Shown here: positions 1 to 64,000 of the stretch, in pieces
Layout of the letters: every line of letters begins with the position of its first letter
How positions within the stretch are numbered: position 1 is the first letter of the stretch
Made by a program: the position numbers and the translations under genes
Source: Microvirga ossetica
GTDB lineage: Bacteria > Pseudomonadota > Alphaproteobacteria > Rhizobiales > Beijerinckiaceae
Assembly (NCBI RefSeq): GCF_002741015.1
Contig: NZ_CP016616.1
Location: 3,567,501-3,631,500, forward strand
Length of the DNA stretch: 64,000 bases
Direction of reading: 5' to 3'
The notes under the pieces: generated by a model
Database searches by the model: none
Seen by the model: only the letters and a program-made list of their open reading frames with translations
Told to the model about the DNA's origin: nothing

Positions 1-25
1 CCGTGATGTCGGCGTCCTTCCGCAT
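1..25 (-). CDS. 5' end of an unidentified gene, cut by the window edge
   Basis: On the minus strand an ATG at 25-23 follows a GGGAGG ribosome-binding site four bases upstream. Eight codons (MRKDADIT) are visible before the window ends. The strong site makes a real start plausible, but the product cannot be named. Confidence 0.4.
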
Positions 26-668
26 CGGACCTCCCGCGTTCCCTTGATGAATAGGTCTCCAGGATTTGCATAAAATGACTCATAAATACAATATAAATTG
101 CATTTTAAATATTCAATATGCTGTTTCGCTGTTGCCATAAGCGGTTAAAGCTATTTAAATCAATGTCTTAATGGATTTTAGATCAGTCGGGGTCACTCGC
201 GTTGGCTCGCATCATGGAGACAGCCCAGCGGAGTTCGCTTCAAGGGTGCCAGCGACTTCGTCGAGCCGGACAAGAGATTCGACTGCCTTTTCGGCTTGAT
301 GAGGTGAAGAGCTAGCCGCTCACGGCGATGTGCCGTGCATATATTGCGTTTCATGCGAGCGGTCTGCCGCTTGAGCCCGCGCCAGCGGGACCGGCCTTAC
401 CTGTCCGAAATTGCCAAGCATGCGTCTCAAACTGTCAAGCATAATTGTGTGAACCTGCATAAAGTCCATCGCGCCAGACAGAACGAGCAAACGGTTGAGC
501 GGGGAAGCGATCAGCGCGGATAATATCGATCCGTAGTCTTCTTGCGGTGCGGACCAGGGGGCATGATCCTCGGGACGGGCCTACCGCTGCCGTCGAGCCG
601 ACGTGAGTTCGAGATCGCGAAAGCAGGAGCAGGATGTGCCGCCGGAAGCATCTATCGCGGGAGTGAGA
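26..668. other. Intergenic stretch without a recognisable gene
   Basis: Positions 60-180 are markedly AT-rich for this genome and could hold the promoter of the leftward gene that starts at 25. Short open frames here have no recognisable product or ribosome-binding site. I see no RNA gene. Confidence 0.4.
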
Positions 669-1202
669 ATGGACGGTAACGACCGCCGCAGCGAAAGCGT
701 CAGTTCGTTCGTGGCGTCCCGAATTCTTCTGTCCCGTCCCGGAGCCCTTTGCGGGCTCGCGGCGGCGGCGATCGTTGCGCCGATGCTGGTCGGCTGCACC
801 ACCTCGGGAAGTGGGCCAGCGACCGTCGCCAATGTCGAGGCTCCTGCAGCCTTTGCGCGCGAGCGCTTGGTCGGCCGGTGGGGTGTCGCGTCGTTCCACA
901 CCGACAAGGATCGGCCGCGAACGGAACGCGAGGCGCGGGCTCAGTGCAATCTGCCTTATACGATCGCCAAGGGCCCGACCGACGGGGTGATGATGCATGT
1001 CGCCGACGACCCGAAGCTGTATGAGTTGAGACTCAAGGGCGACAGGGCGGGCCGGACCTATCTCGGCTTCGAGTCGCCGCCGGGCGACCCGCAGGATCGC
1101 GAGATTCTGTCGGCGACGGACAATCTCATGCTCATGCGCTTCGTCGATCCGGACGCGAACCGGCGCTATGGAACCTTCGTATACGTGCGCTGCAGCGCCT
1201 GA
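669..1202 (+). CDS. Small putative lipoprotein of unknown function
   Basis: A 177-aa product. The ATG at 669 has a GGGAG ribosome-binding site five bases upstream, which favours it over an upstream in-frame ATG at 603. Residues about 25-45 form a hydrophobic segment ending in a lipobox (LVGC), so the protein is probably an outer- or inner-membrane lipoprotein. The rest is soluble, with two further cysteines (QCNLPY and the C-terminal VRCSA) that could form a disulfide in the periplasm. I recognise no family. The next gene, an L,D-transpeptidase, starts 31 bases downstream on the same strand, which suggests co-transcription and an envelope role. This is inference. Confidence 0.7.
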   Translation: MDGNDRRSESVSSFVASRILLSRPGALCGLAAAAIVAPMLVGCTTSGSGPATVANVEAPAAFARERLVGRWGVASFHTDKDRPRTEREARAQCNLPYTIAKGPTDGVMMHVADDPKLYELRLKGDRAGRTYLGFESPPGDPQDREILSATDNLMLMRFVDPDANRRYGTFVYVRCSA

Positions 1203-1233
1203 CGATAGAATCCAAAAAGCGGAGGACAGGGAT

Positions 1234-1878
1234 TTGCCAAAACTGCGAAAGAATCCTGATCGACCGGTGCCAGTGCACTGGACTGCGGCGGCTTGGTTTG
1301 CGCTTGCTGCCTGTCTTCCCTTTCAGCAGCTTCATGCACAAGCGAGGCCAGCCGCGCAGGAGACGCTCCAGGTGCTCGACGAACCGGGGCGCATCTCGAC
1401 CGAGGAAGTCGTCATCAACGACGGACCTTACGCTCGCCAGTTCGTGTTCTTCAGGTCCAGCGAGCCGCCCGGCACCCTGGTCATCCACACGTCGGAGCGG
1501 TTTCTCTACATCGTTCAGGGCAACAACCGTGCGCTGCGCTACGGCATCGGTGTCGGGCGTGAAGGCTTTCAATGGTCCGGTTTGGTGAGTGTCAGCCGCA
1601 AGGCCGAGTGGCCCGACTGGCGTCCGCCGCCGGAGATGATATCGCGCCAGCCCTATCTCCCGCGCTTCATGGCAGGCGGTCCCGGAAATCCGATGGGCGC
1701 CCGCGCGCTCTATCTCGGATCGACGGTCTTCCGCGTCCACGGCACCAACCAGCCGGAGACGATCGGGCATGCCATCTCGTCGGGCTGCTTCCGGCTGGCC
1801 AATGGCGACATCATCGATCTTTACGAGCGGGTTCCGATCGGCACGAAGGTGGTGGTCCGGCACGGCGCCAGTCTCTAA
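1234..1878 (+). CDS. L,D-transpeptidase (YkuD/ErfK family), secreted
   Basis: A 214-aa protein that probably makes 3-3 peptidoglycan cross-links or attaches proteins to peptidoglycan in the periplasm. The catalytic YkuD signature is visible near the C-terminus: HGTNQ, then about 14 residues later SGCFRL with the nucleophilic cysteine. The N-terminus has a hydrophobic signal segment (WTAAAWFALAACLPFQQLHAQA). I chose the TTG at 1234 because GGAGG lies eight bases upstream; the in-frame ATG at 1168 overlaps the preceding gene. The domain ends close to the C-terminus, as in short alphaproteobacterial members. It probably forms a unit with the lipoprotein gene upstream. Confidence 0.9.
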   Translation: MPKLRKNPDRPVPVHWTAAAWFALAACLPFQQLHAQARPAAQETLQVLDEPGRISTEEVVINDGPYARQFVFFRSSEPPGTLVIHTSERFLYIVQGNNRALRYGIGVGREGFQWSGLVSVSRKAEWPDWRPPPEMISRQPYLPRFMAGGPGNPMGARALYLGSTVFRVHGTNQPETIGHAISSGCFRLANGDIIDLYERVPIGTKVVVRHGASL

Positions 1879-1933
1879 CGCGGGCATCCCGGCCTCGGGA
1901 TTGCGACGCTTCACGACATGGGGATTGGAGATC

Positions 1934-2971
1934 ATGTTGAAAGCAGCCAACGCCGATATCCGCTGCGTCTTCGCGGGGTTCGCAGCCCTCCTTTTCAGCG
2001 CTTCCGCATTGCCTGCGGCAGCCGGAACTCTCGAGACCGTGAAGCAGCGCGGCGTCCTGCAATGCGGCGTCAGCGAGGGCCTGTTCGGATTCTCTGAGCG
2101 CAACGCCCAGGGACAATGGTCGGGCTTCGATGTCGATTTCTGCCGCGCCGTCGCGGGCGCGATCCTGGACGATCCGTCGAAGGTCACGTTCGTTCCATTG
2201 TCAGCCGGCGACAGGTTCGAGGCTCTTCGCGCGGGCCGTGTCGACCTGCTGTCCCGGAACTCGACATGGACTTTGGAGCGAGAGGCGGGCCTTGGCCTGG
2301 CCTTCGCCGGGATCACCTATCACGATGGCCAGGGCTTCATGGTCATGCGCGATCTCAATGTCACCTCCGCCCTGGAGCTCAACGACGCGAAGGTGTGCGT
2401 CGAGACAGGCACCACAAGCCAGCTCAATCTGGCGGATTTCTTTCGTGCCAACTCGATGACGTTCGAGGAGCGCGCCTTTCCGACGGCCGGGGAGGCCCTC
2501 AATGCCTTCCAGTCAGGTCAATGCAATGTCCTGACGCGGGATCAATCCGCGCTTTATGCAGAACGCCTGAAACTTCCCCGGCCGAAAGACGCCATCATCC
2601 TCCCGGATGTCATCTCGAAAGAGCCGCTCGGGCCGGTGACGCGCGCGGATGATTTTGCCTGGTTCACCATCGTGAAGTGGGTGAATTTTGCCCTCGTGAA
2701 TGCGGAGGAACTCGGGATCTCATCCCGGAATGCAGCCGAGGCAACGACGTCCGGCAAGCCCGATGTGCGCCGCTTCGCCGGCCTGGAGGGCGGGTTCGGC
2801 AAGATGCTGGGGTTGGATGATGCCTGGGCGCTTCGCGCGGTGCGGGCCACCGGGAATTATGCCGAGATCTACGAGCGAAATCTCGGCGTCGAGTCCCGAC
2901 TCGGCATCCCGCGTGGGCTGAACCAGCTTTGGAGCATGGGAGGCGTGCTCTACGCGCCACCGCTTCGGTAG
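1934..2971 (+). CDS. AapJ-like general L-amino-acid ABC transporter binding protein (orphan)
   Basis: A 345-aa periplasmic binding protein of the SBP_bac_3 family, closest in pattern to AapJ: VKQRGVLQCGVSEGLFGFSE near the N-terminus, an ARAGRVDLLSRNSTWTLERE block, and VISKEPLGPVTR. Residues 1-30 form a signal peptide ending ALPAAAG. GGAG lies three bases before the ATG at 1934. In Rhizobiales aapJ normally heads aapJQMP, but no permease or ATPase follows here: the next gene is over 430 bases away and encodes a GntR regulator. It may serve a transporter encoded elsewhere or act as a sensor. Function in amino-acid binding is a family inference. Confidence 0.88.
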   Translation: MLKAANADIRCVFAGFAALLFSASALPAAAGTLETVKQRGVLQCGVSEGLFGFSERNAQGQWSGFDVDFCRAVAGAILDDPSKVTFVPLSAGDRFEALRAGRVDLLSRNSTWTLEREAGLGLAFAGITYHDGQGFMVMRDLNVTSALELNDAKVCVETGTTSQLNLADFFRANSMTFEERAFPTAGEALNAFQSGQCNVLTRDQSALYAERLKLPRPKDAIILPDVISKEPLGPVTRADDFAWFTIVKWVNFALVNAEELGISSRNAAEATTSGKPDVRRFAGLEGGFGKMLGLDDAWALRAVRATGNYAEIYERNLGVESRLGIPRGLNQLWSMGGVLYAPPLR

Positions 2972-3406
2972 TTGCTGGCGGTATGAACTTTCGGTGCGGC
3001 GAGGAATTGCCTGTTGGGTTCTCGGGGTTTTCCTGGATACCGTGACGAGGTCGAAGCAGCGGAGATCGTCTCCTCGGTGCGTCAGAATCCTGCTTCGCAT
3101 GCCGGACCTCCTGCCGATCCGGAATGAGATTGGTCACTTAGGCATCCGTCACGTGTCCCTACGAGGGGCTGGTCGCCAGGCCAGCCCCTCTATTGTTTAG
3201 CCATGCCTGCCCCAAGCTGGGGTGTTTGGTCCAGGCGTATGGTGGTTCGGGTGGCCTTGGCGCGCCGGCCGCGCCCAGGATGCGCCGTCACGGGGATCCG
3301 ATAGCGACGATGCTGCAAGATGGTTCCCGCTGGCCCCATTTGCGCTAATGTCTCATCGTTTGACATCGACCGGCGCGGCCTCGAGAGGGCGCATGGGGTA
3401 GACGCG
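2972..3406. other. Intergenic region between the AapJ-like gene and the GntR gene
   Basis: It contains a strong hairpin at 3163-3190 (listed separately) and no credible gene. A weak TTGACA at 3359-3364 could belong to the promoter of the regulator gene, but I see no convincing -10 partner. Confidence 0.4.
3163..3198 (+). terminator. Hairpin terminator
   Basis: A perfect 10-bp stem (GAGGGGCTGG 3163-3172 with CCAGCCCCTC 3181-3190) encloses an 8-nt loop and is followed by TATTGTTT. It probably ends the transcript of the AapJ-like gene and isolates the GntR cluster downstream. Confidence 0.65.
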
Positions 3407-4180
3407 ATGGAGATCTCGGGGCAGGAAGCTGAAACCGTTCGGCAGGGCCAGTCCGAGGCCCGTCAGCCACTCTATCTCGCGGTATACGACTCGCTGCGAG
3501 ACGAAATCCAAGTCGGCAAATGGAAGGTCGGTGCCTCGCTGCCGTCGGAGGCCGATCTGTCGGATCGCTTCCGCGTCAGCCGTATCACGACGCGCCACGC
3601 ACTCCGGCTCCTCGAGGCGGACGGCTATATCAGGAAGGCGCAATCCCGGCGTCCGGTCGTCATGGCCGCAGCTCCGGCCCGCAGGGAAGGCTGGTTCATG
3701 GAGTCCATGGCCGACATCGTCGAGATGGTCGGCGACGCGCGCCTCGACATCAGAAGCTGGAGGCAGGAACGCTCCGCCCCGGACGCGAGAGACTTCGGGT
3801 TACCGCTTGCGACGCGACTCCACTGCCTGCGCGGAATCCTTTCCCGCAACGGACGACCCTATGCCCGCTCGATCATCTATTTCCCGCCGCAGATCGGGGC
3901 ACGGCTGTCACGCGGCGCTTTCGACGACGCGGTGGTCTTCCGCGTGCTCCAGCGGTTGCTGGGTATTCACATCGAGGACGTCCAGCTGACCGTATGGTCG
4001 GAACTCGCTTCCGAAGAGGATGCTCGAGATCTTCGGTGCGAGGTGGGCAGTGCCCTCCTGGCGACCCAACTGCAATACAGGGACGAGAACGCTTCCCTCA
4101 TCGAGATCGCCTATAGCCGCGCTCTCGCATCCGAGGCCAAACTTTCCACGCGTCTCGTCACCTCGGCGCGAGTTCCTTGA
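3407..4180 (+). CDS. GntR-family transcriptional regulator with UTRA ligand domain (HutC subfamily)
   Basis: A 257-aa repressor-type regulator, the likely local controller of the cluster that follows. Residues about 20-85 form the winged helix typical of GntR (PLYLAVYDSLRDEI, SLPSEADLSDRFRVSRITTRHAL). Residues about 95-250 match the UTRA/HutC effector domain, which binds a small-molecule inducer. I start at the ATG at 3407, with GGGG upstream; the longer frame from 3320 adds a non-conserved leader. A palindrome overlapping the next promoter (4199-4210) resembles HutC-type operators. Inducer unknown, presumably the substrate or an intermediate of the pathway encoded downstream. Confidence 0.93.
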   Translation: MEISGQEAETVRQGQSEARQPLYLAVYDSLRDEIQVGKWKVGASLPSEADLSDRFRVSRITTRHALRLLEADGYIRKAQSRRPVVMAAAPARREGWFMESMADIVEMVGDARLDIRSWRQERSAPDARDFGLPLATRLHCLRGILSRNGRPYARSIIYFPPQIGARLSRGAFDDAVVFRVLQRLLGIHIEDVQLTVWSELASEEDARDLRCEVGSALLATQLQYRDENASLIEIAYSRALASEAKLSTRLVTSARVP

Positions 4181-4210
4181 CAATTTTGTGGACAAAGGTT
4201 GTTATAACAA
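4177..4210 (+). promoter_or_regulatory. Promoter with an overlapping GntR-type operator
   Basis: TTGACA at 4177-4182 is followed, 18 bases on, by GTTATA at 4201-4206, a fair sigma-70 pair. TTGTTATAACAA (4199-4210) is a perfect 12-bp palindrome covering the -10 region, with the GT...AC edges expected for HutC-subfamily GntR operators. It lies 50 bases before the dehydrogenase start and right after the regulator gene, so repression by that regulator is a reasonable inference. Confidence 0.6.
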
Positions 4211-4259
4211 GTTGAGGCACCAACCCGGCAGAAACGGGGACGCCCCAGAGGAAAACGCC

Positions 4260-5057
4260 ATGCAGGTCGACCTCCAAGGGAAGGTCGCACTGGTGACTGG
4301 CGCAGCGCAAGGGATCGGCCGTTCCATAGCCGATACGCTGGCGCGAAACGGCGCGCGGGTCATCTATACGGACCTCGACATCGATCGTGCGGTCGATGCT
4401 GCACGCACCTCGACTCCATGCGACGAAGGTCATCTCGCCTTTGCAATGGATGTCTCTGACGGACCCTGCATCGACGCGACGGTCGCCGAGGCGGCAGCGG
4501 CGGCGGGCCGGATCGACATTCTCGTCAACAATGCCGGGATCGGGGTGAAGGCGGCGGATCGAAAAACCATCGACGAATTTCCGGTCGACACTTGGGAGGA
4601 GATGCTTCGGATCGACCTGACCGGGGTGTTTCGCGTCAGCCGTGCCGTCATTCCGCACATGAAGTCCCAGCGCACTGGTCGGATCATCAACATCGCATCC
4701 GTCCTCGGCCTTGTGCCGATGCGTCTGCAAAGCTCCTACGTCGCCGCAAAAGCGGGAGTGGTCAACCTGACCCGCTCGATGGCGCTCGAGCTGGCGCCCC
4801 ATGGCATCCTGGTCAACGGGATCGCGCCGGGCTCGACGGCGACCGAGGGCTGGAAGCGCTGGGTCGGCGACGCGAAGAGCGAGGAGCTCGACCTTCATGC
4901 GAGGCTTCTGTCGCATATCCCCCTTGGCAGGCCTGCCTCTACGCAGGAGATCGCGAACGGCGCCCTTTTCCTCGCAGCCCCGGAAAGCTCCTACATCACA
5001 GGACATATCCTTCCCATCGACGGCGGCTGGACCGCCGGCTTCGCGCGGGATTTCTGA
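4260..5057 (+). CDS. Short-chain dehydrogenase/reductase (classical SDR)
   Basis: A 265-aa NAD(P)-dependent oxidoreductase. The cofactor motif TGAAQGIG is near residue 15, NNAG near residue 90, and the catalytic Ser/Tyr/Lys are in the IASV block and YVAAKAG. The aspartate after the second beta strand (YTDLDID) suggests NAD rather than NADP. The C-terminal IDGGWTAGF is standard. It is the first structural gene after the operator and lies 3 bases before the E1 gene, so it is probably translated from the same message. The substrate is not readable from sequence; it probably oxidises a hydroxyl group in the same pathway. Confidence 0.92.
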   Translation: MQVDLQGKVALVTGAAQGIGRSIADTLARNGARVIYTDLDIDRAVDAARTSTPCDEGHLAFAMDVSDGPCIDATVAEAAAAAGRIDILVNNAGIGVKAADRKTIDEFPVDTWEEMLRIDLTGVFRVSRAVIPHMKSQRTGRIINIASVLGLVPMRLQSSYVAAKAGVVNLTRSMALELAPHGILVNGIAPGSTATEGWKRWVGDAKSEELDLHARLLSHIPLGRPASTQEIANGALFLAAPESSYITGHILPIDGGWTAGFARDF

Positions 5058-5060
5058 GCC

Positions 5061-7481
5061 ATGGCGCCATTGCAGCGGGACACCGGCGGCGGAGAACTCA
5101 GCAACCGGTTTCCGCTGCCGGATGGGCTATCCTCCGAAGCAATGGTCGGGCTCTACAGGAGCATGGTTCTCCTGAGGAAATTCGAGCTGGCGGCACAGGT
5201 CGCGTGCCGGACGGGAGAGACGCCGGGCTTCCTCCACCTCTATGTGGGCCAGGAAGCGACTGCCTCCGGAATCTGCGCCCACCTGCAGCCGACCGACTGG
5301 ATCACGTCCACGCATCGCGGTCATGGACACGCGCTGGCAAAGGGCATGGACCCGCGCGTGCTCATGGCGGAACTCTATGGCAAGCACGACGGATGCTGCG
5401 GCGGACGCGGCGGCACCATGCATCTGTACGATCCGGCGATCGGTCTCTTCGGGACGAACGGTCTGGTGGGAGGCGGCATCCCCTCGGCGGTCGGTGCAGC
5501 GATCAGCGCCAAGTATCGAGGCACGCGTGATGTTTCCGTCGCTTTCTTCGGAGACGGAGCGACCAACCATGCCGCCTTCCATGAATCGCTGAACTTCGCC
5601 GGGGTGAGGCGGGCTCCGGTGGTGCTGGTCTGCGAGAACAATCTCTACGCGACGGCAACCGCTCTCTCGTCGGTCACTCTCAATCCCGAGATCGCGAGCC
5701 GGGCGGCGGCCTATGGCATCCCGGGCATCGCCGTCGACGGCAACGACGTGGTGGCGGTCTGGCAGGCAGCTCGCGAAGCGGTGGAGCGCGCCCGCGAGGG
5801 GCACGGACCGACCCTGATCGAGGCGAAGACCTACCGCACCGTCGGCCACCACGAGGGCGATCCCGTAGTCGGCATGTACCGGACGCAGGAGGAAGTGGAC
5901 GAATGGGCCAAGCGGTGCCCGGTCGAGACCTTCAGGCGCCGGATCATGGAGGATTACGCGATCGTCACAGGACGCGAGCTCGATCAGATCGACGAGTCCG
6001 TCGACGCTTCGGTCAAGGCCGCAATCGAATTCGCCCGCCGATCGCCTGAACCGGAGCCAAGCACCTATTCGCTTCACGTCTTCGCGGACCCGATCAATCC
6101 GCCCGAGGCGACGGCACCGACGCCCCGAGGCCGTCCCACGGTCGAAACGGGCTGGCTCGATGCCGTCAGGGAGGGGATCGCCGAGGAGATGCGGCACAAC
6201 CGCAACCTGATCTATTTCGGGGAGGGAACCGGCGAGCGCGGCGGCACCTTCGCGCACACCAAGGGATTGTACCAGGAGTTCGGCAGGGACCGCATGGTCG
6301 ACACGCCGATCTCGGAACTCGGCTTTACCGGCGCGGCGCTCGGCGCGTCCGCCACGGGCACCCGCTGCATCGCGGACCTCATGTTCGCCGACTTCCTGTT
6401 CGAGGCAGCCGGACAGATCGTCCTGCAGGCGGCGAAGCTGCGCTACATGTCGAACGGCCAGATGCAGGCCCCCATGGTCATCCGCGTCGGCGCGGGTGCT
6501 GTGCGCTCGGCTGGCCCCCACCACTCGGGCACCTACCATCCGGTATGGGCGCATGTTCCGGGTCTCGTGGTCTGCCTTCCGTCGACGCCGGCCGACGCCA
6601 AGGGACTGATGAAGACCGCCCTCCGAGCCCGCGATCCGGTCATCATGCTGGAGACGAAGGCGCTGTTCTCGTCGAAGGGGCCTGTGCCGGAAGGCGAGCA
6701 TCTCGTGCCTTTCGGACTCGCACGGATCGCCCGGAAGGGGACCGACCTCACCATCGCGAGCGCCGGACAGCTCGTCATCAGGTCGCTCGAGGCCGCCGAC
6801 ATCCTGGCCGAGGGCGGCATCTCCGCCGAAGTCATCGATCTCCGGACCATTCAGCCGCTCGACGTCGAGACCGTGGCTGACAGCGTCAGGCGCACCCATC
6901 GCCTTCTCGTCGTCGATGAGGCGTATGCCATGTTCGGGGTTGGCGCCGAGCTCGGCCAGTCCATGAACGAACTCTGCTTCGATCACCTGGATGCTCCCGT
7001 CGCCCGTCTTCACACAGCGCCCGTTACCCATCCGTTTGCACCGTCCCTCGAGCGCGCCATGCTGGTGTCCACCGACCGCATCGTCGCCGCCGCGAGACGC
7101 CTTGCGCAGGGCGAGGTCGATCCGATCGACCGTGTGGGCCGGTTCTCCGCAGAGGCCAGACACACGGCACCAGTGTCCGATGACTTATCTGTGCGGCGGC
7201 CCCGTCCCGAGGCCGAGGTGCCTGCGCGGGGCACGGTCGACGGCACCCCGATTACGATGCCCTTCGGCGACCTGACGGTGAGCGAGGGCAAGCTCGTCAA
7301 ATGGTATCGCCGACTTGGAGAAAGCGTGACGCAGGGCGACCACGTGGCAGACATCGAGACAGACAAGGCCGTTGTCGAGATCGAGTCCCCCGCCAGCGGA
7401 ATTCTCGCCGAGATACTTGCAAGGGACGGGGCGACGGTCGCCATGGGATCGCCGATCGGTATCGTTCGGGAGGTGAACTGA
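5061..7481 (+). CDS. Single-chain 2-oxoacid dehydrogenase E1 (alpha+beta) with C-terminal lipoyl domain
   Basis: An 806-aa fusion. Residues about 20-330 are an E1-alpha (AcoA/PdhA type) with the thiamine-diphosphate motif GDGATNHAAFHESLNFA...ENNLYA. Residues about 355-690 are an E1-beta (transketolase core plus C-terminal domain, with the PSTPADAKGL block). The last 80 residues are a lipoyl domain with the lipoylation motif ETDKA around residue 770. E1 proteins usually act as separate alpha and beta chains and borrow the lipoyl domain of E2; here E1 carries its own, while no E2 acyltransferase or E3 is nearby. It should decarboxylate a 2-oxoacid and transfer the acyl group to its own lipoyl arm. 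The next gene overlaps its stop by one base. Confidence 0.92.
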   Translation: MAPLQRDTGGGELSNRFPLPDGLSSEAMVGLYRSMVLLRKFELAAQVACRTGETPGFLHLYVGQEATASGICAHLQPTDWITSTHRGHGHALAKGMDPRVLMAELYGKHDGCCGGRGGTMHLYDPAIGLFGTNGLVGGGIPSAVGAAISAKYRGTRDVSVAFFGDGATNHAAFHESLNFAGVRRAPVVLVCENNLYATATALSSVTLNPEIASRAAAYGIPGIAVDGNDVVAVWQAAREAVERAREGHGPTLIEAKTYRTVGHHEGDPVVGMYRTQEEVDEWAKRCPVETFRRRIMEDYAIVTGRELDQIDESVDASVKAAIEFARRSPEPEPSTYSLHVFADPINPPEATAPTPRGRPTVETGWLDAVREGIAEEMRHNRNLIYFGEGTGERGGTFAHTKGLYQEFGRDRMVDTPISELGFTGAALGASATGTRCIADLMFADFLFEAAGQIVLQAAKLRYMSNGQMQAPMVIRVGAGAVRSAGPHHSGTYHPVWAHVPGLVVCLPSTPADAKGLMKTALRARDPVIMLETKALFSSKGPVPEGEHLVPFGLARIARKGTDLTIASAGQLVIRSLEAADILAEGGISAEVIDLRTIQPLDVETVADSVRRTHRLLVVDEAYAMFGVGAELGQSMNELCFDHLDAPVARLHTAPVTHPFAPSLERAMLVSTDRIVAAARRLAQGEVDPIDRVGRFSAEARHTAPVSDDLSVRRPRPEAEVPARGTVDGTPITMPFGDLTVSEGKLVKWYRRLGESVTQGDHVADIETDKAVVEIESPASGILAEILARDGATVAMGSPIGIVREVN

Positions 7482-8503
7482 TGCGCATCCTGCTGTCCCA
7501 GTTCAGGCATCCCGACGACCGGATCGAGCGGGAGGCGATAGGCAGCGAAGGCGAACTCATCGTTCAATCGGTCAACGATGGCGCGTGGTGTTCGGTACCG
7601 AAGGATGCACGTGCGAGCATCGACGGCATCATCCACTCGCCTCCGGGCACAGACGTAGACGGACCGCCCTCGGAGTATCCGAACGTAAAAGCGCTTGTCC
7701 GCTCCGGGGTCGGGTTCGATGGACTGAACCTTGAGGCCTGGGGCCGCAATGGCACGGCCGTCTTCAACGTCCCGGATTATGCCACCTCGGAGGTCGCCGA
7801 CCATGCGATCGCGCTCATGCTATCACTCACCCGGGGCGTGTTCACCTACAACGATGCCATCAGGGCCGATCCGGCAACCGGATGGACACAGGGCATCGCG
7901 CCCGCCGTCCGCCGCCTGCGGGGCGCGGTCTTCGGGATCGTCGGTCTCGGCCGCATCGGACTGGCCACGGCAATCCGGGCACGCGCCTTCGGCATGCGGA
8001 TCGCCTTCCACGACCCGTATCTGCCATCCGGCATGGAGATCGCCGTCGATACACAGCGATGCGCGAGCCTCCACGAATTGATCGCGATCTCGGACGTGGT
8101 CAGCATCCATGCCCCCTCGAACGAGGAAACACGCGGCCTCATCGGCGCGGGAGCGTTGGCGCATGCCAAGCCCGGTCTTGTCCTGGTCAACACGGCGCGC
8201 GGCTCGCTCGTCGACCTCGACGCGCTTCACGATGCCCTCAGGACGCGGCGGATCATGGCTGCGGGGCTGGACGTCCTGCCGACCGAGCCTGCCGATTCCA
8301 CGCATCCGCTGATCAATGCATGGCGTCGTGGTGAGGACTGGATCAATGGACGGCTGGTTCTCACGCCGCATGCTGCATTCTACTCGCCTTCGTCCGTCAT
8401 CGACATGCGGGTGAAGAGCGTCGAGACCGTCCTCCGACACATCCGGAGCGGCGATCTCTCCAACTGCGTCAACAGGGAGTTTCTGGTGCGCCGCCCGGTG
8501 TGA
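7481..8503 (+). CDS. D-isomer-specific 2-hydroxyacid dehydrogenase (CtBP/phosphoglycerate-dehydrogenase type)
   Basis: A 340-aa NAD-dependent enzyme interconverting a 2-hydroxyacid and its 2-oxoacid. The Rossmann motif GIVGLGRIG is near residue 150. Catalytic elements are visible: VNTARGSLVD with its arginine, a glutamate in the LDVLPTEP block, and the histidine of TPHAAFYS. VPDYATSEVADHAIALML is typical of the CtBP-like branch. The ATG overlaps the E1 stop (TGATG), with GGGAGG 7 bases upstream, so translation is coupled. The product would be a natural substrate for the E1 protein. Substrate identity is unknown. Confidence 0.92.
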   Translation: MRILLSQFRHPDDRIEREAIGSEGELIVQSVNDGAWCSVPKDARASIDGIIHSPPGTDVDGPPSEYPNVKALVRSGVGFDGLNLEAWGRNGTAVFNVPDYATSEVADHAIALMLSLTRGVFTYNDAIRADPATGWTQGIAPAVRRLRGAVFGIVGLGRIGLATAIRARAFGMRIAFHDPYLPSGMEIAVDTQRCASLHELIAISDVVSIHAPSNEETRGLIGAGALAHAKPGLVLVNTARGSLVDLDALHDALRTRRIMAAGLDVLPTEPADSTHPLINAWRRGEDWINGRLVLTPHAAFYSPSSVIDMRVKSVETVLRHIRSGDLSNCVNREFLVRRPV

Positions 8504-8574
8504 TCCAGGGAAAGATCCACAGGCTCCGGCACGATCCCAGGCGTAGAGGCTGGGGCAAGGAGATAGGTGAGCCA

Positions 8575-9240
8575 TTGAACTACACGTTCCAGTTCGGCAC
8601 CGTGATTGACCACTTTCCGGACCTCCTCGCCGGGGCCGCGCTGACGATCCGCCTGTCCGCGCTCACGATGGTCTTCGGGTTGGCCATCGGCATGGCGTGT
8701 GCGGTGGCCAAGGCCTACGGTCCACGGCCGCTCCGGTGGCTGGCGACGTCTTACATCGAGCTCATCCGCAACACGCCGTTCCTGATCCAGCTCTACTTCG
8801 TGTTCTTCGCGCTCCCTCACCTCGGGGTGCGCCTCAGCCCCAACAATTCCGCCTTGCTCGCGATGGTGATCAACCTAGGCGCCTATTCGGCTGAGATCGT
8901 ACGAGCCGGCGTCGAGTCTATCCCGCATGGCCAGATCGAGGCCGGACGGGCGCTCGGGCTGAGGCCGATCCAAATCGTCCGGTTCCTGATCCTCTTCCCG
9001 GCCCTGAAGGCAGTCTATCCGGCGCTGACAAGTCAGTTCATTCTTGTCCTCCTCGGATCGAGCATCGTCTCCGCCATCGCCGCGGACGAGCTCACCGCCG
9101 TCGCCAATACCCTCAATTCGCAGACATTCCGGAGCTTCGAGATCTACACGATCGTGACCCTCATGTACGTGGTGATCGTGTTCGGGTTCAGGGCGATATT
9201 CACATCGATCTATGCCTTTGCCTTCGCGAGGCGCGGATGA
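8575..9240 (+). CDS. Polar-amino-acid-type ABC transporter permease (first)
   Basis: A 221-aa inner-membrane permease of the HisM/GlnP family. About five transmembrane segments are visible, plus the cytoplasmic EAA loop (GQIEAGRALGLRPIQIVRFLILFP) that docks on the ATPase. I prefer the TTG at 8575, preceded by AGGTGA five bases upstream, because the family starts close to NYTFQFGTV. An upstream GTG at 8500 would overlap the dehydrogenase stop and add 25 non-conserved residues. It pairs with the permease that starts 18 bases downstream. Confidence 0.9.
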   Translation: MNYTFQFGTVIDHFPDLLAGAALTIRLSALTMVFGLAIGMACAVAKAYGPRPLRWLATSYIELIRNTPFLIQLYFVFFALPHLGVRLSPNNSALLAMVINLGAYSAEIVRAGVESIPHGQIEAGRALGLRPIQIVRFLILFPALKAVYPALTSQFILVLLGSSIVSAIAADELTAVANTLNSQTFRSFEIYTIVTLMYVVIVFGFRAIFTSIYAFAFARRG

Positions 9241-9258
9241 TTTCGAGAGGCACGGGAA

Positions 9259-9927
9259 TTGCTGAGAACGTTCACTCTCAACGAAGTTTGGATTCTCGTC
9301 CTGGCCGCCCGATGGACGATCGCCCTGTCGCTCGCGGCATTCGCCGGTGGGGGGACGGTCGGGTTCGTCCTCGCCATCGCGAGGATCTCGCCCTTCAGGG
9401 CGCTGAGATACATTGCATCCGGCTACATCCAGTTCGTGCAGGCCATACCGGGCCTCATGCTCCTGCTCCTGTTCTACTACGGCCTGAACCTGTTCGGCAT
9501 CCGGATCGACGCGTGGACCGCGGCGGTGCTGGCGTTCACCTTATCGACAAGCGCCTTCTTGGCCGAGATCTGGCGCGGTTGCCTCCAGGCCGTTCCCGCA
9601 GGGCAATGGGATGCGGCCCGATCGCTCGGGCTGACCTTTCCGAAGGCGCTGATCCTGGTGATCATCCCGCAGGCGGTTCGGATGGCCTTGCCGCCAACGG
9701 TCGGGTACATGGTGCAGGTCGTGAAGGGAACCTCCCTGGCGGCCCTGATCGGATTCACGGAACTCGCGAAGGCCGGTGCTCAGATCAACACCGTCACCTT
9801 CGAGCCCGTTCTGGTCTTCGGGACGGTAGCGGGCATCTATTTCCTGATCTGCTGGCCCCTGTCGCTGCTCAGCGGTTATCTGGAAAGGCAGTTGAAGGTC
9901 GGTCACGTGAACATCCAGGCCATGTGA
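9259..9927 (+). CDS. Polar-amino-acid-type ABC transporter permease (second)
   Basis: A 222-aa inner-membrane permease of the same family as its upstream neighbour, with the EAA loop at GQWDAARSLGLTFPKALILVIIPQA and about five transmembrane segments. It starts at a TTG with GAGAGG eight bases upstream. The two permeases should form a heterodimer. No ATP-binding subunit gene lies in this cluster, so the complex must borrow one. Confidence 0.9.
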   Translation: MLRTFTLNEVWILVLAARWTIALSLAAFAGGGTVGFVLAIARISPFRALRYIASGYIQFVQAIPGLMLLLLFYYGLNLFGIRIDAWTAAVLAFTLSTSAFLAEIWRGCLQAVPAGQWDAARSLGLTFPKALILVIIPQAVRMALPPTVGYMVQVVKGTSLAALIGFTELAKAGAQINTVTFEPVLVFGTVAGIYFLICWPLSLLSGYLERQLKVGHVNIQAM

Positions 9928-10014
9928 TCCGAAGAGGTACGGCGTGCTGGCCGGAGAAGCCCGCGCGCGACGTATGACCGCCACGAGGGCGGGCTGAAAA
10001 GGAGGGAGGAGACC

Positions 10015-10818
10015 ATGGGTATGCGAGGAATCATGAAATCCGTGCTCGCGCTGACGGCGATGGCCATCGTCGGCCTGTCGGCAGAGACTGCCAGGGCCCA
10101 GACCGTCGACGAGATCATCAAGCGCGGCAAGGTCGTCATTGCCATAGACACGACGGTGCCGCCCTATGGCATGCTCGACGCCAACAATCAGCCGACCGGT
10201 ATCGACGTCGAGGTGGCGAACCTCATCGGCAAGAACCTCAAGGTTCCGGTCGAGCTCGTCACGGTGAACTCGCCCGGGCGTATTCCCGCCCTGCTCAGCA
10301 ACCGTGTCGACATGGTGGTCGCGATCTTCTCGATCACGGCGGAGAGAGCACTCCAAGTGTCGTTCTCGATCCCGTATGCGGGCCAGTCCGCTGTCCTCAT
10401 TGCTCCCAAGACGGCTAACATCAAAGGGCCGGATGATCTCAAGAGTCTGAAGGTCGGCGTCACGCGCGGCGCGCTTGAGGACGGTGCCCTCACGCAAATG
10501 AACCCAGCCGGCATGAACCTGCTTCGGTTCGATGACGGCCCATCGGTCTCGCAGGCCATGCTTTCCGGCCAGATCGATGCCATGGGGGGAGGGGATTACG
10601 GCGAAATCTATCTCCGGAAGGGCGCCAAGGGTGAAGAGTACGAGCAGAAGTTCCCCCTGAGGGCGGCCCACTTCGGGATCGGCATCCGCCGCGGAAACCC
10701 CGATCTGCTGCAATGGCTGAACACATTCGTCTATCAGATCAAGAACAGCGGCGATCTGGACGCGATTTCCCGCAAGTTCCGCAATGGCCAGCCCATGATC
10801 CCGCTGCCGGTCTTCTAG
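10015..10818 (+). CDS. Polar-amino-acid-type ABC transporter substrate-binding protein
   Basis: A 267-aa periplasmic receptor (SBP_bac_3). A Sec signal peptide covers residues about 1-28 (cleavage after ARA). Family blocks include DEIIKRGKVVIAIDTTVPPYG, VDMVVAIFSITAERA and DLKSLKVGVTRG. The ribosome-binding site is very strong (AAAGGAGGGAGGAG), as expected for an abundant receptor, and a hairpin directly after the gene probably protects this part of the message. Ligand unknown: the family takes polar amino acids, but the surrounding hydroxyacid enzymes suggest a related hydroxy or amino acid. Confidence 0.92.
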   Translation: MGMRGIMKSVLALTAMAIVGLSAETARAQTVDEIIKRGKVVIAIDTTVPPYGMLDANNQPTGIDVEVANLIGKNLKVPVELVTVNSPGRIPALLSNRVDMVVAIFSITAERALQVSFSIPYAGQSAVLIAPKTANIKGPDDLKSLKVGVTRGALEDGALTQMNPAGMNLLRFDDGPSVSQAMLSGQIDAMGGGDYGEIYLRKGAKGEEYEQKFPLRAAHFGIGIRRGNPDLLQWLNTFVYQIKNSGDLDAISRKFRNGQPMIPLPVF

Positions 10819-10834
10819 GAACTGCAAGCTGGAA

Positions 10835-10858
10835 GGGATGCCGCCGAACCGGCATCCC
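10835..10858 (+). terminator. Intercistronic hairpin after the binding-protein gene
   Basis: A 9-bp perfect stem (GGGATGCCG 10835-10843 with CGGCATCCC 10850-10858) and a 6-nt loop, with no U-run. It sits between the binding protein and the Ldh2-type gene, where such structures usually stabilise upstream mRNA or let only part of transcription through. Confidence 0.6.
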
Positions 10859-10891
10859 TCGTCAACCGCGACACTCTACCGAGGAAGGCCG

Positions 10892-11947
10892 ATGAGCCTC
10901 ACTTCTACGCCCGTGATCGTCCCAGCAGATAGGCTCAGAGAGATCGTCCGGACGATCTTTTCGGCGGCCGGGTCGTCGGAGCGGGAAGCGGGGCTCGTCG
11001 CCGACCACCTTGTTGGGGCCAACCTGCGCGGCCACGATTCCCACGGGGTGAGCATGATCCCCGCCTACGTCGCCAACGCACTCGACGGAAGCCTGGTCCT
11101 GAACCAGGCCTTGTCCGTCGCATTCGACAGCGGTGCGCTCATCATTTGCGACGGCGGCGTGGGTATCGGCCAAGTCATGGCCCACGATGCGATCGAGGCC
11201 GGAATCGAACGGGCCGCGGGCACCGGCGCGTGTATCGTGGGACTGCGGAATTCGCATCACATCGGCCGCATCGGTCACTGGGCCGAGCAGTGCGCAGCGG
11301 CTGGCTTGGTGTCCATCCATTTCGTCAATGTCGTGAGTACCCCGGCGGTCGCGCCGTTCGGCGGCACCAAGGCACGTGTCGGCACCAATCCGTTCGCGGT
11401 CGGCATCCCTCGAACCGATATGCCTCCCGTCGTCGTCGATTTCGCGACCAGCCGCCTGGCGGCCGGGAAAGTTCACGTGGCCTTCAATCAGGGCGTTTCC
11501 ATTCCTGAAGGAGCCTTGCTGGACGCGGACGGCCACCCGACGACCGATCCGTCCGCCCTGTTCTCGGACCCGCCGGGCGCCCTCTTGCCCTTTGGGGAGC
11601 ATAAGGGCTGGGGGCTGTCCGTCGCTTGCGAGCTTCTAGGTGCGGCGCTCATCGGCGGCAAAACCCAGTCAGGCCCGAAGCAGGGCAACGCCATCGTAAA
11701 CTCCATGCTGTCCATCCTCGTCTCGCCAGACCGCCTCGGCACAAGAGCGAATCTCGACGACGAGACGAACGCGTTCGTCTCGTGGGTTCGGTCGGAGGCA
11801 GACCGCGCCTCACAAATCCTAATGCCGGGCGACCCGGAGCGGGAAACCAAGCGGTGGCGCGAGGCTAACGGCATACCAATCGACGCGCGGACCTGGCAGG
11901 AGATCGAGGCAGCGGCTGAATCCGTGGGCGTGCCAAGACTTGCCTGA
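10892..11947 (+). CDS. Ldh2-family (malate/L-lactate/L-sulfolactate type) 2-hydroxyacid dehydrogenase
   Basis: A 351-aa NAD(P)-dependent oxidoreductase of the Ldh_2 family, a fold unrelated to Rossmann lactate dehydrogenases. The substrate/catalytic HDSHGV motif is near residue 50, the cofactor-binding NSHHIGRIG near residue 125, and GTNPFAVGIPR and LLPFGEHKGWGL follow. I start at ATG 10892, after CGAGGAAGG. Family members oxidise L-2-hydroxyacids, or act on sulfolactate or ureidoglycolate. With the D-type dehydrogenase at 7481-8503 it could handle both enantiomers or epimerise through the 2-oxoacid. It is the last gene of the cluster. Confidence 0.92.
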   Translation: MSLTSTPVIVPADRLREIVRTIFSAAGSSEREAGLVADHLVGANLRGHDSHGVSMIPAYVANALDGSLVLNQALSVAFDSGALIICDGGVGIGQVMAHDAIEAGIERAAGTGACIVGLRNSHHIGRIGHWAEQCAAAGLVSIHFVNVVSTPAVAPFGGTKARVGTNPFAVGIPRTDMPPVVVDFATSRLAAGKVHVAFNQGVSIPEGALLDADGHPTTDPSALFSDPPGALLPFGEHKGWGLSVACELLGAALIGGKTQSGPKQGNAIVNSMLSILVSPDRLGTRANLDDETNAFVSWVRSEADRASQILMPGDPERETKRWREANGIPIDARTWQEIEAAAESVGVPRLA

Positions 11948-12180
11948 CCTGTCGAGTTCATCCGCGGTTTCGGATTTCACCGCGCTGCCGGCAATCGAGT
12001 TCGCTCGCCCTTCTCGAACAGGGCGCCCACTGGCCGCACCACGGACCAACGTCCTCTCCTGCTCGTATCATTCCAGGCTCTCCCGTCGACCGCACACGCC
12101 CTGACTCAGGCTGAGCCACCGCTCAGTGGGGTTCGGGCAGCAGGAGGTTCGAGGCCCTGTAGCTGAAGCGCGACGAGGCG

Positions 12181-12600
12181 TCAGATACCGATCCCCTTCA
12201 CCTTGGTGATCATCTCCCAATTGTCTCCGGCCGCGATGATGCATGTCTTGCCGTCTGTCGCGGTCATGACCATCGACCACGAGCCGGACGAGGAGGCAAA
12301 GACCTCAAGGACCTGTCCGGACTGAACCAAGCCGATCCCGACAGGGCTTTCCTTGTATTGGTCGGACAACGCCTCCACGAGTTTGTCTCGAGGGCCACAT
12401 GCCCCTTGAGCATGAGCGGATTCGTGCCCAAACGTGACTAGGCAACCAAGTGTGAGGATCGCTGCAAGCGGCCGGCGGATCGAGGCGTATCGTGGACGAG
12501 CAGAGACCCTGACTGGGATCGGCTGCCGATCGATGAAGAGTGCCTCGAACCAGTTGGCCAGCTTCGGGATGGAGATTAGGGGAATGATCTTCACGCTCAT
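12181..12600 (-). CDS. Hypothetical secreted or membrane-anchored small protein
   Basis: A 139-aa product starting at 12600, with AGGAGG upstream on the minus strand. An unusual 45-residue leader precedes a hydrophobic segment (PLAAILTLGCLVTFGHESAHAQG) that looks like a signal peptide with an AHA-type cleavage site. The mature part has two cysteines (GACGPRD and KTCIIAAGDNWE) likely paired in the periplasm. Similar small secreted proteins are common in this group but have no known function. It is transcribed towards the Ldh2-type gene. Confidence 0.65.
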   Translation of the reverse strand: MSVKIIPLISIPKLANWFEALFIDRQPIPVRVSARPRYASIRRPLAAILTLGCLVTFGHESAHAQGACGPRDKLVEALSDQYKESPVGIGLVQSGQVLEVFASSSGSWSMVMTATDGKTCIIAAGDNWEMITKVKGIGI

Positions 12601-12956
12601 CGAAACCTCCTCTTGCTGACTCCGAGCGTCACACAAGGCCTCGCGGCCTGCTGTGACCTGCGTCACACAATCTCTTTTGGCGATTTCGCGAAGGCACGAA
12701 ACAAGCGCATCATCATTCGTCCGATGTACCCTGCGCCCAACAGGCCAACTGTATGCTCCCCTAGAAGCCTCCCGAGCAAGCGTGTCCGCAGGTCGAACTA
12801 GGGTTCATTGTTCCGCATGCCGTCCGCGAGCTCTGAGGGGTGTCGCAAGAATGACAGAACTTGTGCCATCACAAACTCAGAGACGGCCTCGCCGATATGA
12901 ATTGCAGCATGCGTTACTTGCAAGCGCTCCTCGCTGATGGCCGCGAAACGAACGAG
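12601..12956. other. Intergenic region before the sulfatase remnant
   Basis: No gene is recognisable. The small minus-strand gene at 12600 must have its promoter here. The missing 5' part of the sulfatase gene is not found in any frame. Confidence 0.35.
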
Positions 12957-13460
12957 ATGGCGGACTCGTGGTTCGGCAAGGACCACAACACGCCCTTCTA
13001 TCAGGCGACCCAGGCCGGGCCGGTCGACCAATGGCCGAACGGCATGGGCTTCGAGTACTTTTATGGCTTCGCCGGCGGTGACACCAGCCAGTGGCAGCCG
13101 AACCTCTTCCGCAATACGACAGCCATCTATCCCTTCCAGGGCAGTTCCGGCTGGAACCTGACCACCGCCATGGCCGACGAGGCCATGCAGCACATGAGGG
13201 AACTCAAGGCCGTCACTCCGGACAAGCGCTTTTTCGTCTACTACGTACCCGGCGGCACGCACGCATCAACCGACGCCGGAGTGGATCAAGAAGATCAGCG
13301 ACATGCATTTCTTCGACGAGGGCTGGAACAAGCTGCGCGAGACTATCTTCGCCAACCAGAAGCGGCTGGGCATCATGCCTGCGAATGCCCAATTGACCCC
13401 TTGGTCGAAGGACCTGCCGGAGTGGGATTCGCTCAGTCTCCCGCTCCAAGGGCAAGCGGC
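12957..13460 (+). pseudogene. Arylsulfatase pseudogene (5'-truncated and frameshifted)
   Basis: The first segment reads GKDHNTPFYQATQAGP, then WPNGMGFEYFYGF, then FFVYYVPGGTHA, clearly the middle of an AslA-type sulfatase. At about 13262-13275 the frame is lost; the next frame continues with TPEWIKKISDMHFFDEGWNK and LTPWSKDLPEWDSL, the expected following residues. The N-terminal CxPSR region that carries the formylglycine nucleophile is missing, as is the C-terminus after about 13435. The protein cannot be active. Confidence 0.85.
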
Positions 13461-13880
13461 CGGATCCGGACGATGATGAGGCCTACCCACTCTTCGCCAA
13501 TGATGCCGATCCGTGTCGGCACAAGTTCTCCGCCAAGAATGTGTCAGATCGCAATGAGGTTCAGGACGCACTCGCTCGTATGCACCGGATCGCGGTGCAG
13601 CGGACACAGCAGGTGAGGCCCTCTCAGCCAAGTGGCGTGGCGGAGCGGCCGCCGGCCCAGCTATGGGAGGTTGCTGAGCATCGAGGCGATGAGCTTCGTC
13701 CAGTGTTAACACAGCATAGGGGCGGGCAGGGATCTCCTGCTGTCTAAGCCCAGAAAGTGAAGCCCGTCCCAGCGCGCCAGCCATCTCCAGAGACTTGATC
13801 GCCGCCATGCAGGAGATGTGGTAGGTCCTACCTAGTCGCCCTTGGGCTGACTCTGGCCCTGACCTCAGATCGAGTTTTCC
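13461..13880. other. Degraded region between the sulfatase remnant and the MFS gene
   Basis: One frame reads DDDEAYPLFANDADPCRHKFSAKN across about 13472-13540, which looks like the remains of a coding sequence, but I cannot assign it. Nothing else is recognisable. Confidence 0.3.
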
Positions 13881-15560
13881 ATGCCGACAAAAGACGCTGA
13901 AGGATCGGACAGGCGGGCATCCTCTTTGTCCCCCTTCCGGCATCGCATCTTTCTCGCTGTATGGCTTGCAAGTCTCGCCTCCAACTTCGGGGGGCTGATC
14001 CAGTCGGTGGGGGCGGCTTGGCTGATGACGTCCATCGGCGCATCGGCGAATCTTGTTGCCCTGGTGCAGGCTTCGACGACGCTTCCGATCATGCTGTTCT
14101 CGCTCATGGCCGGCGCCATTGCCGACAACTTCGACCGGCGCATGCTGATGCTCGCCGCGCAGATCTTCCTGCTCGCAGTTTCGGTGGCCCTGACCCTTTG
14201 CGCTTATTTTGGCCTGGTAACACCCTGGCTGCTGCTCACCTTCACCTTCTTGGTTGGCTGCGGCACCGCCTTCAATGGACCCGCCTGGCAGTCGCTGGTG
14301 GGCGAGATGGTGCCCCGCTCCGACCTGCCGGCCGCGATCGCCCTTAACAGCATGGGCTTCAACATCGCGCGCAGCGTTGGCCCGGCGCTCGGCGGTATCA
14401 TCGTCGCAACGATCGGTGCCTTCGCCGCCTTTGCGGTGAACGCGCTCAGTTATCTCGGGCTGATCGTGGTCCTGGCACGCTGGCAGCCTGTTCGGCCGCC
14501 GAGGGCTTTGCCGCCGGAGACGCTTGGCAGTGCCATGGCGGCAGGGATCCGCTATGTTGCCATGTCTCCCAATCTCGGCGTGGTGCTCTTGCGGGGAGCG
14601 GCGTTCGGTCTGGCAGCCATTGCGGTTCAGGCCCTGATGCCACTCATCGCCCGTGACCTGATCCAGGGAGGACCGCTCACCTATGGCCTCCTGCTCGGAG
14701 CCTTCGGCGCCGGTGCGGTCGGTGGGGCTCTTCTCAGCACCCGTCTGAGACAGGCCCTGTCACTCGAGGCCCTCGTCCGCGTTGCCTTCATCAGCTTTGC
14801 CGTCTGCGCGGCTGTTGCGGGGCTGAGCAACCTTGCAGCCCTGAGCATCGCGGCAATGGCTCTGGGCGGGGCCAGCTGGGTGCTGGCGCTCTCCAGCTTC
14901 AATGCCACCGTGCAGCTGTCCTCACCCCGCTGGGTGGTTGGCCGTGCCCTTGCGCTCTACCAGATGGCAACCTTCGGCGGGATGGCCCTCGGCAGTTGGA
15001 TCTGGGGCGTGGTGGCCGACCGGTATGGGACAGCGGATGCTCTGCTGATCGCGGCAGGCATGCTGGTCGGCGGGGCCGCACTCGGCGTGCGCCTTCCTCT
15101 GCCCGAGCTGAAGATGCTGAACCTTGATCCGCTCAATCGGTGGACGGAGCCTAATCTCGCAATCGACGTTCTGCCGAGGAGCGGCCCGATCGTGATCACG
15201 ATCGAGTACGTGATCCGGGAAGCGGATGTGGTGGCGTTCCTCGCTGTGATGGCGGGACGGCGGCGGATCCGGCGTCGGGACGGGGCACGCCATTGGACGC
15301 TATCGCGGGATTTGGAAAACCCCGAAATCTGGATCGAGCGCTATCACAGTCCGACCTGGCTGGACTATGTGCGGCACAATCAGCGCATCACGCAGGCTGA
15401 CGCCGCCGTGGGCGAGCGGCTCAGGGCGCTGCATCGAGGGCCGGACAAGCCGCGCGTTCGCCGCATGATCGAGCGCCAGACCGGCGGGCCGGGTCCGGAC
15501 CCTCGATCTCAAGCCCATGACCTAACCGAGCCGCTCACCGATCCGGCCCGATCGTCCTGA
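13881..15560 (+). CDS. MFS exporter (MFS_3 family) with C-terminal monooxygenase-like domain
   Basis: A 559-aa protein. Residues about 20-410 hold about twelve transmembrane segments of the MFS_3/EntS type (FRHRIFLAVWLASLASNFGG at the start, DNFDRRMLML in the 2-3 loop). Residues about 430-540 form a cytosolic domain (VITIEYVIREADVVAFLAVM, LSRDLENPEIWIERYHSPTWLDYVRHNQR) resembling small ferredoxin-like antibiotic-biosynthesis-monooxygenase folds. That tail is typical of this subgroup. It probably exports a small hydrophobic compound or siderophore; substrate unknown. No strong ribosome-binding site precedes the ATG. Confidence 0.88.
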   Translation: MPTKDAEGSDRRASSLSPFRHRIFLAVWLASLASNFGGLIQSVGAAWLMTSIGASANLVALVQASTTLPIMLFSLMAGAIADNFDRRMLMLAAQIFLLAVSVALTLCAYFGLVTPWLLLTFTFLVGCGTAFNGPAWQSLVGEMVPRSDLPAAIALNSMGFNIARSVGPALGGIIVATIGAFAAFAVNALSYLGLIVVLARWQPVRPPRALPPETLGSAMAAGIRYVAMSPNLGVVLLRGAAFGLAAIAVQALMPLIARDLIQGGPLTYGLLLGAFGAGAVGGALLSTRLRQALSLEALVRVAFISFAVCAAVAGLSNLAALSIAAMALGGASWVLALSSFNATVQLSSPRWVVGRALALYQMATFGGMALGSWIWGVVADRYGTADALLIAAGMLVGGAALGVRLPLPELKMLNLDPLNRWTEPNLAIDVLPRSGPIVITIEYVIREADVVAFLAVMAGRRRIRRRDGARHWTLSRDLENPEIWIERYHSPTWLDYVRHNQRITQADAAVGERLRALHRGPDKPRVRRMIERQTGGPGPDPRSQAHDLTEPLTDPARSS

Positions 15561-15757
15561 GGCCATAATGTGGCGCGTCCAAGCTGCCGAAACGGATCCG
15601 GCTCTTCCTGTCGGCCGGCGTGCGGCATCGGCGATGCACCCCCGCACGAGCTCACTGGACGCACTTGCTGCCATGTCTCGGGCATCGTTTAGTGATGTGC
15701 CGCTATATGTAACCGCCGAGTCCGTCAAATCCGTCAACCGGGTGTCAGCAGATCCCT

Positions 15758-15925
15758 ATGGCCCGTCGCTTTCGCCTTCTCGCCCTCACCGTGCTCGCTC
15801 TCTATGCCTGTGCGCTTGCCGTGCTGTTTGTGAACCAGCGCAGCCTGCTCTATCCGGCGTCCGATCGGCGTGCCACGGCGTCCGAGGCAGGACTCGTCGG
15901 CTTTCAGGATCTGGTCCTGCCAACT
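15758..15925 (+). pseudogene. Alpha/beta hydrolase, N-terminal fragment
   Basis: This fragment encodes a signal-anchor helix (LLALTVLALYACALAVLFVN) and the start of a BEM46/YfhR-type alpha/beta hydrolase (LLYPASD...GFQDLVLP). It is cut at the left inverted repeat of the IS3-family element. The rest of the gene, including the nucleophile elbow, is missing on this side. Confidence 0.8.
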
Positions 15926-15961
15926 GGATTTGCTTCGGTTTAGTGGAGAGCGGTTTGGTAG

Positions 15962-16819
15962 CTATCCGGCCAGCCTTTCGAACTGAGCCGGACTGACATA
16001 GTCCAGTGTCGAATGACGCCGGACGGGATTGTAGAAGCCATCGATGTAACGACCGATCGCCTTCCTGGCCTCGGCTCTCGTCTGGAAGACGGTGCGCCAG
16101 ACCAGCTCGGACTTCAAGGTCTTGAAGAAAGTCTCGACCACGGCATTGTCGAAACAATTGCCTGTCCCGGACATTGAGATCCGGATGCCGTGCTTCCGCA
16201 ACTCGGCCTGATACTCGATCGAACAATATTGACTGCCGCGGTCCGCGTGATGGGTCAGCCCCTCACCGGGTCTTCGGATCGCCAGAGCCTTGCGCAGCGC
16301 CTCGAGCGCCAGTTCCTTGTGCAGCCGGTCGCTCACCGCCCAGCCAACCACCCGGCGCGCGAAGAGATCCAGGACCACGGCCAGGTAGAGCCAGCCCTCG
16401 CTCGTCCACACGTACGAGATATCCGCGTTCCATTTCTGGTTCGGGCGCTCGGCCGAGAAGTCCTGCTCGAGCAGGTTGGGAGCAATAGGAAAGGCGTGGT
16501 GGCTGTCGGTGGTGCGCTTGAAGCGACGTTTCTGCCGGGCCTTGAGCCCATTCTCGCGCATCAGTCGGGCCGTCCGACGGCGCCCGATCGGCAGGCCCTG
16601 ATCCTGGAGTTCGCGCGTCATCCGTGGGCTGCCATAGGTGCCATTCGATTCTCGAAAGGCGGATCGGACATGGGCGAGCAGCACCAGATCGTCGCGCTGA
16701 CGCTGGCAGGCCGGACGACTTCGCCAGGCAAAGTAGCCGCTCTGGCTCACCTCAAGAACCTGGCACAGGCGCTGGATGGGGAATTCCGCTTTCGCCGCAT
16801 CGATGAACGTGAACCTCAT
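15962..16819 (-). CDS. IS3-family transposase OrfB (DDE integrase core)
   Basis: A 285-aa C-terminal half of the transposase. The HTH_21-like start (YGSPRMTRELQDQG) precedes the rve core with its catalytic residues: D in WNADISYVW, D in HHADRGSQY, E in NAVVETFFKTLKSE. It ends with the usual RRHSTLDYVSPAQFE. The frame overlaps orfA by four bases in the -1 register, and the functional enzyme is presumably the OrfAB fusion made by frameshifting. It looks intact. Confidence 0.93.
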   Translation of the reverse strand: MRFTFIDAAKAEFPIQRLCQVLEVSQSGYFAWRSRPACQRQRDDLVLLAHVRSAFRESNGTYGSPRMTRELQDQGLPIGRRRTARLMRENGLKARQKRRFKRTTDSHHAFPIAPNLLEQDFSAERPNQKWNADISYVWTSEGWLYLAVVLDLFARRVVGWAVSDRLHKELALEALRKALAIRRPGEGLTHHADRGSQYCSIEYQAELRKHGIRISMSGTGNCFDNAVVETFFKTLKSELVWRTVFQTRAEARKAIGRYIDGFYNPVRRHSTLDYVSPAQFERLAG

Positions 16820-17103
16820 CGACTTCCCTCCTTGACGAAAAAAGCGGTGGCCTTCTTGAGGATGTCGCGCTCTTGCCGCAGCACCTCGTTCTCGCGACGG
16901 AGGCGCTTGAGCTCGTCCATGACATCCTCATTGGGCGGCGGGGCCGACGAAGGCCGCATATCCTGGTGCTCCGCCATCCAGCGCGCGAGCGTCGAACGGT
17001 TCACCCCAAGATCGTCGGCGATCGCGCGTTGCGAGCGCCCACTCGTCAAAACGAGGCGGACGGCCTCATCCTGAAACTCTCTCTTAAAACGGGTCTTCGG
17101 CAT
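16816..17103 (-). CDS. IS3-family transposase OrfA (HTH protein)
   Basis: A 95-aa HTH_Tnp_1 protein: FKREFQDEAVRLVLTSGRSQ, then the recognition helix region DLGVNRSTLARWM, then a leucine-zipper-like segment (LKRLRRENEVLRQERDILKKA). It binds the element's ends and supplies the N-terminus of the fusion transposase. Its stop overlaps the orfB start as ATGA. Confidence 0.9.
   Translation of the reverse strand: MPKTRFKREFQDEAVRLVLTSGRSQRAIADDLGVNRSTLARWMAEHQDMRPSSAPPPNEDVMDELKRLRRENEVLRQERDILKKATAFFVKEGSR
16837..16843 (-). promoter_or_regulatory. Putative -1 ribosomal frameshift site
   Basis: On the minus strand TTTTTTC is read in frame as T TTT TTC seven codons before the orfA stop, the phasing expected for -1 slippage into orfB. 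An AGGAGG just downstream could act as the usual stimulatory Shine-Dalgarno-like element or as the orfB ribosome-binding site. Confidence 0.55.
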
Positions 17104-17154
17104 GGAGATCCTCCTGCTTCATCAGAAGCTCTCCATTTTTTCGAAGCAAGACCA

Positions 17155-17464
17155 CTATTGGTATGTCCCTGTCCGGTGGCTGATGCTGGACCAATTTCGG
17201 TCCCTCGAGACCATCCTGGCCGTGAAGGCGCCGATCCTGATCCTGCACGGCACCGAAGACCGCATCATTCCCTTCGCGTTCGGCCGACAGCTCTTCGACG
17301 CTGCGTCCGAGCCGAAGCGCTTCGTCCGTATCGAGGGCGGCAACCACGCCCGGAACTTGGAGCAGGGTAGGATGGCTGCGGTGGAGGAGTTTCTTGCGGC
17401 CATCGAGTCCCGGTCGCCAGACCGGGCCTCCACGGGCGCCGTCACGCCCGCGCGAGCGCCCTAG
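17155..17464 (+). pseudogene. Alpha/beta hydrolase, C-terminal fragment
   Basis: Immediately after the IS right end the frame reads YWYVPVRWLMLDQF, then PILILHGTEDRIIPFAFG with the charge-relay aspartate, then GGNHARN with the catalytic histidine, ending with a TAG. It completes the hydrolase interrupted at 15925. Roughly the central 100 residues, with the GxSxG nucleophile, are absent from both fragments, so the gene is dead. Confidence 0.85.
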
Positions 17465-17482
17465 GCCTGGAGCCGACGCTGA

Positions 17483-18466
17483 CTAGCTGTCTGGATGCGA
17501 GACCTCCTTGGCGCGAGCGACGACCCTGAGGGCTGGCGACAAAGCGTCTGAATCGGGCGGCTTGTAGCGCCGGTTGGCCCGCTTCGGCTCGGCGGCCAAG
17601 CGGCTGTGCACCACCTGCTCGGGGGATCGTCCCTTCAACACGCGTTGGCGTCTCTGGTTATAGGCTTGGTTGAAGCCCTTGAGCAGCGTCTCCAGATCCC
17701 GGTGGCTGTAGATCGTAATGCCCAGCACCTCGCGCTGCACCCGCCCGTTGAAGCGCTCCACAAGGCCATTGGTTTGCGGCGTGTACGGCTTGGTCCTGCG
17801 GTGCTCCACCTTCAGTTTGCGGCAGGCGTCCTCGAAGCCGTCGGCGGTGAAGCAGGAGCCGCGGTCGGTGAGCACGTGCGTGATCTTGAACGGGAAGGCA
17901 CGCACCGCCTCATTCAGGAAGGCGATCGCGCTGGTGGCCAGTTCGTCGTCCTTGACGGCGAGATGCACCCAGCGTGAGCAACGGTCGATGGCGACATACA
18001 GGAAGCGCTTGCGGCGCTCGCCATTTGCGGTCTGCAGCTTGGGCAGGTGCTTGATGTCCATATGCACGAAGCCGAGATCGTAGTCCTTGAAGGTGCCGCT
18101 CTTCCGCTTGTGCTGCTGCGCCGGCAGGCGTCCCAAGCCCTCAGCCTTGAGGATGCGGTAGACGGCATCGCGGTTGAGATGTGGCAGGAAGTGCGTGACG
18201 ATGAAGGTGATGTCGTCGAGCGGAAAGCCGGTGGCCTGGCGCAGGGCGCAGACGATGGCGCGCTCTTCCTCCGTGGCTTTCCAGGGCAGCTTGTGCGGCC
18301 GGCTGCTATGGTCCTGGCAGTCCTGCGCCCCACGTTTGCGCCACTTGCGGACGGTCTCGGTGCTGACGCTGAAGCGCTGGGCCAGCACGCCGGTGGGCTC
18401 GCGCGAGCGGGCGATCTCCTGGCGAACGGCTGGGGTGGTGCGGGCTTGCGGATGAAGGGAGTGCAT
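17483..18466 (-). CDS. IS481-family transposase
   Basis: A 327-aa DDE transposase. An N-terminal HTH (GVLAQRFSVSTETVRKWRKR) precedes the rve core with D in FVHMDIKHL, D in VLTDRGSCF and E in TNGLVERFNGRVQRE. I start at the ATG at 18466, with GAAGGAGG upstream on the minus strand. Its last codon before the stop is inside the element, but the TAG stop uses bases 17483-17485, which belong to the CTAG target copy outside the element. It looks intact. Confidence 0.93.
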   Translation of the reverse strand: MHSLHPQARTTPAVRQEIARSREPTGVLAQRFSVSTETVRKWRKRGAQDCQDHSSRPHKLPWKATEEERAIVCALRQATGFPLDDITFIVTHFLPHLNRDAVYRILKAEGLGRLPAQQHKRKSGTFKDYDLGFVHMDIKHLPKLQTANGERRKRFLYVAIDRCSRWVHLAVKDDELATSAIAFLNEAVRAFPFKITHVLTDRGSCFTADGFEDACRKLKVEHRRTKPYTPQTNGLVERFNGRVQREVLGITIYSHRDLETLLKGFNQAYNQRRQRVLKGRSPEQVVHSRLAAEPKRANRRYKPPDSDALSPALRVVARAKEVSHPDS

Positions 18467-18574
18467 CACGTCCTCCTTCGACGAGGGGCTCGGCGTCGCA
18501 GGCCATCGAAGCGCCAAGTGTACTCCTCAATTGCGTAACGCACCCGATCCCAACAACGTTCCGCTACCAAACAG
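17487..18574 (-). mobile_element. IS481-family insertion sequence at a CTAG target
   Basis: A 1088-bp element with CTGT...ACAG tips and imperfect terminal inverted repeats (CTGTCTGGATGCGA against CTGTTTGGTAGCGG). It is flanked on both sides by CTAG (17483-17486 and 18575-18578), read as a 4-bp target duplication; IS481 relatives are known to prefer CTAG-centred sites. Confidence 0.85.
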
Positions 18575-18781
18575 CTAGGCAAGGTCGCCTCGGGCGCGAG
18601 GGCGATATTCGTTGTGACGTCGCTCGATACGAAAGCTCGCTGGACTTGCCTGCCCCGTCCCTGCCCCTGGAGCAGGACCATTGGGACTTTCATCACGTTC
18701 ATGCGATGTAAGATGCGTGAACTGGCTCGAGGGAGCTAATGGTCTATGCTGCCAAGCGGTGATCTGCGCCGGAGTTCTGCG

Positions 18782-19438
18782 ATGACCAATCATCCTGCTC
18801 TCCATCTTGATCGACGGTCTTTGGTGATCAAGGTGGCCGTCGTGTCAGCTTCTGTTTCAATCCCGCGGGGCCTGATTGCAGCTGAGCTCGTCCCGACGCC
18901 AGGGCAGACGGAAGGCCCGTTCTACCCGATCGAGTTTCCGCCCGACATGGATAACGACTTGGTGAAGGTCACAGGCCAAGCCACGCAGGCTGTGGGTCAA
19001 GTGATCCATATCTCGGGGCGTGTGCTGGATACCCGCGGACAGCCACGGCCGGGAAGTGTAGTCGAGATTTGGCAGTGCGATGCGAAGGGCATCTATCGCC
19101 ATCCGCGCGCAGGAGGGCAGGGGCGCATCGATCAGGCTTTCCAGGGCTATGGCCGCACGTCCGTGGACGAGAAGGGCCAATACCGGTTCCGCACCATCCG
19201 GCCGGTGCCGTATCCCGGTCGGACGCCGCACATCCATTTTGCCGTGCACGTGCCGGGGCAGGGACGCCTGGTCACGCAGATGTACATCGAGGGCGAGCCT
19301 CTCAATGCACGCGACGGGGTCCTCAACAGCATTCGTGATCCTCAGGCACGCCTCAGCGTGATCGTTCCCTTGGCTTCCAGGCAATCACCTGAGCCGGGCG
19401 CTCTCCACGGGCGCTTCGACATCGTCGTGGCGGTCTAG
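18782..19438 (+). CDS. Secreted intradiol ring-cleavage dioxygenase-like protein
   Basis: A 218-aa protein of the protocatechuate 3,4-dioxygenase beta/catechol dioxygenase superfamily. After a leader with a twin-arginine-like start (LDRRSLVIKVAVVSASVSIP), it has TPGQTEGPFYP, VEIWQCDAKGIYRH, and RPVPYPGRTPHIHF. The two tyrosines and two histidines in these blocks fit the four ferric-iron ligands. It should cleave a catechol-type ring outside the cytoplasm, though members with leaders are mostly uncharacterised. ATG 18782 has GGAG upstream. No aromatic-pathway genes lie beside it. Confidence 0.85.
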   Translation: MTNHPALHLDRRSLVIKVAVVSASVSIPRGLIAAELVPTPGQTEGPFYPIEFPPDMDNDLVKVTGQATQAVGQVIHISGRVLDTRGQPRPGSVVEIWQCDAKGIYRHPRAGGQGRIDQAFQGYGRTSVDEKGQYRFRTIRPVPYPGRTPHIHFAVHVPGQGRLVTQMYIEGEPLNARDGVLNSIRDPQARLSVIVPLASRQSPEPGALHGRFDIVVAV

Positions 19439-19622
19439 GTGGCCTTACATTTAACTGGCCAGCGAGCCGAACAGCGTAAAATGCCAGCGCGAGAAGCTGA
19501 AATTCGTCAACGAGGCGGTGAACGGACCTCCGCACAGATCCAATTGACCGTTCTCTTTGACCTGTCTCTTACCCTCCAGATGCCGATATCTTGGTCTTAG
19601 GGTGTATCGGCAGGAGGATGCT

Positions 19623-21248
19623 GTGACCGAAAGCTATGATGTGGTGATCATCGGGGCAGGGCATAACGGCCTCGTCTGCGCCTGCTATCTCGCAGCCGCG
19701 GGCCTGAAGGTGAAGGTGGTCGAGCAGCGCTCCGTGGTCGGAGGAGCGGCCGTGACGGATGAGTTTCACCCGGGCTTTCGCAACTCGGTCGCATCCTACA
19801 CCGTCAGCCTCCTCAACCCGAAGATCATCCGCGACCTCGATTTGCCCCGCCACGGCCTGAAAATCGTCGAGCGCCGCTTGGCCAACTTCTTCCCGCTGCC
19901 GGATGGCCAGTACCTCAAGACAGGTGAGGGCGTGACGCGCTCCGAGATCGCCCGCTTCAGCCCACGCGATGCCGAGCGCTACGACGCCTATGCGGCCGAG
20001 ATCGACGCCATTGCGGATGTGCTGCGCGATCTCACCCTGCAGCAACCGCCCAATCTCGTGGACGGCGGCTGGCGCGCAGCTCTGTCGGAAGGCTGGAGAG
20101 CTTTTGGCACCGGCAATCGCCTGCGCCGGCTGTCCATGACCCAGCGGCGGGCCCTGCTCGACCTGTTCACCAAGTCGGCCGGCGATTACCTCGACGGCTG
20201 GTTCGAAACCGACTGCGTCAAGGCCGCCTTCGGCTTCGACTCCATCGTCGGCACCTTCGCCAGCCCTTACACCCCCAACACCGCTTATGTCCTGCTGCAC
20301 CACGTCTTCGGCGAGGTGAATGGCAAGAAGGGGGCGTGGGGCCATGCCATCGGTGGCATGGGGGCGATCACGCAGGCCATGGCCAAAGCTGCTCGCGAGC
20401 GTGGGGTAGAGATCGAGGTCGATGCGCCCGTCCGGGAGGTGATCGTCGAGAAGGGCAGGGCAGTGGGCATCGTGCTCAAGGACGGTCGTTCCATCCGCGC
20501 CCGGACCGTGGCCAGCAATGTTCATCCAAAGCTCCTCTTCGACCAACTGGTGCCCGAGGAGGCGCTGCCGCCGGAGTTTCTCGCCCGCATCCGACGCTGG
20601 AAGTCAGGCTCCGGCACCTTCCGCATGAACGTCGCCTTGTCTGAATTGCCGAGCTTCACCGCGCTGCCCGGCCGAGAGCTTGCCGATCACCACACGGCGG
20701 GCATCATCATTGCCCCCTCGCTCGCCTACATGGACCGGGCCTATGACGATGCCAAGCGGGAGGGCTGGAGCCGCGAGCCGATTGTCGAGATGCTGATCCC
20801 CTCCACCCTCGATGACAGCCTGGCGCCGCAGGGCCAGCATGTGGCGAGCCTGTTCTGCCAGCACGTGCAGCCGGTCCTCTCCGATGGTCGCTCCTGGGAC
20901 GATCACCGCGAAACGGTGGCCGACCTGATGATCGCGACGGTGGACCGCTATGCTCCCGGCTTCCAGCAGAGCGTGCTGGGGCGCCAGATCATGAGCCCGC
21001 TTGATCTCGAGCGCACGTTCGGGCTCATCGGCGGCGACATCTTCCACGGCGCTCTGACGCTCGATCAGCTGTTCAGCGCCCGGCCGATGCTGGGCCATGC
21101 CGATTATCGGGCACCGTTGGCAGGGCTGTACATGTGCGGTTCGGGCACCCATCCCGGTGGTGGCGTCACGGGCGCCCCGGGCCACAATGCAGCACGGGCA
21201 ATCCTCGCAGACAGTGGTCGGCGCCGGTTCGCAGGTCTGACGCGATAG
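19623..21248 (+). CDS. FAD-dependent oxidoreductase, PYROXD2/phytoene-desaturase-like
   Basis: A 541-aa flavoprotein. The N-terminus has the dinucleotide-binding motif VVIIGAGHNGLVCACYLA, then VVEQRSVVGGAAVTDE. The C-terminus has the second FAD motif GLYMCGSGTHPGGGVTGAPGHNAAR. The pattern is that of the PYROXD2-like branch of carotenoid-desaturase-type oxidoreductases, whose substrate is unknown. I start at the GTG at 19623 because AGGAGG lies five bases before it and the product then begins directly at the Rossmann strand. It is monocistronic as far as I can see. Confidence 0.9.
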   Translation: MTESYDVVIIGAGHNGLVCACYLAAAGLKVKVVEQRSVVGGAAVTDEFHPGFRNSVASYTVSLLNPKIIRDLDLPRHGLKIVERRLANFFPLPDGQYLKTGEGVTRSEIARFSPRDAERYDAYAAEIDAIADVLRDLTLQQPPNLVDGGWRAALSEGWRAFGTGNRLRRLSMTQRRALLDLFTKSAGDYLDGWFETDCVKAAFGFDSIVGTFASPYTPNTAYVLLHHVFGEVNGKKGAWGHAIGGMGAITQAMAKAARERGVEIEVDAPVREVIVEKGRAVGIVLKDGRSIRARTVASNVHPKLLFDQLVPEEALPPEFLARIRRWKSGSGTFRMNVALSELPSFTALPGRELADHHTAGIIIAPSLAYMDRAYDDAKREGWSREPIVEMLIPSTLDDSLAPQGQHVASLFCQHVQPVLSDGRSWDDHRETVADLMIATVDRYAPGFQQSVLGRQIMSPLDLERTFGLIGGDIFHGALTLDQLFSARPMLGHADYRAPLAGLYMCGSGTHPGGGVTGAPGHNAARAILADSGRRRFAGLTR

Positions 21249-21301
21249 GACCTGCAGCATGGGCAAGGCAGCACAGCCCGGCGCTGTTGGAAGCTCTGCT
21301 G

Positions 21302-21610
21302 TTAATCGCGCACGAGCGTCGAAGCTTGCTCTGCTGCCGCACTTGAGGACATCCATGCATTGTCGGTCCCGGTCAATTCTGCGGTCTCGTGACGCTCAAT
21401 CCAAACCCACACCGCCAGATCGGCATCCATCGACCGGCGTGCCAGCCAATAGCTTTCGGTCGGGCACCGGTATACCTCCGGGTAGGGACGCAGGAATTCA
21501 GTCACGGCCGCCATTGCGTCGCCGTATGGGACAAAGCCCTCGCCAAGCCAGCCGTTGTCGAGTGGCTGACCGGATCGTCCGACAAGTTGCCACCGAACAC
21601 GGTAGGCCAT
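21302..21610 (-). CDS. Small hypothetical protein
   Basis: A 102-aa product starting at 21610 (MAYRVRWQLVGRSGQPLDNG...). It is rich in aromatic residues with no signal peptide or membrane segment. No purine-rich ribosome-binding site is evident. The composition and uninterrupted frame suggest a real gene, but I cannot name a family. Confidence 0.45.
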   Translation of the reverse strand: MAYRVRWQLVGRSGQPLDNGWLGEGFVPYGDAMAAVTEFLRPYPEVYRCPTESYWLARRSMDADLAVWVWIERHETAELTGTDNAWMSSSAAAEQASTLVRD

Positions 21611-21696
21611 GGGGAGGGTTCCAGTATCACGAGGCCTAACATGGCATGCCAGCCGGGGGCTGACAGGGGCTGATGCGGTTGGCCGCTGCCGCTGGG

Positions 21697-22002
21697 TCAA
21701 ATGTCGTTGTCGCTCGTCAGCTGATCCGGCCGCAGGCCCTCGTCGGGAGGACCGGAATGTCTCAGCCGAACGCCGGGCCCTTCACGGCCATCTGCCTCGA
21801 GGAAGATCACACCTTGATCCTCCAGGGCGACCCGGATGGCCGCTACAGCAGCTTCGGACGCGCCAGGATCACCTTCCGCCTCAGCCCGCTGGACAGTCAG
21901 GATGGACAGGCAGGTGCATCCGGCAAGTACGGCTTGGGACAGTCCGAGCAGCGCCCGTCCGGCGCGCAACTGAGCGGATGTAACCGGTCTCTCTTGCATC
22001 AT
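21697..22002 (-). CDS. Small XRE-like helix-turn-helix protein
   Basis: A 101-aa product. QLRAGRALLGLSQAVLAGCTCLSILTVQRAE matches a degenerate Cro/CI-type HTH, followed by the subfamily tail AIRVALEDQGVIFLEADGREGPGVRLR. These short one-domain regulators are frequent in Hyphomicrobiales. A cysteine-rich turn replaces the usual sequence between helices 2 and 3. GAGG lies seven bases before the first of two adjacent start codons. Target genes unknown. Confidence 0.7.
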   Translation of the reverse strand: MMQERPVTSAQLRAGRALLGLSQAVLAGCTCLSILTVQRAEAEGDPGASEAAVAAIRVALEDQGVIFLEADGREGPGVRLRHSGPPDEGLRPDQLTSDNDI

Positions 22003-22032
22003 GACCGTGCCTCGGCTGATTTCAGGATAGCA

Positions 22033-22569
22033 CTATAACGACAGAATGTGGTGGACTTGATCACAGGTTGAGCATTCGCCTGTCATGGGCATGACAGGAC
22101 AGTTGAGCTGTGCCAGCCAGTTAGCGTCGGTCTCAAGTGTTCGCCCACTGGTACCCGTGTCATAGCCGGCAGCCGATCGAAGAAAGGCCCGATGCTGCTC
22201 ATACATCGAGCCGCCAGGCTCAATCTCGCGTCCGAAGCGCTCCCGTTCACGTACACGAAGGCGCGCCAGTCTAACCTCGGCAGGGAGGTACAGAAAGACC
22301 ACAAGATCAAAGGACGGAATTAAGGAGTCGCCCCAACCGACGATCGAACCGGAGAGCACCCAGTTTCCAGCCCAACGGGTCGCGGCTTCGAGCATCAGCA
22401 CTCGCTCGGCTGCCGCTCGTCTGGTTTGGTAAGGCGGAGCCGTCGGAAGCCAATACACATCATCCGCATCCACGTGCTGACACTCCAGCCGTTGGGCAAG
22501 AGCCTGCCCGAGCGTGGATGAGCCGCAGCCTGCTGCTCCGAAAATGTGGACGCGCTCCAAAGATCGCAT
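22033..22569 (-). CDS. P-loop kinase-like (adenylate-kinase-type) protein
   Basis: A 178-aa protein. The N-terminal strand and loop VHIFGAAGCGSSTLGQALA correspond to a P-loop in which the usual lysine is replaced by serine, a variant shared with relatives that carry GSGTTTL. Further blocks: HVDADDVYWLPTAPPY, a GNWVLSGSIVGWGD strand, and FDLVVFLYLPAEVRLARLR with the arginine-rich lid. It resembles small nucleotide-kinase-like proteins of unknown substrate. The start at 22569 begins one residue block before the first strand. Confidence 0.75.
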   Translation of the reverse strand: MRSLERVHIFGAAGCGSSTLGQALAQRLECQHVDADDVYWLPTAPPYQTRRAAAERVLMLEAATRWAGNWVLSGSIVGWGDSLIPSFDLVVFLYLPAEVRLARLRVRERERFGREIEPGGSMYEQHRAFLRSAAGYDTGTSGRTLETDANWLAQLNCPVMPMTGECSTCDQVHHILSL

Positions 22570-22856
22570 CGTCCGGTCCTGCGCACCAGCACGCACAGAA
22601 GTTTAGTCCGCGGAACCCACAGAACAAGGCAGAGATTGGACAGTCCGCTAATTCGCACTTCCGGCTTCAAATCGGTTTCTGTGACCGACCGAGGGAGGCA
22701 ACCTCATTGGACGGCTTCGTCCAAGCAGCTACCCCGTTTGTGACCTTCCAGACTGGGAAGCCTAAACTATGGGCTTCCTCCTCCAGATCACTAGATCCTA
22801 AACTCTTCACAAGCAGGAGGTCAGGTGACGGCAGTGCTCACTGGTTGGTGGATGAG

Positions 22857-23810
22857 ATGACCCTTCTCGCGGTCCGGCACGTAACGACGTATCGATACCG
22901 GCAGCCGGTCTCGTTCGGCGAGCACCGGGTCATGTTTCGACCACGCGATAGCTATGATCAAAGACTCCTTGATGCCCGGATCGAGATCGGTCCGGCTCCA
23001 AGCGCAATGCGGTGGATCCATGATGTCTTCGGGAACTGCGTTGCCATTGCGCGGTTCACCAAAGAGGCATCCGAGTTGCGGTTCGAGAGCAATATCCGCC
23101 TCGACCACCAGCCGTCGAACGCGCCGGACTTTCAGATGGAGGATTATGCTCAGACCTATCCCTTCGCCTACAGCGCAGAGGAAATGCCGGATTTGATGCG
23201 CGCGATGGAGCGGCAGTATCTCGATCCCGACCACCAGATCCATCGTTGGGTTCAGAAGTTCCTGCATCAGGGTCGCCCGACCCGAACCGGCGAACTCCTG
23301 ATGACCCTCACCTACGCCATCAAAGAGAGCTTCACCTATAACAGGCGCTCTGAAACCGGGATACAGGACCCGTTGACGACCCTCATGCTCAATCGCGGGA
23401 CCTGCCGTGACTTCGCGATCCTGATGATCGAGGCCGTGCGCGCCCTCGGGCTCGCGGCACGCTTCGTGTCCGGCTACATCTACAGCCCGAGCCTGGACGG
23501 GTCCGGCCATGTCGGTGGAGGCTCGACCCACGCCTGGTGCCAGGTCTACCTACCCGGTGCAGGCTGGGTCGAGTTCGACCCGACCAACGGCATCATCGGC
23601 AATCGTGATCTCATCCGCATCGCGGTGGCTCGGGATCCCCGGCAGGCCGTGCCGCTCTCCGGGACATGGATGGGCGAGGCGAGCGATTTCGAGGGGATGA
23701 CTGTCGAGGTGAACGTTACCTCTTCAGAGGGCGAGGGCGCCCAACGCGCCGCCGATTCAACCTCGCCCAACAGTAGGCCTTGGCTCGCTGACCCGCAGGG
23801 TGCCCGATGA
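22857..23810 (+). CDS. Transglutaminase-like protein (first of a pair)
   Basis: A 317-aa protein with the bacterial transglutaminase N-terminal domain (LLAVRHVTTYRYRQPVSFGEHRVMFRPR) and a transglutaminase-like cysteine protease core. The catalytic triad is visible: Cys in NRGTCRDFA, His in STHAWCQVY, Asp in VEFDPTNG. Members probably act as peptidases or amide-modifying enzymes in the cytoplasm; a substrate cannot be read from sequence. Its stop overlaps the next gene's start by four bases (ATGA), so the two are translated together. Confidence 0.9.
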   Translation: MTLLAVRHVTTYRYRQPVSFGEHRVMFRPRDSYDQRLLDARIEIGPAPSAMRWIHDVFGNCVAIARFTKEASELRFESNIRLDHQPSNAPDFQMEDYAQTYPFAYSAEEMPDLMRAMERQYLDPDHQIHRWVQKFLHQGRPTRTGELLMTLTYAIKESFTYNRRSETGIQDPLTTLMLNRGTCRDFAILMIEAVRALGLAARFVSGYIYSPSLDGSGHVGGGSTHAWCQVYLPGAGWVEFDPTNGIIGNRDLIRIAVARDPRQAVPLSGTWMGEASDFEGMTVEVNVTSSEGEGAQRAADSTSPNSRPWLADPQGAR

Positions 23811-24625
23811 AGATTCAGGCAGGCTATCGGATCGCCTTCGAGTGCCCACAGCCGACGCCTATGCTTCTAATGCTGAATGTTCATCCATCGCGGATGCCGG
23901 ATCTCATCACGCCCGATGACCTCGTGTGCGATCCCCCGGTCGAGCACAGGCAGTATCGTGATGTCTTCGGCAACGTCTGCACCCGGCTGCTTGCGCCAGC
24001 TGGGCGGCTTGAGGTTTCCGCGGATTTCCTGATCCGCGATTCCGGATTGGCCGATCCGATCGTTCCGGATGCCGTGCAGCAGCCTGTCGAGGAGCTGCCC
24101 GACGATGTGATCGTCTATCTGCTCGGGAGCCGGTACTGCGAAACCGATCGACTCTCGGATACCGCCTGGCAACTCTTCGGCGGCATCGAGGGAGGGTGGG
24201 CGCGTGTTCAGGCGATCTGCGATTACGTGTATGACCGGATCACGTTCAATTACCAGGACGCTTGTGCAACCCGAACGGCCTGGCAGGGACACAACGATCA
24301 GGTCGGTGTCTGCCGCGACTTCGCGCATCTCGCCATCACCCTATGCCGCTGCATGAACATCCCGGCGCGCTATTGCACGGGCTACCTGGGCGATATCGGC
24401 ATTCCGCCCGTGGATTATCCGATGGATTTCAGCGCTTGGTTCGAAGCCTACCTGGACGGCCGGTGGTATACCTTCGACGCCCGGCACAATACGCCGAGGA
24501 TCGGACGGATTTTAATGGCCACAGGCCGCGACGCCACTGACGTCGCGATCTCGACGAGTTTCGGTCCATCGTCCCTGGCGGACTTCTCCGTCACGACGGA
24601 TGAGTTCCACAACGCATCGGAGTGA
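23807..24625 (+). CDS. Transglutaminase-like protein (second of a pair)
   Basis: A 272-aa paralogue-type partner of the upstream protein. The nucleophile block GVCRDFAHLA is intact and the aspartate lies in RWYTFDARHN. At the position of the catalytic histidine the sequence is MDFSAWFEAYL, with serine where the upstream protein has histidine (THAW). I believe relatives of this branch can also carry FSAW, so this may define a subfamily that is inactive or uses another base. The ATGA overlap with the first gene implies a joint function. Confidence 0.88.
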   Translation: MKIQAGYRIAFECPQPTPMLLMLNVHPSRMPDLITPDDLVCDPPVEHRQYRDVFGNVCTRLLAPAGRLEVSADFLIRDSGLADPIVPDAVQQPVEELPDDVIVYLLGSRYCETDRLSDTAWQLFGGIEGGWARVQAICDYVYDRITFNYQDACATRTAWQGHNDQVGVCRDFAHLAITLCRCMNIPARYCTGYLGDIGIPPVDYPMDFSAWFEAYLDGRWYTFDARHNTPRIGRILMATGRDATDVAISTSFGPSSLADFSVTTDEFHNASE

Positions 24626-25039
24626 TTGGGCAAGAAGGGGATCGTGGCGTCGCTCGAGCCGAGATCCCGGAACATTGCGGCAAGCGGCCTTTACACACAA
24701 AACCGTGTCGGCACGAACGGAATTGTAAAATGAGTGACTCCCGATTTGTCACAATTCCACATGAGCCGTTATCGACCACAATCAGTCGGGACTCCTTCGC
24801 CTTTAGGATTAGGTATCTCCAACGAGCGTCAGTCAAATCGTTGCTCTCCAGGAGGTGCCTGGAAGTTTCCCCAATAGTCTCATTGCGTTGGCGCTGACAG
24901 GATTGGTTCTAGTAATTGTAAATATTTTACAGATTTACATGAGACAGAGTGTAAAGCTTTTCACCTGCACCTTTACCGACCTTCACGGGCCGTCAGGCCG
25001 CCTATACTGCCAATCCAGAGACCCTTTTCGTCGAGGAAC
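24626..25039. other. Regulatory region upstream of aceA
   Basis: No credible gene. The distal half (24700-24800) has imperfect dyads. The proximal part is AT-rich and contains a cluster of TGTAAA/TTTACA hexamers, listed separately. The aceA promoter must lie here. Confidence 0.5.
24917..24955 (+). promoter_or_regulatory. Candidate operator cluster for aceA
   Basis: Four copies of the hexamer TGTAAA or its complement lie within 39 bases: 24917-24922 (+), 24926-24931 (-), 24934-24939 (-) and 24950-24955 (+). The first two form the dyad TGTAAATATTTTACA. The cluster lies about 85 bases before aceA, a good place for a regulator of the glyoxylate shunt. The regulator is unknown. Confidence 0.45.
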
Positions 25040-26635
25040 ATGGATATGGCGTATCACGATCAGATCACGCAGGCTCAAACGCTCATCGAGGGCCAAAGCA
25101 CCTGGAACAGCATCAGCCCGGAGTCGGTTGCCCGCATGCGGCTGCAGAACCGCTTCCAGACCGGTCTCGACATTGCACGCTACACCGCCAAGATCATGCG
25201 CGAGGACATGGCGGCTTACGATGCCGACCCGTCGCTCTATACCCAGTCGCTCGGCTGCTGGCACGGCTTCATCGGCCAGCAGAAGATGATCTCGATCAAG
25301 AAGCACTTCGGCTCCACCCAGCGCCGCTATCTCTACCTGTCCGGCTGGATGGTGGCGGCGCTCCGTTCAGAGTTCGGTCCGCTCCCCGATCAGTCGATGC
25401 ACGAGAAGACCAGCGTCCCGGCGCTGATCGAAGAGCTCTACACCTTCCTGCGCCAAGCCGATGCCCGCGAGCTCGGGCTTCTGTTCCACGACCTCGACGC
25501 TGCGCGCAAGAGCAGCAACGCGATCAAGGAGCAGGAGATCGTCTCGGCCATCGACAATTACCGGACCCATATCGTCCCGATCATCGCCGACATCGATGCC
25601 GGCTTCGGCAATGCGGAGGCGACCTATTTGCTCGCTAAGAAGATGATCGAGGCCGGTGCCTGCTGCCTTCAGATCGAGAACCAGGTCTCGGACGAGAAGC
25701 AGTGCGGCCACCAGGACGGCAAGGTCACCGTTCCGCACGAGGACTTCCTCGCCAAGATCCGTGCCATCCGCTACGCCTTTCTCGAGCTCGGCGTCGACGA
25801 CGGCCTGATCGTCGCCCGCACCGACTCGCTCGGCGCAGGCCTCACGAAGCAGATTGCGTTTAGCCGGACGCCGGGCGATATCGGCGATCTCTACAATGGC
25901 TTTCTCGACTGCGAGGAGATCACGCCGGAGAACTGTGTCAACGGCGATGTGGTGATCAACCGCAACGGCAAGCTGCTGCGCCCGAAGCGCCTGCCGAGCA
26001 ACCTGTTCCAGTTCCGTCCTGGGACCGGTGCAGATCGATGCGTGCTCGATTGCATTACCGCGCTTCAGAACGGCGCGGACTTGTTGTGGATTGAAACTGA
26101 GAAGCCGCATGTTGAGCAGATCGCCGGCATGGTCGACCGCATCCGTGAGGTCGTCCCGAACGCCAAGCTCGTCTACAACAACTCACCGTCCTTCAACTGG
26201 ACCATCAACTTCCGGGAGCAGGTCTACGATGTCTGGGAGAAGGCTGGTAGGGACGTGTCGAAGTATGATCGCACCAAGCTGATGAGCGTGGACTATGATG
26301 GCACTGATCTCGCCAAGGAGGCGGATGAGCGTATCCGCACGTTCCAGGCCGACGGTGCGAAGCGCGCCGGGATCTTCCACCATCTGATCACGCTTCCGAC
26401 CTATCACACGGCGGCGCTCTCCACCGACAACCTGGCGAAAGAGTACTTCGGCAGTGAGGGCATGCTCGGTTATGTGCGTAACGTTCAGCGCCAGGAGATC
26501 CGCCAGGGCATCGCCTGCGTGAAACACCAGAATATGGCCGGCTCCGACATCGGCGACGATCACAAGGAATATTTCGCTGGCGAGGCCGCCCTCAAGGCGG
26601 GGGGCTCCCACAATACGATGAACCAGTTCGGCTAG
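25040..26635 (+). CDS. aceA: Isocitrate lyase (long form)
   Basis: A 531-aa enzyme that splits isocitrate into glyoxylate and succinate, the first step of the glyoxylate shunt used on acetate, fatty acids or C1/C2 compounds. The length and sequence fit the long isocitrate lyases of Pseudomonas and alphaproteobacteria rather than the 430-aa E. coli type. Visible blocks: SLGCWHGFIGQQKMISIKKH, IADIDAGFGNAEATYLL with metal-binding aspartates, the active-site loop DEKQCGHQDGKV (KQCGH in place of the usual KKCGH) near residue 222, and NNSPSFNW. A second ATG two codons in is also possible. Malate synthase is not in the window. Confidence 0.96.
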   Translation: MDMAYHDQITQAQTLIEGQSTWNSISPESVARMRLQNRFQTGLDIARYTAKIMREDMAAYDADPSLYTQSLGCWHGFIGQQKMISIKKHFGSTQRRYLYLSGWMVAALRSEFGPLPDQSMHEKTSVPALIEELYTFLRQADARELGLLFHDLDAARKSSNAIKEQEIVSAIDNYRTHIVPIIADIDAGFGNAEATYLLAKKMIEAGACCLQIENQVSDEKQCGHQDGKVTVPHEDFLAKIRAIRYAFLELGVDDGLIVARTDSLGAGLTKQIAFSRTPGDIGDLYNGFLDCEEITPENCVNGDVVINRNGKLLRPKRLPSNLFQFRPGTGADRCVLDCITALQNGADLLWIETEKPHVEQIAGMVDRIREVVPNAKLVYNNSPSFNWTINFREQVYDVWEKAGRDVSKYDRTKLMSVDYDGTDLAKEADERIRTFQADGAKRAGIFHHLITLPTYHTAALSTDNLAKEYFGSEGMLGYVRNVQRQEIRQGIACVKHQNMAGSDIGDDHKEYFAGEAALKAGGSHNTMNQFG

Positions 26636-26791
26636 ACCGGTGATGCGGGTAGAGCGGCGGTGGTCCATGTGGACGCTGGTCAATCGTCGCTCGTCCTCGC
26701 GGTCAGTCGAAGCCTAACGACACTGAGGCCGCAGGCCTATTGCTATAATGGACGCTGCGGCAAACCCTTGATTTTAGCTGGAGTGAGACAA

Positions 26792-27043
26792 ATGACGATC
26801 TCTGACAAGCCGCAACTGAAGAGCCGATTTGACGATGCCGCCAGCTCGCTGTCCCATGACCAGGATGCCGCCATTCGGATCCTGGCCAATGAGCTCCATC
26901 GCGTGAATGAGGCGGTGATGAACTGCGTCAACCATGGTCTGTCGATCGAGTTGCAAAGGGTCAAGCGCTGTCATTCCGAGACAGGGTACTGGGGTGACAT
27001 GATCGTGCCGGTTATCGTCAAGCAGAGTGACAAACAGGGCTGA
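26792..27043 (+). CDS. Small hypothetical protein
   Basis: An 83-aa soluble product starting at ATG 26792, with GGAG eight bases upstream. The sequence is mostly helical (SRFDDAASSLSHDQDAAIRILANELHRVNEAVMNCVNHGLS) with no signal peptide. I do not recognise a family. The clean ribosome-binding site and codon use suggest it is real. Confidence 0.6.
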   Translation: MTISDKPQLKSRFDDAASSLSHDQDAAIRILANELHRVNEAVMNCVNHGLSIELQRVKRCHSETGYWGDMIVPVIVKQSDKQG

Positions 27044-27399
27044 GTGGAATTTTGGGTGGGTAACGTCAGCCGACGTACCCGCTCCTCGCGAGAGGGATCG
27101 GAAGGGGCGGAGCCGCTCAAGGTTGGCTCTTGCAGAGCGGCACGGCCAACCACCGCAGACTCATCACCCCGGAGCGCGCAATTCGTGGAAGTCCGCACAT
27201 TCCAAAGCGAACCTGGCGCCGAGGCGAGCGCTTCCGAAAACATTCAGGCGCATCGACACGTCTGCCGATCGATGCCTGACGCAATGGTCCCGTTCCTATG
27301 GGATCGGCTCGAACGATCCTGGCAACGCAAGTTCCTAGGCAAGTCGGCTCGTAGCGCCTAACCTTCCGTCGGACTTGACACGGCGCAGGAGCAGTCGGG
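27044..27399. other. Intergenic region without recognisable content
   Basis: Short overlapping open frames in several registers, none with a recognisable product or good ribosome-binding site. No RNA gene or repeat seen. Confidence 0.35.
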
Positions 27400-27651
27400 A
27401 TGGTGTTGAAGAAGCAGATCCTTGCGATCCAGGATGTCTATGTGCCTGTGAAGCGGCGGCAAACCCTGGATCCGCAGAAGGTTGAGACTTTGGCGGAAAG
27501 CATGATGGAAAAGGGGCAGGAAACACCTATTCTCGTACGGCCTGACGGCCAACGGTTCGTCCTGGTGGAGGGGTTACATCGGCTCGAGGCGTGCAAGGCT
27601 TTGGGAGAGACAACCGTCCCGGCCTACCTGGTGCAGGCTCGTAGACACTGA
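27400..27651 (+). CDS. Short ParB-N-domain protein
   Basis: An 83-aa protein consisting only of a ParB/Srx-like N-terminal domain: AIQDVYVPVKRRQTLDPQKVETLAESMMEKGQ, then PILVRPDGQ, then the box LVEGLHRLEACKALGE. It lacks the HTH and dimerisation domains of a chromosome-partition ParB, so it is not a segregation protein; related short proteins bind or hydrolyse nucleotides (sulfiredoxin/ParB fold). It lies just outside the left border of the genomic island. Confidence 0.8.
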   Translation: MVLKKQILAIQDVYVPVKRRQTLDPQKVETLAESMMEKGQETPILVRPDGQRFVLVEGLHRLEACKALGETTVPAYLVQARRH

Positions 27652-27967
27652 GCTGCAACGACTATCACGTGGATCCCTTACCGGTTGGAGAGTGCGGCGC
27701 GAGAAAATTGTCATGATCGGCGATTTGGGGGATATGCCAGCCGATATCTATGATTCGTCGACCTCCGAGCGGCTGCAGATGAGAACGAGCCCCCTTCACC
27801 TCACAGCCGGACCGGGTGGGTTTAGGGCGGAGAGCAGAGGCATAGTTGGCCCCCAAGGGCCTTTCGGAGCGCCCAGAGAATGACTATCCGGAAATTGGCA
27901 CAAGAAATCCGACACTTAAGAGAAAGCGCTCTTAAGTAAAAATTCCTGCAATACGGAGACTTAGGAT

Positions 27968-27983
27968 AATGGCGGAGGGAGCG
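27968..27983. repeat. Left attachment site of the island
   Basis: AATGGCGGAGGGAGCG, identical to the last bases of the tRNA-Ser gene at 36424-36439, here detached from any tRNA. It marks the distal recombination junction. Confidence 0.8.
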
Positions 27984-28103
27984 TCCGCCATACTAGTGTC
28001 CGGCTGCAATCAGTCGCGTCCCGAAATACCGTGGAATCCTAAGCTTTTACGCCGCTGTGTGTCTTATGTTGTCCAGCTTCATCCGCTACAATCCAGCCTC
28101 AAA

Positions 28104-28124
28104 GGTGGGGAACAAGGTGGGGAA
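28104..28124 (+). repeat. Tandem GGTGGGGAA repeats, candidate integrase arm sites (left)
   Basis: GGTGGGGAA occurs at 28104-28112 and 28116-28124, exactly 12 bp apart. The same pair with the same spacing occurs at 36350-36370 near the other end. They lie just upstream of the integrase start and may bind integrase. Confidence 0.5.
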
Positions 28125-28136
28125 GGATTGGGGCAG

Positions 28137-29348
28137 ATGACACGACAGCTGCACACGTTGAGCGCCAGGACGGTCGCAACACTGACAAAGCCTGGGCGGC
28201 ACTCTGATGGCGGCGGGCTATACCTGAACATCACGACCAGCGGTGCCCGCTCGTGGGTGTTCATGTGGAAGGCGCACGGCAAACGCCGGGAGATGGGGCT
28301 TGGTGCCTTGCGGGATGTGCCGCTTGCCAAAGCCCGAGAGAGGGCGGCAGAGGCCCGTCAGAAGCTGGCCGATGGGCTCGACCCCATCGCAGCACGGGAC
28401 AGCAAGCCCAAGGTGATGACCTTCGGTGAGGCTGCTGGCGCTCTGATTGAGAGCATGTCCTCCTCCTGGCGCAATGAGAAGCACCGCGCCCAATGGAAGA
28501 TGACCCTCACGGCCTACTGCGAGCCACTCCGGTCCAAGCCGGTGACGGAGATTGGAACCGAGGATGTTCTCAGGGTGCTCCAGCCCCTCTGGACCACCAA
28601 GCCCGAGACGGCCTCACGCCTGCGGGGACGGATGGAGCGGGTGTTCGACTTTGCCCGTGCACGAGGGCAGGGGGTGGGTGAGAACCCGGCCCGCTGGCGG
28701 AGCCACCTTGATGCCGTCCTGCCGAAGCGGGCCAAGCTCACGCGGGGACACCACAAGGCCATGCCCTTCGATGAGGTGCCTGCCTTCTTGACCGCGTTGC
28801 GGGAGCGGGACGGGATGGCACCGCGTGCTCTGGAGTTTGCCATTCTCACCGCCGCCCGGTCCGGGGAGGTGTTCGGAGCACTGTGGGAGGAATTCGACCT
28901 TGAGGGGCGGGTGTGGACTGTGCCTGCCGCTCGTATGAAGGCAGGGCGGGTGCATCGGGTGCCGCTCTCAGACCGGGCAGTCGAGATCCTGCGGGAGATG
29001 GAGCAGAAGCGGCTCAGCGAGCTGGTATTCCCCGGCACCAAGCCAGGGCGGCCCCTGTCGGTTATGGCTCTGGAGATGGTGCTGCGCCGGATGAAGCTGG
29101 ATGTGACGGTTCACGGTTTCCGCAGTGCGTTCCGCGATTGGGCAGGAGAGCGCACTCATTTCCCCCGAGAGGTGGCGGAGGCTGCTCTGGCGCACCTCGT
29201 GGGTGATGCAGTCGAGCGGGCGTACCGGCGCGGTGATGCCTTGGAGAAGCGGCGCGAACTCATGGACGCGTGGGCTCGATTCGTTGAGCAGCAGCCCCAA
29301 AACAACGTTGTGCGTTTGAATGTAAATTCAGGCGGCTCCTCGAAGTAA
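28137..29348 (+). CDS. Tyrosine-type site-specific integrase of the island
   Basis: A 403-aa P4-like integrase. An N-terminal DUF4102 arm-binding domain (HSDGGGLYLNITTSGARSWVF, MGLGALRDVPLAKARERA) is followed by a SAM-like core-binding domain and the catalytic domain. Catalytic residues: Arg in TAARSGEVFGALW near residue 240, HGFR near 325 (His and Arg), His in LAHLVGD, and the nucleophilic Tyr in ERAYRRGD near 362. I start at ATG 28137; an upstream frame begins in the attachment site itself. It should catalyse integration at the tRNA-Ser gene and, with the AlpA-like protein, excision. Confidence 0.94.
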   Translation: MTRQLHTLSARTVATLTKPGRHSDGGGLYLNITTSGARSWVFMWKAHGKRREMGLGALRDVPLAKARERAAEARQKLADGLDPIAARDSKPKVMTFGEAAGALIESMSSSWRNEKHRAQWKMTLTAYCEPLRSKPVTEIGTEDVLRVLQPLWTTKPETASRLRGRMERVFDFARARGQGVGENPARWRSHLDAVLPKRAKLTRGHHKAMPFDEVPAFLTALRERDGMAPRALEFAILTAARSGEVFGALWEEFDLEGRVWTVPAARMKAGRVHRVPLSDRAVEILREMEQKRLSELVFPGTKPGRPLSVMALEMVLRRMKLDVTVHGFRSAFRDWAGERTHFPREVAEAALAHLVGDAVERAYRRGDALEKRRELMDAWARFVEQQPQNNVVRLNVNSGGSSK

Positions 29349-29804
29349 CACACTCAAGATGTCCACAGGCTCCTGTGGATGTCGGGCATTAATGTTATTT
29401 CAACCTGTCTCGGTATCCCGAGCAATCCTTCCTTAGAAAAGAATCGTGCGAAGTTGTCCCAAGCGAATCAAGGTGGTTCGCTGCGGACCAGCCTTCCGCC
29501 AGAAGGTACAGCGATGCCCGAGAAACCCTTTGAGAATTCCGTAACAACCAATATCGTAACTAGTAGTCCGACGCGGGTTAAGAAAAGCCGCTGAGGATTG
29601 GCCTCTCGTGAGAGAGGTCAGCGACACGGAAAAAAGTGCCGCCCCAACCCCTGCCAGGGGGCTAAGGCGGCGCGGTGGGCCTAAACCCGTACTCGTTGCA
29701 GAGCGGGCTAAGCCTACTGGGGGCTCAGGGTGCGAGTCAATCAAATCCCCTGATCCTCGCCGGTCGTTTCATTCACAACTGAACAATGAAAGGACGCAGG
29801 CCCG
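29349..29804. other. Non-coding stretch downstream of the integrase
   Basis: Contains an 8-bp dyad (TCCACAGG 29362-29369 with CCTGTGGA 29372-29379) just after the integrase, and a longer stem-loop at 29638-29671. A 26-codon frame at 29514 (MPEKPFENS...) is the only start worth noting and is not convincing. Confidence 0.4.
29638..29671 (+). other. Stable two-part stem-loop
   Basis: The outer stem GCCGCC (29638-29643) pairs with GGCGGC (29666-29671); the inner stem CCCCT (29648-29652) pairs with AGGGG (29656-29660). An asymmetric internal loop separates them. There is no U-run after it, so it may be a structured leader of the AlpA-like gene or part of a small RNA. Confidence 0.4.
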
Positions 29805-30056
29805 ATGGCTTTGCAGAGCTTTGACGCACGCCTGAAGACAGACTCTTCAACACAATCCCAATTGCCAAAAACTGGATTTGTCCGGCTTCCTGGCATCCTC
29901 GCCCCAAATGGGCCTATTCCCGTCAGCAAGTCCACCTGGTGGGCTGGTATCAAGGACGGGCGTTATCCCAAGCCCGTGAAACTCGGCCCGCGCATTACCG
30001 CGTGGCGCGTCGAGGATATTCGTGCCCTCATCGCTGGCGCTGCGAACGACCGCTGA
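29805..30056 (+). CDS. AlpA-family DNA-binding protein (excisionase-like)
   Basis: An 83-aa protein with a MerR-like winged HTH of the AlpA type: FVRLPGILAPNGPIPVSKSTWWAGIKDGRYPKPVKLGPRITAWRVEDIRALI. AlpA proteins act as transcriptional activators or directionality factors for integrases, so it is the likely excision factor of the island. AAAGGA upstream supports the start at 29805. Confidence 0.88.
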   Translation: MALQSFDARLKTDSSTQSQLPKTGFVRLPGILAPNGPIPVSKSTWWAGIKDGRYPKPVKLGPRITAWRVEDIRALIAGAANDR

Positions 30057-30153
30057 TTTCAGAAGCTCTCGCCTTCTGAATCCATCCCGTTCATGACCGT
30101 GCAAAAGAAAGCCCCGTACAAGGGGTTCTCGCACGGGGCTAAGGATTTCAACA

Positions 30154-30354
30154 ATGAAGAGAATACCCGAGCGGCGCTTGCGTCGCAACGCGAACTTGTG
30201 CCCGCTTCCGCTCTTTGCATGGGCTGCATCGCAGCCACTCCACTCTCATCCTCGTGTGGTCAGGAGCCTATCCACGCGGTTCGGAGTGTCTCCTGCGCTT
30301 GCGCTGACCATCGCAGAACTGGCGGGCCTCAACATGGAGGCGCACAATGCCTAA
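30154..30354 (+). CDS. Small hypothetical island protein
   Basis: A 66-aa product (MKRIPERRLRRNANLCPLPLFAWAASQ...). The C-terminal part, VVRSLSTRFGVSPALALTIAELAGLN, looks like a short HTH. Similar small proteins occur beside AlpA genes in alphaproteobacterial islands. It overlaps the next gene by eight bases, consistent with an operon. Confidence 0.6.
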   Translation: MKRIPERRLRRNANLCPLPLFAWAASQPLHSHPRVVRSLSTRFGVSPALALTIAELAGLNMEAHNA

Positions 30355-30658
30355 CGATGTTGTCGAACTCTTCGTGCAGCGGCTCGATACCAGCGAGATG
30401 TTGCGCGTAAAAGGGCGTGAGGCGTGGACACTCAGCTGCCTTCTGGAGACAGGTCAAAGCGGTATCATCCCTCTGGAGAGACCCGCCCCACGCTGGTCCG
30501 CATACGTTCACTCGCTGCGCAAGCGCGGGCTTGTCATCGACACCATCGATGAGCCCCACGCTGGTCCATATTCCGGGACACATGGGCGCTACATCTTGCG
30601 GACGCCCTTGCGGGTGCTCAAGGCAACCTCTGCCGGGGAGAAACGCCGAGCAGCCTGA
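30347..30658 (+). CDS. Small winged-helix-like hypothetical protein
   Basis: A 103-aa product. SAYVHSLRKRGLVIDTIDEPHAGPYSGTHGRYIL has the look of a winged-helix recognition helix and beta wing, preceded by LSCLLETGQSGI. Such proteins occur in island operons as putative regulators. Function unknown. Confidence 0.6.
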   Translation: MPNDVVELFVQRLDTSEMLRVKGREAWTLSCLLETGQSGIIPLERPAPRWSAYVHSLRKRGLVIDTIDEPHAGPYSGTHGRYILRTPLRVLKATSAGEKRRAA

Positions 30659-30791
30659 CAGGTCGCAGTTCCCATAGCGCTTCCTGACTCTGAGAAGCCC
30701 AGCAGCCGGGGTTTGTGCCTCGGCTGCACCTCTCTCATCAATCTTCAGAACAGGCGTCCTTGAGCTTCTCAGGGCCGCTGTGAGGCACCTC

Positions 30792-31427
30792 ATGCCCAAA
30801 CGTCACAACCACAAGGGACGGAGCACAATAGAGCGCTTCGTGTCCCTCCCATATTGGATGCTACAATCGCCCGCTTGGCGCTCACTGTCGCCTGTCGCTC
30901 GCAGCGTCTTCGTTGAACTCGCTGCCATCTACAACGGTAGCAACAACGGTCGTCTTGCGCTGTCGGCCCGAGACGCTGCCGAACGTGTGTGCTGCTCTAA
31001 GAACACGGCAGCACGGGCATTCGCTGAGTTAATACAAAAGGGCTTCGTTGACCTGTGCTCACGCGGTCATTTCGACCGCAAGACGCCGCATGCTGCCGAG
31101 TACCGCCTGACGCTGCATCCATGTGACCGCTCAGGTGAGCGCTCGTCCAAGCGGTTTATGAGCTGGCATCCTGACCAGCAGAAATCTGTAGCCGGTCCCA
31201 CCAGAGGGACAGCCGGTGTCACCACAGGGACAGTAACCAGCGCCACGATAGAAAATTGCCGGGAACTGTCCCTCTCACGGGACCGCAAACGCCCATCCGA
31301 GCCACTCAGCGGTCCCACCACAGGGACACATATAATCTACCAGACGGGGTCTGGGGTGGAGGTGACGAACGAGCAGTCATCAGTCGTGGTGAAACTACAG
31401 CCGAGAGGACGTCGCAATGCCTCGTGA
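30792..31427 (+). CDS. Replication-initiator-like winged-helix protein
   Basis: A 211-aa product. The N-terminal half (FVSLPYWMLQSPAWRSLSPVARSVFVELAAIYNG, ARDAAERVCCSKNTAARAFAELIQKGFVDL) is a winged helix of the kind found in phage and plasmid replication proteins and in alphaproteobacterial integrative elements. The C-terminal half is polar and low in complexity. The island may use it to replicate after excision; this is inference. It overlaps the next gene by 11 bases. Confidence 0.6.
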   Translation: MPKRHNHKGRSTIERFVSLPYWMLQSPAWRSLSPVARSVFVELAAIYNGSNNGRLALSARDAAERVCCSKNTAARAFAELIQKGFVDLCSRGHFDRKTPHAAEYRLTLHPCDRSGERSSKRFMSWHPDQQKSVAGPTRGTAGVTTGTVTSATIENCRELSLSRDRKRPSEPLSGPTTGTHIIYQTGSGVEVTNEQSSVVVKLQPRGRRNAS

Positions 31428-31995
31428 CCGTCAGCGCCTCACTCTTGAAAGCGGACCCAAGCTGGATCTCGCCAAGCTCATCCCGAGTGGAGCAGGTAAG
31501 TCGGGCCGCCATATCCAATGCGTGCTCACCTATGGTTCGGGCGAGACCATCACTGCCACCCTGAAGCTGTCGGATTATGGAGGGCTGTTGGAACTGTCCT
31601 ATCAAGGACGTGTGCAGTCATTCTCTTTGATAGCGGATCCCAGGCACTTCGGCGGGCTTCAATGGTATGCTATCTGCCCCAGAACCGGACGGCGAGTACG
31701 GGTGCTCTACAGACCACTGGGAGCGACGTACTTTGCCAGCAGGCACGCTTGGGGCCGAAGAGCAGCCTATGCCTCGCAGTTTCTAGACCCTATCGGGCGG
31801 GCATGGCGCACCAAGGCGAAAGTCAAAGCAGCTCTGCTCGGGAACGAGGACCCTGATGAGTGGGATCTGCCGCCCAAGCCGAAGGGCATGCGCTGGGCGA
31901 CATACGAGCGATGGGTGGCTCGTTATGATGCTGCTGAGGAGATGCTCGACGCGCAACTCGTCATGGCAGCGGCGCGGCTCATGAAGCGGCTGTAG
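31417..31995 (+). CDS. Hypothetical protein, intact copy of a duplicated gene
   Basis: A 192-aa soluble protein. A beta-rich N-terminal half contains a CPRTGRRVRVLY segment reminiscent of a degenerate zinc ribbon; the helical C-terminal half reads GRRAAYASQFLDPIGRAWRTKAKVK, then WDLPPKPKGMRWATYERWV. I do not recognise a named family, though it seems common in Rhizobiales islands. A second, broken copy lies at 33690-34020, and both are convergent with an RTX gene. Confidence 0.65.
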   Translation: MPRDRQRLTLESGPKLDLAKLIPSGAGKSGRHIQCVLTYGSGETITATLKLSDYGGLLELSYQGRVQSFSLIADPRHFGGLQWYAICPRTGRRVRVLYRPLGATYFASRHAWGRRAAYASQFLDPIGRAWRTKAKVKAALLGNEDPDEWDLPPKPKGMRWATYERWVARYDAAEEMLDAQLVMAAARLMKRL

Positions 31996-32450
31996 ATGGA
32001 AGGCGACGAGTGCCCGAGCCTCAGCCCGGGCACTCCGGCAAGAGCTTTAGATGACGAAGAAGTCGTCGACCTTCAGGGTAGGCTTGTTCGTCAGCAACGC
32101 GAACTCAACCGCCTGGCCCTTGCCGGAACCATCGGCATCATAGGACAGCACGCCCGTCTTTTTGTTGTAGATGACGTAGTCGTCCTTGTCCTTGGCCTTG
32201 TCGCCCACCGTGAAGAACTTCTTGTCGAGCTTGACCGGATTCTGCTCCGAGCCCTTCTTGCCGAGCTTCTTGAAGATGGCATTGTCGAGGTAGAGGCTGT
32301 CATCCTTAACGTTGAAGTCCTTGACGGTATCGAAGTTCACCTTGCGGTCGGTTGAGGACGTGCCGAGCTTGGTAGTGAAGAGGAACGCATCCTTGCCGCT
32401 GCCGCCGTAAAGGGTGTCGTTGCCAGATCCGCCGTTTACCTTGTCGGCAC
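31685..32450. repeat. Duplicated module, copy 1
   Basis: This stretch, covering the 3' half of the 192-aa gene and the 3' end of the first RTX gene, is repeated in the same order and orientation at 33705-34490 with high but imperfect identity. Borders are approximate. Confidence 0.7.
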
Positions 32451-33534
32451 CGGCGCCGCCGTTGATGGTGTTCTTGCCCACGTTGCCAGTGATGCTGTTG
32501 TTGAGAGCATTGCCGGTTAGTGAGATGTTGCTGCTGCCGCCCGCAACCAGATTGAGCGAGCCTTCGGCAAGTGTGGTGCTGGTAGTCGTCTCGACGGTCA
32601 CTGGAGGCGTGACCACAGGAGGCTCAGGCTGCACAACAGGAGGCTCAGGTTTCACAACAACTGGAGGCTCAGACGCTATAAACTGAGCACGGCTGAGCGT
32701 GGCACCTGCGAACTGGTAGAACTCCACGTCTGATATGACCTGCACACCCTTAGTGGAAAGGTGGGTAACAAGCAGACCTTCCTGTGTTTCTGAAACGGTG
32801 TAGTCCGCTCGGTTGCCGGAGAACACGGCTATATCGTCCCCTTCACCGCCGTCGAGCGTATCACTCCCTCCTGCTCCCATCAGTGTGTCGTTGCCGAGGT
32901 CGCCCGAAAGAATGTCATTGCCTAATCCGCCGTCCAGGATGTCGTTCCCAACGCCGCCGTTGATGGAATCGTTTCCCGCGCCGCCATTGATGGAGTCGTT
33001 GCCGCCCCAGCCCCAAGCCGAATCCGCATTAGCCGTGCCCAGCAACGCATCCGCATCATCGGAGCCAACTAGTCCATCAATCTCGACAAGTGAATACAGG
33101 CCGTTGGTGACATCAATGTCATTCCACTGCCCTGGGCTACCAAGTCCGCCTTCGGGTTGAGGCCAAGCCCAAAGGCCTATCGCTGCGCCATCCTGGTCCT
33201 GATAGTTATCAGGTTCCTGTCCTAGGGCTCCAGAACCCCAATTAGTATATGTCAGTGTGCTTCCGTCAGACCACTTCCAGATCCCTTCGCTCGTGTAGTC
33301 CGAAGCGCCGATCCAGACGTATGATGCACCTCCACCATCTGGAGCAACATAGTACGTGTCACCCCAAGTCTCGGACTCTGCTTGGATAAACGCGAAGACG
33401 TCGGCGTTCTCCTCGGCTGAAGTAATTTTAGCTAGATAGCCACCGCGCGACTGGGCTTCTGCTTGGGCATTGAATTGGTTCAAAGCTGCGGTCAGCACAA
33501 AGTACGTGTGACCGTCACGATAGAGAATAGACAT
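32047..33534 (-). CDS. Secreted RTX protein with N-terminal C-type-lectin-like domain
   Basis: A 495-aa protein. Residues about 5-155 form a C-type-lectin-like domain (YFVLTAALNQFNAQAEAQSRGGYLAKITS, YVWIGASDYTSEGIWKWSDG, TYTNWGSGALGQEPDNYQDQDGAA). RTX calcium-binding nonapeptides (GGxGNDxx) follow, then a proline-rich spacer of PEPPVV repeats, a second RTX block and a C-terminal 100-residue region ending DDFFVI, typical of type I secretion signals. It has no N-terminal signal peptide, as expected for type I export. The start at 33534 has a G-rich site upstream. The exporter genes are not in the window. Confidence 0.88.
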   Translation of the reverse strand: MSILYRDGHTYFVLTAALNQFNAQAEAQSRGGYLAKITSAEENADVFAFIQAESETWGDTYYVAPDGGGASYVWIGASDYTSEGIWKWSDGSTLTYTNWGSGALGQEPDNYQDQDGAAIGLWAWPQPEGGLGSPGQWNDIDVTNGLYSLVEIDGLVGSDDADALLGTANADSAWGWGGNDSINGGAGNDSINGGVGNDILDGGLGNDILSGDLGNDTLMGAGGSDTLDGGEGDDIAVFSGNRADYTVSETQEGLLVTHLSTKGVQVISDVEFYQFAGATLSRAQFIASEPPVVVKPEPPVVQPEPPVVTPPVTVETTTSTTLAEGSLNLVAGGSSNISLTGNALNNSITGNVGKNTINGGAGADKVNGGSGNDTLYGGSGKDAFLFTTKLGTSSTDRKVNFDTVKDFNVKDDSLYLDNAIFKKLGKKGSEQNPVKLDKKFFTVGDKAKDKDDYVIYNKKTGVLSYDADGSGKGQAVEFALLTNKPTLKVDDFFVI

Positions 33535-33689
33535 TATACCCCCCAAATTAGGCGCGGACCCTACTAGGGAGCGGTAAGCTTGTCTATATGCTGGGACAGG
33601 TCCAATAGCCCATCTTGACACACTCACGTCAGGTGAGGACCTTTCAAGCAAATCTTACGATAGGAAGTGGCATTTTTTGCGGTCTGCAA

Positions 33690-34020
33690 TAGTGCGCGGC
33701 CTGCCCGAGAACAAGCCGGTGGTCCGCGTGCTGTGCCGGCCTCTTGGGGCGACGTACTTCGCCAGTCGATATGCCTGGGGCCGCAGGGCTGCCTATGCCT
33801 CGCAGTTCCTCGACCCAATCGGGCGGGCGTGGCGGACGAAGGCGAAGGTGAAGGCGGTTCTGCTCGGAGATGCAGATCCCGATAAGTGGGACTTGCCGCC
33901 CAAGCCGAAGGGCATGCGATGGGCGACTATGAGCGATGGGTTACAAAGTATGATGCCGCCGAGGAGATGCTCAATGCGCAGCTCGTCATGGCAGCGGCGC
34001 GGTTGATGAAGCGACTGTAG
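33690..34020 (+). pseudogene. Broken second copy of the 192-aa hypothetical gene
   Basis: Homology to the C-terminal half of the protein at 31417-31995 starts at VVRVLCRPLGATYFASRYAWGRR. The first half is absent. One base is missing at about 33930 (GCGACTATGAG against GCGACATACGAG), after which the correct C-terminus, YERWVTKYDAAEEMLNAQLV, continues in another frame to a TAG at 34018-34020. Confidence 0.8.
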
Positions 34021-34490
34021 GTGAAAGGTGGGGAGTGTCCGAGACGAAGCCCAGGCACTCCCGCACGAGCTTAGATAACGAAGAAGTCGTCGTACTTCAG
34101 GGTAGCCTTATTCTTGAGCAAGGCAAACTCAACAGCCTGCCCCTTGCCGGAGCCATCGGCATCATAGGACAGCACGCCCGTCTTTTTGTTGTAGATGACG
34201 TAGTCGTCCTTGTCTTTGGCCTTGTCGAGAGCAAAGAACTTCTTGTCGAGCTTAATCGGCTTCTGTTCAGAACCCTTCTTGCCGAGCTTCTTGAAGATGG
34301 CATTGTCGAGGTAAAGGCTGTCATCTTTCGTGCTGAAGTCGTTCAGGGTGTCGAAGTTCACCTTGCGGTCCGTCCTCGCCGTGCCGAGCTTCGTATCGAA
34401 CATAAAAGCATCTTTGCCCAAACCACCTGTCAGGATGTCGTTACCTCCCATCCCAGCTAGCTTGTCCTTGCCGTTGCCGCCTATAATTAC
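33705..34490. repeat. Duplicated module, copy 2
   Basis: Counterpart of 31685-32450. It contains the broken hypothetical gene followed by the convergent 3' end of the second RTX gene, whose last 110 residues are nearly identical to those of the first. Borders are approximate. Confidence 0.7.
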
Positions 34491-35162
34491 GTTGCTCAGG
34501 ATATTACCGCGTCCATAGAAATCGCCAACGCCTGAGAACACGAGGTTCTCAATCCAGTTCGGCCCATCGGGCAACGCTGCGTCGTTGTAGGTGACTATGA
34601 GTGTGTCAGTTCCGCCGTCGTCGGCAAACTGATCTAAGGGATTGTCCAGCACAAAGGTGTCATCACCATAGCCACCGTAGAGCACGTCGTAACCCGCTCC
34701 ACCGACCAAGAAGTCGTTTCCGAACCCGCCAAAAACAGTGTCGTTCCCGCCATTCCCGTAAACAACGTCATCGCCTGCTCCGGCATCGATTACATCATTA
34801 TACGAATTGCCGTTGAAGGTGTTGAAGCCATCAAGTGGAATGTTAGAGAATAGGTCATTGTTGATGATATCGCCCGATGTGATGAATGACCCTACATTGT
34901 GAGCCTCAAACACCAAGTATCCATCCCGTGAGGCAACTACATCGTTGATGATGAATCCTCCAGTTACAGTGGAGTAAGAAATTACAAACTGGTCAACTGC
35001 CGGATTGTTAGCAACAGAGTAGGTTACCTGTCCTGGGATAGAATTATTAGTGATTGTTAGAACCTCTTCTGCGAAAGAGAGCCCAAAGACCGTCCAATTG
35101 ACATTATCCATCCCAAAAAATGCATAGTCGTATATCGTAAAGTTCGACACATTAGCCCCCAT
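34071..35162 (-). CDS. Secreted RTX calcium-binding protein
   Basis: A 363-aa protein. Its N-terminal 120 residues are a beta-rich domain with no recognisable family, unlike the lectin-like domain of the neighbouring RTX protein. RTX repeats follow (GAGDDVVYGNGGNDTVFGGFGND, GGNGKDKLAGMGGNDIL), then the C-terminal region ending DDFFVI, almost the same as in the neighbour. It is probably exported by a type I system encoded elsewhere. The ATG at 35162 is preferred over a TTG four codons upstream. The gene is AT-rich relative to the chromosome. Confidence 0.85.
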   Translation of the reverse strand: MGANVSNFTIYDYAFFGMDNVNWTVFGLSFAEEVLTITNNSIPGQVTYSVANNPAVDQFVISYSTVTGGFIINDVVASRDGYLVFEAHNVGSFITSGDIINNDLFSNIPLDGFNTFNGNSYNDVIDAGAGDDVVYGNGGNDTVFGGFGNDFLVGGAGYDVLYGGYGDDTFVLDNPLDQFADDGGTDTLIVTYNDAALPDGPNWIENLVFSGVGDFYGRGNILSNVIIGGNGKDKLAGMGGNDILTGGLGKDAFMFDTKLGTARTDRKVNFDTLNDFSTKDDSLYLDNAIFKKLGKKGSEQKPIKLDKKFFALDKAKDKDDYVIYNKKTGVLSYDADGSGKGQAVEFALLKNKATLKYDDFFVI

Positions 35163-35490
35163 TTTCTCTATCAAGTGTATAGACGCGCATCATTCGGCCT
35201 GTCGCTGCAAAAGCTGCGCGTACCCCTGAGTTTATTGCTTTCGTGCTAATGTTCCGTCAACGATCCATTCTTTCCGTGGCAAAGAATGTGTTGATTGTTT
35301 GTACTTAGCCTACAATGCTTCTCTCTAGGTGAGGACCTGCCCTACTATTGGCCTACCCGTTGACCGCTAGTTTCTGTGCCTGAACTTCGCAAATCGGTAT
35401 GATGCGGCGCGGTTGATGGTCTTTGCCGCCCGGATTCCATTGAAGGTGGGGGGTAGCCAAGAGATTTCGATTTAGAAATCACGAGGGAGT
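35163..35490. other. Upstream region of the second RTX gene
   Basis: AT-rich and without a gene. AGGTGAGGACCT at 35337-35348 occurs identically at 33631-33642 upstream of the first RTX gene, either a shared regulatory element or a relic of the duplication. Confidence 0.45.
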
Positions 35491-35567
35491 GGCGCGGACG
35501 ACGGGGCTCGAACCCGCGACCTCCGGCGTGATAGGCCAGCACTCTAACTGACTGAGCTACGCCCGCG
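35491..35567 (-). tRNA. tRNA-Asp-like gene with anticodon ATC
   Basis: A 77-nt cloverleaf with encoded CCA. The acceptor GCGGGCG/CGTCCGC has one G-U pair. The D stem is GCTC/GAGT, the anticodon stem CTGGC/GCCGG, and the T arm GCGGG-TTCGAGC-CCCGT. The anticodon loop is CTATCAC, whereas ordinary tRNA-Asp has CTGTCAC, so the wobble base is A rather than G. G73 and C38 are the usual Asp identity bases. It lies inside the island. Confidence 0.85.
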
Positions 35568-35581
35568 TACAGAACCATTGG

Positions 35582-35663
35582 ACCGGTTAAGAGGACTCGA
35601 ACCTCCACGGGTCTCCCCGCTATCGCCTCAAGGTAGTGCGTCTACCAATTCAGCCATAACCGC
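35582..35663 (-). tRNA. Degenerate tRNA-Leu-like gene, anticodon GAG
   Basis: About 82 nt, with a class II long variable arm (CGGGGAGACCCG) and loop TTGAGGC giving anticodon GAG. Defects: G1 faces G72, the discriminator is T instead of the A73 needed by LeuRS, one C-A mismatch in the anticodon stem, and no encoded CCA (the sequence continues CAA). The D and T arms are good. It lies 14 bases upstream of the tRNA-Asp-like gene and may be non-functional. Confidence 0.7.
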
Positions 35664-35837
35664 CTGCCAGAGCCAGCGTGTTGGAAAAGCAACCGCCTGG
35701 GGTGCTCCAGCTGAAGCGCCATCCGGCAACCTCTTATCCACGCTCTTCACAGGCTTGGTTGCAGGGAAGGAACCTCTCTCGACAGCTCTGCTTATCCAAG
35801 TAGATGTTCCGTTTTTGTTCTATGCAGATGCGGCGCG

Positions 35838-36020
35838 ATGATGGGCAGAACCAAACTGACAGTGGAGCAGGTGCTGGAGGCACGGCTGCGCTATGCGTCT
35901 GGCGAGCGGGAATACAGCAAGCTGGCCCGTGAGTTTGGGGTCAGCAGAGACGCCGTACGCCACGCGGCCGAGGGGCTGACCTTCAAGGACCTGCCCATGC
36001 CGCCCAAGAGACGCAGGTGA
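35838..36020 (+). CDS. Small helix-turn-helix protein
   Basis: A 60-aa product: LTVEQVLEARLRYASGEREYSKLAREFGVSRDAVRHAAEGLTF is a homeodomain-like/Resolvase-type HTH with a basic C-terminal tail (PPKRRR). It may regulate island genes. Two adjacent ATGs could start it. The next gene overlaps its stop by four bases. Confidence 0.65.
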   Translation: MMGRTKLTVEQVLEARLRYASGEREYSKLAREFGVSRDAVRHAAEGLTFKDLPMPPKRRR

Positions 36021-36322
36021 GAACCGGTCGCAATCCCCGCCGCGCCTATGATGCGAACGGCAACGAAATCCCGCCGGTCACGGTCGGGCAGAGCCTTGCC
36101 GATGGGGACAGGACCGTGATGGCCTACTGCGAAGCCCACAACTGCGGACACGGTGCTGAGGTGCCGCTGAAGGGGTGGCCTTCTCGTCTGCCGGTACCTG
36201 ACATGGCCTTGAAACTGCGATGCTCACAGTGTGGGAGCCGGCGGATCAGGATAATGGTCAACGTAATGGAACTGTACGCCAGGGCTCACGGAGCAGGCAG
36301 GGCGACAGGTGGCCAGACGTGA
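36017..36322 (+). CDS. Small hypothetical protein with zinc-ribbon-like C-terminus
   Basis: A 101-aa product starting at a GTG that overlaps the upstream stop (GTGA). It has CEAHNCGH and, 40 residues on, LRCSQCGSRRIRI, so four to five Cys/His residues could bind one zinc ion. Similar proteins occur in Rhizobiales islands and phages. Function unknown. Confidence 0.6.
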   Translation: MRTGRNPRRAYDANGNEIPPVTVGQSLADGDRTVMAYCEAHNCGHGAEVPLKGWPSRLPVPDMALKLRCSQCGSRRIRIMVNVMELYARAHGAGRATGGQT

Positions 36323-36349
36323 GGGTTTTATAGCCAAGCCAATTATAAA

Positions 36350-36370
36350 GGTGGGGAAAGCGGTGGGGAA
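36350..36370 (+). repeat. Tandem GGTGGGGAA repeats, candidate integrase arm sites (right)
   Basis: GGTGGGGAA at 36350-36358 and 36362-36370, 12 bp apart, the same pair as at 28104-28124. It lies 54 bases inside the right attachment site. Confidence 0.5.
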
Positions 36371-36423
36371 GCCTCTCGCTACCTGTCGAATTTGCCAGCT
36401 ATTTCAAGGCCTTGTCGGTGAAG

Positions 36424-36439
36424 AATGGCGGAGGGAGCG
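36424..36439. repeat. Right attachment site of the island, within tRNA-Ser
   Basis: AATGGCGGAGGGAGCG covers the CCA end and acceptor-stem 3' strand of the tRNA-Ser gene (minus strand) plus two bases beyond. It is identical to 27968-27983. Confidence 0.8.
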
Positions 36440-36515
36440 GGATTCGAACCCGCGATACGGTTTCCCGTATACACACTTTCCAGGCGTGCGCCTTCAACCA
36501 CTCGGCCACCCCTCC
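36426..36515 (-). tRNA. tRNA-Ser (anticodon GGA)
   Basis: A 90-nt class II tRNA with encoded CCA. The acceptor GGAGGGG pairs with the 3' CTCCCTCC region, the anticodon loop is CTGGAAA, the long variable arm TACGGGAAACCGTA is well paired, and the T loop is TTCGAAT. It reads UCC/UCU codons. The island sits at its 3' end, and integration has kept the gene complete. Confidence 0.95.
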
Positions 36516-36715
36516 AGCGAGCCCCGGGGGGCTCAGCGACCCTAAGTTCACGGTCTGCCGTGAAGCGGGTCGTCCGCCTTATCTGCGGAGCGCCCGTGTA
36601 TCGCTAAATGAGGGCAGAAGGCAAGACCGAAGTTCCGAGAAATGAGTCGGAATCGCCTTTGCCATTGCGACAAAACGCACTACATATTTTCCTCTCTGTC
36701 CAGAGAGGTATTCCC

Positions 36716-37036
36716 TTGAAGTTCGTTGCGCGTAGCCTTGGCCTCCTGCTCATTGCGGCGGGATTTATCGGGTTGGTGATCGATGGGACGTGGTCCATCG
36801 TCAACAATGCTGTATCGTTCGCTCCCATCGCGAAGGTCGTAGGCCTCCTGTTCCCGGGAGGGATGGCCGGGCTCGAGGGAAGCATCGCCCAGCGCGGTTA
36901 TCCCTGGCTATGGGATCCCATAGTCACGAACTTCCTGCAGATGCCAGCCTCGCTCACCGGCTTCGCGATCGGCGCGCTGCTGATGTGGATCGGCCAGAAG
37001 CCCCTGGAGCCGATCGGATACCTTGCGGAGCGCTGA
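36716..37036 (+). CDS. Small inner-membrane protein, unknown function
   Basis: A 106-aa product with two clear transmembrane helices (LGLLLIAAGFIGLVIDG and SLTGFAIGALLMWIG) joined by a 50-residue loop. The TTG at 36716 has AGAGAGG eight bases upstream, and the protein then begins KFVARSLGLLL; a longer ATG frame from 36608 adds a polar, poorly fitting leader. I recognise no characterised family. It lies directly upstream of msrA. Confidence 0.7.
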   Translation: MKFVARSLGLLLIAAGFIGLVIDGTWSIVNNAVSFAPIAKVVGLLFPGGMAGLEGSIAQRGYPWLWDPIVTNFLQMPASLTGFAIGALLMWIGQKPLEPIGYLAER

Positions 37037-37121
37037 AGCCTTCACGGGAAGGTGACGCGGGCGGCCACTCCCGCCGGATAGGCGCCGTGACTACATAAGC
37101 GAAGTCACGCGAGGGATCCTC

Positions 37122-37781
37122 ATGTTCAACTTCCGCAAACGATTGGACCTGCCCAATGCCGCTGAGGCTCTGCCCGGCCGGTCGAGCCCCATTCCCACCG
37201 CCGAGCGGCATTTCATCAACGGCAATCCGCTGCAGCCGCCCTATCCGGAAGGCATGGAGAAGGCTCTCTTCGGTCTCGGCTGCTTCTGGGGCGCCGAGCG
37301 CAAGTTCTGGCAGATGGGCGATGGCATCTGGATCACGGCCGCGGGCTATGCCGCCGGGACCACGCCGAACCCGACCTACGAGGAGGTCTGCTCGGGCCTG
37401 ACCGGCCACAACGAGGTCGTGCTGGTGGTGTTCGACCCAAGGAAGATCTCCTACGAGGCCCTGCTGAAGGCCTTCTGGGAGAACCACGACCCGACCCAGG
37501 GCATGCGCCAGGGCAACGATGCCGGCACGCAATACCGCTCGGGCATCTACGTGTTCGACGAGGCGCAGCGCAAGGCGGCCGAGGCGTCGAAGGCGGCCTA
37601 TGGCCAGGCTCTCGCCGCCAAGGGCTATGGAGCGGTCACCACCGAAATCCTCGATGCAGGTCCGTTCTATTTCGCCGAGGATTATCACCAGCAATACCTG
37701 GCTAAGAACCCGAACGGCTATTGCGGCCTGGGCGGCACGGGGGTGTCGTGCCAGATCGGCGTCGGCGTCGCCGCGGAATAG
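37122..37781 (+). CDS. msrA: Peptide-methionine (S)-S-oxide reductase
   Basis: A 219-aa repair enzyme that reduces the S form of methionine sulfoxide in proteins and free methionine. The catalytic motif GLGCFWGAE is near residue 54, followed by [18 protein letters not shown] and [22 protein letters not shown]. The tail [16 protein letters not shown] carries the recycling cysteines. The 45-residue N-terminal extension is usual for the long MsrA subgroup. No signal peptide, so it is cytoplasmic. A strong terminator follows at 37807-37850. Confidence 0.96.
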
Positions 37782-37806
37782 CCCGCGATCCGGCCTGGAC
37801 CGTCAA

Positions 37807-37850
37807 AGAGAGCGGCCGGCGCCTCAAGGTGCCGGCCGCTCTTTTCGTTT
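37807..37850 (+). terminator. Rho-independent terminator of msrA
   Basis: An 11-bp perfect stem (37810-37820 with 37831-37841, GAGCGGCCGGC/GCCGGCCGCTC), extended by weaker pairs, a 10-nt loop and TTTTCGTTTT. It also separates msrA from the convergent mepA. Confidence 0.88.
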
Positions 37851-37860
37851 TAAGGGCTGT

Positions 37861-38772
37861 TCAGGGCGCTTCGAGGACCCGGTGGCACTCGGTGGGCAGC
37901 TGCGCCATCGTCAGCGGCGGGCGGGGCTTGCCGGGCTTCGGGAAAAGCATCTCCGGCGTGAACCAGGCGGCCAAGTCCGCGCCGCAGCCGTCGCCGCCCG
38001 GGGGCGGGTCCTGGTCGGAGCACCCGGCCTCTCCAGCCGGGCAGGCGAGGCGGATGTGGAAATGGTAGTTGTGGCCCCAGGTCGGCCTCACCTTGGTCAG
38101 CCACCCGCGGTCCGCGCCGGCTTCCCGGCAGAGAGCCTTCTTGATGGCCGGGTTGACGAAGATGCGCGCGACGCTGCGTTCCGAGGCGGCGGCGCGGATC
38201 AGGGCGGTGTGCTGCGGCGTCCAGCGGGCGGGATCGATGTCGAGCCAGTCGCTGCGCACCACATTGGTGGCGGACATCTCCTCCCTTTCGGCGCGCGACA
38301 GGCGGCGGTTCGGCATTGGAGTGAGCCAGATATCGGCATCGAGACCGATCTGGTGCGAGGCATGGCCCGTGATCATCGGTCCGCCGCGCGGCTGCGAGAT
38401 GTCGCCGACGAGAAGGCCCGGCCAGCCGTTCACGGCGGGAAGCCGCGTGGCGAACCGCTGCAGGAAGCCGATCATCTGCGGATGGCCCCAATTGCGGTTG
38501 CGGGACAGGCGCATCACCTGCCAGTTCTCGCCGTCGACGGGGATCGCCGCAGCCCCTGCGACGCAGCCGCGGGCATAACCGCCGATGGAGCGCGATCTCA
38601 GATCGGCGGGCGTGGCGCGCCGTCCGAACAGCTCCTTGGCCGCAAGTCTCGGATCGCCTGGATTGGCCAGAGGCGGCAGAGGTTTCGGATCGAGCGTGCC
38701 CTTGTCCTGGGCGGTCGCGGTGCCGCCGGTGAGAAGAGCAAGGGTGACGGCGAGAGTACGAATCGCGTTCAT
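37861..38772 (-). CDS. mepA: Penicillin-insensitive murein endopeptidase
   Basis: A 303-aa periplasmic LAS-family metallopeptidase that cuts D-Ala-mDAP cross-links in peptidoglycan. Signal peptide MNAIRTLAVTLALLTGGTATAQ. Zinc ligands lie in GHASHQIGLDADIWL (His and Asp) and WGHNYHFHIRL (His). Six further cysteines, in pairs such as CREAGADRG and the C-terminal ECH, are likely disulfide-bonded. I start at ATG 38772; the longer frame from 38892 has no signal peptide at its start. Confidence 0.94.
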   Translation of the reverse strand: MNAIRTLAVTLALLTGGTATAQDKGTLDPKPLPPLANPGDPRLAAKELFGRRATPADLRSRSIGGYARGCVAGAAAIPVDGENWQVMRLSRNRNWGHPQMIGFLQRFATRLPAVNGWPGLLVGDISQPRGGPMITGHASHQIGLDADIWLTPMPNRRLSRAEREEMSATNVVRSDWLDIDPARWTPQHTALIRAAASERSVARIFVNPAIKKALCREAGADRGWLTKVRPTWGHNYHFHIRLACPAGEAGCSDQDPPPGGDGCGADLAAWFTPEMLFPKPGKPRPPLTMAQLPTECHRVLEAP

Positions 38773-38952
38773 GTGGCAAAGGCTAGCGCATCGTGCGGAA
38801 AAGTGGATCCGGTTTTCGCTGACGCGGCCCTCTGGGTCCGCCCCGAACGATGCGCTCTTCAAAGAGGAGCATCCGCCAAGTTCGAAACGCATCCGCTGCG
38901 GCCATCTTGTCGCTCTCGAAGGAGGAGGGGCCAGCGGCCCCTCCCTGCATCC

Positions 38953-40119
38953 TCAATGCCTGAGTTGCGGACGGCCTTCGCGTGCACTGCGCTGACTCAC
39001 ATGCCCTGGCCCCAGGACGCGCTTGTCGTGGCCGTTGCCGCTGTGCCGCACGGTGCGCTGGTAGCGCGGAACCGGCCGGCGCCTGGGTGGCCTGCGCGGA
39101 CGGCGAGCGCCCATCAGCGGTGCGACGAACAAAGCTGCGACGCCTGCGGCGATGCCTGCCAGGATCGCAGCCGATACGAAGGGATGGAGCTGCGCCTCGA
39201 GCAGCAGGCTCGTCTTGCGCGGCTCGCCGGGCAGGGACGAATAGATGTCGCCATCCTCACGCGCCTGATAGAGGTTGTCGCGCATCCCCGGACGCTCCGG
39301 ATGGTCCGTCGTCTGCGAGCCATGACCCGTCCATTCCATGGCCTTGTCCACGAGACGGGGCGCGACCTTGCCCATCGCGCCGATGACCCAGCCACTGAGC
39401 CCGATCGTGATCTCCCGGCGCCGGTGCTCGGCCGCGAAGACGATCGCCTTTGCGACGAGATGCGGATCGTAGGCGGGCGGCGGAACGGCGGTCTCCCGAT
39501 CGAGATAGTTGCGGGCATGTTCCACATAGGGCGTGTCGATGGACGAGGGTTTGACGAGCGTGACGGCGACGGGAGCCTCCTGGCTCTCGAGCTCCATGCG
39601 CAGACCGTCGGTGAAGGCCTTCACCGCATGCTTGGAGGCCGAGTATTGGGTCTGCAGGATCATGGCGCGCTCGGAGAGGACGCTGCCCACATTGACGATC
39701 GTGCCGCCGCGATGGCGCAGATGATCCGCCGCGATCATCGAGCCGTTGACGACGCCCCAGTAGTTCACCTCGAAGAGCTGCCGCTGATCCTCGATCGGGA
39801 TCTCGGCGACGTTGCCATAGAGGGCCACGGCGGCGTCGTTCACCCAGGTGTCGAAGCCGCCGAAGGTGTCGATGGCCGTGCGGGCGACCCGTTCCAGATC
39901 CTCGCGCCGGCTGACATCCGCGGTAACAGCGATCGCGCATGTACGGCCGCCGCTGAGTTCCTCGGCGATGCTGCGCAAGGCCTCCTCATTGCGCGCGACG
40001 AGAACCAGTCCTTTCACCCCCCGCGAGCGGAACGCATGCGCCGTCGCGAGGCCGATGCCGCTGGATGCGCCGGTGATCACGATCACCTGTTCCTCGACCG
40101 GCTTCTGCCGAACCGCCAT
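38953..40119 (-). CDS. SDR-family oxidoreductase with C-terminal membrane segment
   Basis: A 388-aa protein. Residues 10-260 form a classical SDR: TGASSGIGLATAHA, NDAAVALYG in the NNAG position, a serine in NVGSVLSERA and YSASKHAVKAF. Residues about 325-345 (FVSAAILAGIAAGVAALFVAPLMG) form one transmembrane helix, followed by a very basic tail. The architecture resembles membrane-anchored SDRs found with PRC-barrel or stress genes in Rhizobiales. Substrate unknown. The PRC-barrel gene is divergent from it. Confidence 0.88.
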   Translation of the reverse strand: MAVRQKPVEEQVIVITGASSGIGLATAHAFRSRGVKGLVLVARNEEALRSIAEELSGGRTCAIAVTADVSRREDLERVARTAIDTFGGFDTWVNDAAVALYGNVAEIPIEDQRQLFEVNYWGVVNGSMIAADHLRHRGGTIVNVGSVLSERAMILQTQYSASKHAVKAFTDGLRMELESQEAPVAVTLVKPSSIDTPYVEHARNYLDRETAVPPPAYDPHLVAKAIVFAAEHRRREITIGLSGWVIGAMGKVAPRLVDKAMEWTGHGSQTTDHPERPGMRDNLYQAREDGDIYSSLPGEPRKTSLLLEAQLHPFVSAAILAGIAAGVAALFVAPLMGARRPRRPPRRRPVPRYQRTVRHSGNGHDKRVLGPGHVSQRSAREGRPQLRH

Positions 40120-40305
40120 GGCACTCTCCTTCCCATTCCTCAGGTCTTCACGAAACGTGGATCAACGTGACGGTCCGGAGGGGGTTCCTATGGCAGCGCT
40201 TGGCGGATCTGCCGGAATCCTGGAAATCCTTGGTATGCCGGTCGAGGAACCGCCTTTTCCGCACGTGCGTTGCCGTAGGATCCTGACAGAGGAAGGAGCG
40301 AGACT

Positions 40306-40716
40306 ATGCAGACGACGGCACAAAGCGGCGACGTCCGCGAAACCCACAGCCTGATCGCCAGCGACAAGGTCGAGGGAACGCCGGTGCGCCGCTCCGACGG
40401 CGAGAAGATCGGCACGATCGAGCGCGTCATGATCGAGAAGCGGTCCGGCAAGGTCGCCTATGCGGTCATGAGCTTCGGTGGCTTCATGGGGCTTGGCGAG
40501 GAGTACTACACGCTGCCCTGGGGCGTCCTGAAGTACAATGTCGAGCTGGACGCCTATGAGCTGAACCTGTCCGAAGATCAGCTGCGGGGCGCTCCACGCC
40601 GCAGCGCGGAGGGGCATGATGCGTCCTACGACCGGGAGTGGGAGGAGCATGTCCACCGCTACTACAACGCCACTCCCTATTGGGGCGACAGCGACCCGAT
40701 GAGCACGGGCCGGTAA
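40306..40716 (+). CDS. PRC-barrel domain protein
   Basis: A 136-aa cytoplasmic protein. ASDKVEGTPVRRSDGEKIGTIERVMIEKRSGKVAYAVMSFGGFMGLGEEYYTLPW is a PRC barrel. The C-terminus is acidic and aromatic. Such stand-alone proteins are common near envelope and stress genes in this group; the molecular role is unknown. GGAAGGAG precedes the ATG, and a strong bidirectional terminator follows at 40738-40769. Confidence 0.9.
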   Translation: MQTTAQSGDVRETHSLIASDKVEGTPVRRSDGEKIGTIERVMIEKRSGKVAYAVMSFGGFMGLGEEYYTLPWGVLKYNVELDAYELNLSEDQLRGAPRRSAEGHDASYDREWEEHVHRYYNATPYWGDSDPMSTGR

Positions 40717-40737
40717 CCGCCCAACCCCTCAAAAGCA

Positions 40738-40769
40738 AAATCGCCCGGCTTTCGCCGGGCGATTTTTTT
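40738..40769 (+). terminator. Bidirectional terminator
   Basis: A 12-bp stem (AAATCGCCCGGC 40738-40749 with GCCGGGCGATTT 40754-40765), TTTC loop, then a run of Ts to 40769. On the other strand TTTTGCTTTTG follows the same stem, so it also serves the convergent H1-like gene. Confidence 0.92.
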
Positions 40770-40826
40770 ATGCGCATGCGCCGATGAAAGGATCGCTCCA
40801 ATCCCGGCGCTTGCGGCATGGCGGTC

Positions 40827-41462
40827 TCAGCGCTTCTTCGAGGGGCTCTTGCGAGCGCTCTTCGATGAAGACCGCTTGGCGACCTTGCCCGACTTCTTCG
40901 TTGCCGAGGTCCGGCTCGAAGCGGCTGCGGCGCGCTTCGTGGTCTTGGAAGCGCTGCGAGCCCTGGAGGCCGAAGCCTTCACGGCACCGCGGCTGGAGCT
41001 GCGGGATGCAGTCTTCTTGGCGGTGGAGCGGGAAGCAGCGGAACGCGCCGAAGTCTTGCGCGCAGAGGACTTCTTGGCGGCCGACCTGGCCGAAGTCTTC
41101 TTGGCTGCCGTCTTCTTGGCAGTGGTCTTCTTAGCAGCTGTCTTCCGGGCAGTGGTCTTCTTCGCTGCCGATTTCGCGGAGGACCGGGTCGCCGATTTGG
41201 CGGTGGTCTTCTTTGCGGCCGTCTTCTTCGCAGTCGCCTTCTTGGCCGTGGCCTTCTTGGCGGTGCTCTTCTTCACGGCCGACCGCGAGGCCGACTTCGC
41301 TGCGGTCTTCGTTCCGGCTTTCTTGGCGGAAGAGGACTTCGAGCTCTTCTTCGCGGTCGACGAGCGGCGAGCGCTGCTCTTCTTCGCGGTCTTCTTGGTG
41401 CTGGTCGCACCGGTATCACCCGTGAACAACATCGTCAGCGGGTTCTTGGTGTCTGTCGGCAT
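40827..41462 (-). CDS. Histone H1-like Lys/Ala-rich DNA-binding protein
   Basis: A 211-aa protein made largely of KKTAAKK/KKSSAKK-type repeats of Lys, Ala, Ser, Thr and Arg, with a short unique N-terminus (MPTDTKNPLTMLFTG). It resembles bacterial H1-like proteins (AlgP/HctB-like) that bind DNA without sequence preference. The strand bias creates a long spurious open frame on the other strand rich in Phe, Leu and Val. I start at ATG 41462; upstream in-frame residues back to 41570 are not H1-like. Repeat number probably varies among strains. Confidence 0.88.
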   Translation of the reverse strand: MPTDTKNPLTMLFTGDTGATSTKKTAKKSSARRSSTAKKSSKSSSAKKAGTKTAAKSASRSAVKKSTAKKATAKKATAKKTAAKKTTAKSATRSSAKSAAKKTTARKTAAKKTTAKKTAAKKTSARSAAKKSSARKTSARSAASRSTAKKTASRSSSRGAVKASASRARSASKTTKRAAAASSRTSATKKSGKVAKRSSSKSARKSPSKKR

Positions 41463-42031
41463 TGCCGCCTCCTTCAAGGGCCTTCGCGTGCAACCGTCAC
41501 GCTTCGAAGGCAACGTCGTTATACCAAGCGGGTTCCGAATATCGGAAAGTGTAGACAGTAGAGCGCTCACTTTTTCTGTGGATATTTCAATCGCGACGAC
41601 GCTCTCCGCTTGCAGGTCTGAGTCGCGAGATCGGGTTCAAGATGAGGCAGTTAGAGTCTCTCCCTCAGGCGCATCGCGATTGGAGCATGTGTTGAATCCC
41701 TGCAATCGACTCTCTGAAAATGATTTGTTTATTAATGACTTAGCGGGATTGTAAAGATGATGCTTGCTTCCTTGTGAGTATTCGAGCGTCTTCAAACAAG
41801 TTCAACATCGCAGCGAGAATCCTATCCAGTTGGAGAGGTCGGAATGCGGTTTTCTGCCCTCCAGAAATCTCCCTCGCGCGAGTCGAAAAAATTTTGGCTC
41901 TCGGACCCTCAAAGCGGGCTTCGAGCGGTCGGACGAGTCAAGAATCACGCGTGAGCGAGTCGCGATCGAGCGAAGATCGACGGCTTCGTCGCGGTTCATC
42001 CATCCTGTGCGCCTTCGCCGCTGCGCCTGCG
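41463..42031. other. Long intergenic region between the H1-like and DMT genes
   Basis: AT-rich in parts (41540-41760) compared with the neighbours. No gene or RNA is recognisable. It should contain both divergent promoters. Confidence 0.4.
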
Positions 42032-42970
42032 ATGACGATGAAGGCTTCACGCGGTGGAAGAGGCAGGGTAATCGGAAGAGGCATTCACATCGTCTGGTCC
42101 GCCGTGCCCCATCGCAGCATCCTCGCCGTCGTCCTCTGGATGAGCGGCGCTCTCCTCGCCTTCTCCGCCACCGCCATCGCGGTGCGCGCTCTTGCACCCA
42201 CGTTCTCGATCTTCGAGATGCTGGCCGTCCGCAATGCCGCCGGCGTCCTGATCCTGCTCGCTCTCGCGTTCGTCAAGCCGGAGCTGCGGCCGGGGCTGAA
42301 GCCGAGGCGTTTCAAGCTCCACCTTGCGCGCAACGTGATCCATTTTGCCGCGACGGACGGATGGGCCTTCGGCCTCACGCTTCTGCCGCTCGCGACCGTC
42401 TTCGCACTCGAATTCACCACGCCGGCCTGGGTTGCGCTGCTGGCGATTCCGCTTCTCAACGAGACGATGACGAGAGGGCGTCTCGTCGCCGTCGTCCTTG
42501 GTTTCATCGGGATTCTCATCATCCTCCGCCCGGGCATGGAAACCTTGCAGCCGGCCAGTTTCCTCATGCTCGGCGTCGCATTCTGCTTCGCTCTCGTGGC
42601 CATCATGACCAAGCGCCTCACGATGACGGAGAGCACCTTCTCGATCCTGTTCTTCATGAACCTGCTGCAGCTGCCCATGAACCTGTTGGGGGTGAGCCGG
42701 GCGTTCTGGCTTCAGGTTCAGCCGTCGCATATCGTGCCGTTCGGCGGCATCTGTCTCGGCGGCCTGCTCTCCCATTACTGCCTGACCAACGCCTACCGGT
42801 GGGGCGATGCGACGATGGTCGTGCCGCTGGACTTCATGCGCATCCCGCTAATCGCCTTCGTCGGCTGGCAGTTCTACGGCGAGCCGCTCGACCCTTACGT
42901 CTTCCTCGGCAGCTTCTGCATCATCGTCGGCCTTCTCTATTCCCTGCACCGCGAGGCGAAGCCCGCATGA
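42032..42970 (+). CDS. DMT-superfamily (EamA) transporter
   Basis: About 312 aa with about ten transmembrane helices in two EamA repeats (FSIFEMLAVRNAAGVLILLA, LLNETMTRGRLVAVVLGFIGILIIL, and ATMVVPLDFMRIPLIAFVGWQFYGEPLDPYVFLG at the end). The pattern fits S-adenosylmethionine or metabolite exporters of the RhaT/EamA type, but the substrate is not determinable. The start is uncertain: ATG 42032 or 42038 would give a 25-residue basic leader. Its stop overlaps the helicase start by four bases. Confidence 0.85.
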   Translation: MTMKASRGGRGRVIGRGIHIVWSAVPHRSILAVVLWMSGALLAFSATAIAVRALAPTFSIFEMLAVRNAAGVLILLALAFVKPELRPGLKPRRFKLHLARNVIHFAATDGWAFGLTLLPLATVFALEFTTPAWVALLAIPLLNETMTRGRLVAVVLGFIGILIILRPGMETLQPASFLMLGVAFCFALVAIMTKRLTMTESTFSILFFMNLLQLPMNLLGVSRAFWLQVQPSHIVPFGGICLGGLLSHYCLTNAYRWGDATMVVPLDFMRIPLIAFVGWQFYGEPLDPYVFLGSFCIIVGLLYSLHREAKPA

Positions 42971-44058
42971 CCTGGTCGCCACAACAGGATGCCGCCCTGA
43001 AGTCCGTCGCCGATTGGCTCCGCCGCGGTGACCGTCCGGTGTTCCGTCTCTTCGGCTATGCCGGCACCGGCAAGACGACTCTCGCCAAGCACATCGCCGA
43101 GACGGTGGACGGCGACGTCGCGTTCGGCGCCTATACCGGCAAGGCCGCCCTCGTGCTGCGCACCAAGGGTTGCCCGGATGCATCCACCATCCACTCGATG
43201 ATCTACCGCTCGCGGGAATCGGATGAGAACGGGCCGCAATTCGTCCTCAACCGCCAGAGCCCGGCGTCGAAGGCCGACCTCATCGTCATCGACGAATGCT
43301 CCATGGTGGACGAGGAGCTCGGGCGCGATCTCCTGTCCTTCGGCCAGCCGGTGCTGGTGCTCGGCGATCCGGCCCAGCTGCCGCCGGTGAAGGGCGGCGG
43401 CTTCTTTACCGAAGGCGAGCCCGACGTGATGCTCACGGAGGTGCATCGTCAGGCCAAGGACAATCCCATCATCCACCTGTCGATGATGGTGCGCGAGGGC
43501 GGCCGCCTGGAGACCGGCAGCTACGGCGAGAGCCGCATCATCCGCCGCCGCGAGATCGATGCTGCCGCCGTCATGGCGGCCGACCAGGTGCTCGTCGGCC
43601 TCAACAAGACGAGGCGGCTCTACAACACGCGCCTGCGCGAACTGAACGGTTACCGCGATCCCATGCCGGCGGCAGGCGAGAAGCTGGTGTGCCTGCGCAA
43701 CGACAAGACCAAGGGCCTGCTCAACGGCGGCACCTGGACGATCCAGGCCCTGCGCGGCATCCGCAACGACTTCATCCGCATGGACGTGGTGCCCGACGAC
43801 GATGCCCGCCGCCGGTCGGTGGACGTGTCGGTGCACAAGGCCTTCTTCGAGGGAACCGAGGAGGAAGTGCCCTTCGTCCTGCGAAAGGAATCGGACGAGT
43901 TCACCTACGGCTATGCGCTGACTGTGCACAAGGCTCAAGGGTCTCAATGGGACGATCTCGTGCTCTTCGATGAATCCTATGCTTTCCGCGAGCACCGCAG
44001 CCGCTGGCTCTACACCGCCCTGACGCGGGCGGCGGAAAAGATCACCGTCGTCATCTGA
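42967..44058 (+). CDS. RecD-like/Dda-like superfamily 1 DNA helicase
   Basis: A 363-aa ATP-dependent 5'-3' helicase. Motif I is LFGYAGTGKTTLAKH near residue 30, motif II LIVIDECSMVDEEL near 105, motif III VLVLGDPAQLPPV, and motif IV RQAKDNPI. The UvrD_C_2 region YALTVHKAQGSQWDDLVLFDE (motif V) and WLYTALTRA (motif VI) lie at the C-terminus. It is compact, with the core and no extra N-terminal domain, like Dda or the short RecD2 group. It may act in replication repair. Translation is coupled to the DMT gene by an ATGA overlap. Confidence 0.92.
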   Translation: MTWSPQQDAALKSVADWLRRGDRPVFRLFGYAGTGKTTLAKHIAETVDGDVAFGAYTGKAALVLRTKGCPDASTIHSMIYRSRESDENGPQFVLNRQSPASKADLIVIDECSMVDEELGRDLLSFGQPVLVLGDPAQLPPVKGGGFFTEGEPDVMLTEVHRQAKDNPIIHLSMMVREGGRLETGSYGESRIIRRREIDAAAVMAADQVLVGLNKTRRLYNTRLRELNGYRDPMPAAGEKLVCLRNDKTKGLLNGGTWTIQALRGIRNDFIRMDVVPDDDARRRSVDVSVHKAFFEGTEEEVPFVLRKESDEFTYGYALTVHKAQGSQWDDLVLFDESYAFREHRSRWLYTALTRAAEKITVVI

Positions 44059-44151
44059 CCCGCACTCCGCTATCCTGCGGATGGTTTCGGAACTGGATCA
44101 AGCTTGAGCGCTTATGTCCCGTAGCTGAACCGTTTCGATAGAGGTGCAGGC

Positions 44152-44325
44152 ATGCTGAAATGGGCCCTGATCTTTCTTGTCGTGTCGCTGGTCGCCGGTG
44201 CTCTCGGCTTCACCGGTGTCGCCTCGGGAGCGAAGACCCTCGCCAAGATCCTGTTCGGCCTTTTTCTCCTCGGCTTCCTCATCCTGATCCTCCTGGCCTG
44301 GGGAGCAGGTGAACTGATCTTCTGA
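44152..44325 (+). CDS. DUF1328 small membrane protein
   Basis: A 57-aa protein consisting of two hydrophobic helices: [22 protein letters not shown] and [18 protein letters not shown]. It matches the DUF1328/YtjA family of small inner-membrane proteins, widespread in proteobacteria and often stress-linked. AGAGG lies upstream of the ATG. Confidence 0.85.
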
Positions 44326-44546
44326 CGCGCTCGCCCGCAAGCCCATACGACGGTTGTCATCCGGCTCCGCCCGCTGCTTCGGGGCCGACGACGCATGCAC
44401 TGAATGCATGAACTCCCTGCTTCGGAAGATCTCCCTTCTTCCACATGGAGGGCTATAGGAGCGTCTCAACTGTTCGTTTGAATGCGCCTCGCCGAAACTT
44501 TCTGTCTCATGCGCGCCTTGAAACGTAAACGATGAAAGGGACGCTC

Positions 44547-45635
44547 ATGAAACGCCGCGCTTTTCTTCACGCCGCCGCCCTCGGCACAGCCGCAGGAACC
44601 CTCGCCAAGCCTGCCATCGCGCAGTCGAATCCTGAAGTTCGCTGGCGCCTGACATCGGCCTTCCCGAAATCTCTCGACACCCTGTTCGGCGGTGGCGAAA
44701 CCTTCGCCAAGCTCGTGTCCGAGGCCACCGACGGCAAGTTCCAGATCCAGACATTCGCGCCCGGCGAGATCGTCGGCACGCCCCAGGCGCTCGATGCCAT
44801 CGCGGGCGGAACGGTGGAGATGGGCCATACCTGCTCATACTACTATGTCGGCAAGGATCCGACCTTCGCGATCGGCACCAATCTGCCCTTCGGCCTCAAT
44901 TCCCGTCAGACCAATGCGTGGCTCTATCACGGCAACGGCACGGCTCTGCTGAACGAATTCTATGCCAAGCATAATGTCTACGCGCTGCCGGCCGGAAACA
45001 CCGGTGCCCAGATGGGCGGATGGTTCCGGAAGGAGATCAAGACCGTCCAGGACCTTCAGGGCCTGAAGATGCGCATCGCGGGTCTCGCCGGCCAGATCGT
45101 GCAGAAGCTCGGCGTGGTGCCGCAGCAGATCGCCGGCGGCGATCTCTATCCGTCGCTCGAGCGCGGCACCATCGATGCCGCCGAATGGGTCGCACCTTAC
45201 GACGACGACAAGCTCGGGCTGAACAAGGTCGCGCCGTACTACTACTATCCCGGCTTCTGGGAGGGCGGGCCTGCGATCCATTTCTTCATCAACCTGCAGA
45301 AATGGAACGAGCTGCCGAAGAGCTACCAGGCGGCGATCCAAGCGGCGGCGGGCTACGTCAACGTGGACACACAGGCCAAGTACGACGCCAAGAATCCGGC
45401 AGCCCTGCGCAACCTGATCGGCAACGGCGCACAGCTGCGCCCGTTCTCGCAGGAGATCATGGAAGCGGCCTATAAGGCGGCCAACGAGATCTATGACGAT
45501 CTCTCGGCCAAGAATGCCGACTTCAAGAAGCTCTACGACAGCTACAAGGCGTTCCGGAGCGAGGAATATCTCTGGTTCCAGGTGGCCGAATACGCCTACG
45601 ACACCTTCATGATCCGCGCCCGCGCCCGCGGGTGA
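44547..45635 (+). CDS. TRAP transporter solute-binding protein (DctP family), orphan
   Basis: A 362-aa periplasmic receptor. The leader MKRRAFLHAAALGTAAGTLAKPAIAQ is a twin-arginine signal, so it is exported folded. The mature part has LTSAFPKSLDTLFGGGETFAKLVSEAT, LKMRIAGLAGQIVQKLGV with the carboxylate-binding arginine, and GTIDAAEWVAPYDD. It resembles the TakP-like branch that binds 2-oxoacids as dimers. No DctQ or DctM membrane genes lie nearby. An ATG at 44532 is possible, but the twin-arginine motif favours 44547. Confidence 0.9.
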   Translation: MKRRAFLHAAALGTAAGTLAKPAIAQSNPEVRWRLTSAFPKSLDTLFGGGETFAKLVSEATDGKFQIQTFAPGEIVGTPQALDAIAGGTVEMGHTCSYYYVGKDPTFAIGTNLPFGLNSRQTNAWLYHGNGTALLNEFYAKHNVYALPAGNTGAQMGGWFRKEIKTVQDLQGLKMRIAGLAGQIVQKLGVVPQQIAGGDLYPSLERGTIDAAEWVAPYDDDKLGLNKVAPYYYYPGFWEGGPAIHFFINLQKWNELPKSYQAAIQAAAGYVNVDTQAKYDAKNPAALRNLIGNGAQLRPFSQEIMEAAYKAANEIYDDLSAKNADFKKLYDSYKAFRSEEYLWFQVAEYAYDTFMIRARARG

Positions 45636-45779
45636 CGGACAAAGGAGAGGCGAGCCCAAACCCGCCTTTTTGTTGCCGTCGTCGGCTTGCGGTCGCTAGC
45701 CGACGCAAAAGCGTGGCTTTAACAGGCAACCGTTGCGCTTCGCCTGCGTTGCCATGGATATGAGGGTTCGCTGGAGGCC

Positions 45780-46403
45780 ATGGTGCACAGCATGACGGGG
45801 TGGAGGGCATGGCCGCGCGGGGCCATTGTTCTGGCAGGACTTGCCGGAGCCTCCCTTGCGCATGCATCCAGCGATCCGCTCGATGCGAGCGTTCCGAACC
45901 AAGCCATCGAGGCGCGCTTCAACGCCGCCGCACAGCAGACGCTGGTGACCGGCAAGGCTGCGCCCGACCTCTGCTTCTCGCTGTCCCTGCCGGAAGAATG
46001 GCGGCGGACCGAAGGGGGCCTGAAGGCCGTGCGCTCGGATGCGTCCCTCGCACTCGGTCTGCGCTCGGCGGAGGAGCTGAGCGCCCTGCCTCAACCCGAT
46101 CTCGCCAGCCGCGATGCCGCTGCCCTCCAGCAGGATTATGAGGATCTGCTCGGGCGTCCCGCACAATCGGTGTCCCAGTCCACCGATGCCGGTGCGACCC
46201 GCTGGTCCGCGACCTGGGTCGACGCCAATCTGCCGATGGCCTCTCACGCCATGACGGTCGAAACGCTGATCGTGCCGCTCTCGAACGCATGGGTGCTCGA
46301 ACTTTCCCTCTCCGGCGTCGAAACGCGAGAGGCCTACGACGCTCTTGCCGCGCGGGTGCTCGCGCGGCTGCGGGTACAGGGCAGGGCGTCCTGCCAGGGC
46401 TGA
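45780..46403 (+). CDS. Hypothetical secreted protein
   Basis: A 207-aa product with a signal peptide (AIVLAGLAGASLAHA). The mature part has LCFSLSLPEEWRRTEGGLKAV, a short motif resembling proteins that begin with a bacterial PsbP/DUF1795-like fold, and ends RASCQG. Two cysteines could pair. It follows the TRAP receptor by about 140 bases on the same strand; a functional link is not shown. Confidence 0.65.
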   Translation: MVHSMTGWRAWPRGAIVLAGLAGASLAHASSDPLDASVPNQAIEARFNAAAQQTLVTGKAAPDLCFSLSLPEEWRRTEGGLKAVRSDASLALGLRSAEELSALPQPDLASRDAAALQQDYEDLLGRPAQSVSQSTDAGATRWSATWVDANLPMASHAMTVETLIVPLSNAWVLELSLSGVETREAYDALAARVLARLRVQGRASCQG

Positions 46404-46484
46404 TTTAGAGAGGCAGGCAATGGCCTTTCAGCAAGCCCGGTGGCATGAAGAAAGCCGCCCTCATCTGCCTTTCGAGGATCTGCC

Positions 46485-46910
46485 ATGGACGTGATCATCT
46501 ACCACAATCCGCAATGCGGAACCTCGCGCAACACCCTCGGCCTCATTCGCAATGCGGGGATCGAGCCGCATATCGTCGAGTATCTCAAATCCCCGCCGAC
46601 GCGCCTGCTCCTGCGCCAGCTGATCGAGCGCATGGGCGTCGACGTTCGTGAGGTGATGCGAAAGAAGGGCACGCCCTTTCACGAGCTCGGGCTCGACGAT
46701 CCCGCATTGAGCGATGAGAGGCTGCTCGATGCGATGATGGAGCACCCGATCCTGATCGAGCGCCCCATCGTGGTCACACCGCTCGGCGTCAGGCTCTGCC
46801 GCCCGTCCGAAACCGTGCTCGACCTCCTGCCGCCGCAGCAAGGAGAGTTCACGAAGGAGGACGGCGAGCCCGTGGTCGATTCCGCGGGACGGCGCATCGG
46901 GATCGCCTGA
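46485..46910 (+). CDS. arsC: Glutaredoxin-dependent arsenate reductase-like protein
   Basis: A 141-aa protein of the plasmid-R773 ArsC family: IYHNPQCGTSRNTLGLI with catalytic Cys near residue 11, and HPILIERPIVVTPLGVRLCRPSE with the arginines that hold arsenate. It reduces arsenate to arsenite using glutathione and glutaredoxin. No arsR or efflux gene adjoins it, as is common for chromosomal housekeeping copies. The next gene (SDR) starts 63 bases later on the same strand. Confidence 0.9.
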   Translation: MDVIIYHNPQCGTSRNTLGLIRNAGIEPHIVEYLKSPPTRLLLRQLIERMGVDVREVMRKKGTPFHELGLDDPALSDERLLDAMMEHPILIERPIVVTPLGVRLCRPSETVLDLLPPQQGEFTKEDGEPVVDSAGRRIGIA

Positions 46911-46972
46911 GGCAACGGGAAGCAGCGGTCCGACCTCCGATTCAGGAACAGAACCCAAGGAAAGGCAAAGCC

Positions 46973-47749
46973 ATGGAACTGCAAGGCAAGGTCGCGCTCG
47001 TCACCGGCGCGGGATCGGGCATCGGCAAGGCGGCGGCCCTGCTCTTCGCGCGCGAGGGCGCTGCGGTCGGCGTGCTGAGCCGCACGGAAGCCGAGATCCG
47101 CGAGACCGCCGATGAGATCGAGCGGGCCGGCGGCAAGGCGATCCCGCTCGTCGCCGACGTGGCGGATGACGGGCAGATGAGGCAAGCCGTGGCCGATCTC
47201 GTGCAGGCCTATGGCAGGCTCGACATCGTCTTCGCCAATGCCGGCATCAACGGCGTCTGGGCTCCCATCGACGAGCTGCAGCCGGCCGAGTGGGACCGCA
47301 CCATCGCCATCAACCTGCGCGGCACCTATCTCACGCTTCATCACGCCGTGCCGCATCTCAAGAAGGAGGGCGGCTCGATCATGGTCACCGCCTCGATCAA
47401 TGGAACCCGCACCTTCACGAGCGCTGGCGCGACGGCCTATTCCGCCACCAAGGCCGGGCAGGTGGCGATGGTGCAGATGCTGGCGGTCGAACTCGCCAAG
47501 CACAGGATCCGCGTGAACGCGGTCTGCCCCGGCAAGATCGACACGGCGATCACGGACAATACGGAGAAGCGGCACACGCAGGAAGCGGGAGTCGCCGACT
47601 TCAACGAGGACCGGATTCCGCTCACCGACGACATCCCCGGAACGAGCGATGAGGTGGCGGAACTCGTGCTCTTCCTCGCCTCCGACCGCGCGCGCCACAT
47701 CACCGGCACGCCGGTGTGGATCGACGGCGCACAATCGCTCGTCGTGTAG
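46973..47749 (+). CDS. Short-chain dehydrogenase/reductase
   Basis: A 258-aa classical SDR: TGAGSGIGKAAALLFA near residue 12, FANAGINGV in the NNAG position, a serine in TASINGTRTF, and YSATKAGQV. SRTEAE after the second strand favours NADP. The tail is ITGTPVWIDGAQSLVV. Probably glucose-dehydrogenase-like in fold; substrate unknown. It converges with the MFS gene, leaving 10 bases between the stops. Confidence 0.9.
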   Translation: MELQGKVALVTGAGSGIGKAAALLFAREGAAVGVLSRTEAEIRETADEIERAGGKAIPLVADVADDGQMRQAVADLVQAYGRLDIVFANAGINGVWAPIDELQPAEWDRTIAINLRGTYLTLHHAVPHLKKEGGSIMVTASINGTRTFTSAGATAYSATKAGQVAMVQMLAVELAKHRIRVNAVCPGKIDTAITDNTEKRHTQEAGVADFNEDRIPLTDDIPGTSDEVAELVLFLASDRARHITGTPVWIDGAQSLVV

Positions 47750-47759
47750 GCTCTATGCT

Positions 47760-48995
47760 CTAGGACGCCTCCAGCCGTGTGCCCACGGGGATCGTCGGCT
47801 CGGGAACGAAGGTCTCCTTTTCCTCCGTTGGAGGCGAAGCGCGCTGCAGGCTGCGATAGGCGCCCCAGATCGCCATCAGAGCCTGGGCGACGATGACCAC
47901 ATAGAGAAGTCCGAGGCGTCCGAACTGCGTCATGGCCATGCCGGCGATCACGGGACCGATGGTGGCGCCGACGCCCAACAAGATCAGCAGACCGCCCGCC
48001 GCGGCCACGAACTCGCCGGGCCTGACCATGTCGTTCACATGCGCCGTGACGATGCTGTAGGTGGGGATGACGCTGCCGCCGAAAATGCTCACGTAGACGA
48101 AGACGAGCCAAACCGGCACCGTGAGCGGCACGAAGTGGATGAGCGCGAGCATGATCGCCGCCGCCATGGCAGCGGTGCCGACGATCACATGGCGGCGATC
48201 CATGCGGTCGGAGAGCCAGCCCAGGGGCCAGGTGGTGAGAAAGCCGCCGAGCGTGCCGAAGGTCATGAAGAGGGCGATCTCCGCCGTGTCCAATCCGCGC
48301 TCCTGCGCCCAGATCGGCCCGAGCGCGAAGAACGAGCTGGTGGTGATGCCGCACAGAACCGCTGCCACCACGCCGAAGGGCGATTGCCGGTAGAGCTGCA
48401 TCAGGTTGATCTTCGTGTCGCTCACCGCATGAACCGGCGCACTCGCCCGCGACAGGGCCGGAGGCACCAGGGCAAGCGAGATCAGGATGGCGACGAAGCA
48501 GAACAGCTTGTAGCCATAGGGATCGCCCGTGGGCAGCAGCATCTGCCCGCCGATCCCGGCGACGAGACCGGTCATCCCGTAGACGCTGAGGACCTGCCCG
48601 CGCGTCTGTGCGCTGGCGGAGGCGTTGAGCCAGCTTTCGACGACGATGAACAGGCCCGCGAAGCAGAAGCCGGTCAGCCCGCGCGCCGCGATCCATACGG
48701 CCGGACTGATCACGAGCAGGTGCAGCAGCGCGGTCGATGCAGCCACGGCCGCCAGCGCTGCGAAAGTGCGCGTATGCCCCACCTGCTGGATCACGCGCCC
48801 GGCATAGAGCGAACCGAGGACGATGCCGGCCCAGAACGCGGCGCCCACGGCGCCGATCTCCGTCGGCGTGAACTGCTCGATGCTCCCGCGCACGCTGAGC
48901 AGCGTGCCTTGCAGGGTGTTTCCGACCTGCATGAGGGCATAGCCGAGAAGAAGCGCGAAAAGGGTCGGCAGCGTGGTCCGCAGGGACGAAGACAT
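47760..48995 (-). CDS. MFS transporter (YcaD-like)
   Basis: A 411-aa inner-membrane protein with about twelve helices. The N-terminal half has LLLGYALMQVGNTLQGTLLSVRG and YGMTGLVAGIGGQML, with the 2-3 loop YAGRVIQQVGHTRTF; the C-terminal half has WPLGWLSDRMDRRHVI. The pattern is that of the YcaD-like drug/metabolite MFS group; substrate unknown. The ATG at 48995 has AGGAGAG upstream. Confidence 0.88.
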   Translation of the reverse strand: MSSSLRTTLPTLFALLLGYALMQVGNTLQGTLLSVRGSIEQFTPTEIGAVGAAFWAGIVLGSLYAGRVIQQVGHTRTFAALAAVAASTALLHLLVISPAVWIAARGLTGFCFAGLFIVVESWLNASASAQTRGQVLSVYGMTGLVAGIGGQMLLPTGDPYGYKLFCFVAILISLALVPPALSRASAPVHAVSDTKINLMQLYRQSPFGVVAAVLCGITTSSFFALGPIWAQERGLDTAEIALFMTFGTLGGFLTTWPLGWLSDRMDRRHVIVGTAAMAAAIMLALIHFVPLTVPVWLVFVYVSIFGGSVIPTYSIVTAHVNDMVRPGEFVAAAGGLLILLGVGATIGPVIAGMAMTQFGRLGLLYVVIVAQALMAIWGAYRSLQRASPPTEEKETFVPEPTIPVGTRLEAS

Positions 48996-49189
48996 GGGCT
49001 CTCCTGTGACGCGAGATCCTGTGGTTCGGATATGCGGTCGACGGGGCCATCCGGGTGATGTGAACATGCAGAAGCCCGGCCTCGGACAGGGCCGTTCTGC
49101 AGGCATTCGACCATGGAGGACTTCGAGCCCCGTGCCTGGGTTGAACTCAGGGGGCAGGGGGATGTTCCAGGGTTTATTGTTGCGGTGCG

Positions 49190-49227
49190 ACAACAAAAGA
49201 AAAGGCCCAGCTCGCGAGCTGGGCCTT
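49190..49227 (-). terminator. Terminator of lepA
   Basis: A long perfect dyad at 49202-49227 (13-bp arms beginning AAGGCCCAGCTCG) is followed on the minus strand by TTTTCTTTTG. It ends lepA transcription and insulates the MFS gene. Confidence 0.9.
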
Positions 49228-49251
49228 GTAAATCCTGTCAGATGGTCTGGA

Positions 49252-51057
<1,806 letters not shown>

Positions 51058-51423
51058 AATTCTTCAAATATAAGAATGGTCAGGCCGCAATAGCAGGGCA
51101 GCCCCCCAAAGCCAAGGGAGGCCGGTGTCGCGCAGGTCGCCGGCTGGGTGAGGGAAGCGGAGAAGCAGGAAGAGGAGAGGGTGGCTCGTCATTCGTTGAG
51201 AGGCTCAGGCGCCTTCTCCCTCCCCCTTGTGGGGAGGGATAAAGGGTGGGGGTGTAGGCGCCCAACCTTCATAGGCTATCGCTCACACCCCCACCTCCAA
51301 CTCCTCCCCACCGCAAGTCGGGTGTTCCCAACTTGCGGCAGGTCAAAGACAAGTCTCGGGCAAGCCCGAGGCTTGAGGGGAGGAGAGGAAGTCGCGCTTT
51401 ACGAGGCAGACCTCAGAACGAGC
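51058..51423. repeat. Intergenic region with C-rich palindromic repeats
   Basis: CCCTCCCCCTTGTGGGGAGGG (51221-51240 and next base) forms a hairpin, and CACCCCCACC with CTCCTCCCCACC (51282-51312) mirrors it. Related blocks occur at 56222-56262 and 56426-56462. This looks like a dispersed intergenic repeat family. No gene is present. Confidence 0.55.
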
Positions 51424-51816
51424 TTAGCGGGCGCACTCCACGGGAACGCGCTGATCGGTGCCCTGGACCAGGACGGTGCGGCACGGAACGCCGTTGAACA
51501 TGCGGATTTCGGTCGGGAAGGCGGAGGCCGGCGTTCCGGCGACGGGCGCCCCGGCGCGAGGAGCGACGAGAACGCTGCCGGTGGTCATCGGATCCATGCC
51601 GACCATCCCGGACGGAACAGCGCATTGCACCGGAATGCGCTGGTTGCTCTCTCGGTCGAGAATGGTGCGGCAGGGAACGCCGTTGATCGTCTGAATCTCG
51701 TGCGGAGCGGCATTCGGGAAGAGCGAGCCGGGTGTGCCGCTGGTCTGAGCCTGCGCAAGGCCGACGGTGCCGAGCATCACGAGGCCGGTTGTGGCGAGAA
51801 TCTTCAAGGTCTTCAA
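51424..51816 (-). CDS. Secreted hypothetical protein with an internal duplication
   Basis: A 130-aa product starting at a TTG (51816) five bases after AGGAGG. Signal peptide KTLKILATTGLVMLGTVGLAQAQ. The mature protein contains two related units, INGVPCRTILDRESNQRIPVQCA and FNGVPCRTVLVQGTDQRVPVECA, each with two cysteines about 17 residues apart. They are separated by a Gly/Ala/Pro-rich linker. Each unit is probably a small disulfide-bonded periplasmic fold. Function unknown. Confidence 0.75.
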   Translation of the reverse strand: MKTLKILATTGLVMLGTVGLAQAQTSGTPGSLFPNAAPHEIQTINGVPCRTILDRESNQRIPVQCAVPSGMVGMDPMTTGSVLVAPRAGAPVAGTPASAFPTEIRMFNGVPCRTVLVQGTDQRVPVECAR

Positions 51817-51927
51817 GGAAACCTCCTGAATCGATGGGAATAGAGGCCGCTTTCGCGGACAGGAGGCTTAACGCCTGAGCGTGAGATGGTTTCCTTATAT
51901 CGCGGCTTTATGTCGTGAAGCGGGGCC

Positions 51928-53019
51928 CTATCGGCCCTGTTCCAGGATGCGCGAGATCACCTTGGCGGTGTAGTCCACCATCGGCACGATCCGGGCATAG
52001 TTCAGGCGCGTTGGGCCGATCACGCCGAGAACGCCGACGATCTTCTGGCTGCCGTTGCGGAACGGAGCCGCGATCATCGAGGAGCCGGAGAGCGAGAACA
52101 GCTTGTTCTCCGAGCCGATGAAGATGCGCACGCCTTCGCCGCCCTCGGCCCGGCTCAGGAGGTCGATCACGTCGGTCTGGGTCTCGAGATCGGAGAAGAG
52201 CAGGCGGATGCGCTCCAGGTCCTCGACCGCCTTCAAATCGTCGAGGAGATTGGCCTGGCCGCGCACGATGAGCTGGCGGGAATCCGCGGGACCTGCCGTG
52301 GTGGCAAGCCCTGCCTCGACGAGCCGGGCGGTGAGGACATCGAGCTCGCGCTCCATGTCGCCGCGGCGCGCCACGACCTCGCGCTTGATGTCGCCGAGCG
52401 TCTTGCCCTGGATGCGGGCGTTGAGGAAGTTGCCGGCCTCCACCAGGGCGCCTGCCGGAAGGCCGGCCGGCAGGTCGAGGAGGCGGTTCTCCACCGAGCC
52501 GTCCTCGGAGACGAGCACCACCAGAGCGCGGGCCGGATCGAGCCGCACGAATTCGATATGCTTGAGGCGCGCATTGGACTTCGAGGTCACGACCACGCCG
52601 GCCCCGCGCGAAACGCCCGACAGCATGGCCGAGGCTTCGGCCAGGGCCGTTTCCAGGGTGTGGCCGGAGGCAGCGGCCCGCATCTGCGCCTCGATGCGCG
52701 CGCGCTCGTCGGAGGTGACGTCGCCGATCTCCATCATGGCATCGACGAAGAAGCGCAGGCCCGTTTCCGTCGGCAGGCGCCCGGCGCTGGTATGGGGTGC
52801 GAAGATCAGCCCCGCCGCCTCGAGATCGGCCATCACGTTGCGGATCGAGGCGGGGGAGAGCGCCATGGGCAGGATGCGCGAGAGATGGCGCGAGCCCACG
52901 GGCTCGCCGGTCGTCAGATAGCTCTCGACGATCTGGCGGAAGATTTCCCGGGAGCGGTCGTTCAGCTCCGCGATGGCGCGGGCTTCCGACAGGTGGGAAA
53001 AGGAACCGGTTGCATGCAT
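51928..53019 (-). CDS. hrcA: Heat-inducible transcription repressor
   Basis: A 363-aa repressor of the groESL and dnaK heat-shock operons that binds CIRCE elements and is tuned by GroEL. N-terminal winged helix ([65 protein letters not shown]), then the HrcA core ending [14 protein letters not shown] start at ATG 53019; upstream residues to 53067 are not conserved. It diverges from rph, the usual arrangement in Hyphomicrobiales. I see no clear CIRCE dyad (TTAGCACTC-N9-GAGTGCTAA) in the shared 153-bp region. Confidence 0.97.
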
Positions 53020-53172
53020 CCGACGCGTTCTACGCTCTTTCGACAATAGGACCCTGCAGGTCAGCATTATGTGCGGGTCAGCGGGCCTTTAGGCAAGGCT
53101 TGACCCTTGCGCAAAGAGCCGCGGCGCTCCAAACAGGCGTGGAATCACTAAGTCCTCAAGGAGAAACCCGCC

Positions 53173-53886
53173 ATGCGCCCGTCCAACCGCGCCCCCGACG
53201 AACTGCGTCCCGTGACCCTGGAACGCGGGGTTGCGCGCTATGCGGAAGGCTCCTGCCTCGTCTCCTTCGGCAACACCAAGGTGATCTGCACCGCCTCGCT
53301 CGAGGAAAAAGGCCCGCCGTGGTTGCGCGGCACCGGCCGTGGCTGGGTGACGGCGGAATATTCCATGCTGCCCCGCGCCACCCACGAGCGCACCCGCCGC
53401 GAGGTCAATTCCGGCAAACCTTCGGGCCGCACGCAGGAGATCCAGCGCCTGATCGGCCGCTCGCTCCGCGCTGTCGTCAACCTGCCCGCCATCGGCGAGA
53501 AGCAGATCGTGGTCGATTGTGACGTGATCCAGGCCGATGGCGGCACCCGCACCGCTTCCATCACCGGCGCCTGGGTGGCCCTGCACGAGTGCTTCACCTG
53601 GATGCAGAACCGCTCGATCATCTCGATCAACCCGCTGCGCGAGCCCGTCGCCGCGATCTCCTGCGGCATCTACCAGGGCAAGCCGGTGCTCGACCTCGAC
53701 TACGCCGAGGATTCCGCCGCCGAGACCGACGCCAACTTCGTGATCACCGGCTCGGGCGGCATCGTCGAGGTCCAGGGCACCGCCGAGGGCAAGCCGTTCT
53801 CGGAAGAGGAATTCCTGAACCTCCTGCGTCTTGCCAAGGCGGGCGTGGCGCAGCTCGTCGATCTGCAGAAGAAGGCCGTGGCTTAA
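53173..53886 (+). CDS. rph: Ribonuclease PH
   Basis: A 237-aa phosphorolytic 3'-5' exoribonuclease that trims tRNA 3' ends. Conserved blocks: [79 protein letters not shown] (phosphate-binding arginines), [19 protein letters not shown]. Full length. ATG 53173 follows an AAGGAG. rdgB lies downstream after a palindromic repeat. Confidence 0.98.
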
Positions 53887-53900
53887 GGCACGGCCCTTTA

Positions 53901-53997
53901 TGTCATCCCCGGCGGCCGAAGGCCGGGAGGGGATCCGTAACGCCGAGCATGCGGGTCGATTCCCTTCCCCTCCGCTGCGCTTCGGCCGGGAATGACA
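53901..53997. repeat. Palindromic intergenic repeat (shorter variant)
   Basis: Begins TGTCATCCCCGGCGGCCG and ends CGGCCGGGAATGACA, so the whole unit folds back on itself. It is related to the longer copies at 54665, 57691 and 61168. It fills the rph-rdgB gap. Confidence 0.6.
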
Positions 53998-54019
53998 TTG
54001 TTTGCCTGGAGAATTTGAT

Positions 54020-54655
54020 ATGCATCGTCCCCTGACCGGTAAGGTCGTGATCGCCACCCACAATGCCGGCAAGCTGCGCGAGATGCAGGAGCTGCTGGCG
54101 CCGTTCGGGGTGGAGGCGGTGTCGGCCGGCGCGCTCGGCCTGCCCGTGCCCGACGAGACGGGCCACATGTTCGCCGAGAATGCCGCCATCAAGGCGCATG
54201 CCGCCGCCAAGGCCACGGGGCTGCCGGCGCTCTCGGACGATTCCGGGCTCTGCGTCCATGCGCTCGACGGCGCGCCGGGCCTGTTCACGGCCGATTGGGC
54301 CGGGCCGAAGCGGGATTTTTACGCCGCCATGGAACGGGTGAAGCGCGAGCTCGACAAGCGCGAGGCGACGGATTCCAAAGCCCATTTCGTCTCCGCCCTC
54401 GTCATCGCCTGGCCCGACGGGCACGAGGAGCTGTTCGAAGGCCGCATCTTCGGCGAGGTGGTCTGGCCGCCGCGCGGCGACAAGGGTTTTGGCTACGATC
54501 CCATGTTCCAGCCCGACGGCTTTGCTGAGACCTTCGGCGAAATCTCCTCGGACGAGAAGCACGGCATCGACTGGTCGAAGCCGGAGCCCTCCGGCCTCTC
54601 GCATCGGGCGCGGGCCTTCGTGAAGCTCGCGGCGGGGTGTCTGAAGAAGGGATGA
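54020..54655 (+). CDS. rdgB: XTP/dITP diphosphatase (non-canonical purine NTP pyrophosphatase)
   Basis: A 211-aa house-cleaning enzyme that hydrolyses dITP, ITP and XTP to monophosphates. Blocks: [44 protein letters not shown] with the metal-binding aspartates, [29 protein letters not shown], and [11 protein letters not shown] start at ATG 54020; the in-frame ATG at 54002 lies inside the upstream repeat tail. Usual neighbours rph and hemW flank it. Confidence 0.97.
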
Positions 54656-54664
54656 ACTCGCTAC

Positions 54665-54806
54665 TGTCATTCCGGGGCCGCGCAGCGGGGCCTGGAATCC
54701 ATAACCGCTAACACCGCAGAAGCGGACACGACGCTGATCGTCGATTCCTGACACGTCGTGGTTATGGATTCCGGGCTCGCGCCAAAGGCGCGCCCCGGAA
54801 TGACAG
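54665..54806. repeat. Palindromic intergenic repeat (full copy)
   Basis: Starts TGTCATTCCGGGGCCGCG, has GGAATCCATAACC on one arm and GGTTATGGATTCC on the other, and ends GCCCCGGAATGACA. A variable centre separates the arms. Same family as 57691-57795 and 61168-61314. Confidence 0.75.
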
Positions 54807-54820
54807 TGAGAAAAGCCCCT

Positions 54821-54850
54821 CAAAAGAAAAGAGCGCCCCGAAGGGCGCTC
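54821..54850 (-). terminator. Terminator of the DUF2852 gene
   Basis: On the minus strand GAGCGCCC (54850-54843), TTCG loop and GGGCGCTC (54838-54831) precede TTTTCTTTTG. A tetraloop-capped stem with a U-rich tail. Confidence 0.88.
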
Positions 54851-54870
54851 CGCTTGGCTTATGAGGCCGA

Positions 54871-55350
54871 TCAGGCGTTCGCCGTACCGTTGCCGGCGCT
54901 GCGGCGCTTGGCCATGTAGGCGTCGAACTCCTCGCGGTCCTTGGCCCGCTTCAGCTCCTCGACGAAGTTGCGGAAGTCGCGGGCTTCCTCGTCGAGCTTG
55001 CGGCGCTCTTCCTCGAGGCGCTCGAGCTCGCTGCGGCGATAATCGTCGAAAGCCGCGTTGCCGGTGCTGGCGAAGCCGAAGCCGGCGGGGCCGCGGGATC
55101 GGAAGAGGTCGTCCTTGGCCCGGCCGAAGGTCTCATTCAGGAAGGCCTTGGCCTCGTCGTATTTCGGATATCCACACATTTTCCACACCAGATAGGCCAG
55201 AGCGAGCGGCCAGACGAAGATGAAGCCCAGGATGATGCCGGCGATCTCCAGTCCGCGGCCGGGCTTGCGCCCGCAGCGGCGGTGAGCGCCCTGGTTCCAG
55301 GGACCCGCGTGCGGGCCCGCATTCCAGGCGGCGGAGGCAGTATCAGACAT
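54871..55350 (-). CDS. DUF2852 family membrane protein
   Basis: A 159-aa protein with one transmembrane segment (LEIAGIILGFIFVWPLALAYLVW, residues about 34-56). A cytoplasmic coiled-coil-rich tail follows (YRRSELERLEEERRKLDEEARDFRNFVEELKRAKDREEFDAYMAKRR). This is the DUF2852 family of alphaproteobacteria, function unknown. A 25-bp dyad 14 bases before its start (55364-55388) suggests repression by a dyad-binding regulator such as the TetR protein encoded just upstream. Confidence 0.88.
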   Translation of the reverse strand: MSDTASAAWNAGPHAGPWNQGAHRRCGRKPGRGLEIAGIILGFIFVWPLALAYLVWKMCGYPKYDEAKAFLNETFGRAKDDLFRSRGPAGFGFASTGNAAFDDYRRSELERLEEERRKLDEEARDFRNFVEELKRAKDREEFDAYMAKRRSAGNGTANA

Positions 55351-55363
55351 CGAGATGGGTCCT

Positions 55364-55388
55364 ATGTTAATGCTAACAACATTAACAT
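55364..55388 (-). promoter_or_regulatory. Inverted repeat, candidate TetR operator
   Basis: ATGTTAATG (55364-55372) and CATTAACAT (55380-55388) form perfect 9-bp arms around a 7-nt spacer. It lies directly upstream of the DUF2852 start and downstream of the TetR gene on the same strand. Confidence 0.6.
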
Positions 55389-55441
55389 GCGGATCGATTT
55401 TGGCGCTTTCAAGAGAGAGGCTGCGAAAAATCGGACGAAGC

Positions 55442-56098
55442 CTACGCTTTGCCTTTCAGGGCGCCATGAACGAGGGCGAGGACGCCGGCGCGCAGGAGTT
55501 CGTACTTGTCCGGCAGGCCAGGGCCTTTCGGCAACTGTCCGGCGGCATCGAGGGTGGCGATCCCGTGGGAGAGGGCCCAGACCTCGATGGCGATGAAGCG
55601 TACGTCGACGTTCTGAAAACCCTCCGGGAAGGTTTCCGAAAGGGCCTTTACCAGGAAGTCGAAGGCGGTGCCGGCAGGCTTGCCCCCGCTTTCCACAGCC
55701 TTGGCCCAGAACGGCCCGCAGGAGGCCTCGCTCTCGGCGGGCTTCGCCGAGAACATGGCAGCGTAGAAGCCCGGCTCCTGCTCGGCGAAGGCGAGATAGG
55801 CCTCGCCCATGCGGGTGAAGCGCTCGAGGGCGGTGCCTTCGCCTTGCAGGGCCCGCCCGAGGCGCTTGGCGAGCTCGTCATAGCCGCGGAAGGCGACCTC
55901 GGCCACCAGGGCGTCGCGGCCGCGGAAATGGCGGTAGAGCGCAGCCGGGGTGACGCCCACGAGCTTGGCCGCATCGGCCAGGGTGAACCCGCCGATCCCG
56001 CGCTCGGCAATGAAGCGCTGCGCCGCCTCGATCAGCGCCTCCTTCAGATTGCCGTGGTGATAGCCCTGCCGGTCGAACGGGCCGCGCCAATGCCGCAT
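55442..56098 (-). CDS. TetR/AcrR-family transcriptional regulator
   Basis: A 218-aa repressor-type protein. The N-terminal HTH reads NLKEALIEAAQRFIAERGIGGFTLADAAKLVGVTPAALYRHFRGRDALVAEVAFRGY. The C-terminal ligand domain resembles the WHG/TetR_C_13-like group (FWAKAVESGGKPAG, IEVWALSHGIATL). It probably controls the DUF2852 gene that follows on the same strand, via the dyad at 55364-55388, and perhaps itself. Ligand unknown. Confidence 0.9.
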   Translation of the reverse strand: MRHWRGPFDRQGYHHGNLKEALIEAAQRFIAERGIGGFTLADAAKLVGVTPAALYRHFRGRDALVAEVAFRGYDELAKRLGRALQGEGTALERFTRMGEAYLAFAEQEPGFYAAMFSAKPAESEASCGPFWAKAVESGGKPAGTAFDFLVKALSETFPEGFQNVDVRFIAIEVWALSHGIATLDAAGQLPKGPGLPDKYELLRAGVLALVHGALKGKA

Positions 56099-56215
56099 GG
56101 TGGATTCCTACTGCTCTACCCAGCGATCTTAAGTCCCCGCCGCTGCGGAAGCCAGAACCGATGGCTCCATAGGAGTGAACAACCACGTGAGGGGAGAGAT
56201 CCGGAAAATTTTGAG

Positions 56216-56463
56216 CGCCGTTTCCCTCCCCCTTGCGGGCAGAGGCAGGGGTGGGGGTGGTATGACGGGGCGAGTCCGTCCCGTCATACCCGCTACGTCA
56301 TCACCGGCCTTGTGCCGGCCATCCCAATACGGTGGAGCTCAGCGCTTTTCTTAATCGAGATCACCGGCACAAGGCCGGTGATGACGTCGAGAGAGCTACA
56401 AAGCACAGCGCTCCGACTTTACGACCCCCACCCTCAATCCCTCCCCGCAAGGTGGAGGGAAGC
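56216..56463. repeat. Compound intergenic repeats upstream of hemW
   Basis: A block of C-rich CCCTCCCCCTTGCGGG (from about 56224) and its mirror CCCTCCCCGCAAGG (56440-56455) enclose a second palindrome: GTCATCACCGGCCTTGTGCC (56297-56316) against CACCGGCACAAGGCCGGTGATGAC (ending 56385). No coding sequence is recognisable. Confidence 0.6.
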
Positions 56464-56520
56464 TTGAATCGCGACATCGCCACCCGTGACGTTCCCCCTT
56501 CGACCTGCCATATACGCCTC

Positions 56521-57681
56521 ATGATCGATCATCCGACGCGCGATGTGGGCTTTGGAATCTATGTCCATTGGCCGTTCTGCGCCTCCAAATGTCCCTATTG
56601 CGACTTCAACAGCCATGTCCGCCACCAGCCGGTGGACCAGGAGCGGTTTCTCGCCGCCTTCCGGCGCGAGATCGCCCATACGGCCGCGCGCATTCCGGGG
56701 CGGACGGTCACGAGCATCTTTTTCGGCGGCGGCACGCCCTCGCTCATGAAGCCGGAGACCGTGGGCGCGATCCTCGATGCCGTCGGCGGCGCCTGGGCCA
56801 TCGATCCCAACGCCGAAGTCACCCTTGAGGCCAATCCCACCAGCGTCGAGGCCGAGCGCTTTCGCGGCTACCGGGCGGCCGGCATCAATCGCGTGTCGCT
56901 CGGCGTCCAGGCGCTCAACGATCCCGACCTGAAGCGCCTAGGCCGCATGCATTCCGTCGACGAGGCTCTGGGCGCGGTGAAGATCGCGGCCTCCATCTTC
57001 GAGCGCTACTCCTTCGACCTGATCTACGCCCGTCCGGATCAGACGCCCCAAGCATGGGGCGCGGAGCTGGAGCGGGCGATCGCCCACGCGGTCGAGCACC
57101 TCTCGCTCTACCAGCTCACCATCGAGCCCGGCACCTGGTTCCAGCGTCTCTACGATGCCGGCAAGATCACCGTACCGGACGAGGAGACGGGCCGTGCGCT
57201 CTACGACATCACGCAGGAAACCTGCGAGAAGCACGGGCTGCCGTCCTACGAGATTTCCAATCATGCCAGGCCCGGCGCTGAATCGCGCCACAACCTGCTC
57301 TACTGGCGCTATGGCGAATATGCCGGCATCGGCCCGGGCGCCCATGGCCGTCTGGTGACGGGCAATGCGCGCCTTGCCACCGCGACGGAGAAGCATCCGG
57401 AAACGTGGCTAGGGCTCGTGGAGCGCGAGGGACACGGAATCATCGACGAGGAGGTTCTGACCTCGGAGGCCGAGGGCGACGAGTTCCTGCTCATGGGGTT
57501 GCGTCTGAAGGAGGGCGTCGATCCGCGCCGCTTCGAGGCGTTCACGGGCAAGTCGCTCAATCAACGCGGCTTACGGATCCTCGAAGAGGAAGGCCTGATC
57601 CAGGTCGACGGCTCCCGCCTCGCGGTGACGCCCAAGGGCTTTCCGGTGCTCAATGCGGTGATCGCGGAACTGGCGGCTTAA
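56521..57681 (+). CDS. hemW: HemW-type radical SAM haem chaperone
   Basis: A 386-aa protein. The radical-SAM cluster motif FCASKCPYCDFNS (CxxxCxxC) begins near residue 20; FFGGGTPSLM, EANPTSVEAERF and RVSLGVQALNDPDLKRLGR follow, and the HemN C-terminal domain is present (HNLLYWRYGEYAGIGPGAHGR). It resembles HemN but lacks the extra cysteine and N-terminal region of true coproporphyrinogen oxidases, so a haem-chaperone role is more likely. The start at 56521 skips repeat-derived sequence upstream. Confidence 0.95.
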   Translation: MIDHPTRDVGFGIYVHWPFCASKCPYCDFNSHVRHQPVDQERFLAAFRREIAHTAARIPGRTVTSIFFGGGTPSLMKPETVGAILDAVGGAWAIDPNAEVTLEANPTSVEAERFRGYRAAGINRVSLGVQALNDPDLKRLGRMHSVDEALGAVKIAASIFERYSFDLIYARPDQTPQAWGAELERAIAHAVEHLSLYQLTIEPGTWFQRLYDAGKITVPDEETGRALYDITQETCEKHGLPSYEISNHARPGAESRHNLLYWRYGEYAGIGPGAHGRLVTGNARLATATEKHPETWLGLVEREGHGIIDEEVLTSEAEGDEFLLMGLRLKEGVDPRRFEAFTGKSLNQRGLRILEEEGLIQVDGSRLAVTPKGFPVLNAVIAELAA

Positions 57682-57690
57682 ATACGCCAA

Positions 57691-57795
57691 TGTCATTCCG
57701 GGGCCGCGTAGCGGAGCCCGGGATCCATAACCACGACCTTCGACCAGTTTGGGACCGTCAGCGGTTATGGATCCCCGCCTTCGCGGGGATGACAG
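57691..57795. repeat. Palindromic intergenic repeat
   Basis: TGTCATTCCGGGGCCGCG at the start, GGATCCATAACC and GGTTATGGATCC in the arms, GCGGGGATGACAG at the end. It lies between convergent hemW and gshB and may also end both transcripts. Confidence 0.7.
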
Positions 57796-57864
57796 CGTTG
57801 AGGTTCACGCACCAAGCTCTTTACGGGAACTCGGATCACCTGCGGCGTCCGGATGACGTCGTAG

Positions 57865-58809
57865 CTACTTCCTGATCTTGCCCTCGATCACGTCCCACAC
57901 CGTCACCGCCAGATCCGGCCCGCCGAGGCGCTTGATGGCGCGAACGCCTGTCGGCGCCGTCACGTTGATCTCGGTGAGGTTGCCGTCGATCACGTCGATG
58001 CCCACCAGAATGAGGCCCATGCGCTTGAGATCCGGGCCGATGGTCTCGCAGATCTCGCGCTCGCGCGGCGTCAGGTCCGTAGGTTTCGCGGCGCCGCCGC
58101 GCACCATGTTGGAACGGATGTCATTCGCTGCCGGCACGCGGTTGATAGCGCCCGCCGCCTCGCCGTCGATGAGGATGATGCGCTTGTCGCCTTCCGTGAT
58201 CTTCGGCAGGAAGCGCTGGATCACCCATGGCTCGCGGAACAGGTTAGCGAACAGGTCGTAGAGCGAGCCGAAATTAGGGTCCTCGCGCCCGACCTTGAAC
58301 ACGCTGGCGCCGCCATGGCCGTAGAGCGGCTTCATCACCACTTCGCCGTGCTCGCGCCGGAACTCCTCGATCTCCTCCTTGTCGCGGGAGATCAGCGTCG
58401 GCGGCATCAGGTGCGGGAACTTGGTGACGAAGATCTTTTCCGGCGCGTTGCGCACATGGGTCGGATCGTTGACCACGAGCGTTTTCGGATGGATGCGCTC
58501 CAGGAAATGGGTCGCGGTGATGTAGGCGAGATCGAAGGGCGGATCCTGGCGCATGAGCACCGCATCCACCGTCGACAGATCGATCCGCTCGGGCGTGCCC
58601 ACGGTGAAGTGATCGCCCTCCACGTCGCGGGCCTCGATGGTCTCCGCCATGGCGATCACCTGGCCGTCGCGCAGGGACAGGCGGTCCGGCGTGTAGTGCA
58701 GCACCCGATGCCCCCGCCGCTGGGCTTCGAGGAGCAGCGCAAAGCCCGTATCGCCGGCGATCTTGATGCTGCGGATATGATCCATCTGGATCGCGACGGT
58801 GAGGGTCAT
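57865..58809 (-). CDS. gshB: Glutathione synthase
   Basis: A 314-aa ATP-grasp ligase joining gamma-glutamylcysteine and glycine. N-terminal [30 protein letters not shown], then [21 protein letters not shown], the ATP-binding [12 protein letters not shown], and C-terminal [24 protein letters not shown]. The ATG at 58809 follows a GGAGG; an upstream in-frame ATG at 58851 adds 14 non-conserved residues. It lies near yraN and rsmI, as in many alphaproteobacteria. Confidence 0.97.
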
Positions 58810-59064
58810 GGGTCGGGCCTCCTGGAGCTGCTTCCATTGCCATGGAATCATCTCTTTACTTTGGGTTGCCGCATTTTTTGACGGCGAACCGGATCCACTT
58901 CGCCGAAAAATGCTCTAGGGAAGCAGGGTTATTGGCCTGAAAAGGCAGGATGGCAACTCTTCGGCTCGCCCGAATGAACGAAAGCAGGGGATCGGTGTTG
59001 TCGAACAGCCCCGCTTACGCTCCGCCCCTTGCGGATCCCCTCAAGCTTTTCCATGTGATGCTTC

Positions 59065-59940
59065 ATGCCACGCCGCGCCCTTCTGATCGTCAACACCAAG
59101 AGCCGCAGCGGCGCCGCCCAGTGCGACATCGCCATGGAGCGCCTGAAGGATCATGGCATCGAGCCCGTTCATCTAGATTGCGGCCGGCGGGAGGACCTGT
59201 CGCCGCTCATCGTGGAGCATGCGAGGGACGTGGATTGCGCCATCGTCGGGGGCGGCGACGGCACCATCAATGCGGCGGCCTTCGGCGTCATCGAAGCGGG
59301 ATTGCCCTTGGGGATCCTGCCGATGGGCACGGCCAACGACCTTGCGCGAACGCTCGGCATTCCCTTCGATCTCGATGGCGCCGCCGATGTCATCGCCGAT
59401 GGCATCACCCGCAGGATCGATCTCGGCATCGTCAATGGCGAGCCGTTCTTCAACGTGGCGAGCCTCGGGCTCTCGGCGGAATTGGCGCAGAAGCTGACGC
59501 GGGACATCAAGCGCCGATGGGGGCGCCTCGGCTATGCCCTGGTGGCCCTGAACGTTCTGGCACACGCAAAGCCATTCCGGGCGACGATCGCCAGCGACAC
59601 CGAAACCGTGCACGTGCGGACCCTGCAGATTGCGGTCGGCAACGGGCGCTTCTACGGCGGCGGCAATGCGGTGGAAAAGGATGCGGCCATCGACGACCAG
59701 CATCTCGATCTCTACAGCCTGGAGCTGGATCGCGCCTGGAAGCTCGCCCTGATGGCGCGCTCGTTCCGCTACGGTCAGCATGGCGCCTGGGAAGAGGTGC
59801 GGGCGGTCCGGGCCCAGGAGTTCGACATTCGCACGCGCAGGCCGAGGCCCGTCAATGCGGATGGCGAGATCGTGACCCAGACGCCCGCCCATTTCTCGAT
59901 CCGGCCGGCGGCCGTGACTGTCTTCGCACCCAAGACCTAG
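59065..59940 (+). CDS. YegS/diacylglycerol-kinase-type lipid kinase
   Basis: A 291-aa member of the DAGK catalytic family: RRALLIVNTKSRSGAAQC at the start, the nucleotide-binding GGGDGTINAAAFG near residue 60, GILPMGTANDLARTLGIP near 92, then the C-terminal beta-sandwich (VGNGRFYGGGNAVEKDAAIDDQHLDLYSL). It phosphorylates a lipid such as diacylglycerol or phosphatidylglycerol. Ribosome-binding site weak. A gene for a DUF1127 protein converges with it. Confidence 0.92.
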   Translation: MPRRALLIVNTKSRSGAAQCDIAMERLKDHGIEPVHLDCGRREDLSPLIVEHARDVDCAIVGGGDGTINAAAFGVIEAGLPLGILPMGTANDLARTLGIPFDLDGAADVIADGITRRIDLGIVNGEPFFNVASLGLSAELAQKLTRDIKRRWGRLGYALVALNVLAHAKPFRATIASDTETVHVRTLQIAVGNGRFYGGGNAVEKDAAIDDQHLDLYSLELDRAWKLALMARSFRYGQHGAWEEVRAVRAQEFDIRTRRPRPVNADGEIVTQTPAHFSIRPAAVTVFAPKT

Positions 59941-59943
59941 CAC

Positions 59944-60153
59944 TCAGTGCCGGCCGCAGCGGACGGCGTCCTCGATGTTGCCGTGGCTGATGCCGATATC
60001 GTGCAGGGCCGCCTCGTCGAGGGTGCCGACCTCGCGCAGGGCCCGGCGGATCTCGATCTCATGCATGAGCGACGCGAAGAAGCTCCTGATGCGCGAGTTC
60101 TTGGGCGCCGGCTTCTCGGAGGTCCAATCGCAGGTGGTGGAATAGGCGGTCAT
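59944..60153 (-). CDS. DUF1127 small protein
   Basis: A 69-aa protein with the C-terminal DUF1127 motif: EIEIRRALREVGTLDEAALHDIGISHGNIEDAV. Such small arginine-containing proteins in alphaproteobacteria have been linked to RNA turnover and phosphate or stress responses. GAGGAG precedes the ATG at 60153. It is divergent from the LysR gene, a typical target arrangement. Confidence 0.9.
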   Translation of the reverse strand: MTAYSTTCDWTSEKPAPKNSRIRSFFASLMHEIEIRRALREVGTLDEAALHDIGISHGNIEDAVRCGRH

Positions 60154-60258
60154 GGCTCATCTCCTCTTGTTCGATGAGAAGATGATGGGCCTAGGCCTTG
60201 CATAAGTGAAACGAATGTTCATTATATTGAGAATAACGATCACTTATTGAGGCCGACC

Positions 60259-61131
60259 ATGGCACGCAATCTCGATGTCAGCCTTCTCAGGGCTTTCGTG
60301 GCAGTGGTGGATGCCGGCGGAATGACCGCCGCGACCGGCGTTCTCAACCTGACCCAGGCCGCCGTGAGCCAGCAGATCAAGCGGCTCGAGGAGACGCTCG
60401 GCGAGGAACTCATCACCCGCGACCGGCGCGGCATGAAGCTCACGACCGCCGGCGAGCGCCTTTTCGGGCGGGCGAAAAGGATGCTGGCCTTGAATGACGA
60501 AATCTGGACCGAGATGACCACGCCGGAATTCGAGGGTGAGGTGCGGCTCGGCATCCCGAGCGACATCATCACCACCTATCTGCCGACCTTTCTCAAGGAT
60601 TTCGCGCGCCGCTACCCGCGCGTGCAGATCTCGCTCAACAGCGGCTCCAGCGCATCGCTCCGCTCGAAGCTCTATGGCGGCAAGGTCGATGTGGTGCTCG
60701 CCACCGAGATGGCCTGCGATGCCGATGGCGAGAACCTCGTCATGGACCGTCTCGTCTGGGTCGGCGCCCGCGGCGGCGATGCGGCGCGCCAGCGTCCGCT
60801 GCCGGTCTCCATCGGCTGCTCCGACTGCGCCTTCCGCGCCCCGATCCGCGAGGTGCTGCAGAAGGCCGGCATCGAATGGCGCTCGGTCTCGGAGGTCACG
60901 AACACGTCGGCTCAGGTGGCGACGGTTGCCGCCGACATCGCGGTGATGGCGTGGATGGCCTCGACCATTCCGAACGGCTTCGAGGTGCTGGGCCCTGAAT
61001 CCGGCCTGCCGTCGCTTCCGCCCTTCATGGTCAATCTCTACCTGCCGCGCGACGGCGGCAGCCACGTCGTGCAGGAACTGGCGCGGCATATCCGCGAGGC
61101 GGTCGCAGACCGGCACCGGATGGCGGCTTAA
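60259..61131 (+). CDS. LysR-family transcriptional regulator
   Basis: A 290-aa regulator. N-terminal winged HTH: LDVSLLRAFVAVVDAGGMTAATGVLNLTQAAVSQQIKRLEETLGEELITRDRRG. The LysR substrate domain follows (EVRLGIPSDIITTYLPTFLKDFARRYPRVQISLN). I prefer ATG 60259; a TTG at 60247 would add four residues. The 105-bp AT-rich gap to the divergent DUF1127 gene probably holds its binding site. Effector unknown. Confidence 0.93.
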   Translation: MARNLDVSLLRAFVAVVDAGGMTAATGVLNLTQAAVSQQIKRLEETLGEELITRDRRGMKLTTAGERLFGRAKRMLALNDEIWTEMTTPEFEGEVRLGIPSDIITTYLPTFLKDFARRYPRVQISLNSGSSASLRSKLYGGKVDVVLATEMACDADGENLVMDRLVWVGARGGDAARQRPLPVSIGCSDCAFRAPIREVLQKAGIEWRSVSEVTNTSAQVATVAADIAVMAWMASTIPNGFEVLGPESGLPSLPPFMVNLYLPRDGGSHVVQELARHIREAVADRHRMAA

Positions 61132-61167
61132 GGAGCATGAGGCCAGGGCGCTTTCCGCATTCTCCAC

Positions 61168-61314
61168 TGTCTTTCCGGGGCCGCGTAAGCGGAGCCCGGA
61201 ATCCATAACCGCTAACGTTGCAAGAAGAATGTAGCGGCATCAGAAGCGCCATTCTCGATCACTGTCGTGTTTATGGATTCCGGGCTCGGCTCTACGAGCC
61301 GCCCCGGAATGACA
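61168..61314. repeat. Palindromic intergenic repeat
   Basis: Starts TGTCTTTCCGGGGCCGCG, has GGAATCCATAACC and TTATGGATTCCGGG in its arms, and ends GCCCCGGAATGACA. It lies between convergent LysR and yraN genes. Confidence 0.75.
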
Positions 61315-61332
61315 ATGGGCTGCTGCAGCCCC

Positions 61333-61710
61333 TCACTGCATCTCCAGCTCGAATGCGCTCACGATGTGCTGCGGCCATCGTCTCCGTGCGATGAACACCG
61401 CGTCGGCGCGCCATGTCTTGGTCGCGGCCCAATCGTTGCGCGAGAGCCAGGCGCGTGCGGTGCGGGAGAAGCGCTGGCGCTTGCGGGCGGTGATGGCGAT
61501 GAGGGCATTGTCCATGAGCCCGCGCGCCTTCACCTCGACGAAGGCGATGGTGTCGCCGCGCATGACGATCAGGTCGATCTCGCCGCCGGAGGACGCATAG
61601 CGGCGTGCCAGCGGGCGATAGCCTTTCATCACGAGAAACAGCAGCGCGACCCATTCGGCGCGATGGCCGCGCTGAAAAGTCGCGCGGCGGCGTTCAAGCG
61701 CGCTCTTCAT
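61333..61710 (-). CDS. yraN: UPF0102 (YraN-like) putative endonuclease-fold protein
   Basis: A 125-aa protein of the UPF0102 family: [25 protein letters not shown], then [21 protein letters not shown] with the PD-(D/E)xK-type D...ExK residues, then [13 protein letters not shown]. The fold is nuclease-like; activity is uncertain. Its ATG overlaps the rsmI stop (ATGA), so the two genes are co-translated, an arrangement shared with other alphaproteobacteria. Confidence 0.93.
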
Positions 61711-62645
61711 GCGTCCTTTTTCGCGAGGATCAAAGCGCGGGCATAGACCTCGCGCTTGGGCAGGTCGAGTTCGGCTGCGACGAGCGCCGCGGCGTCCTTG
61801 ATCGAGTGGTTCTTCAGCGCCGCTTCGAGCCTGCCGTTGAGGGCCGCATCGGCCTCCGCCGCATGCATCGCCTTCGTCGCTTCGCCAATCAGCACCACGA
61901 TCTCGCCCTTCGGCGGACCTTCCTCGGCGAATTGCCGCGCCAGTTCCGGCAGGGGACCGCGCCGGATCGTCTCGAACATCTTGGTGAGCTCGCGCGCCAC
62001 CACGGCCTGCCGCTCGCCGAGCACGTCGGCGGCGTCCGCCAGCATTTCGGGCAGGCGGTGCGGGCCCTCGAACAGCATGAGCGTGCCGGGGATCGCGCCG
62101 ATCTCGGCCAGCCGCGTGCGGCGCGCGGCGCTCTTCGGCGGCAGGAAGCCTTCGAAGAAGAAGCGGTCGGTGGGCAGGCCCGAGGCGACGAGCGCGGTGA
62201 GCACGGCGGAGGGGCCGGGGATCGGGGTGACGGGCAAGCCTTCCTCGATCGCCGCCTGCACGAGCCTGTAGCCGGGATCCGACACGAGCGGCGTGCCCGC
62301 GTCCGAGACCAGGGCCAAGGCCTGCCCTTCCTTAATCCGGTGGACCATGCGTTCGCGCACGGCATCGTTGGAATGCTCGTGATAGGAGACGAGCGGCGTG
62401 GTGATGCCGTAATGGGCGAGCAGCGTCTTCGTCACCCGTGTGTCCTCGGCCAGGACCGCATCGGCGGCGGCAAGCACGTTCAGCGCGCGGAACGACACAT
62501 CCTGCAGGTTGCCGATGGGGGTCGCGACCACATAGAGGCCGGGCGTGAGGGGCTTGGCTTCGGCAGCAAGGCCGAAGGCGGTGAAAGTGGCGGTCCGTTC
62601 GGTCGGCTCGCGCCGCTTGGTCCGGTTGTCGATTCTCTGGCTCAT
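61707..62645 (-). CDS. rsmI: 16S rRNA (cytidine-1402-2'-O)-methyltransferase
   Basis: A 312-aa SAM-dependent methyltransferase of the tetrapyrrole-methylase fold. Signature [34 protein letters not shown], then [35 protein letters not shown], and EIVVLIGEA. It methylates the ribose of C1402 in the decoding centre of 16S rRNA. Divergent from the downstream lipoprotein gene, as rsmI (yraL) is from lpoA (yraM) in enterobacteria. Confidence 0.96.
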
Positions 62646-62779
62646 CGTCGGTCACTGTCGCATGAAGGCCATCCCTGCAAAAGCCGGGTTGTCGAGCCTG
62701 AAATCCTGCATTGGAAACAATGTTTACTTTTTGCTGTCACGCTGCGCGGTGACTGAAGCTGTTTCCAAAGGGGGTGGAG

Positions 62780-64000
62780 ATGGCGCGCGTAGGGTCGAGT
62801 ACAGCCGCGTGGCCTGCGGGCCGCGTTGCATGGGTTGCAGTTCTGGCCGGGTCGCTCGCCCTCGCCGGATGCGTCGGATCGAGCCGGCTGTCGCCACCAC
62901 GCAAGGCAAGCCAGCCCGTTTCCGCTCCGGCATCGGCCGAGCCAGCTTACGCTGCGGGGCCACCGCCGGGCGCGCCGCTCGGTGGCGAAATCCGCATCAG
63001 CTCAGGACCCGTCAAGGTCGCCCTGATCCTGCCCATGACCGGGGCGGGGCAGGGGGCCGTGGTGGCGCAGAGCATGCGCAACGCCGCCGAACTGGCGCTC
63101 GGCGAATCCCAGGGCTCCGACATCACCCTCCTCGTGAAGGACGATCTCGGCACGCCGGAAGGCGCGCAGGCGGCCGCGCAGCAGGCCTTGGCGGAGGGCG
63201 CCGAGCTCATCGTCGGCCCGCTCTTTGCCGGTTCCGTCCAGGCGGCGGGGCAGGTGGCGCGCGAGCGCGGCAGAGCCGTCATCGGCTTCTCGTCCGATGC
63301 GGGCGTCGCCAGCCAGGGCGTCTATCTCCTGAGCTTCCTCGTGCAGGAGGAGGTCGACCGCATCGTCTCCTTCGCAGCGTCCCAAGGCCGGCGCTCCATC
63401 GCTGCCCTGATCCCGGAGACGCAATACGGTCGCGTGGCCGAGGCGCGGCTGCAGCAGGCGGCGTCGCGGCAGGGCATCCGCATCGTCGCGCTCGAGCATT
63501 ATCCGCCGGGGCAGCCGCAGGTCGGCGTGCAGCGCATCGCCCCTATCATCGGCGGCGCAGCGCCCCAGGCCGATGCGCTGTTCGTGCCCGACAACGGCGA
63601 CGGCCTTCCCGCCGTCGCGCAGGCGCTGCAGGTTGCGGGCTTCGATCCGATGCGCGTCAAGCCCCTCGGCACGGGCGTGTGGAACGAGCCGCGCGTCCTC
63701 GGGCTTCCCGCACTGCAGGGCGGCTGGTTCGCAACGCCCGACAACCGCGGCTTCGAGGCCTTCGCCGAACGCTACCGCGCGCGCTTCAACACCGATCCGA
63801 TCCGTCTTGCGACGCTGTCCTATGATGCGGTAACGCTCGCCGCCGCCCTGGCGCGGATGCAGGGCGTGCAGGGATTCAGCGAGGCCATGCTCACCAATCC
63901 GGCGGGCTTCGCCGGCGCCGACGGCGTCTTCCGCTTCAACCCGGACGGCACCAACAGCCGCTCGCTCACCGTGCAGGAAATCCGCGGCGGCACCGCGGTC
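62780..64000 (+). CDS. LppC/LpoA-like penicillin-binding-protein activator lipoprotein (3' end outside window)
   Basis: At least 407 codons, open to the window end. ATG 62780 is preceded by GGGGTGGAG. The leader ends in a lipobox (GSLALAGC), then a Pro/Ser-rich linker, then a type 1 periplasmic-binding fold: VKVALILPMTGAGQGAVVAQSMRNAAELAL, ELIVGPLFAGSVQAAGQVARERG, IAALIPETQYGRV, TLSYDAVTLAAAL. In E. coli the homologous LpoA activates PBP1A from the outer membrane and also adjoins rsmI and yraN. The same role here is inference. Confidence 0.88.
   Translation, partial: MARVGSSTAAWPAGRVAWVAVLAGSLALAGCVGSSRLSPPRKASQPVSAPASAEPAYAAGPPPGAPLGGEIRISSGPVKVALILPMTGAGQGAVVAQSMRNAAELALGESQGSDITLLVKDDLGTPEGAQAAAQQALAEGAELIVGPLFAGSVQAAGQVARERGRAVIGFSSDAGVASQGVYLLSFLVQEEVDRIVSFAASQGRRSIAALIPETQYGRVAEARLQQAASRQGIRIVALEHYPPGQPQVGVQRIAPIIGGAAPQADALFVPDNGDGLPAVAQALQVAGFDPMRVKPLGTGVWNEPRVLGLPALQGGWFATPDNRGFEAFAERYRARFNTDPIRLATLSYDAVTLAAALARMQGVQGFSEAMLTNPAGFAGADGVFRFNPDGTNSRSLTVQEIRGGTAV

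Follow-up and report, generated by a model that had tools for sequence, protein, structure and literature searches.

The window, by which we mean the whole 64,000-nucleotide stretch of DNA analysed here, carries in its Microvirga-type genome a + strand unit of eight open genes (Table 1), encoding a GntR/UTRA regulator (Pfam GntR and UTRA), an SDR (adh_short), an E1alpha-E1beta-lipoyl fusion, a CtBP-like D-2-hydroxyacid dehydrogenase (D2HDH; 2-Hacid_dh), two ABC permeases (BPD_transp_1 in each), a binding protein (SBP_bac_3) and an Ldh2-type dehydrogenase (Ldh_2). The gene set, shared strand and order are those of the original prediction, which had been made from the DNA alone. The fusion holds E1_dh, Transket_pyr, Transketolase_C and Biotin_lipoyl in one chain of 806 residues. 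By inspection, the likely starts are an ATG at 4260 for the SDR, a TTG at 8575 for permease 1, an ATG at 10892 for Ldh2, and for D2HDH an ATG at 7481 whose A is the final base of the E1 stop codon. Among the cassette genes we saw no ABC ATPase.

Table 1. Features of the cassette, in window positions
Feature	Position	Strand	Evidence
GntR/UTRA transcription regulator, 257 aa	3407..4180	+	Pfam GntR and UTRA above cut-off
SDR oxidoreductase	4260..5057	+	Pfam adh_short; Gly motif TGAAQGIG and YxxxK present
E1alpha-E1beta-lipoyl fusion, 806 aa	5061..7481	+	Pfam; GDG..NN, E1beta Glu (ISELGF), lipoyl site ETDKA
CtBP-like D-2-hydroxyacid dehydrogenase (D2HDH)	7481..8503	+	Pfam 2-Hacid_dh
Polar-amino-acid-type ABC permease 1	8575..9240	+	Pfam BPD_transp_1, family scans
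Polar-amino-acid-type ABC permease 2	9259..9927	+	Pfam BPD_transp_1, family scans
Family 3 solute-binding protein	10015..10818	+	Pfam SBP_bac_3
Ldh2-type 2-hydroxyacid dehydrogenase, accessory gene	10892..11947	+	NCBIfam PRK10098, 475 bits, cut-off 336
Candidate promoter TTGACA-N17-TGTTAT (by eye) overlapping palindrome	4177..4210	+	Proposed GntR operator
Cassette extent by DNA homology among Microvirga	3287..11947	.	blastn

A blastn comparison of window positions 1–30000 with two 22.4-kb Microvirga loci matched 3287–10816 at 87% in one (L019) and 3313–11947 at 85.5% in the other (L020), with no match to either locus outside this block. As the block alone is common to the three Microvirga, with nothing else shared in the compared stretches, it behaves as a cassette. 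Its core genes recur, in differing order, in other alpha- and betaproteobacterial loci. Co-occurrence was counted over 80 other loci with an E1 fusion (81 with the window), of which 22 are titled Mesorhizobium, so that these counts are not independent: a GntR homologue (at least 37% identity) lies within 5 kb of the E1 in 67 of the 80, a D2HDH homologue (at least 45%) within 1.5 kb in 50, and an SDR (at least 55%) within 1.5 kb in 25. This conserved neighbourhood of the 806-residue fusion bears out the claim of a dedicated operon built round an E1 that itself bears a lipoyl domain. The suggestion that the combination may be undescribed agrees with our literature search, whose coverage left out most subscription journals and which found no publication on the fusion or the operon.

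A perfect 12-bp palindrome, TTGTTATAACAA, lies at 4199–4210, 5' of the SDR gene, and we propose it as a candidate GntR operator. It occurs exactly once in the 9.6-Mb genome, and with zero to two mismatches it is found immediately 5' of a cluster-1 SDR in 10 of the 80 other loci; it also precedes TRAP binding-protein genes in L024 and L061. The operator search gave no matches in the 22 Mesorhizobium-titled loci and none in most Rhodospirillales loci. A promoter scan of 3000–12700, which requires the second hexamer to have A as its second base, returned no promoter. We rejected a larger regulon in the window genome: allowing one mismatch, the palindrome gave 7 forward and 12 reverse matches against 12 and 14 for the reversed control, and since it is no commoner than the control only the exact site counts.

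The E1alpha part of the fusion has STHRGHGHALAKG and HHEGD, as do all 17 of the 17 fusions compared. HR with GHFEGD is found in all five acetoin-type E1 references and YR in all six PDH/BKD references, such that the acetoin-type residues (HR, HxEGD) are present in 17/17 fusions, 5/5 acetoin-type and 0/6 PDH/BKD references. We infer that HR with HxEGD marks the acetoin-type class, from a small reference set in which one Azospirillum sequence of other context, adjoining enoyl-CoA-type genes, carries both motifs. HR also occurs in other-context references; those of RhizPTS, Aminobacter and C. difficile pair it with GHSKSD. At the Aminobacter reference locus the E2 is annotated as an acetoin E2. 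The best NCBIfam match of the fusion's lipoyl part was to the acetoin dehydrogenase E2 model, at 67.6 bits against 55.3 for the next model, and both E1 parts fell below both NCBIfam PDH E1 cut-offs (343.5 vs 393.85 and 249.5 vs 411.35 bits for E1alpha; 385.9 vs 454 and 310.9 vs 321 bits for E1beta). In the E1 tree the fusions group in a separate clade (100% support), and deep-node bootstraps of only 26–63 do not allow the fusion to be assigned by descent to acetoin E1. As its E1alpha has HR/HxEGD in common with acetoin-type enzymes, and not YR, acyloin cleavage by the fusion would appear no less likely than 2-oxoacid decarboxylation. The prediction of a decarboxylating E1 with its own lipoyl arm is upheld for the lipoyl domain; the residues make the decarboxylation doubtful, though the tree does not decide the matter.

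In 2-oxoacid and acetoin dehydrogenase complexes the E2 as a rule bears the lipoyl arm and produces acyl-CoA. The E2 beside the fusion differs among related cassettes, being intact, degenerate or not found, a state that, like the neighbourhoods of the relatives, is not visible in the window alone. E2-like neighbours were identified in 47 of 81 loci (matches <1e-35 to a home-made profile for which 12 of the same loci served as seeds); these have the E2 catalytic-domain fold, all are without a lipoyl motif, and the catalytic motif DH[RQ]xx[DNE]G is kept in six, the catalytic His motif (DHxxxDG or close) being absent in the other 41. The remaining 34 loci, the window among them, have no profile match <1e-35; they include L023 and L040, with partial E2 matches ended by the contig end, L080, with a match of 1e-5 on the opposite strand that we treated as noise, and L022, L057, L061, L062 and L065, with <1.4 kb of downstream sequence. 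There was no E2 profile match in window positions 1–20000, and no E2 or E3 gene among the cassette reading frames (E3 judged by the gene list alone). A search for the E2 catalytic domain, with 7 of 7 candidates scored, identified four ordinary E2 genes elsewhere in the window genome; in a search for E3-binding domains, 150 of 272 first-look candidates were scored, so that a further one may exist.

The transporter of the window is of an amino-acid family, and the region of its binding protein that usually holds an Asp reads AMGGGD. Homologues of this binding protein at least 55% identical were found in 14 of the 80 other loci; transport modules vary between lineages, TRAP occurring in 11 loci and sugar-type binding proteins in 33. 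One enolase-superfamily type (dehydratase) lies within 6 kb of the E1 in 35 of the 80, and an SMP-30-type lactonase and HpcH-type aldolase are present in some relatives; no dehydratase or lactonase gene is present in the window cassette or its two Microvirga counterparts. Sugar ABC parts, aldose epimerase-like, LacI and transketolase C half neighbour families were named by eye. The dehydratase, lactonase and TRAP or sugar transporters of the relatives hint at sugar acids, and the relatives' substrate may differ.

Two hydroxyacid dehydrogenases of unrelated folds had been singled out as a pair recalling SlcC/ComC, which interconverts sulfolactate enantiomers. We rejected a conserved pair, as D2HDH and Ldh2 orthologues occur together in L020 only among the 80 other loci; the Ldh2 orthologue (85%) is likewise in that locus only, and the pair is therefore local. 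Four further loci have a remote Ldh2 (30–33%) within 1.5 kb of the E1, three of them with a D2HDH homologue 4–6 kb off, and an FAD GlcD-type oxidase adjoins the E1 in two of the 80. Taking all three kinds together, a 2-hydroxyacid oxidoreductase homologue lies within 1.5 kb of the E1 in 58 loci and none in 22. That three unrelated kinds are found beside the E1 across loci was counted for the acyloin/sugar-acid reading. The window Ldh2 (best solved match 2g8y) passes the NCBIfam malate/lactate/ureidoglycolate dehydrogenase model PRK10098 and is presumably a hydroxycarboxylate dehydrogenase of the E. coli YbiC type. On the L-sulfolactate dehydrogenase model it scores 212 bits, far under the cut-off of 500; sulfolactate chemistry, looked for through Ldh2 and the family scans, was rejected on this score and, with the pair not conserved, is scarcely credible in spite of the two folds in one operon.

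Chance adjacency of genes acting on unrelated substrates would fit the accessory Ldh2 and the varying transport modules, and is very improbable given the sharp limits of the block shared in Microvirga and the recurrence of the core in altered gene order. We consider improbable, too, a plain acetoin/2,3-butanediol system with the SDR as butanediol dehydrogenase and the E1 as acetoin dehydrogenase. The E1alpha motifs, the lipoyl similarity and an SDR score of 202 bits on the meso-2,3-butanediol dehydrogenase model (cut-off 270) agree with it, but the E. faecium and Paracoccus reference operons have a sigma-54 regulator, an E2 and a separate butanediol dehydrogenase, none of which is seen in the cassette, the relatives have sugar-acid-type genes, and the fusions are a clade of their own. 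The strongest alternative, only a little less probable than our preferred reading, follows the original prediction: one or both dehydrogenases would oxidise a 2-hydroxyacid, and the resulting 2-oxoacid would be decarboxylated by the fusion E1; a housekeeping E2 would transfer the acyl group from the fusion's lipoyl arm to CoA, with E3 reoxidising the arm. Against the HR/HHEGD residues in place of YR, the 22 loci without a nearby oxidoreductase, and the local E2-like proteins that in 41 of 47 cases are without the catalytic His motif stand the 58 loci that have such an oxidoreductase, E1alpha and E1beta scores that are good on PDH models though under cut-off, and the four ordinary E2 genes.

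Our preferred reading, held tentatively and at rather less than an even chance, is that the cassette is a transferable GntR-controlled catabolic unit whose substrate is a sugar acid or some related polyhydroxy compound. The cassette limits, recurring gene set, palindrome, HR/HHEGD, lipoyl match and sugar-acid-type neighbours in relatives point to it; counted against it are the E1 tree, the non-specificity of HR alone, the lack of dehydratase and lactonase genes in the three Microvirga cassettes, the amino-acid-family transporter and the 22 loci without a hydroxyacid dehydrogenase. The binding protein and permeases would import the substrate with an ATPase supplied from elsewhere, and oxidation of a hydroxyl by the SDR would yield an alpha-hydroxyketone. 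The fusion would then cleave this acyloin as acetoin dehydrogenase does, with an aldehyde set free and the (hydroxy)acyl group transferred to the fusion's own lipoyl arm. Either a housekeeping E2 or hydrolysis would unload the arm, which dihydrolipoyl dehydrogenase would reoxidise. The 2-hydroxyacid dehydrogenase, with Ldh2 in two of the three Microvirga, would handle a 2-hydroxyacid that the pathway makes or uses. A bolder proposal, which we think unlikely, is a ThDP-lipoyl oxidising complex that dispenses with E2 acyltransferase: the arm would sit on E1, the former E2 would be an E3-docking scaffold in many relatives and lost in the window lineage, and the arm may discharge free hydroxyacid, not acyl-CoA, which would explain the adjoining hydroxyacid dehydrogenases of unrelated folds.

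The fusion resembles the acetoin dehydrogenase complex (AcoA/AcoB/AcoC/Lpd) in its E1alpha HR and HxEGD and in the best match of its lipoyl domain; unlike that complex, E1alpha, E1beta and lipoyl domain form one chain in a cassette without an E2 or E3 gene, the regulator is GntR, and relatives have sugar-acid-type neighbours. It shares with the E1 of pyruvate and branched-chain 2-oxoacid dehydrogenases its domains, ThDP motif and E1beta Glu and His, but differs in the HR, the His-loop and its separate clade. In Thermus, Streptomyces, Halobaculum and Arthrobacter plasmids a small lipoyl protein likewise adjoins E1alpha/beta, although these are separate genes, 41–45% identical to the fusion; that of Thermus, annotated hypothetical, coincides with the lipoyl end of the match, and a short gene (260 aa) alongside the Halobaculum one is annotated as E2. 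Eukaryotic PDH has an E3-binding protein, protein X, that lacks the catalytic His. In the relatives the degenerate E2 is like protein X in its E2 fold and E3-binding domain, with 6h60 among the matches, but protein X acts beside an active E2 core, whereas the bacterial form lacks a lipoyl motif and no intact E2 was seen next to it in those loci (PMC10156792). The actinobacterial two-in-one OdhA also fuses E1 to another component, in its case the acyltransferase and not a lipoyl domain (PMC10415282). Non-phosphorylative pentose route III similarly has an SDR act on a sugar-acid intermediate, but uses a hydrolase, and the words lipoyl and thiamine are absent from the main text of its source (PMC6336799).

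A lipoyl arm on E1, with an E2 that is intact, degenerate or missing by lineage, would permit testing of which parts are dispensable and what leaves the arm. The cassette probably serves the catabolism of a sugar-acid-like compound, and it suggests an uncharacterised catabolic route among soil, freshwater and rhizobial bacteria.

The eight genes of the cassette, all open, lie close together on the plus strand, as judged from reading frames, Pfam domains and inspection, which bears out the one-strand, closely spaced gene set of the original prediction. No ATPase gene was seen within the cassette, and an LSGG-type ATPase frame, a pattern that misses sugar-type ATPases, was found in none of the 14 loci (the window included) of the binding-protein cluster. 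Upstream, at 1931-2968, lies a family 3 amino-acid-type binding protein, separated from the cassette by a terminator-like hairpin (3163-3190); transposase/integrase-like reading frames, named by eye, occur nearby on the minus strand (15962-18517).

Genes of the cassette, with window start positions assigned by inspection
Gene	Start	Strand
GntR	3407	+
SDR	4260	+
E1 fusion	5061	+
D2HDH	7481	+
Permease 1	8575	+
Permease 2	9259	+
Binding protein	10015	+
Ldh2	10892	+

A pattern scan of one-per-species genomes identified 327 relatives, and the loci compared are the best 80 of these. Conserved neighbourhoods of the E1 fusion (the 806-residue E1alpha-E1beta-lipoyl protein), which had been offered as a check on the cluster, were found: GntR (at least 37%, within 5 kb of E1) in 67/80 other loci, D2HDH, the CtBP-like D-2-hydroxyacid dehydrogenase (at least 45%, within 1.5 kb), in 50/80, SDR (at least 55%, within 1.5 kb) in 25/80, the binding protein (at least 55%, anywhere in the locus) in 14/80, and SDR, GntR and D2HDH together in 15/80, counts that are not independent because 22 of the 80 loci are titled Mesorhizobium. 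Among the 69 loci that extend 1 kb or more upstream and 2.5 kb or more downstream the figures were 62, 46, 20, 14 and 13, respectively. Transport modules varied across the 80 loci (family 3 ABC in 14, TRAP in 11, and a sugar-type binding protein, typed by eye, in 33).

With D2HDH matches of 30-45% counted (three loci), 53/80 loci have a homolog within 1.5 kb of E1. Ldh2, the 2-hydroxyacid dehydrogenase of unrelated fold, has homologs (30-33%) within this distance in four loci (L059, L076, L096 and L097), all without D2HDH there, as if one kind had been substituted for the other. An FAD GlcD-type oxidase lies as close in two (L049, on a Pfam basis, and L061); in all, 58/80 loci have at least one of the three and 22/80 have none. 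The window D2HDH can be aligned with CtBP1 over the family's Arg, Glu and His regions, which have known roles, and not over its own first 66 residues; the window Ldh2 belongs with E. coli 2g8y in type.

The aligned fusions do not vary in their ThDP motif, E1beta Glu or lipoyl site. His-Arg (HR) occurs in 17 fusions and five acetoin-type references, and Tyr-Arg (YR) at the same place in six PDH/BKD references; the His-loop reads HHEGD in 17/17 fusions and GHFEGD in 5/5 acetoin-type references. Operon context served to class the references: a sigma-54 regulator together with butanediol dehydrogenase marked E. faecium and Paracoccus, an E2 bearing the annotation acetoin E2 marked Paraburkholderia, and tree position and E2/E3 neighbors marked Klebsiella and S. 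epidermidis; Aminobacter was not put in the acetoin class although its locus also has an E2 so annotated. Counting against HR as an acetoin mark, it is also found in references of other context (Phaeobacter, RhizPTS, Thermus, Halobaculum, Azospirillum, C. difficile, Aminobacter and Arthrobacter), accompanied by GHSKSD in RhizPTS, C. difficile and Aminobacter and by GHFEGD in Azospirillum. A Streptomyces E1 that adjoins a lipoyl protein has YR. In the E1 tree the fusion clade has a bootstrap of 100 and deep nodes 26 to 63. On these residue motifs and bootstraps, the E1 fusion is a lineage of its own carrying acetoin-type residues.

Small lipoyl proteins adjoin E1 genes in plasmid records. On an Arthrobacter plasmid (L148:758-5689) an E1alpha/beta fusion, a separate lipoyl protein, an FGGY kinase and a sugar-binding-domain protein are consecutive, 3' of a class II aldolase gene; this E1 is also sugar-linked, and no E2 occurs in the short stretch covered. 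Among the best 120 of 7604 matches the fusion, where it has been given a name, is called 2-oxoisovalerate dehydrogenase E1, dehydrogenase or thiamine pyrophosphate-dependent enzyme. No description of it was found in the literature searched.

Downstream of the fusion, L066 (13397-14080) and 40 further loci encode proteins of the E2 fold that lack the catalytic His motif, and almost all of them carry an E3-binding motif; these are candidate bacterial counterparts of the E3-binding protein. In 12/12 short SDR-like proteins (cluster 19, e.g., L050:415-1005) the NAD motif is missing its later glycines and YxxxK its Lys, the Tyr being retained in three (L060, L067 and L075); nine lie within 0.5 kb of E1 and three 6-8 kb off. 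From these losses they are possibly pseudo-SDRs, unlike the intact window SDR.

The closest protein among the matches listed is that of Microvirga yunnanensis (91%). The fusion was found in 5/297 other genomes of the family (limit 1e-250) and 5/384 of the class (limit 1e-220), limits that may miss forms ~64% identical. In blastn of window 1-30000 against the 22.4-kb loci L019 (M. puerhi) and L020 (M. sesbaniae), single blocks matched (3287-10816 and 3313-11947, respectively) and nothing outside them; by these limits the window has Ldh2 in common with M. sesbaniae and not with M. puerhi. The L104 match is identical to that of L019, and the two are probably one record.

At the end of the GntR gene TTGACA (4177-4182) and TGTTAT (4200-4205), 17 bases apart, were recognized by eye; a consensus promoter scan reported none in this region. 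A perfect palindrome, TTGTTATAACAA, at 4199-4210 occurs exactly at this single place in the 9.6 Mb genome, and its GT-TATA-AC form agrees with HutC-type GntR operators. Allowing up to two mismatches there were 19 matches in the 81 loci (1.49 Mb), against ~3.5 expected by extrapolation from window shuffles (0.15 per 64 kb). Matches lie directly 5' of the cluster-1 SDR in 10 other loci (L019, L020, L021, L022, L024, L025, L032, L033, L062 and L063; in L033 this SDR is 4 kb from E1), inside the called SDR frame in L065, and 5' of genes for TRAP binding proteins (L024, L061), for the family 3 binding protein (in L038) and for an enolase-type protein (in L036); those in L072, L074 and L098 are intragenic.

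One enolase-superfamily type lies within 6 kb of E1 in 35/80 loci, and SMP-30-type lactonase, HpcH-type aldolase and split transketolase genes occur near E1 in relatives; none of these four is encoded in the window cassette. In L048 (3500-8500) and other Mesorhizobium loci, genes for a LacI-type regulator (by eye), an enolase-superfamily protein, a split transketolase and an SDR adjoin the E1 operon. None of eight representative proteins scanned reached the cut-off that NCBIfam sets for any named sugar acid. A close rival is the order in which a hydroxyacid would yield a 2-oxoacid that passes to E1; we infer that acyloin cleavage is the likelier reaction of the E1 fusion, and that the substrate would be a sugar acid or a polyhydroxy compound of similar kind.
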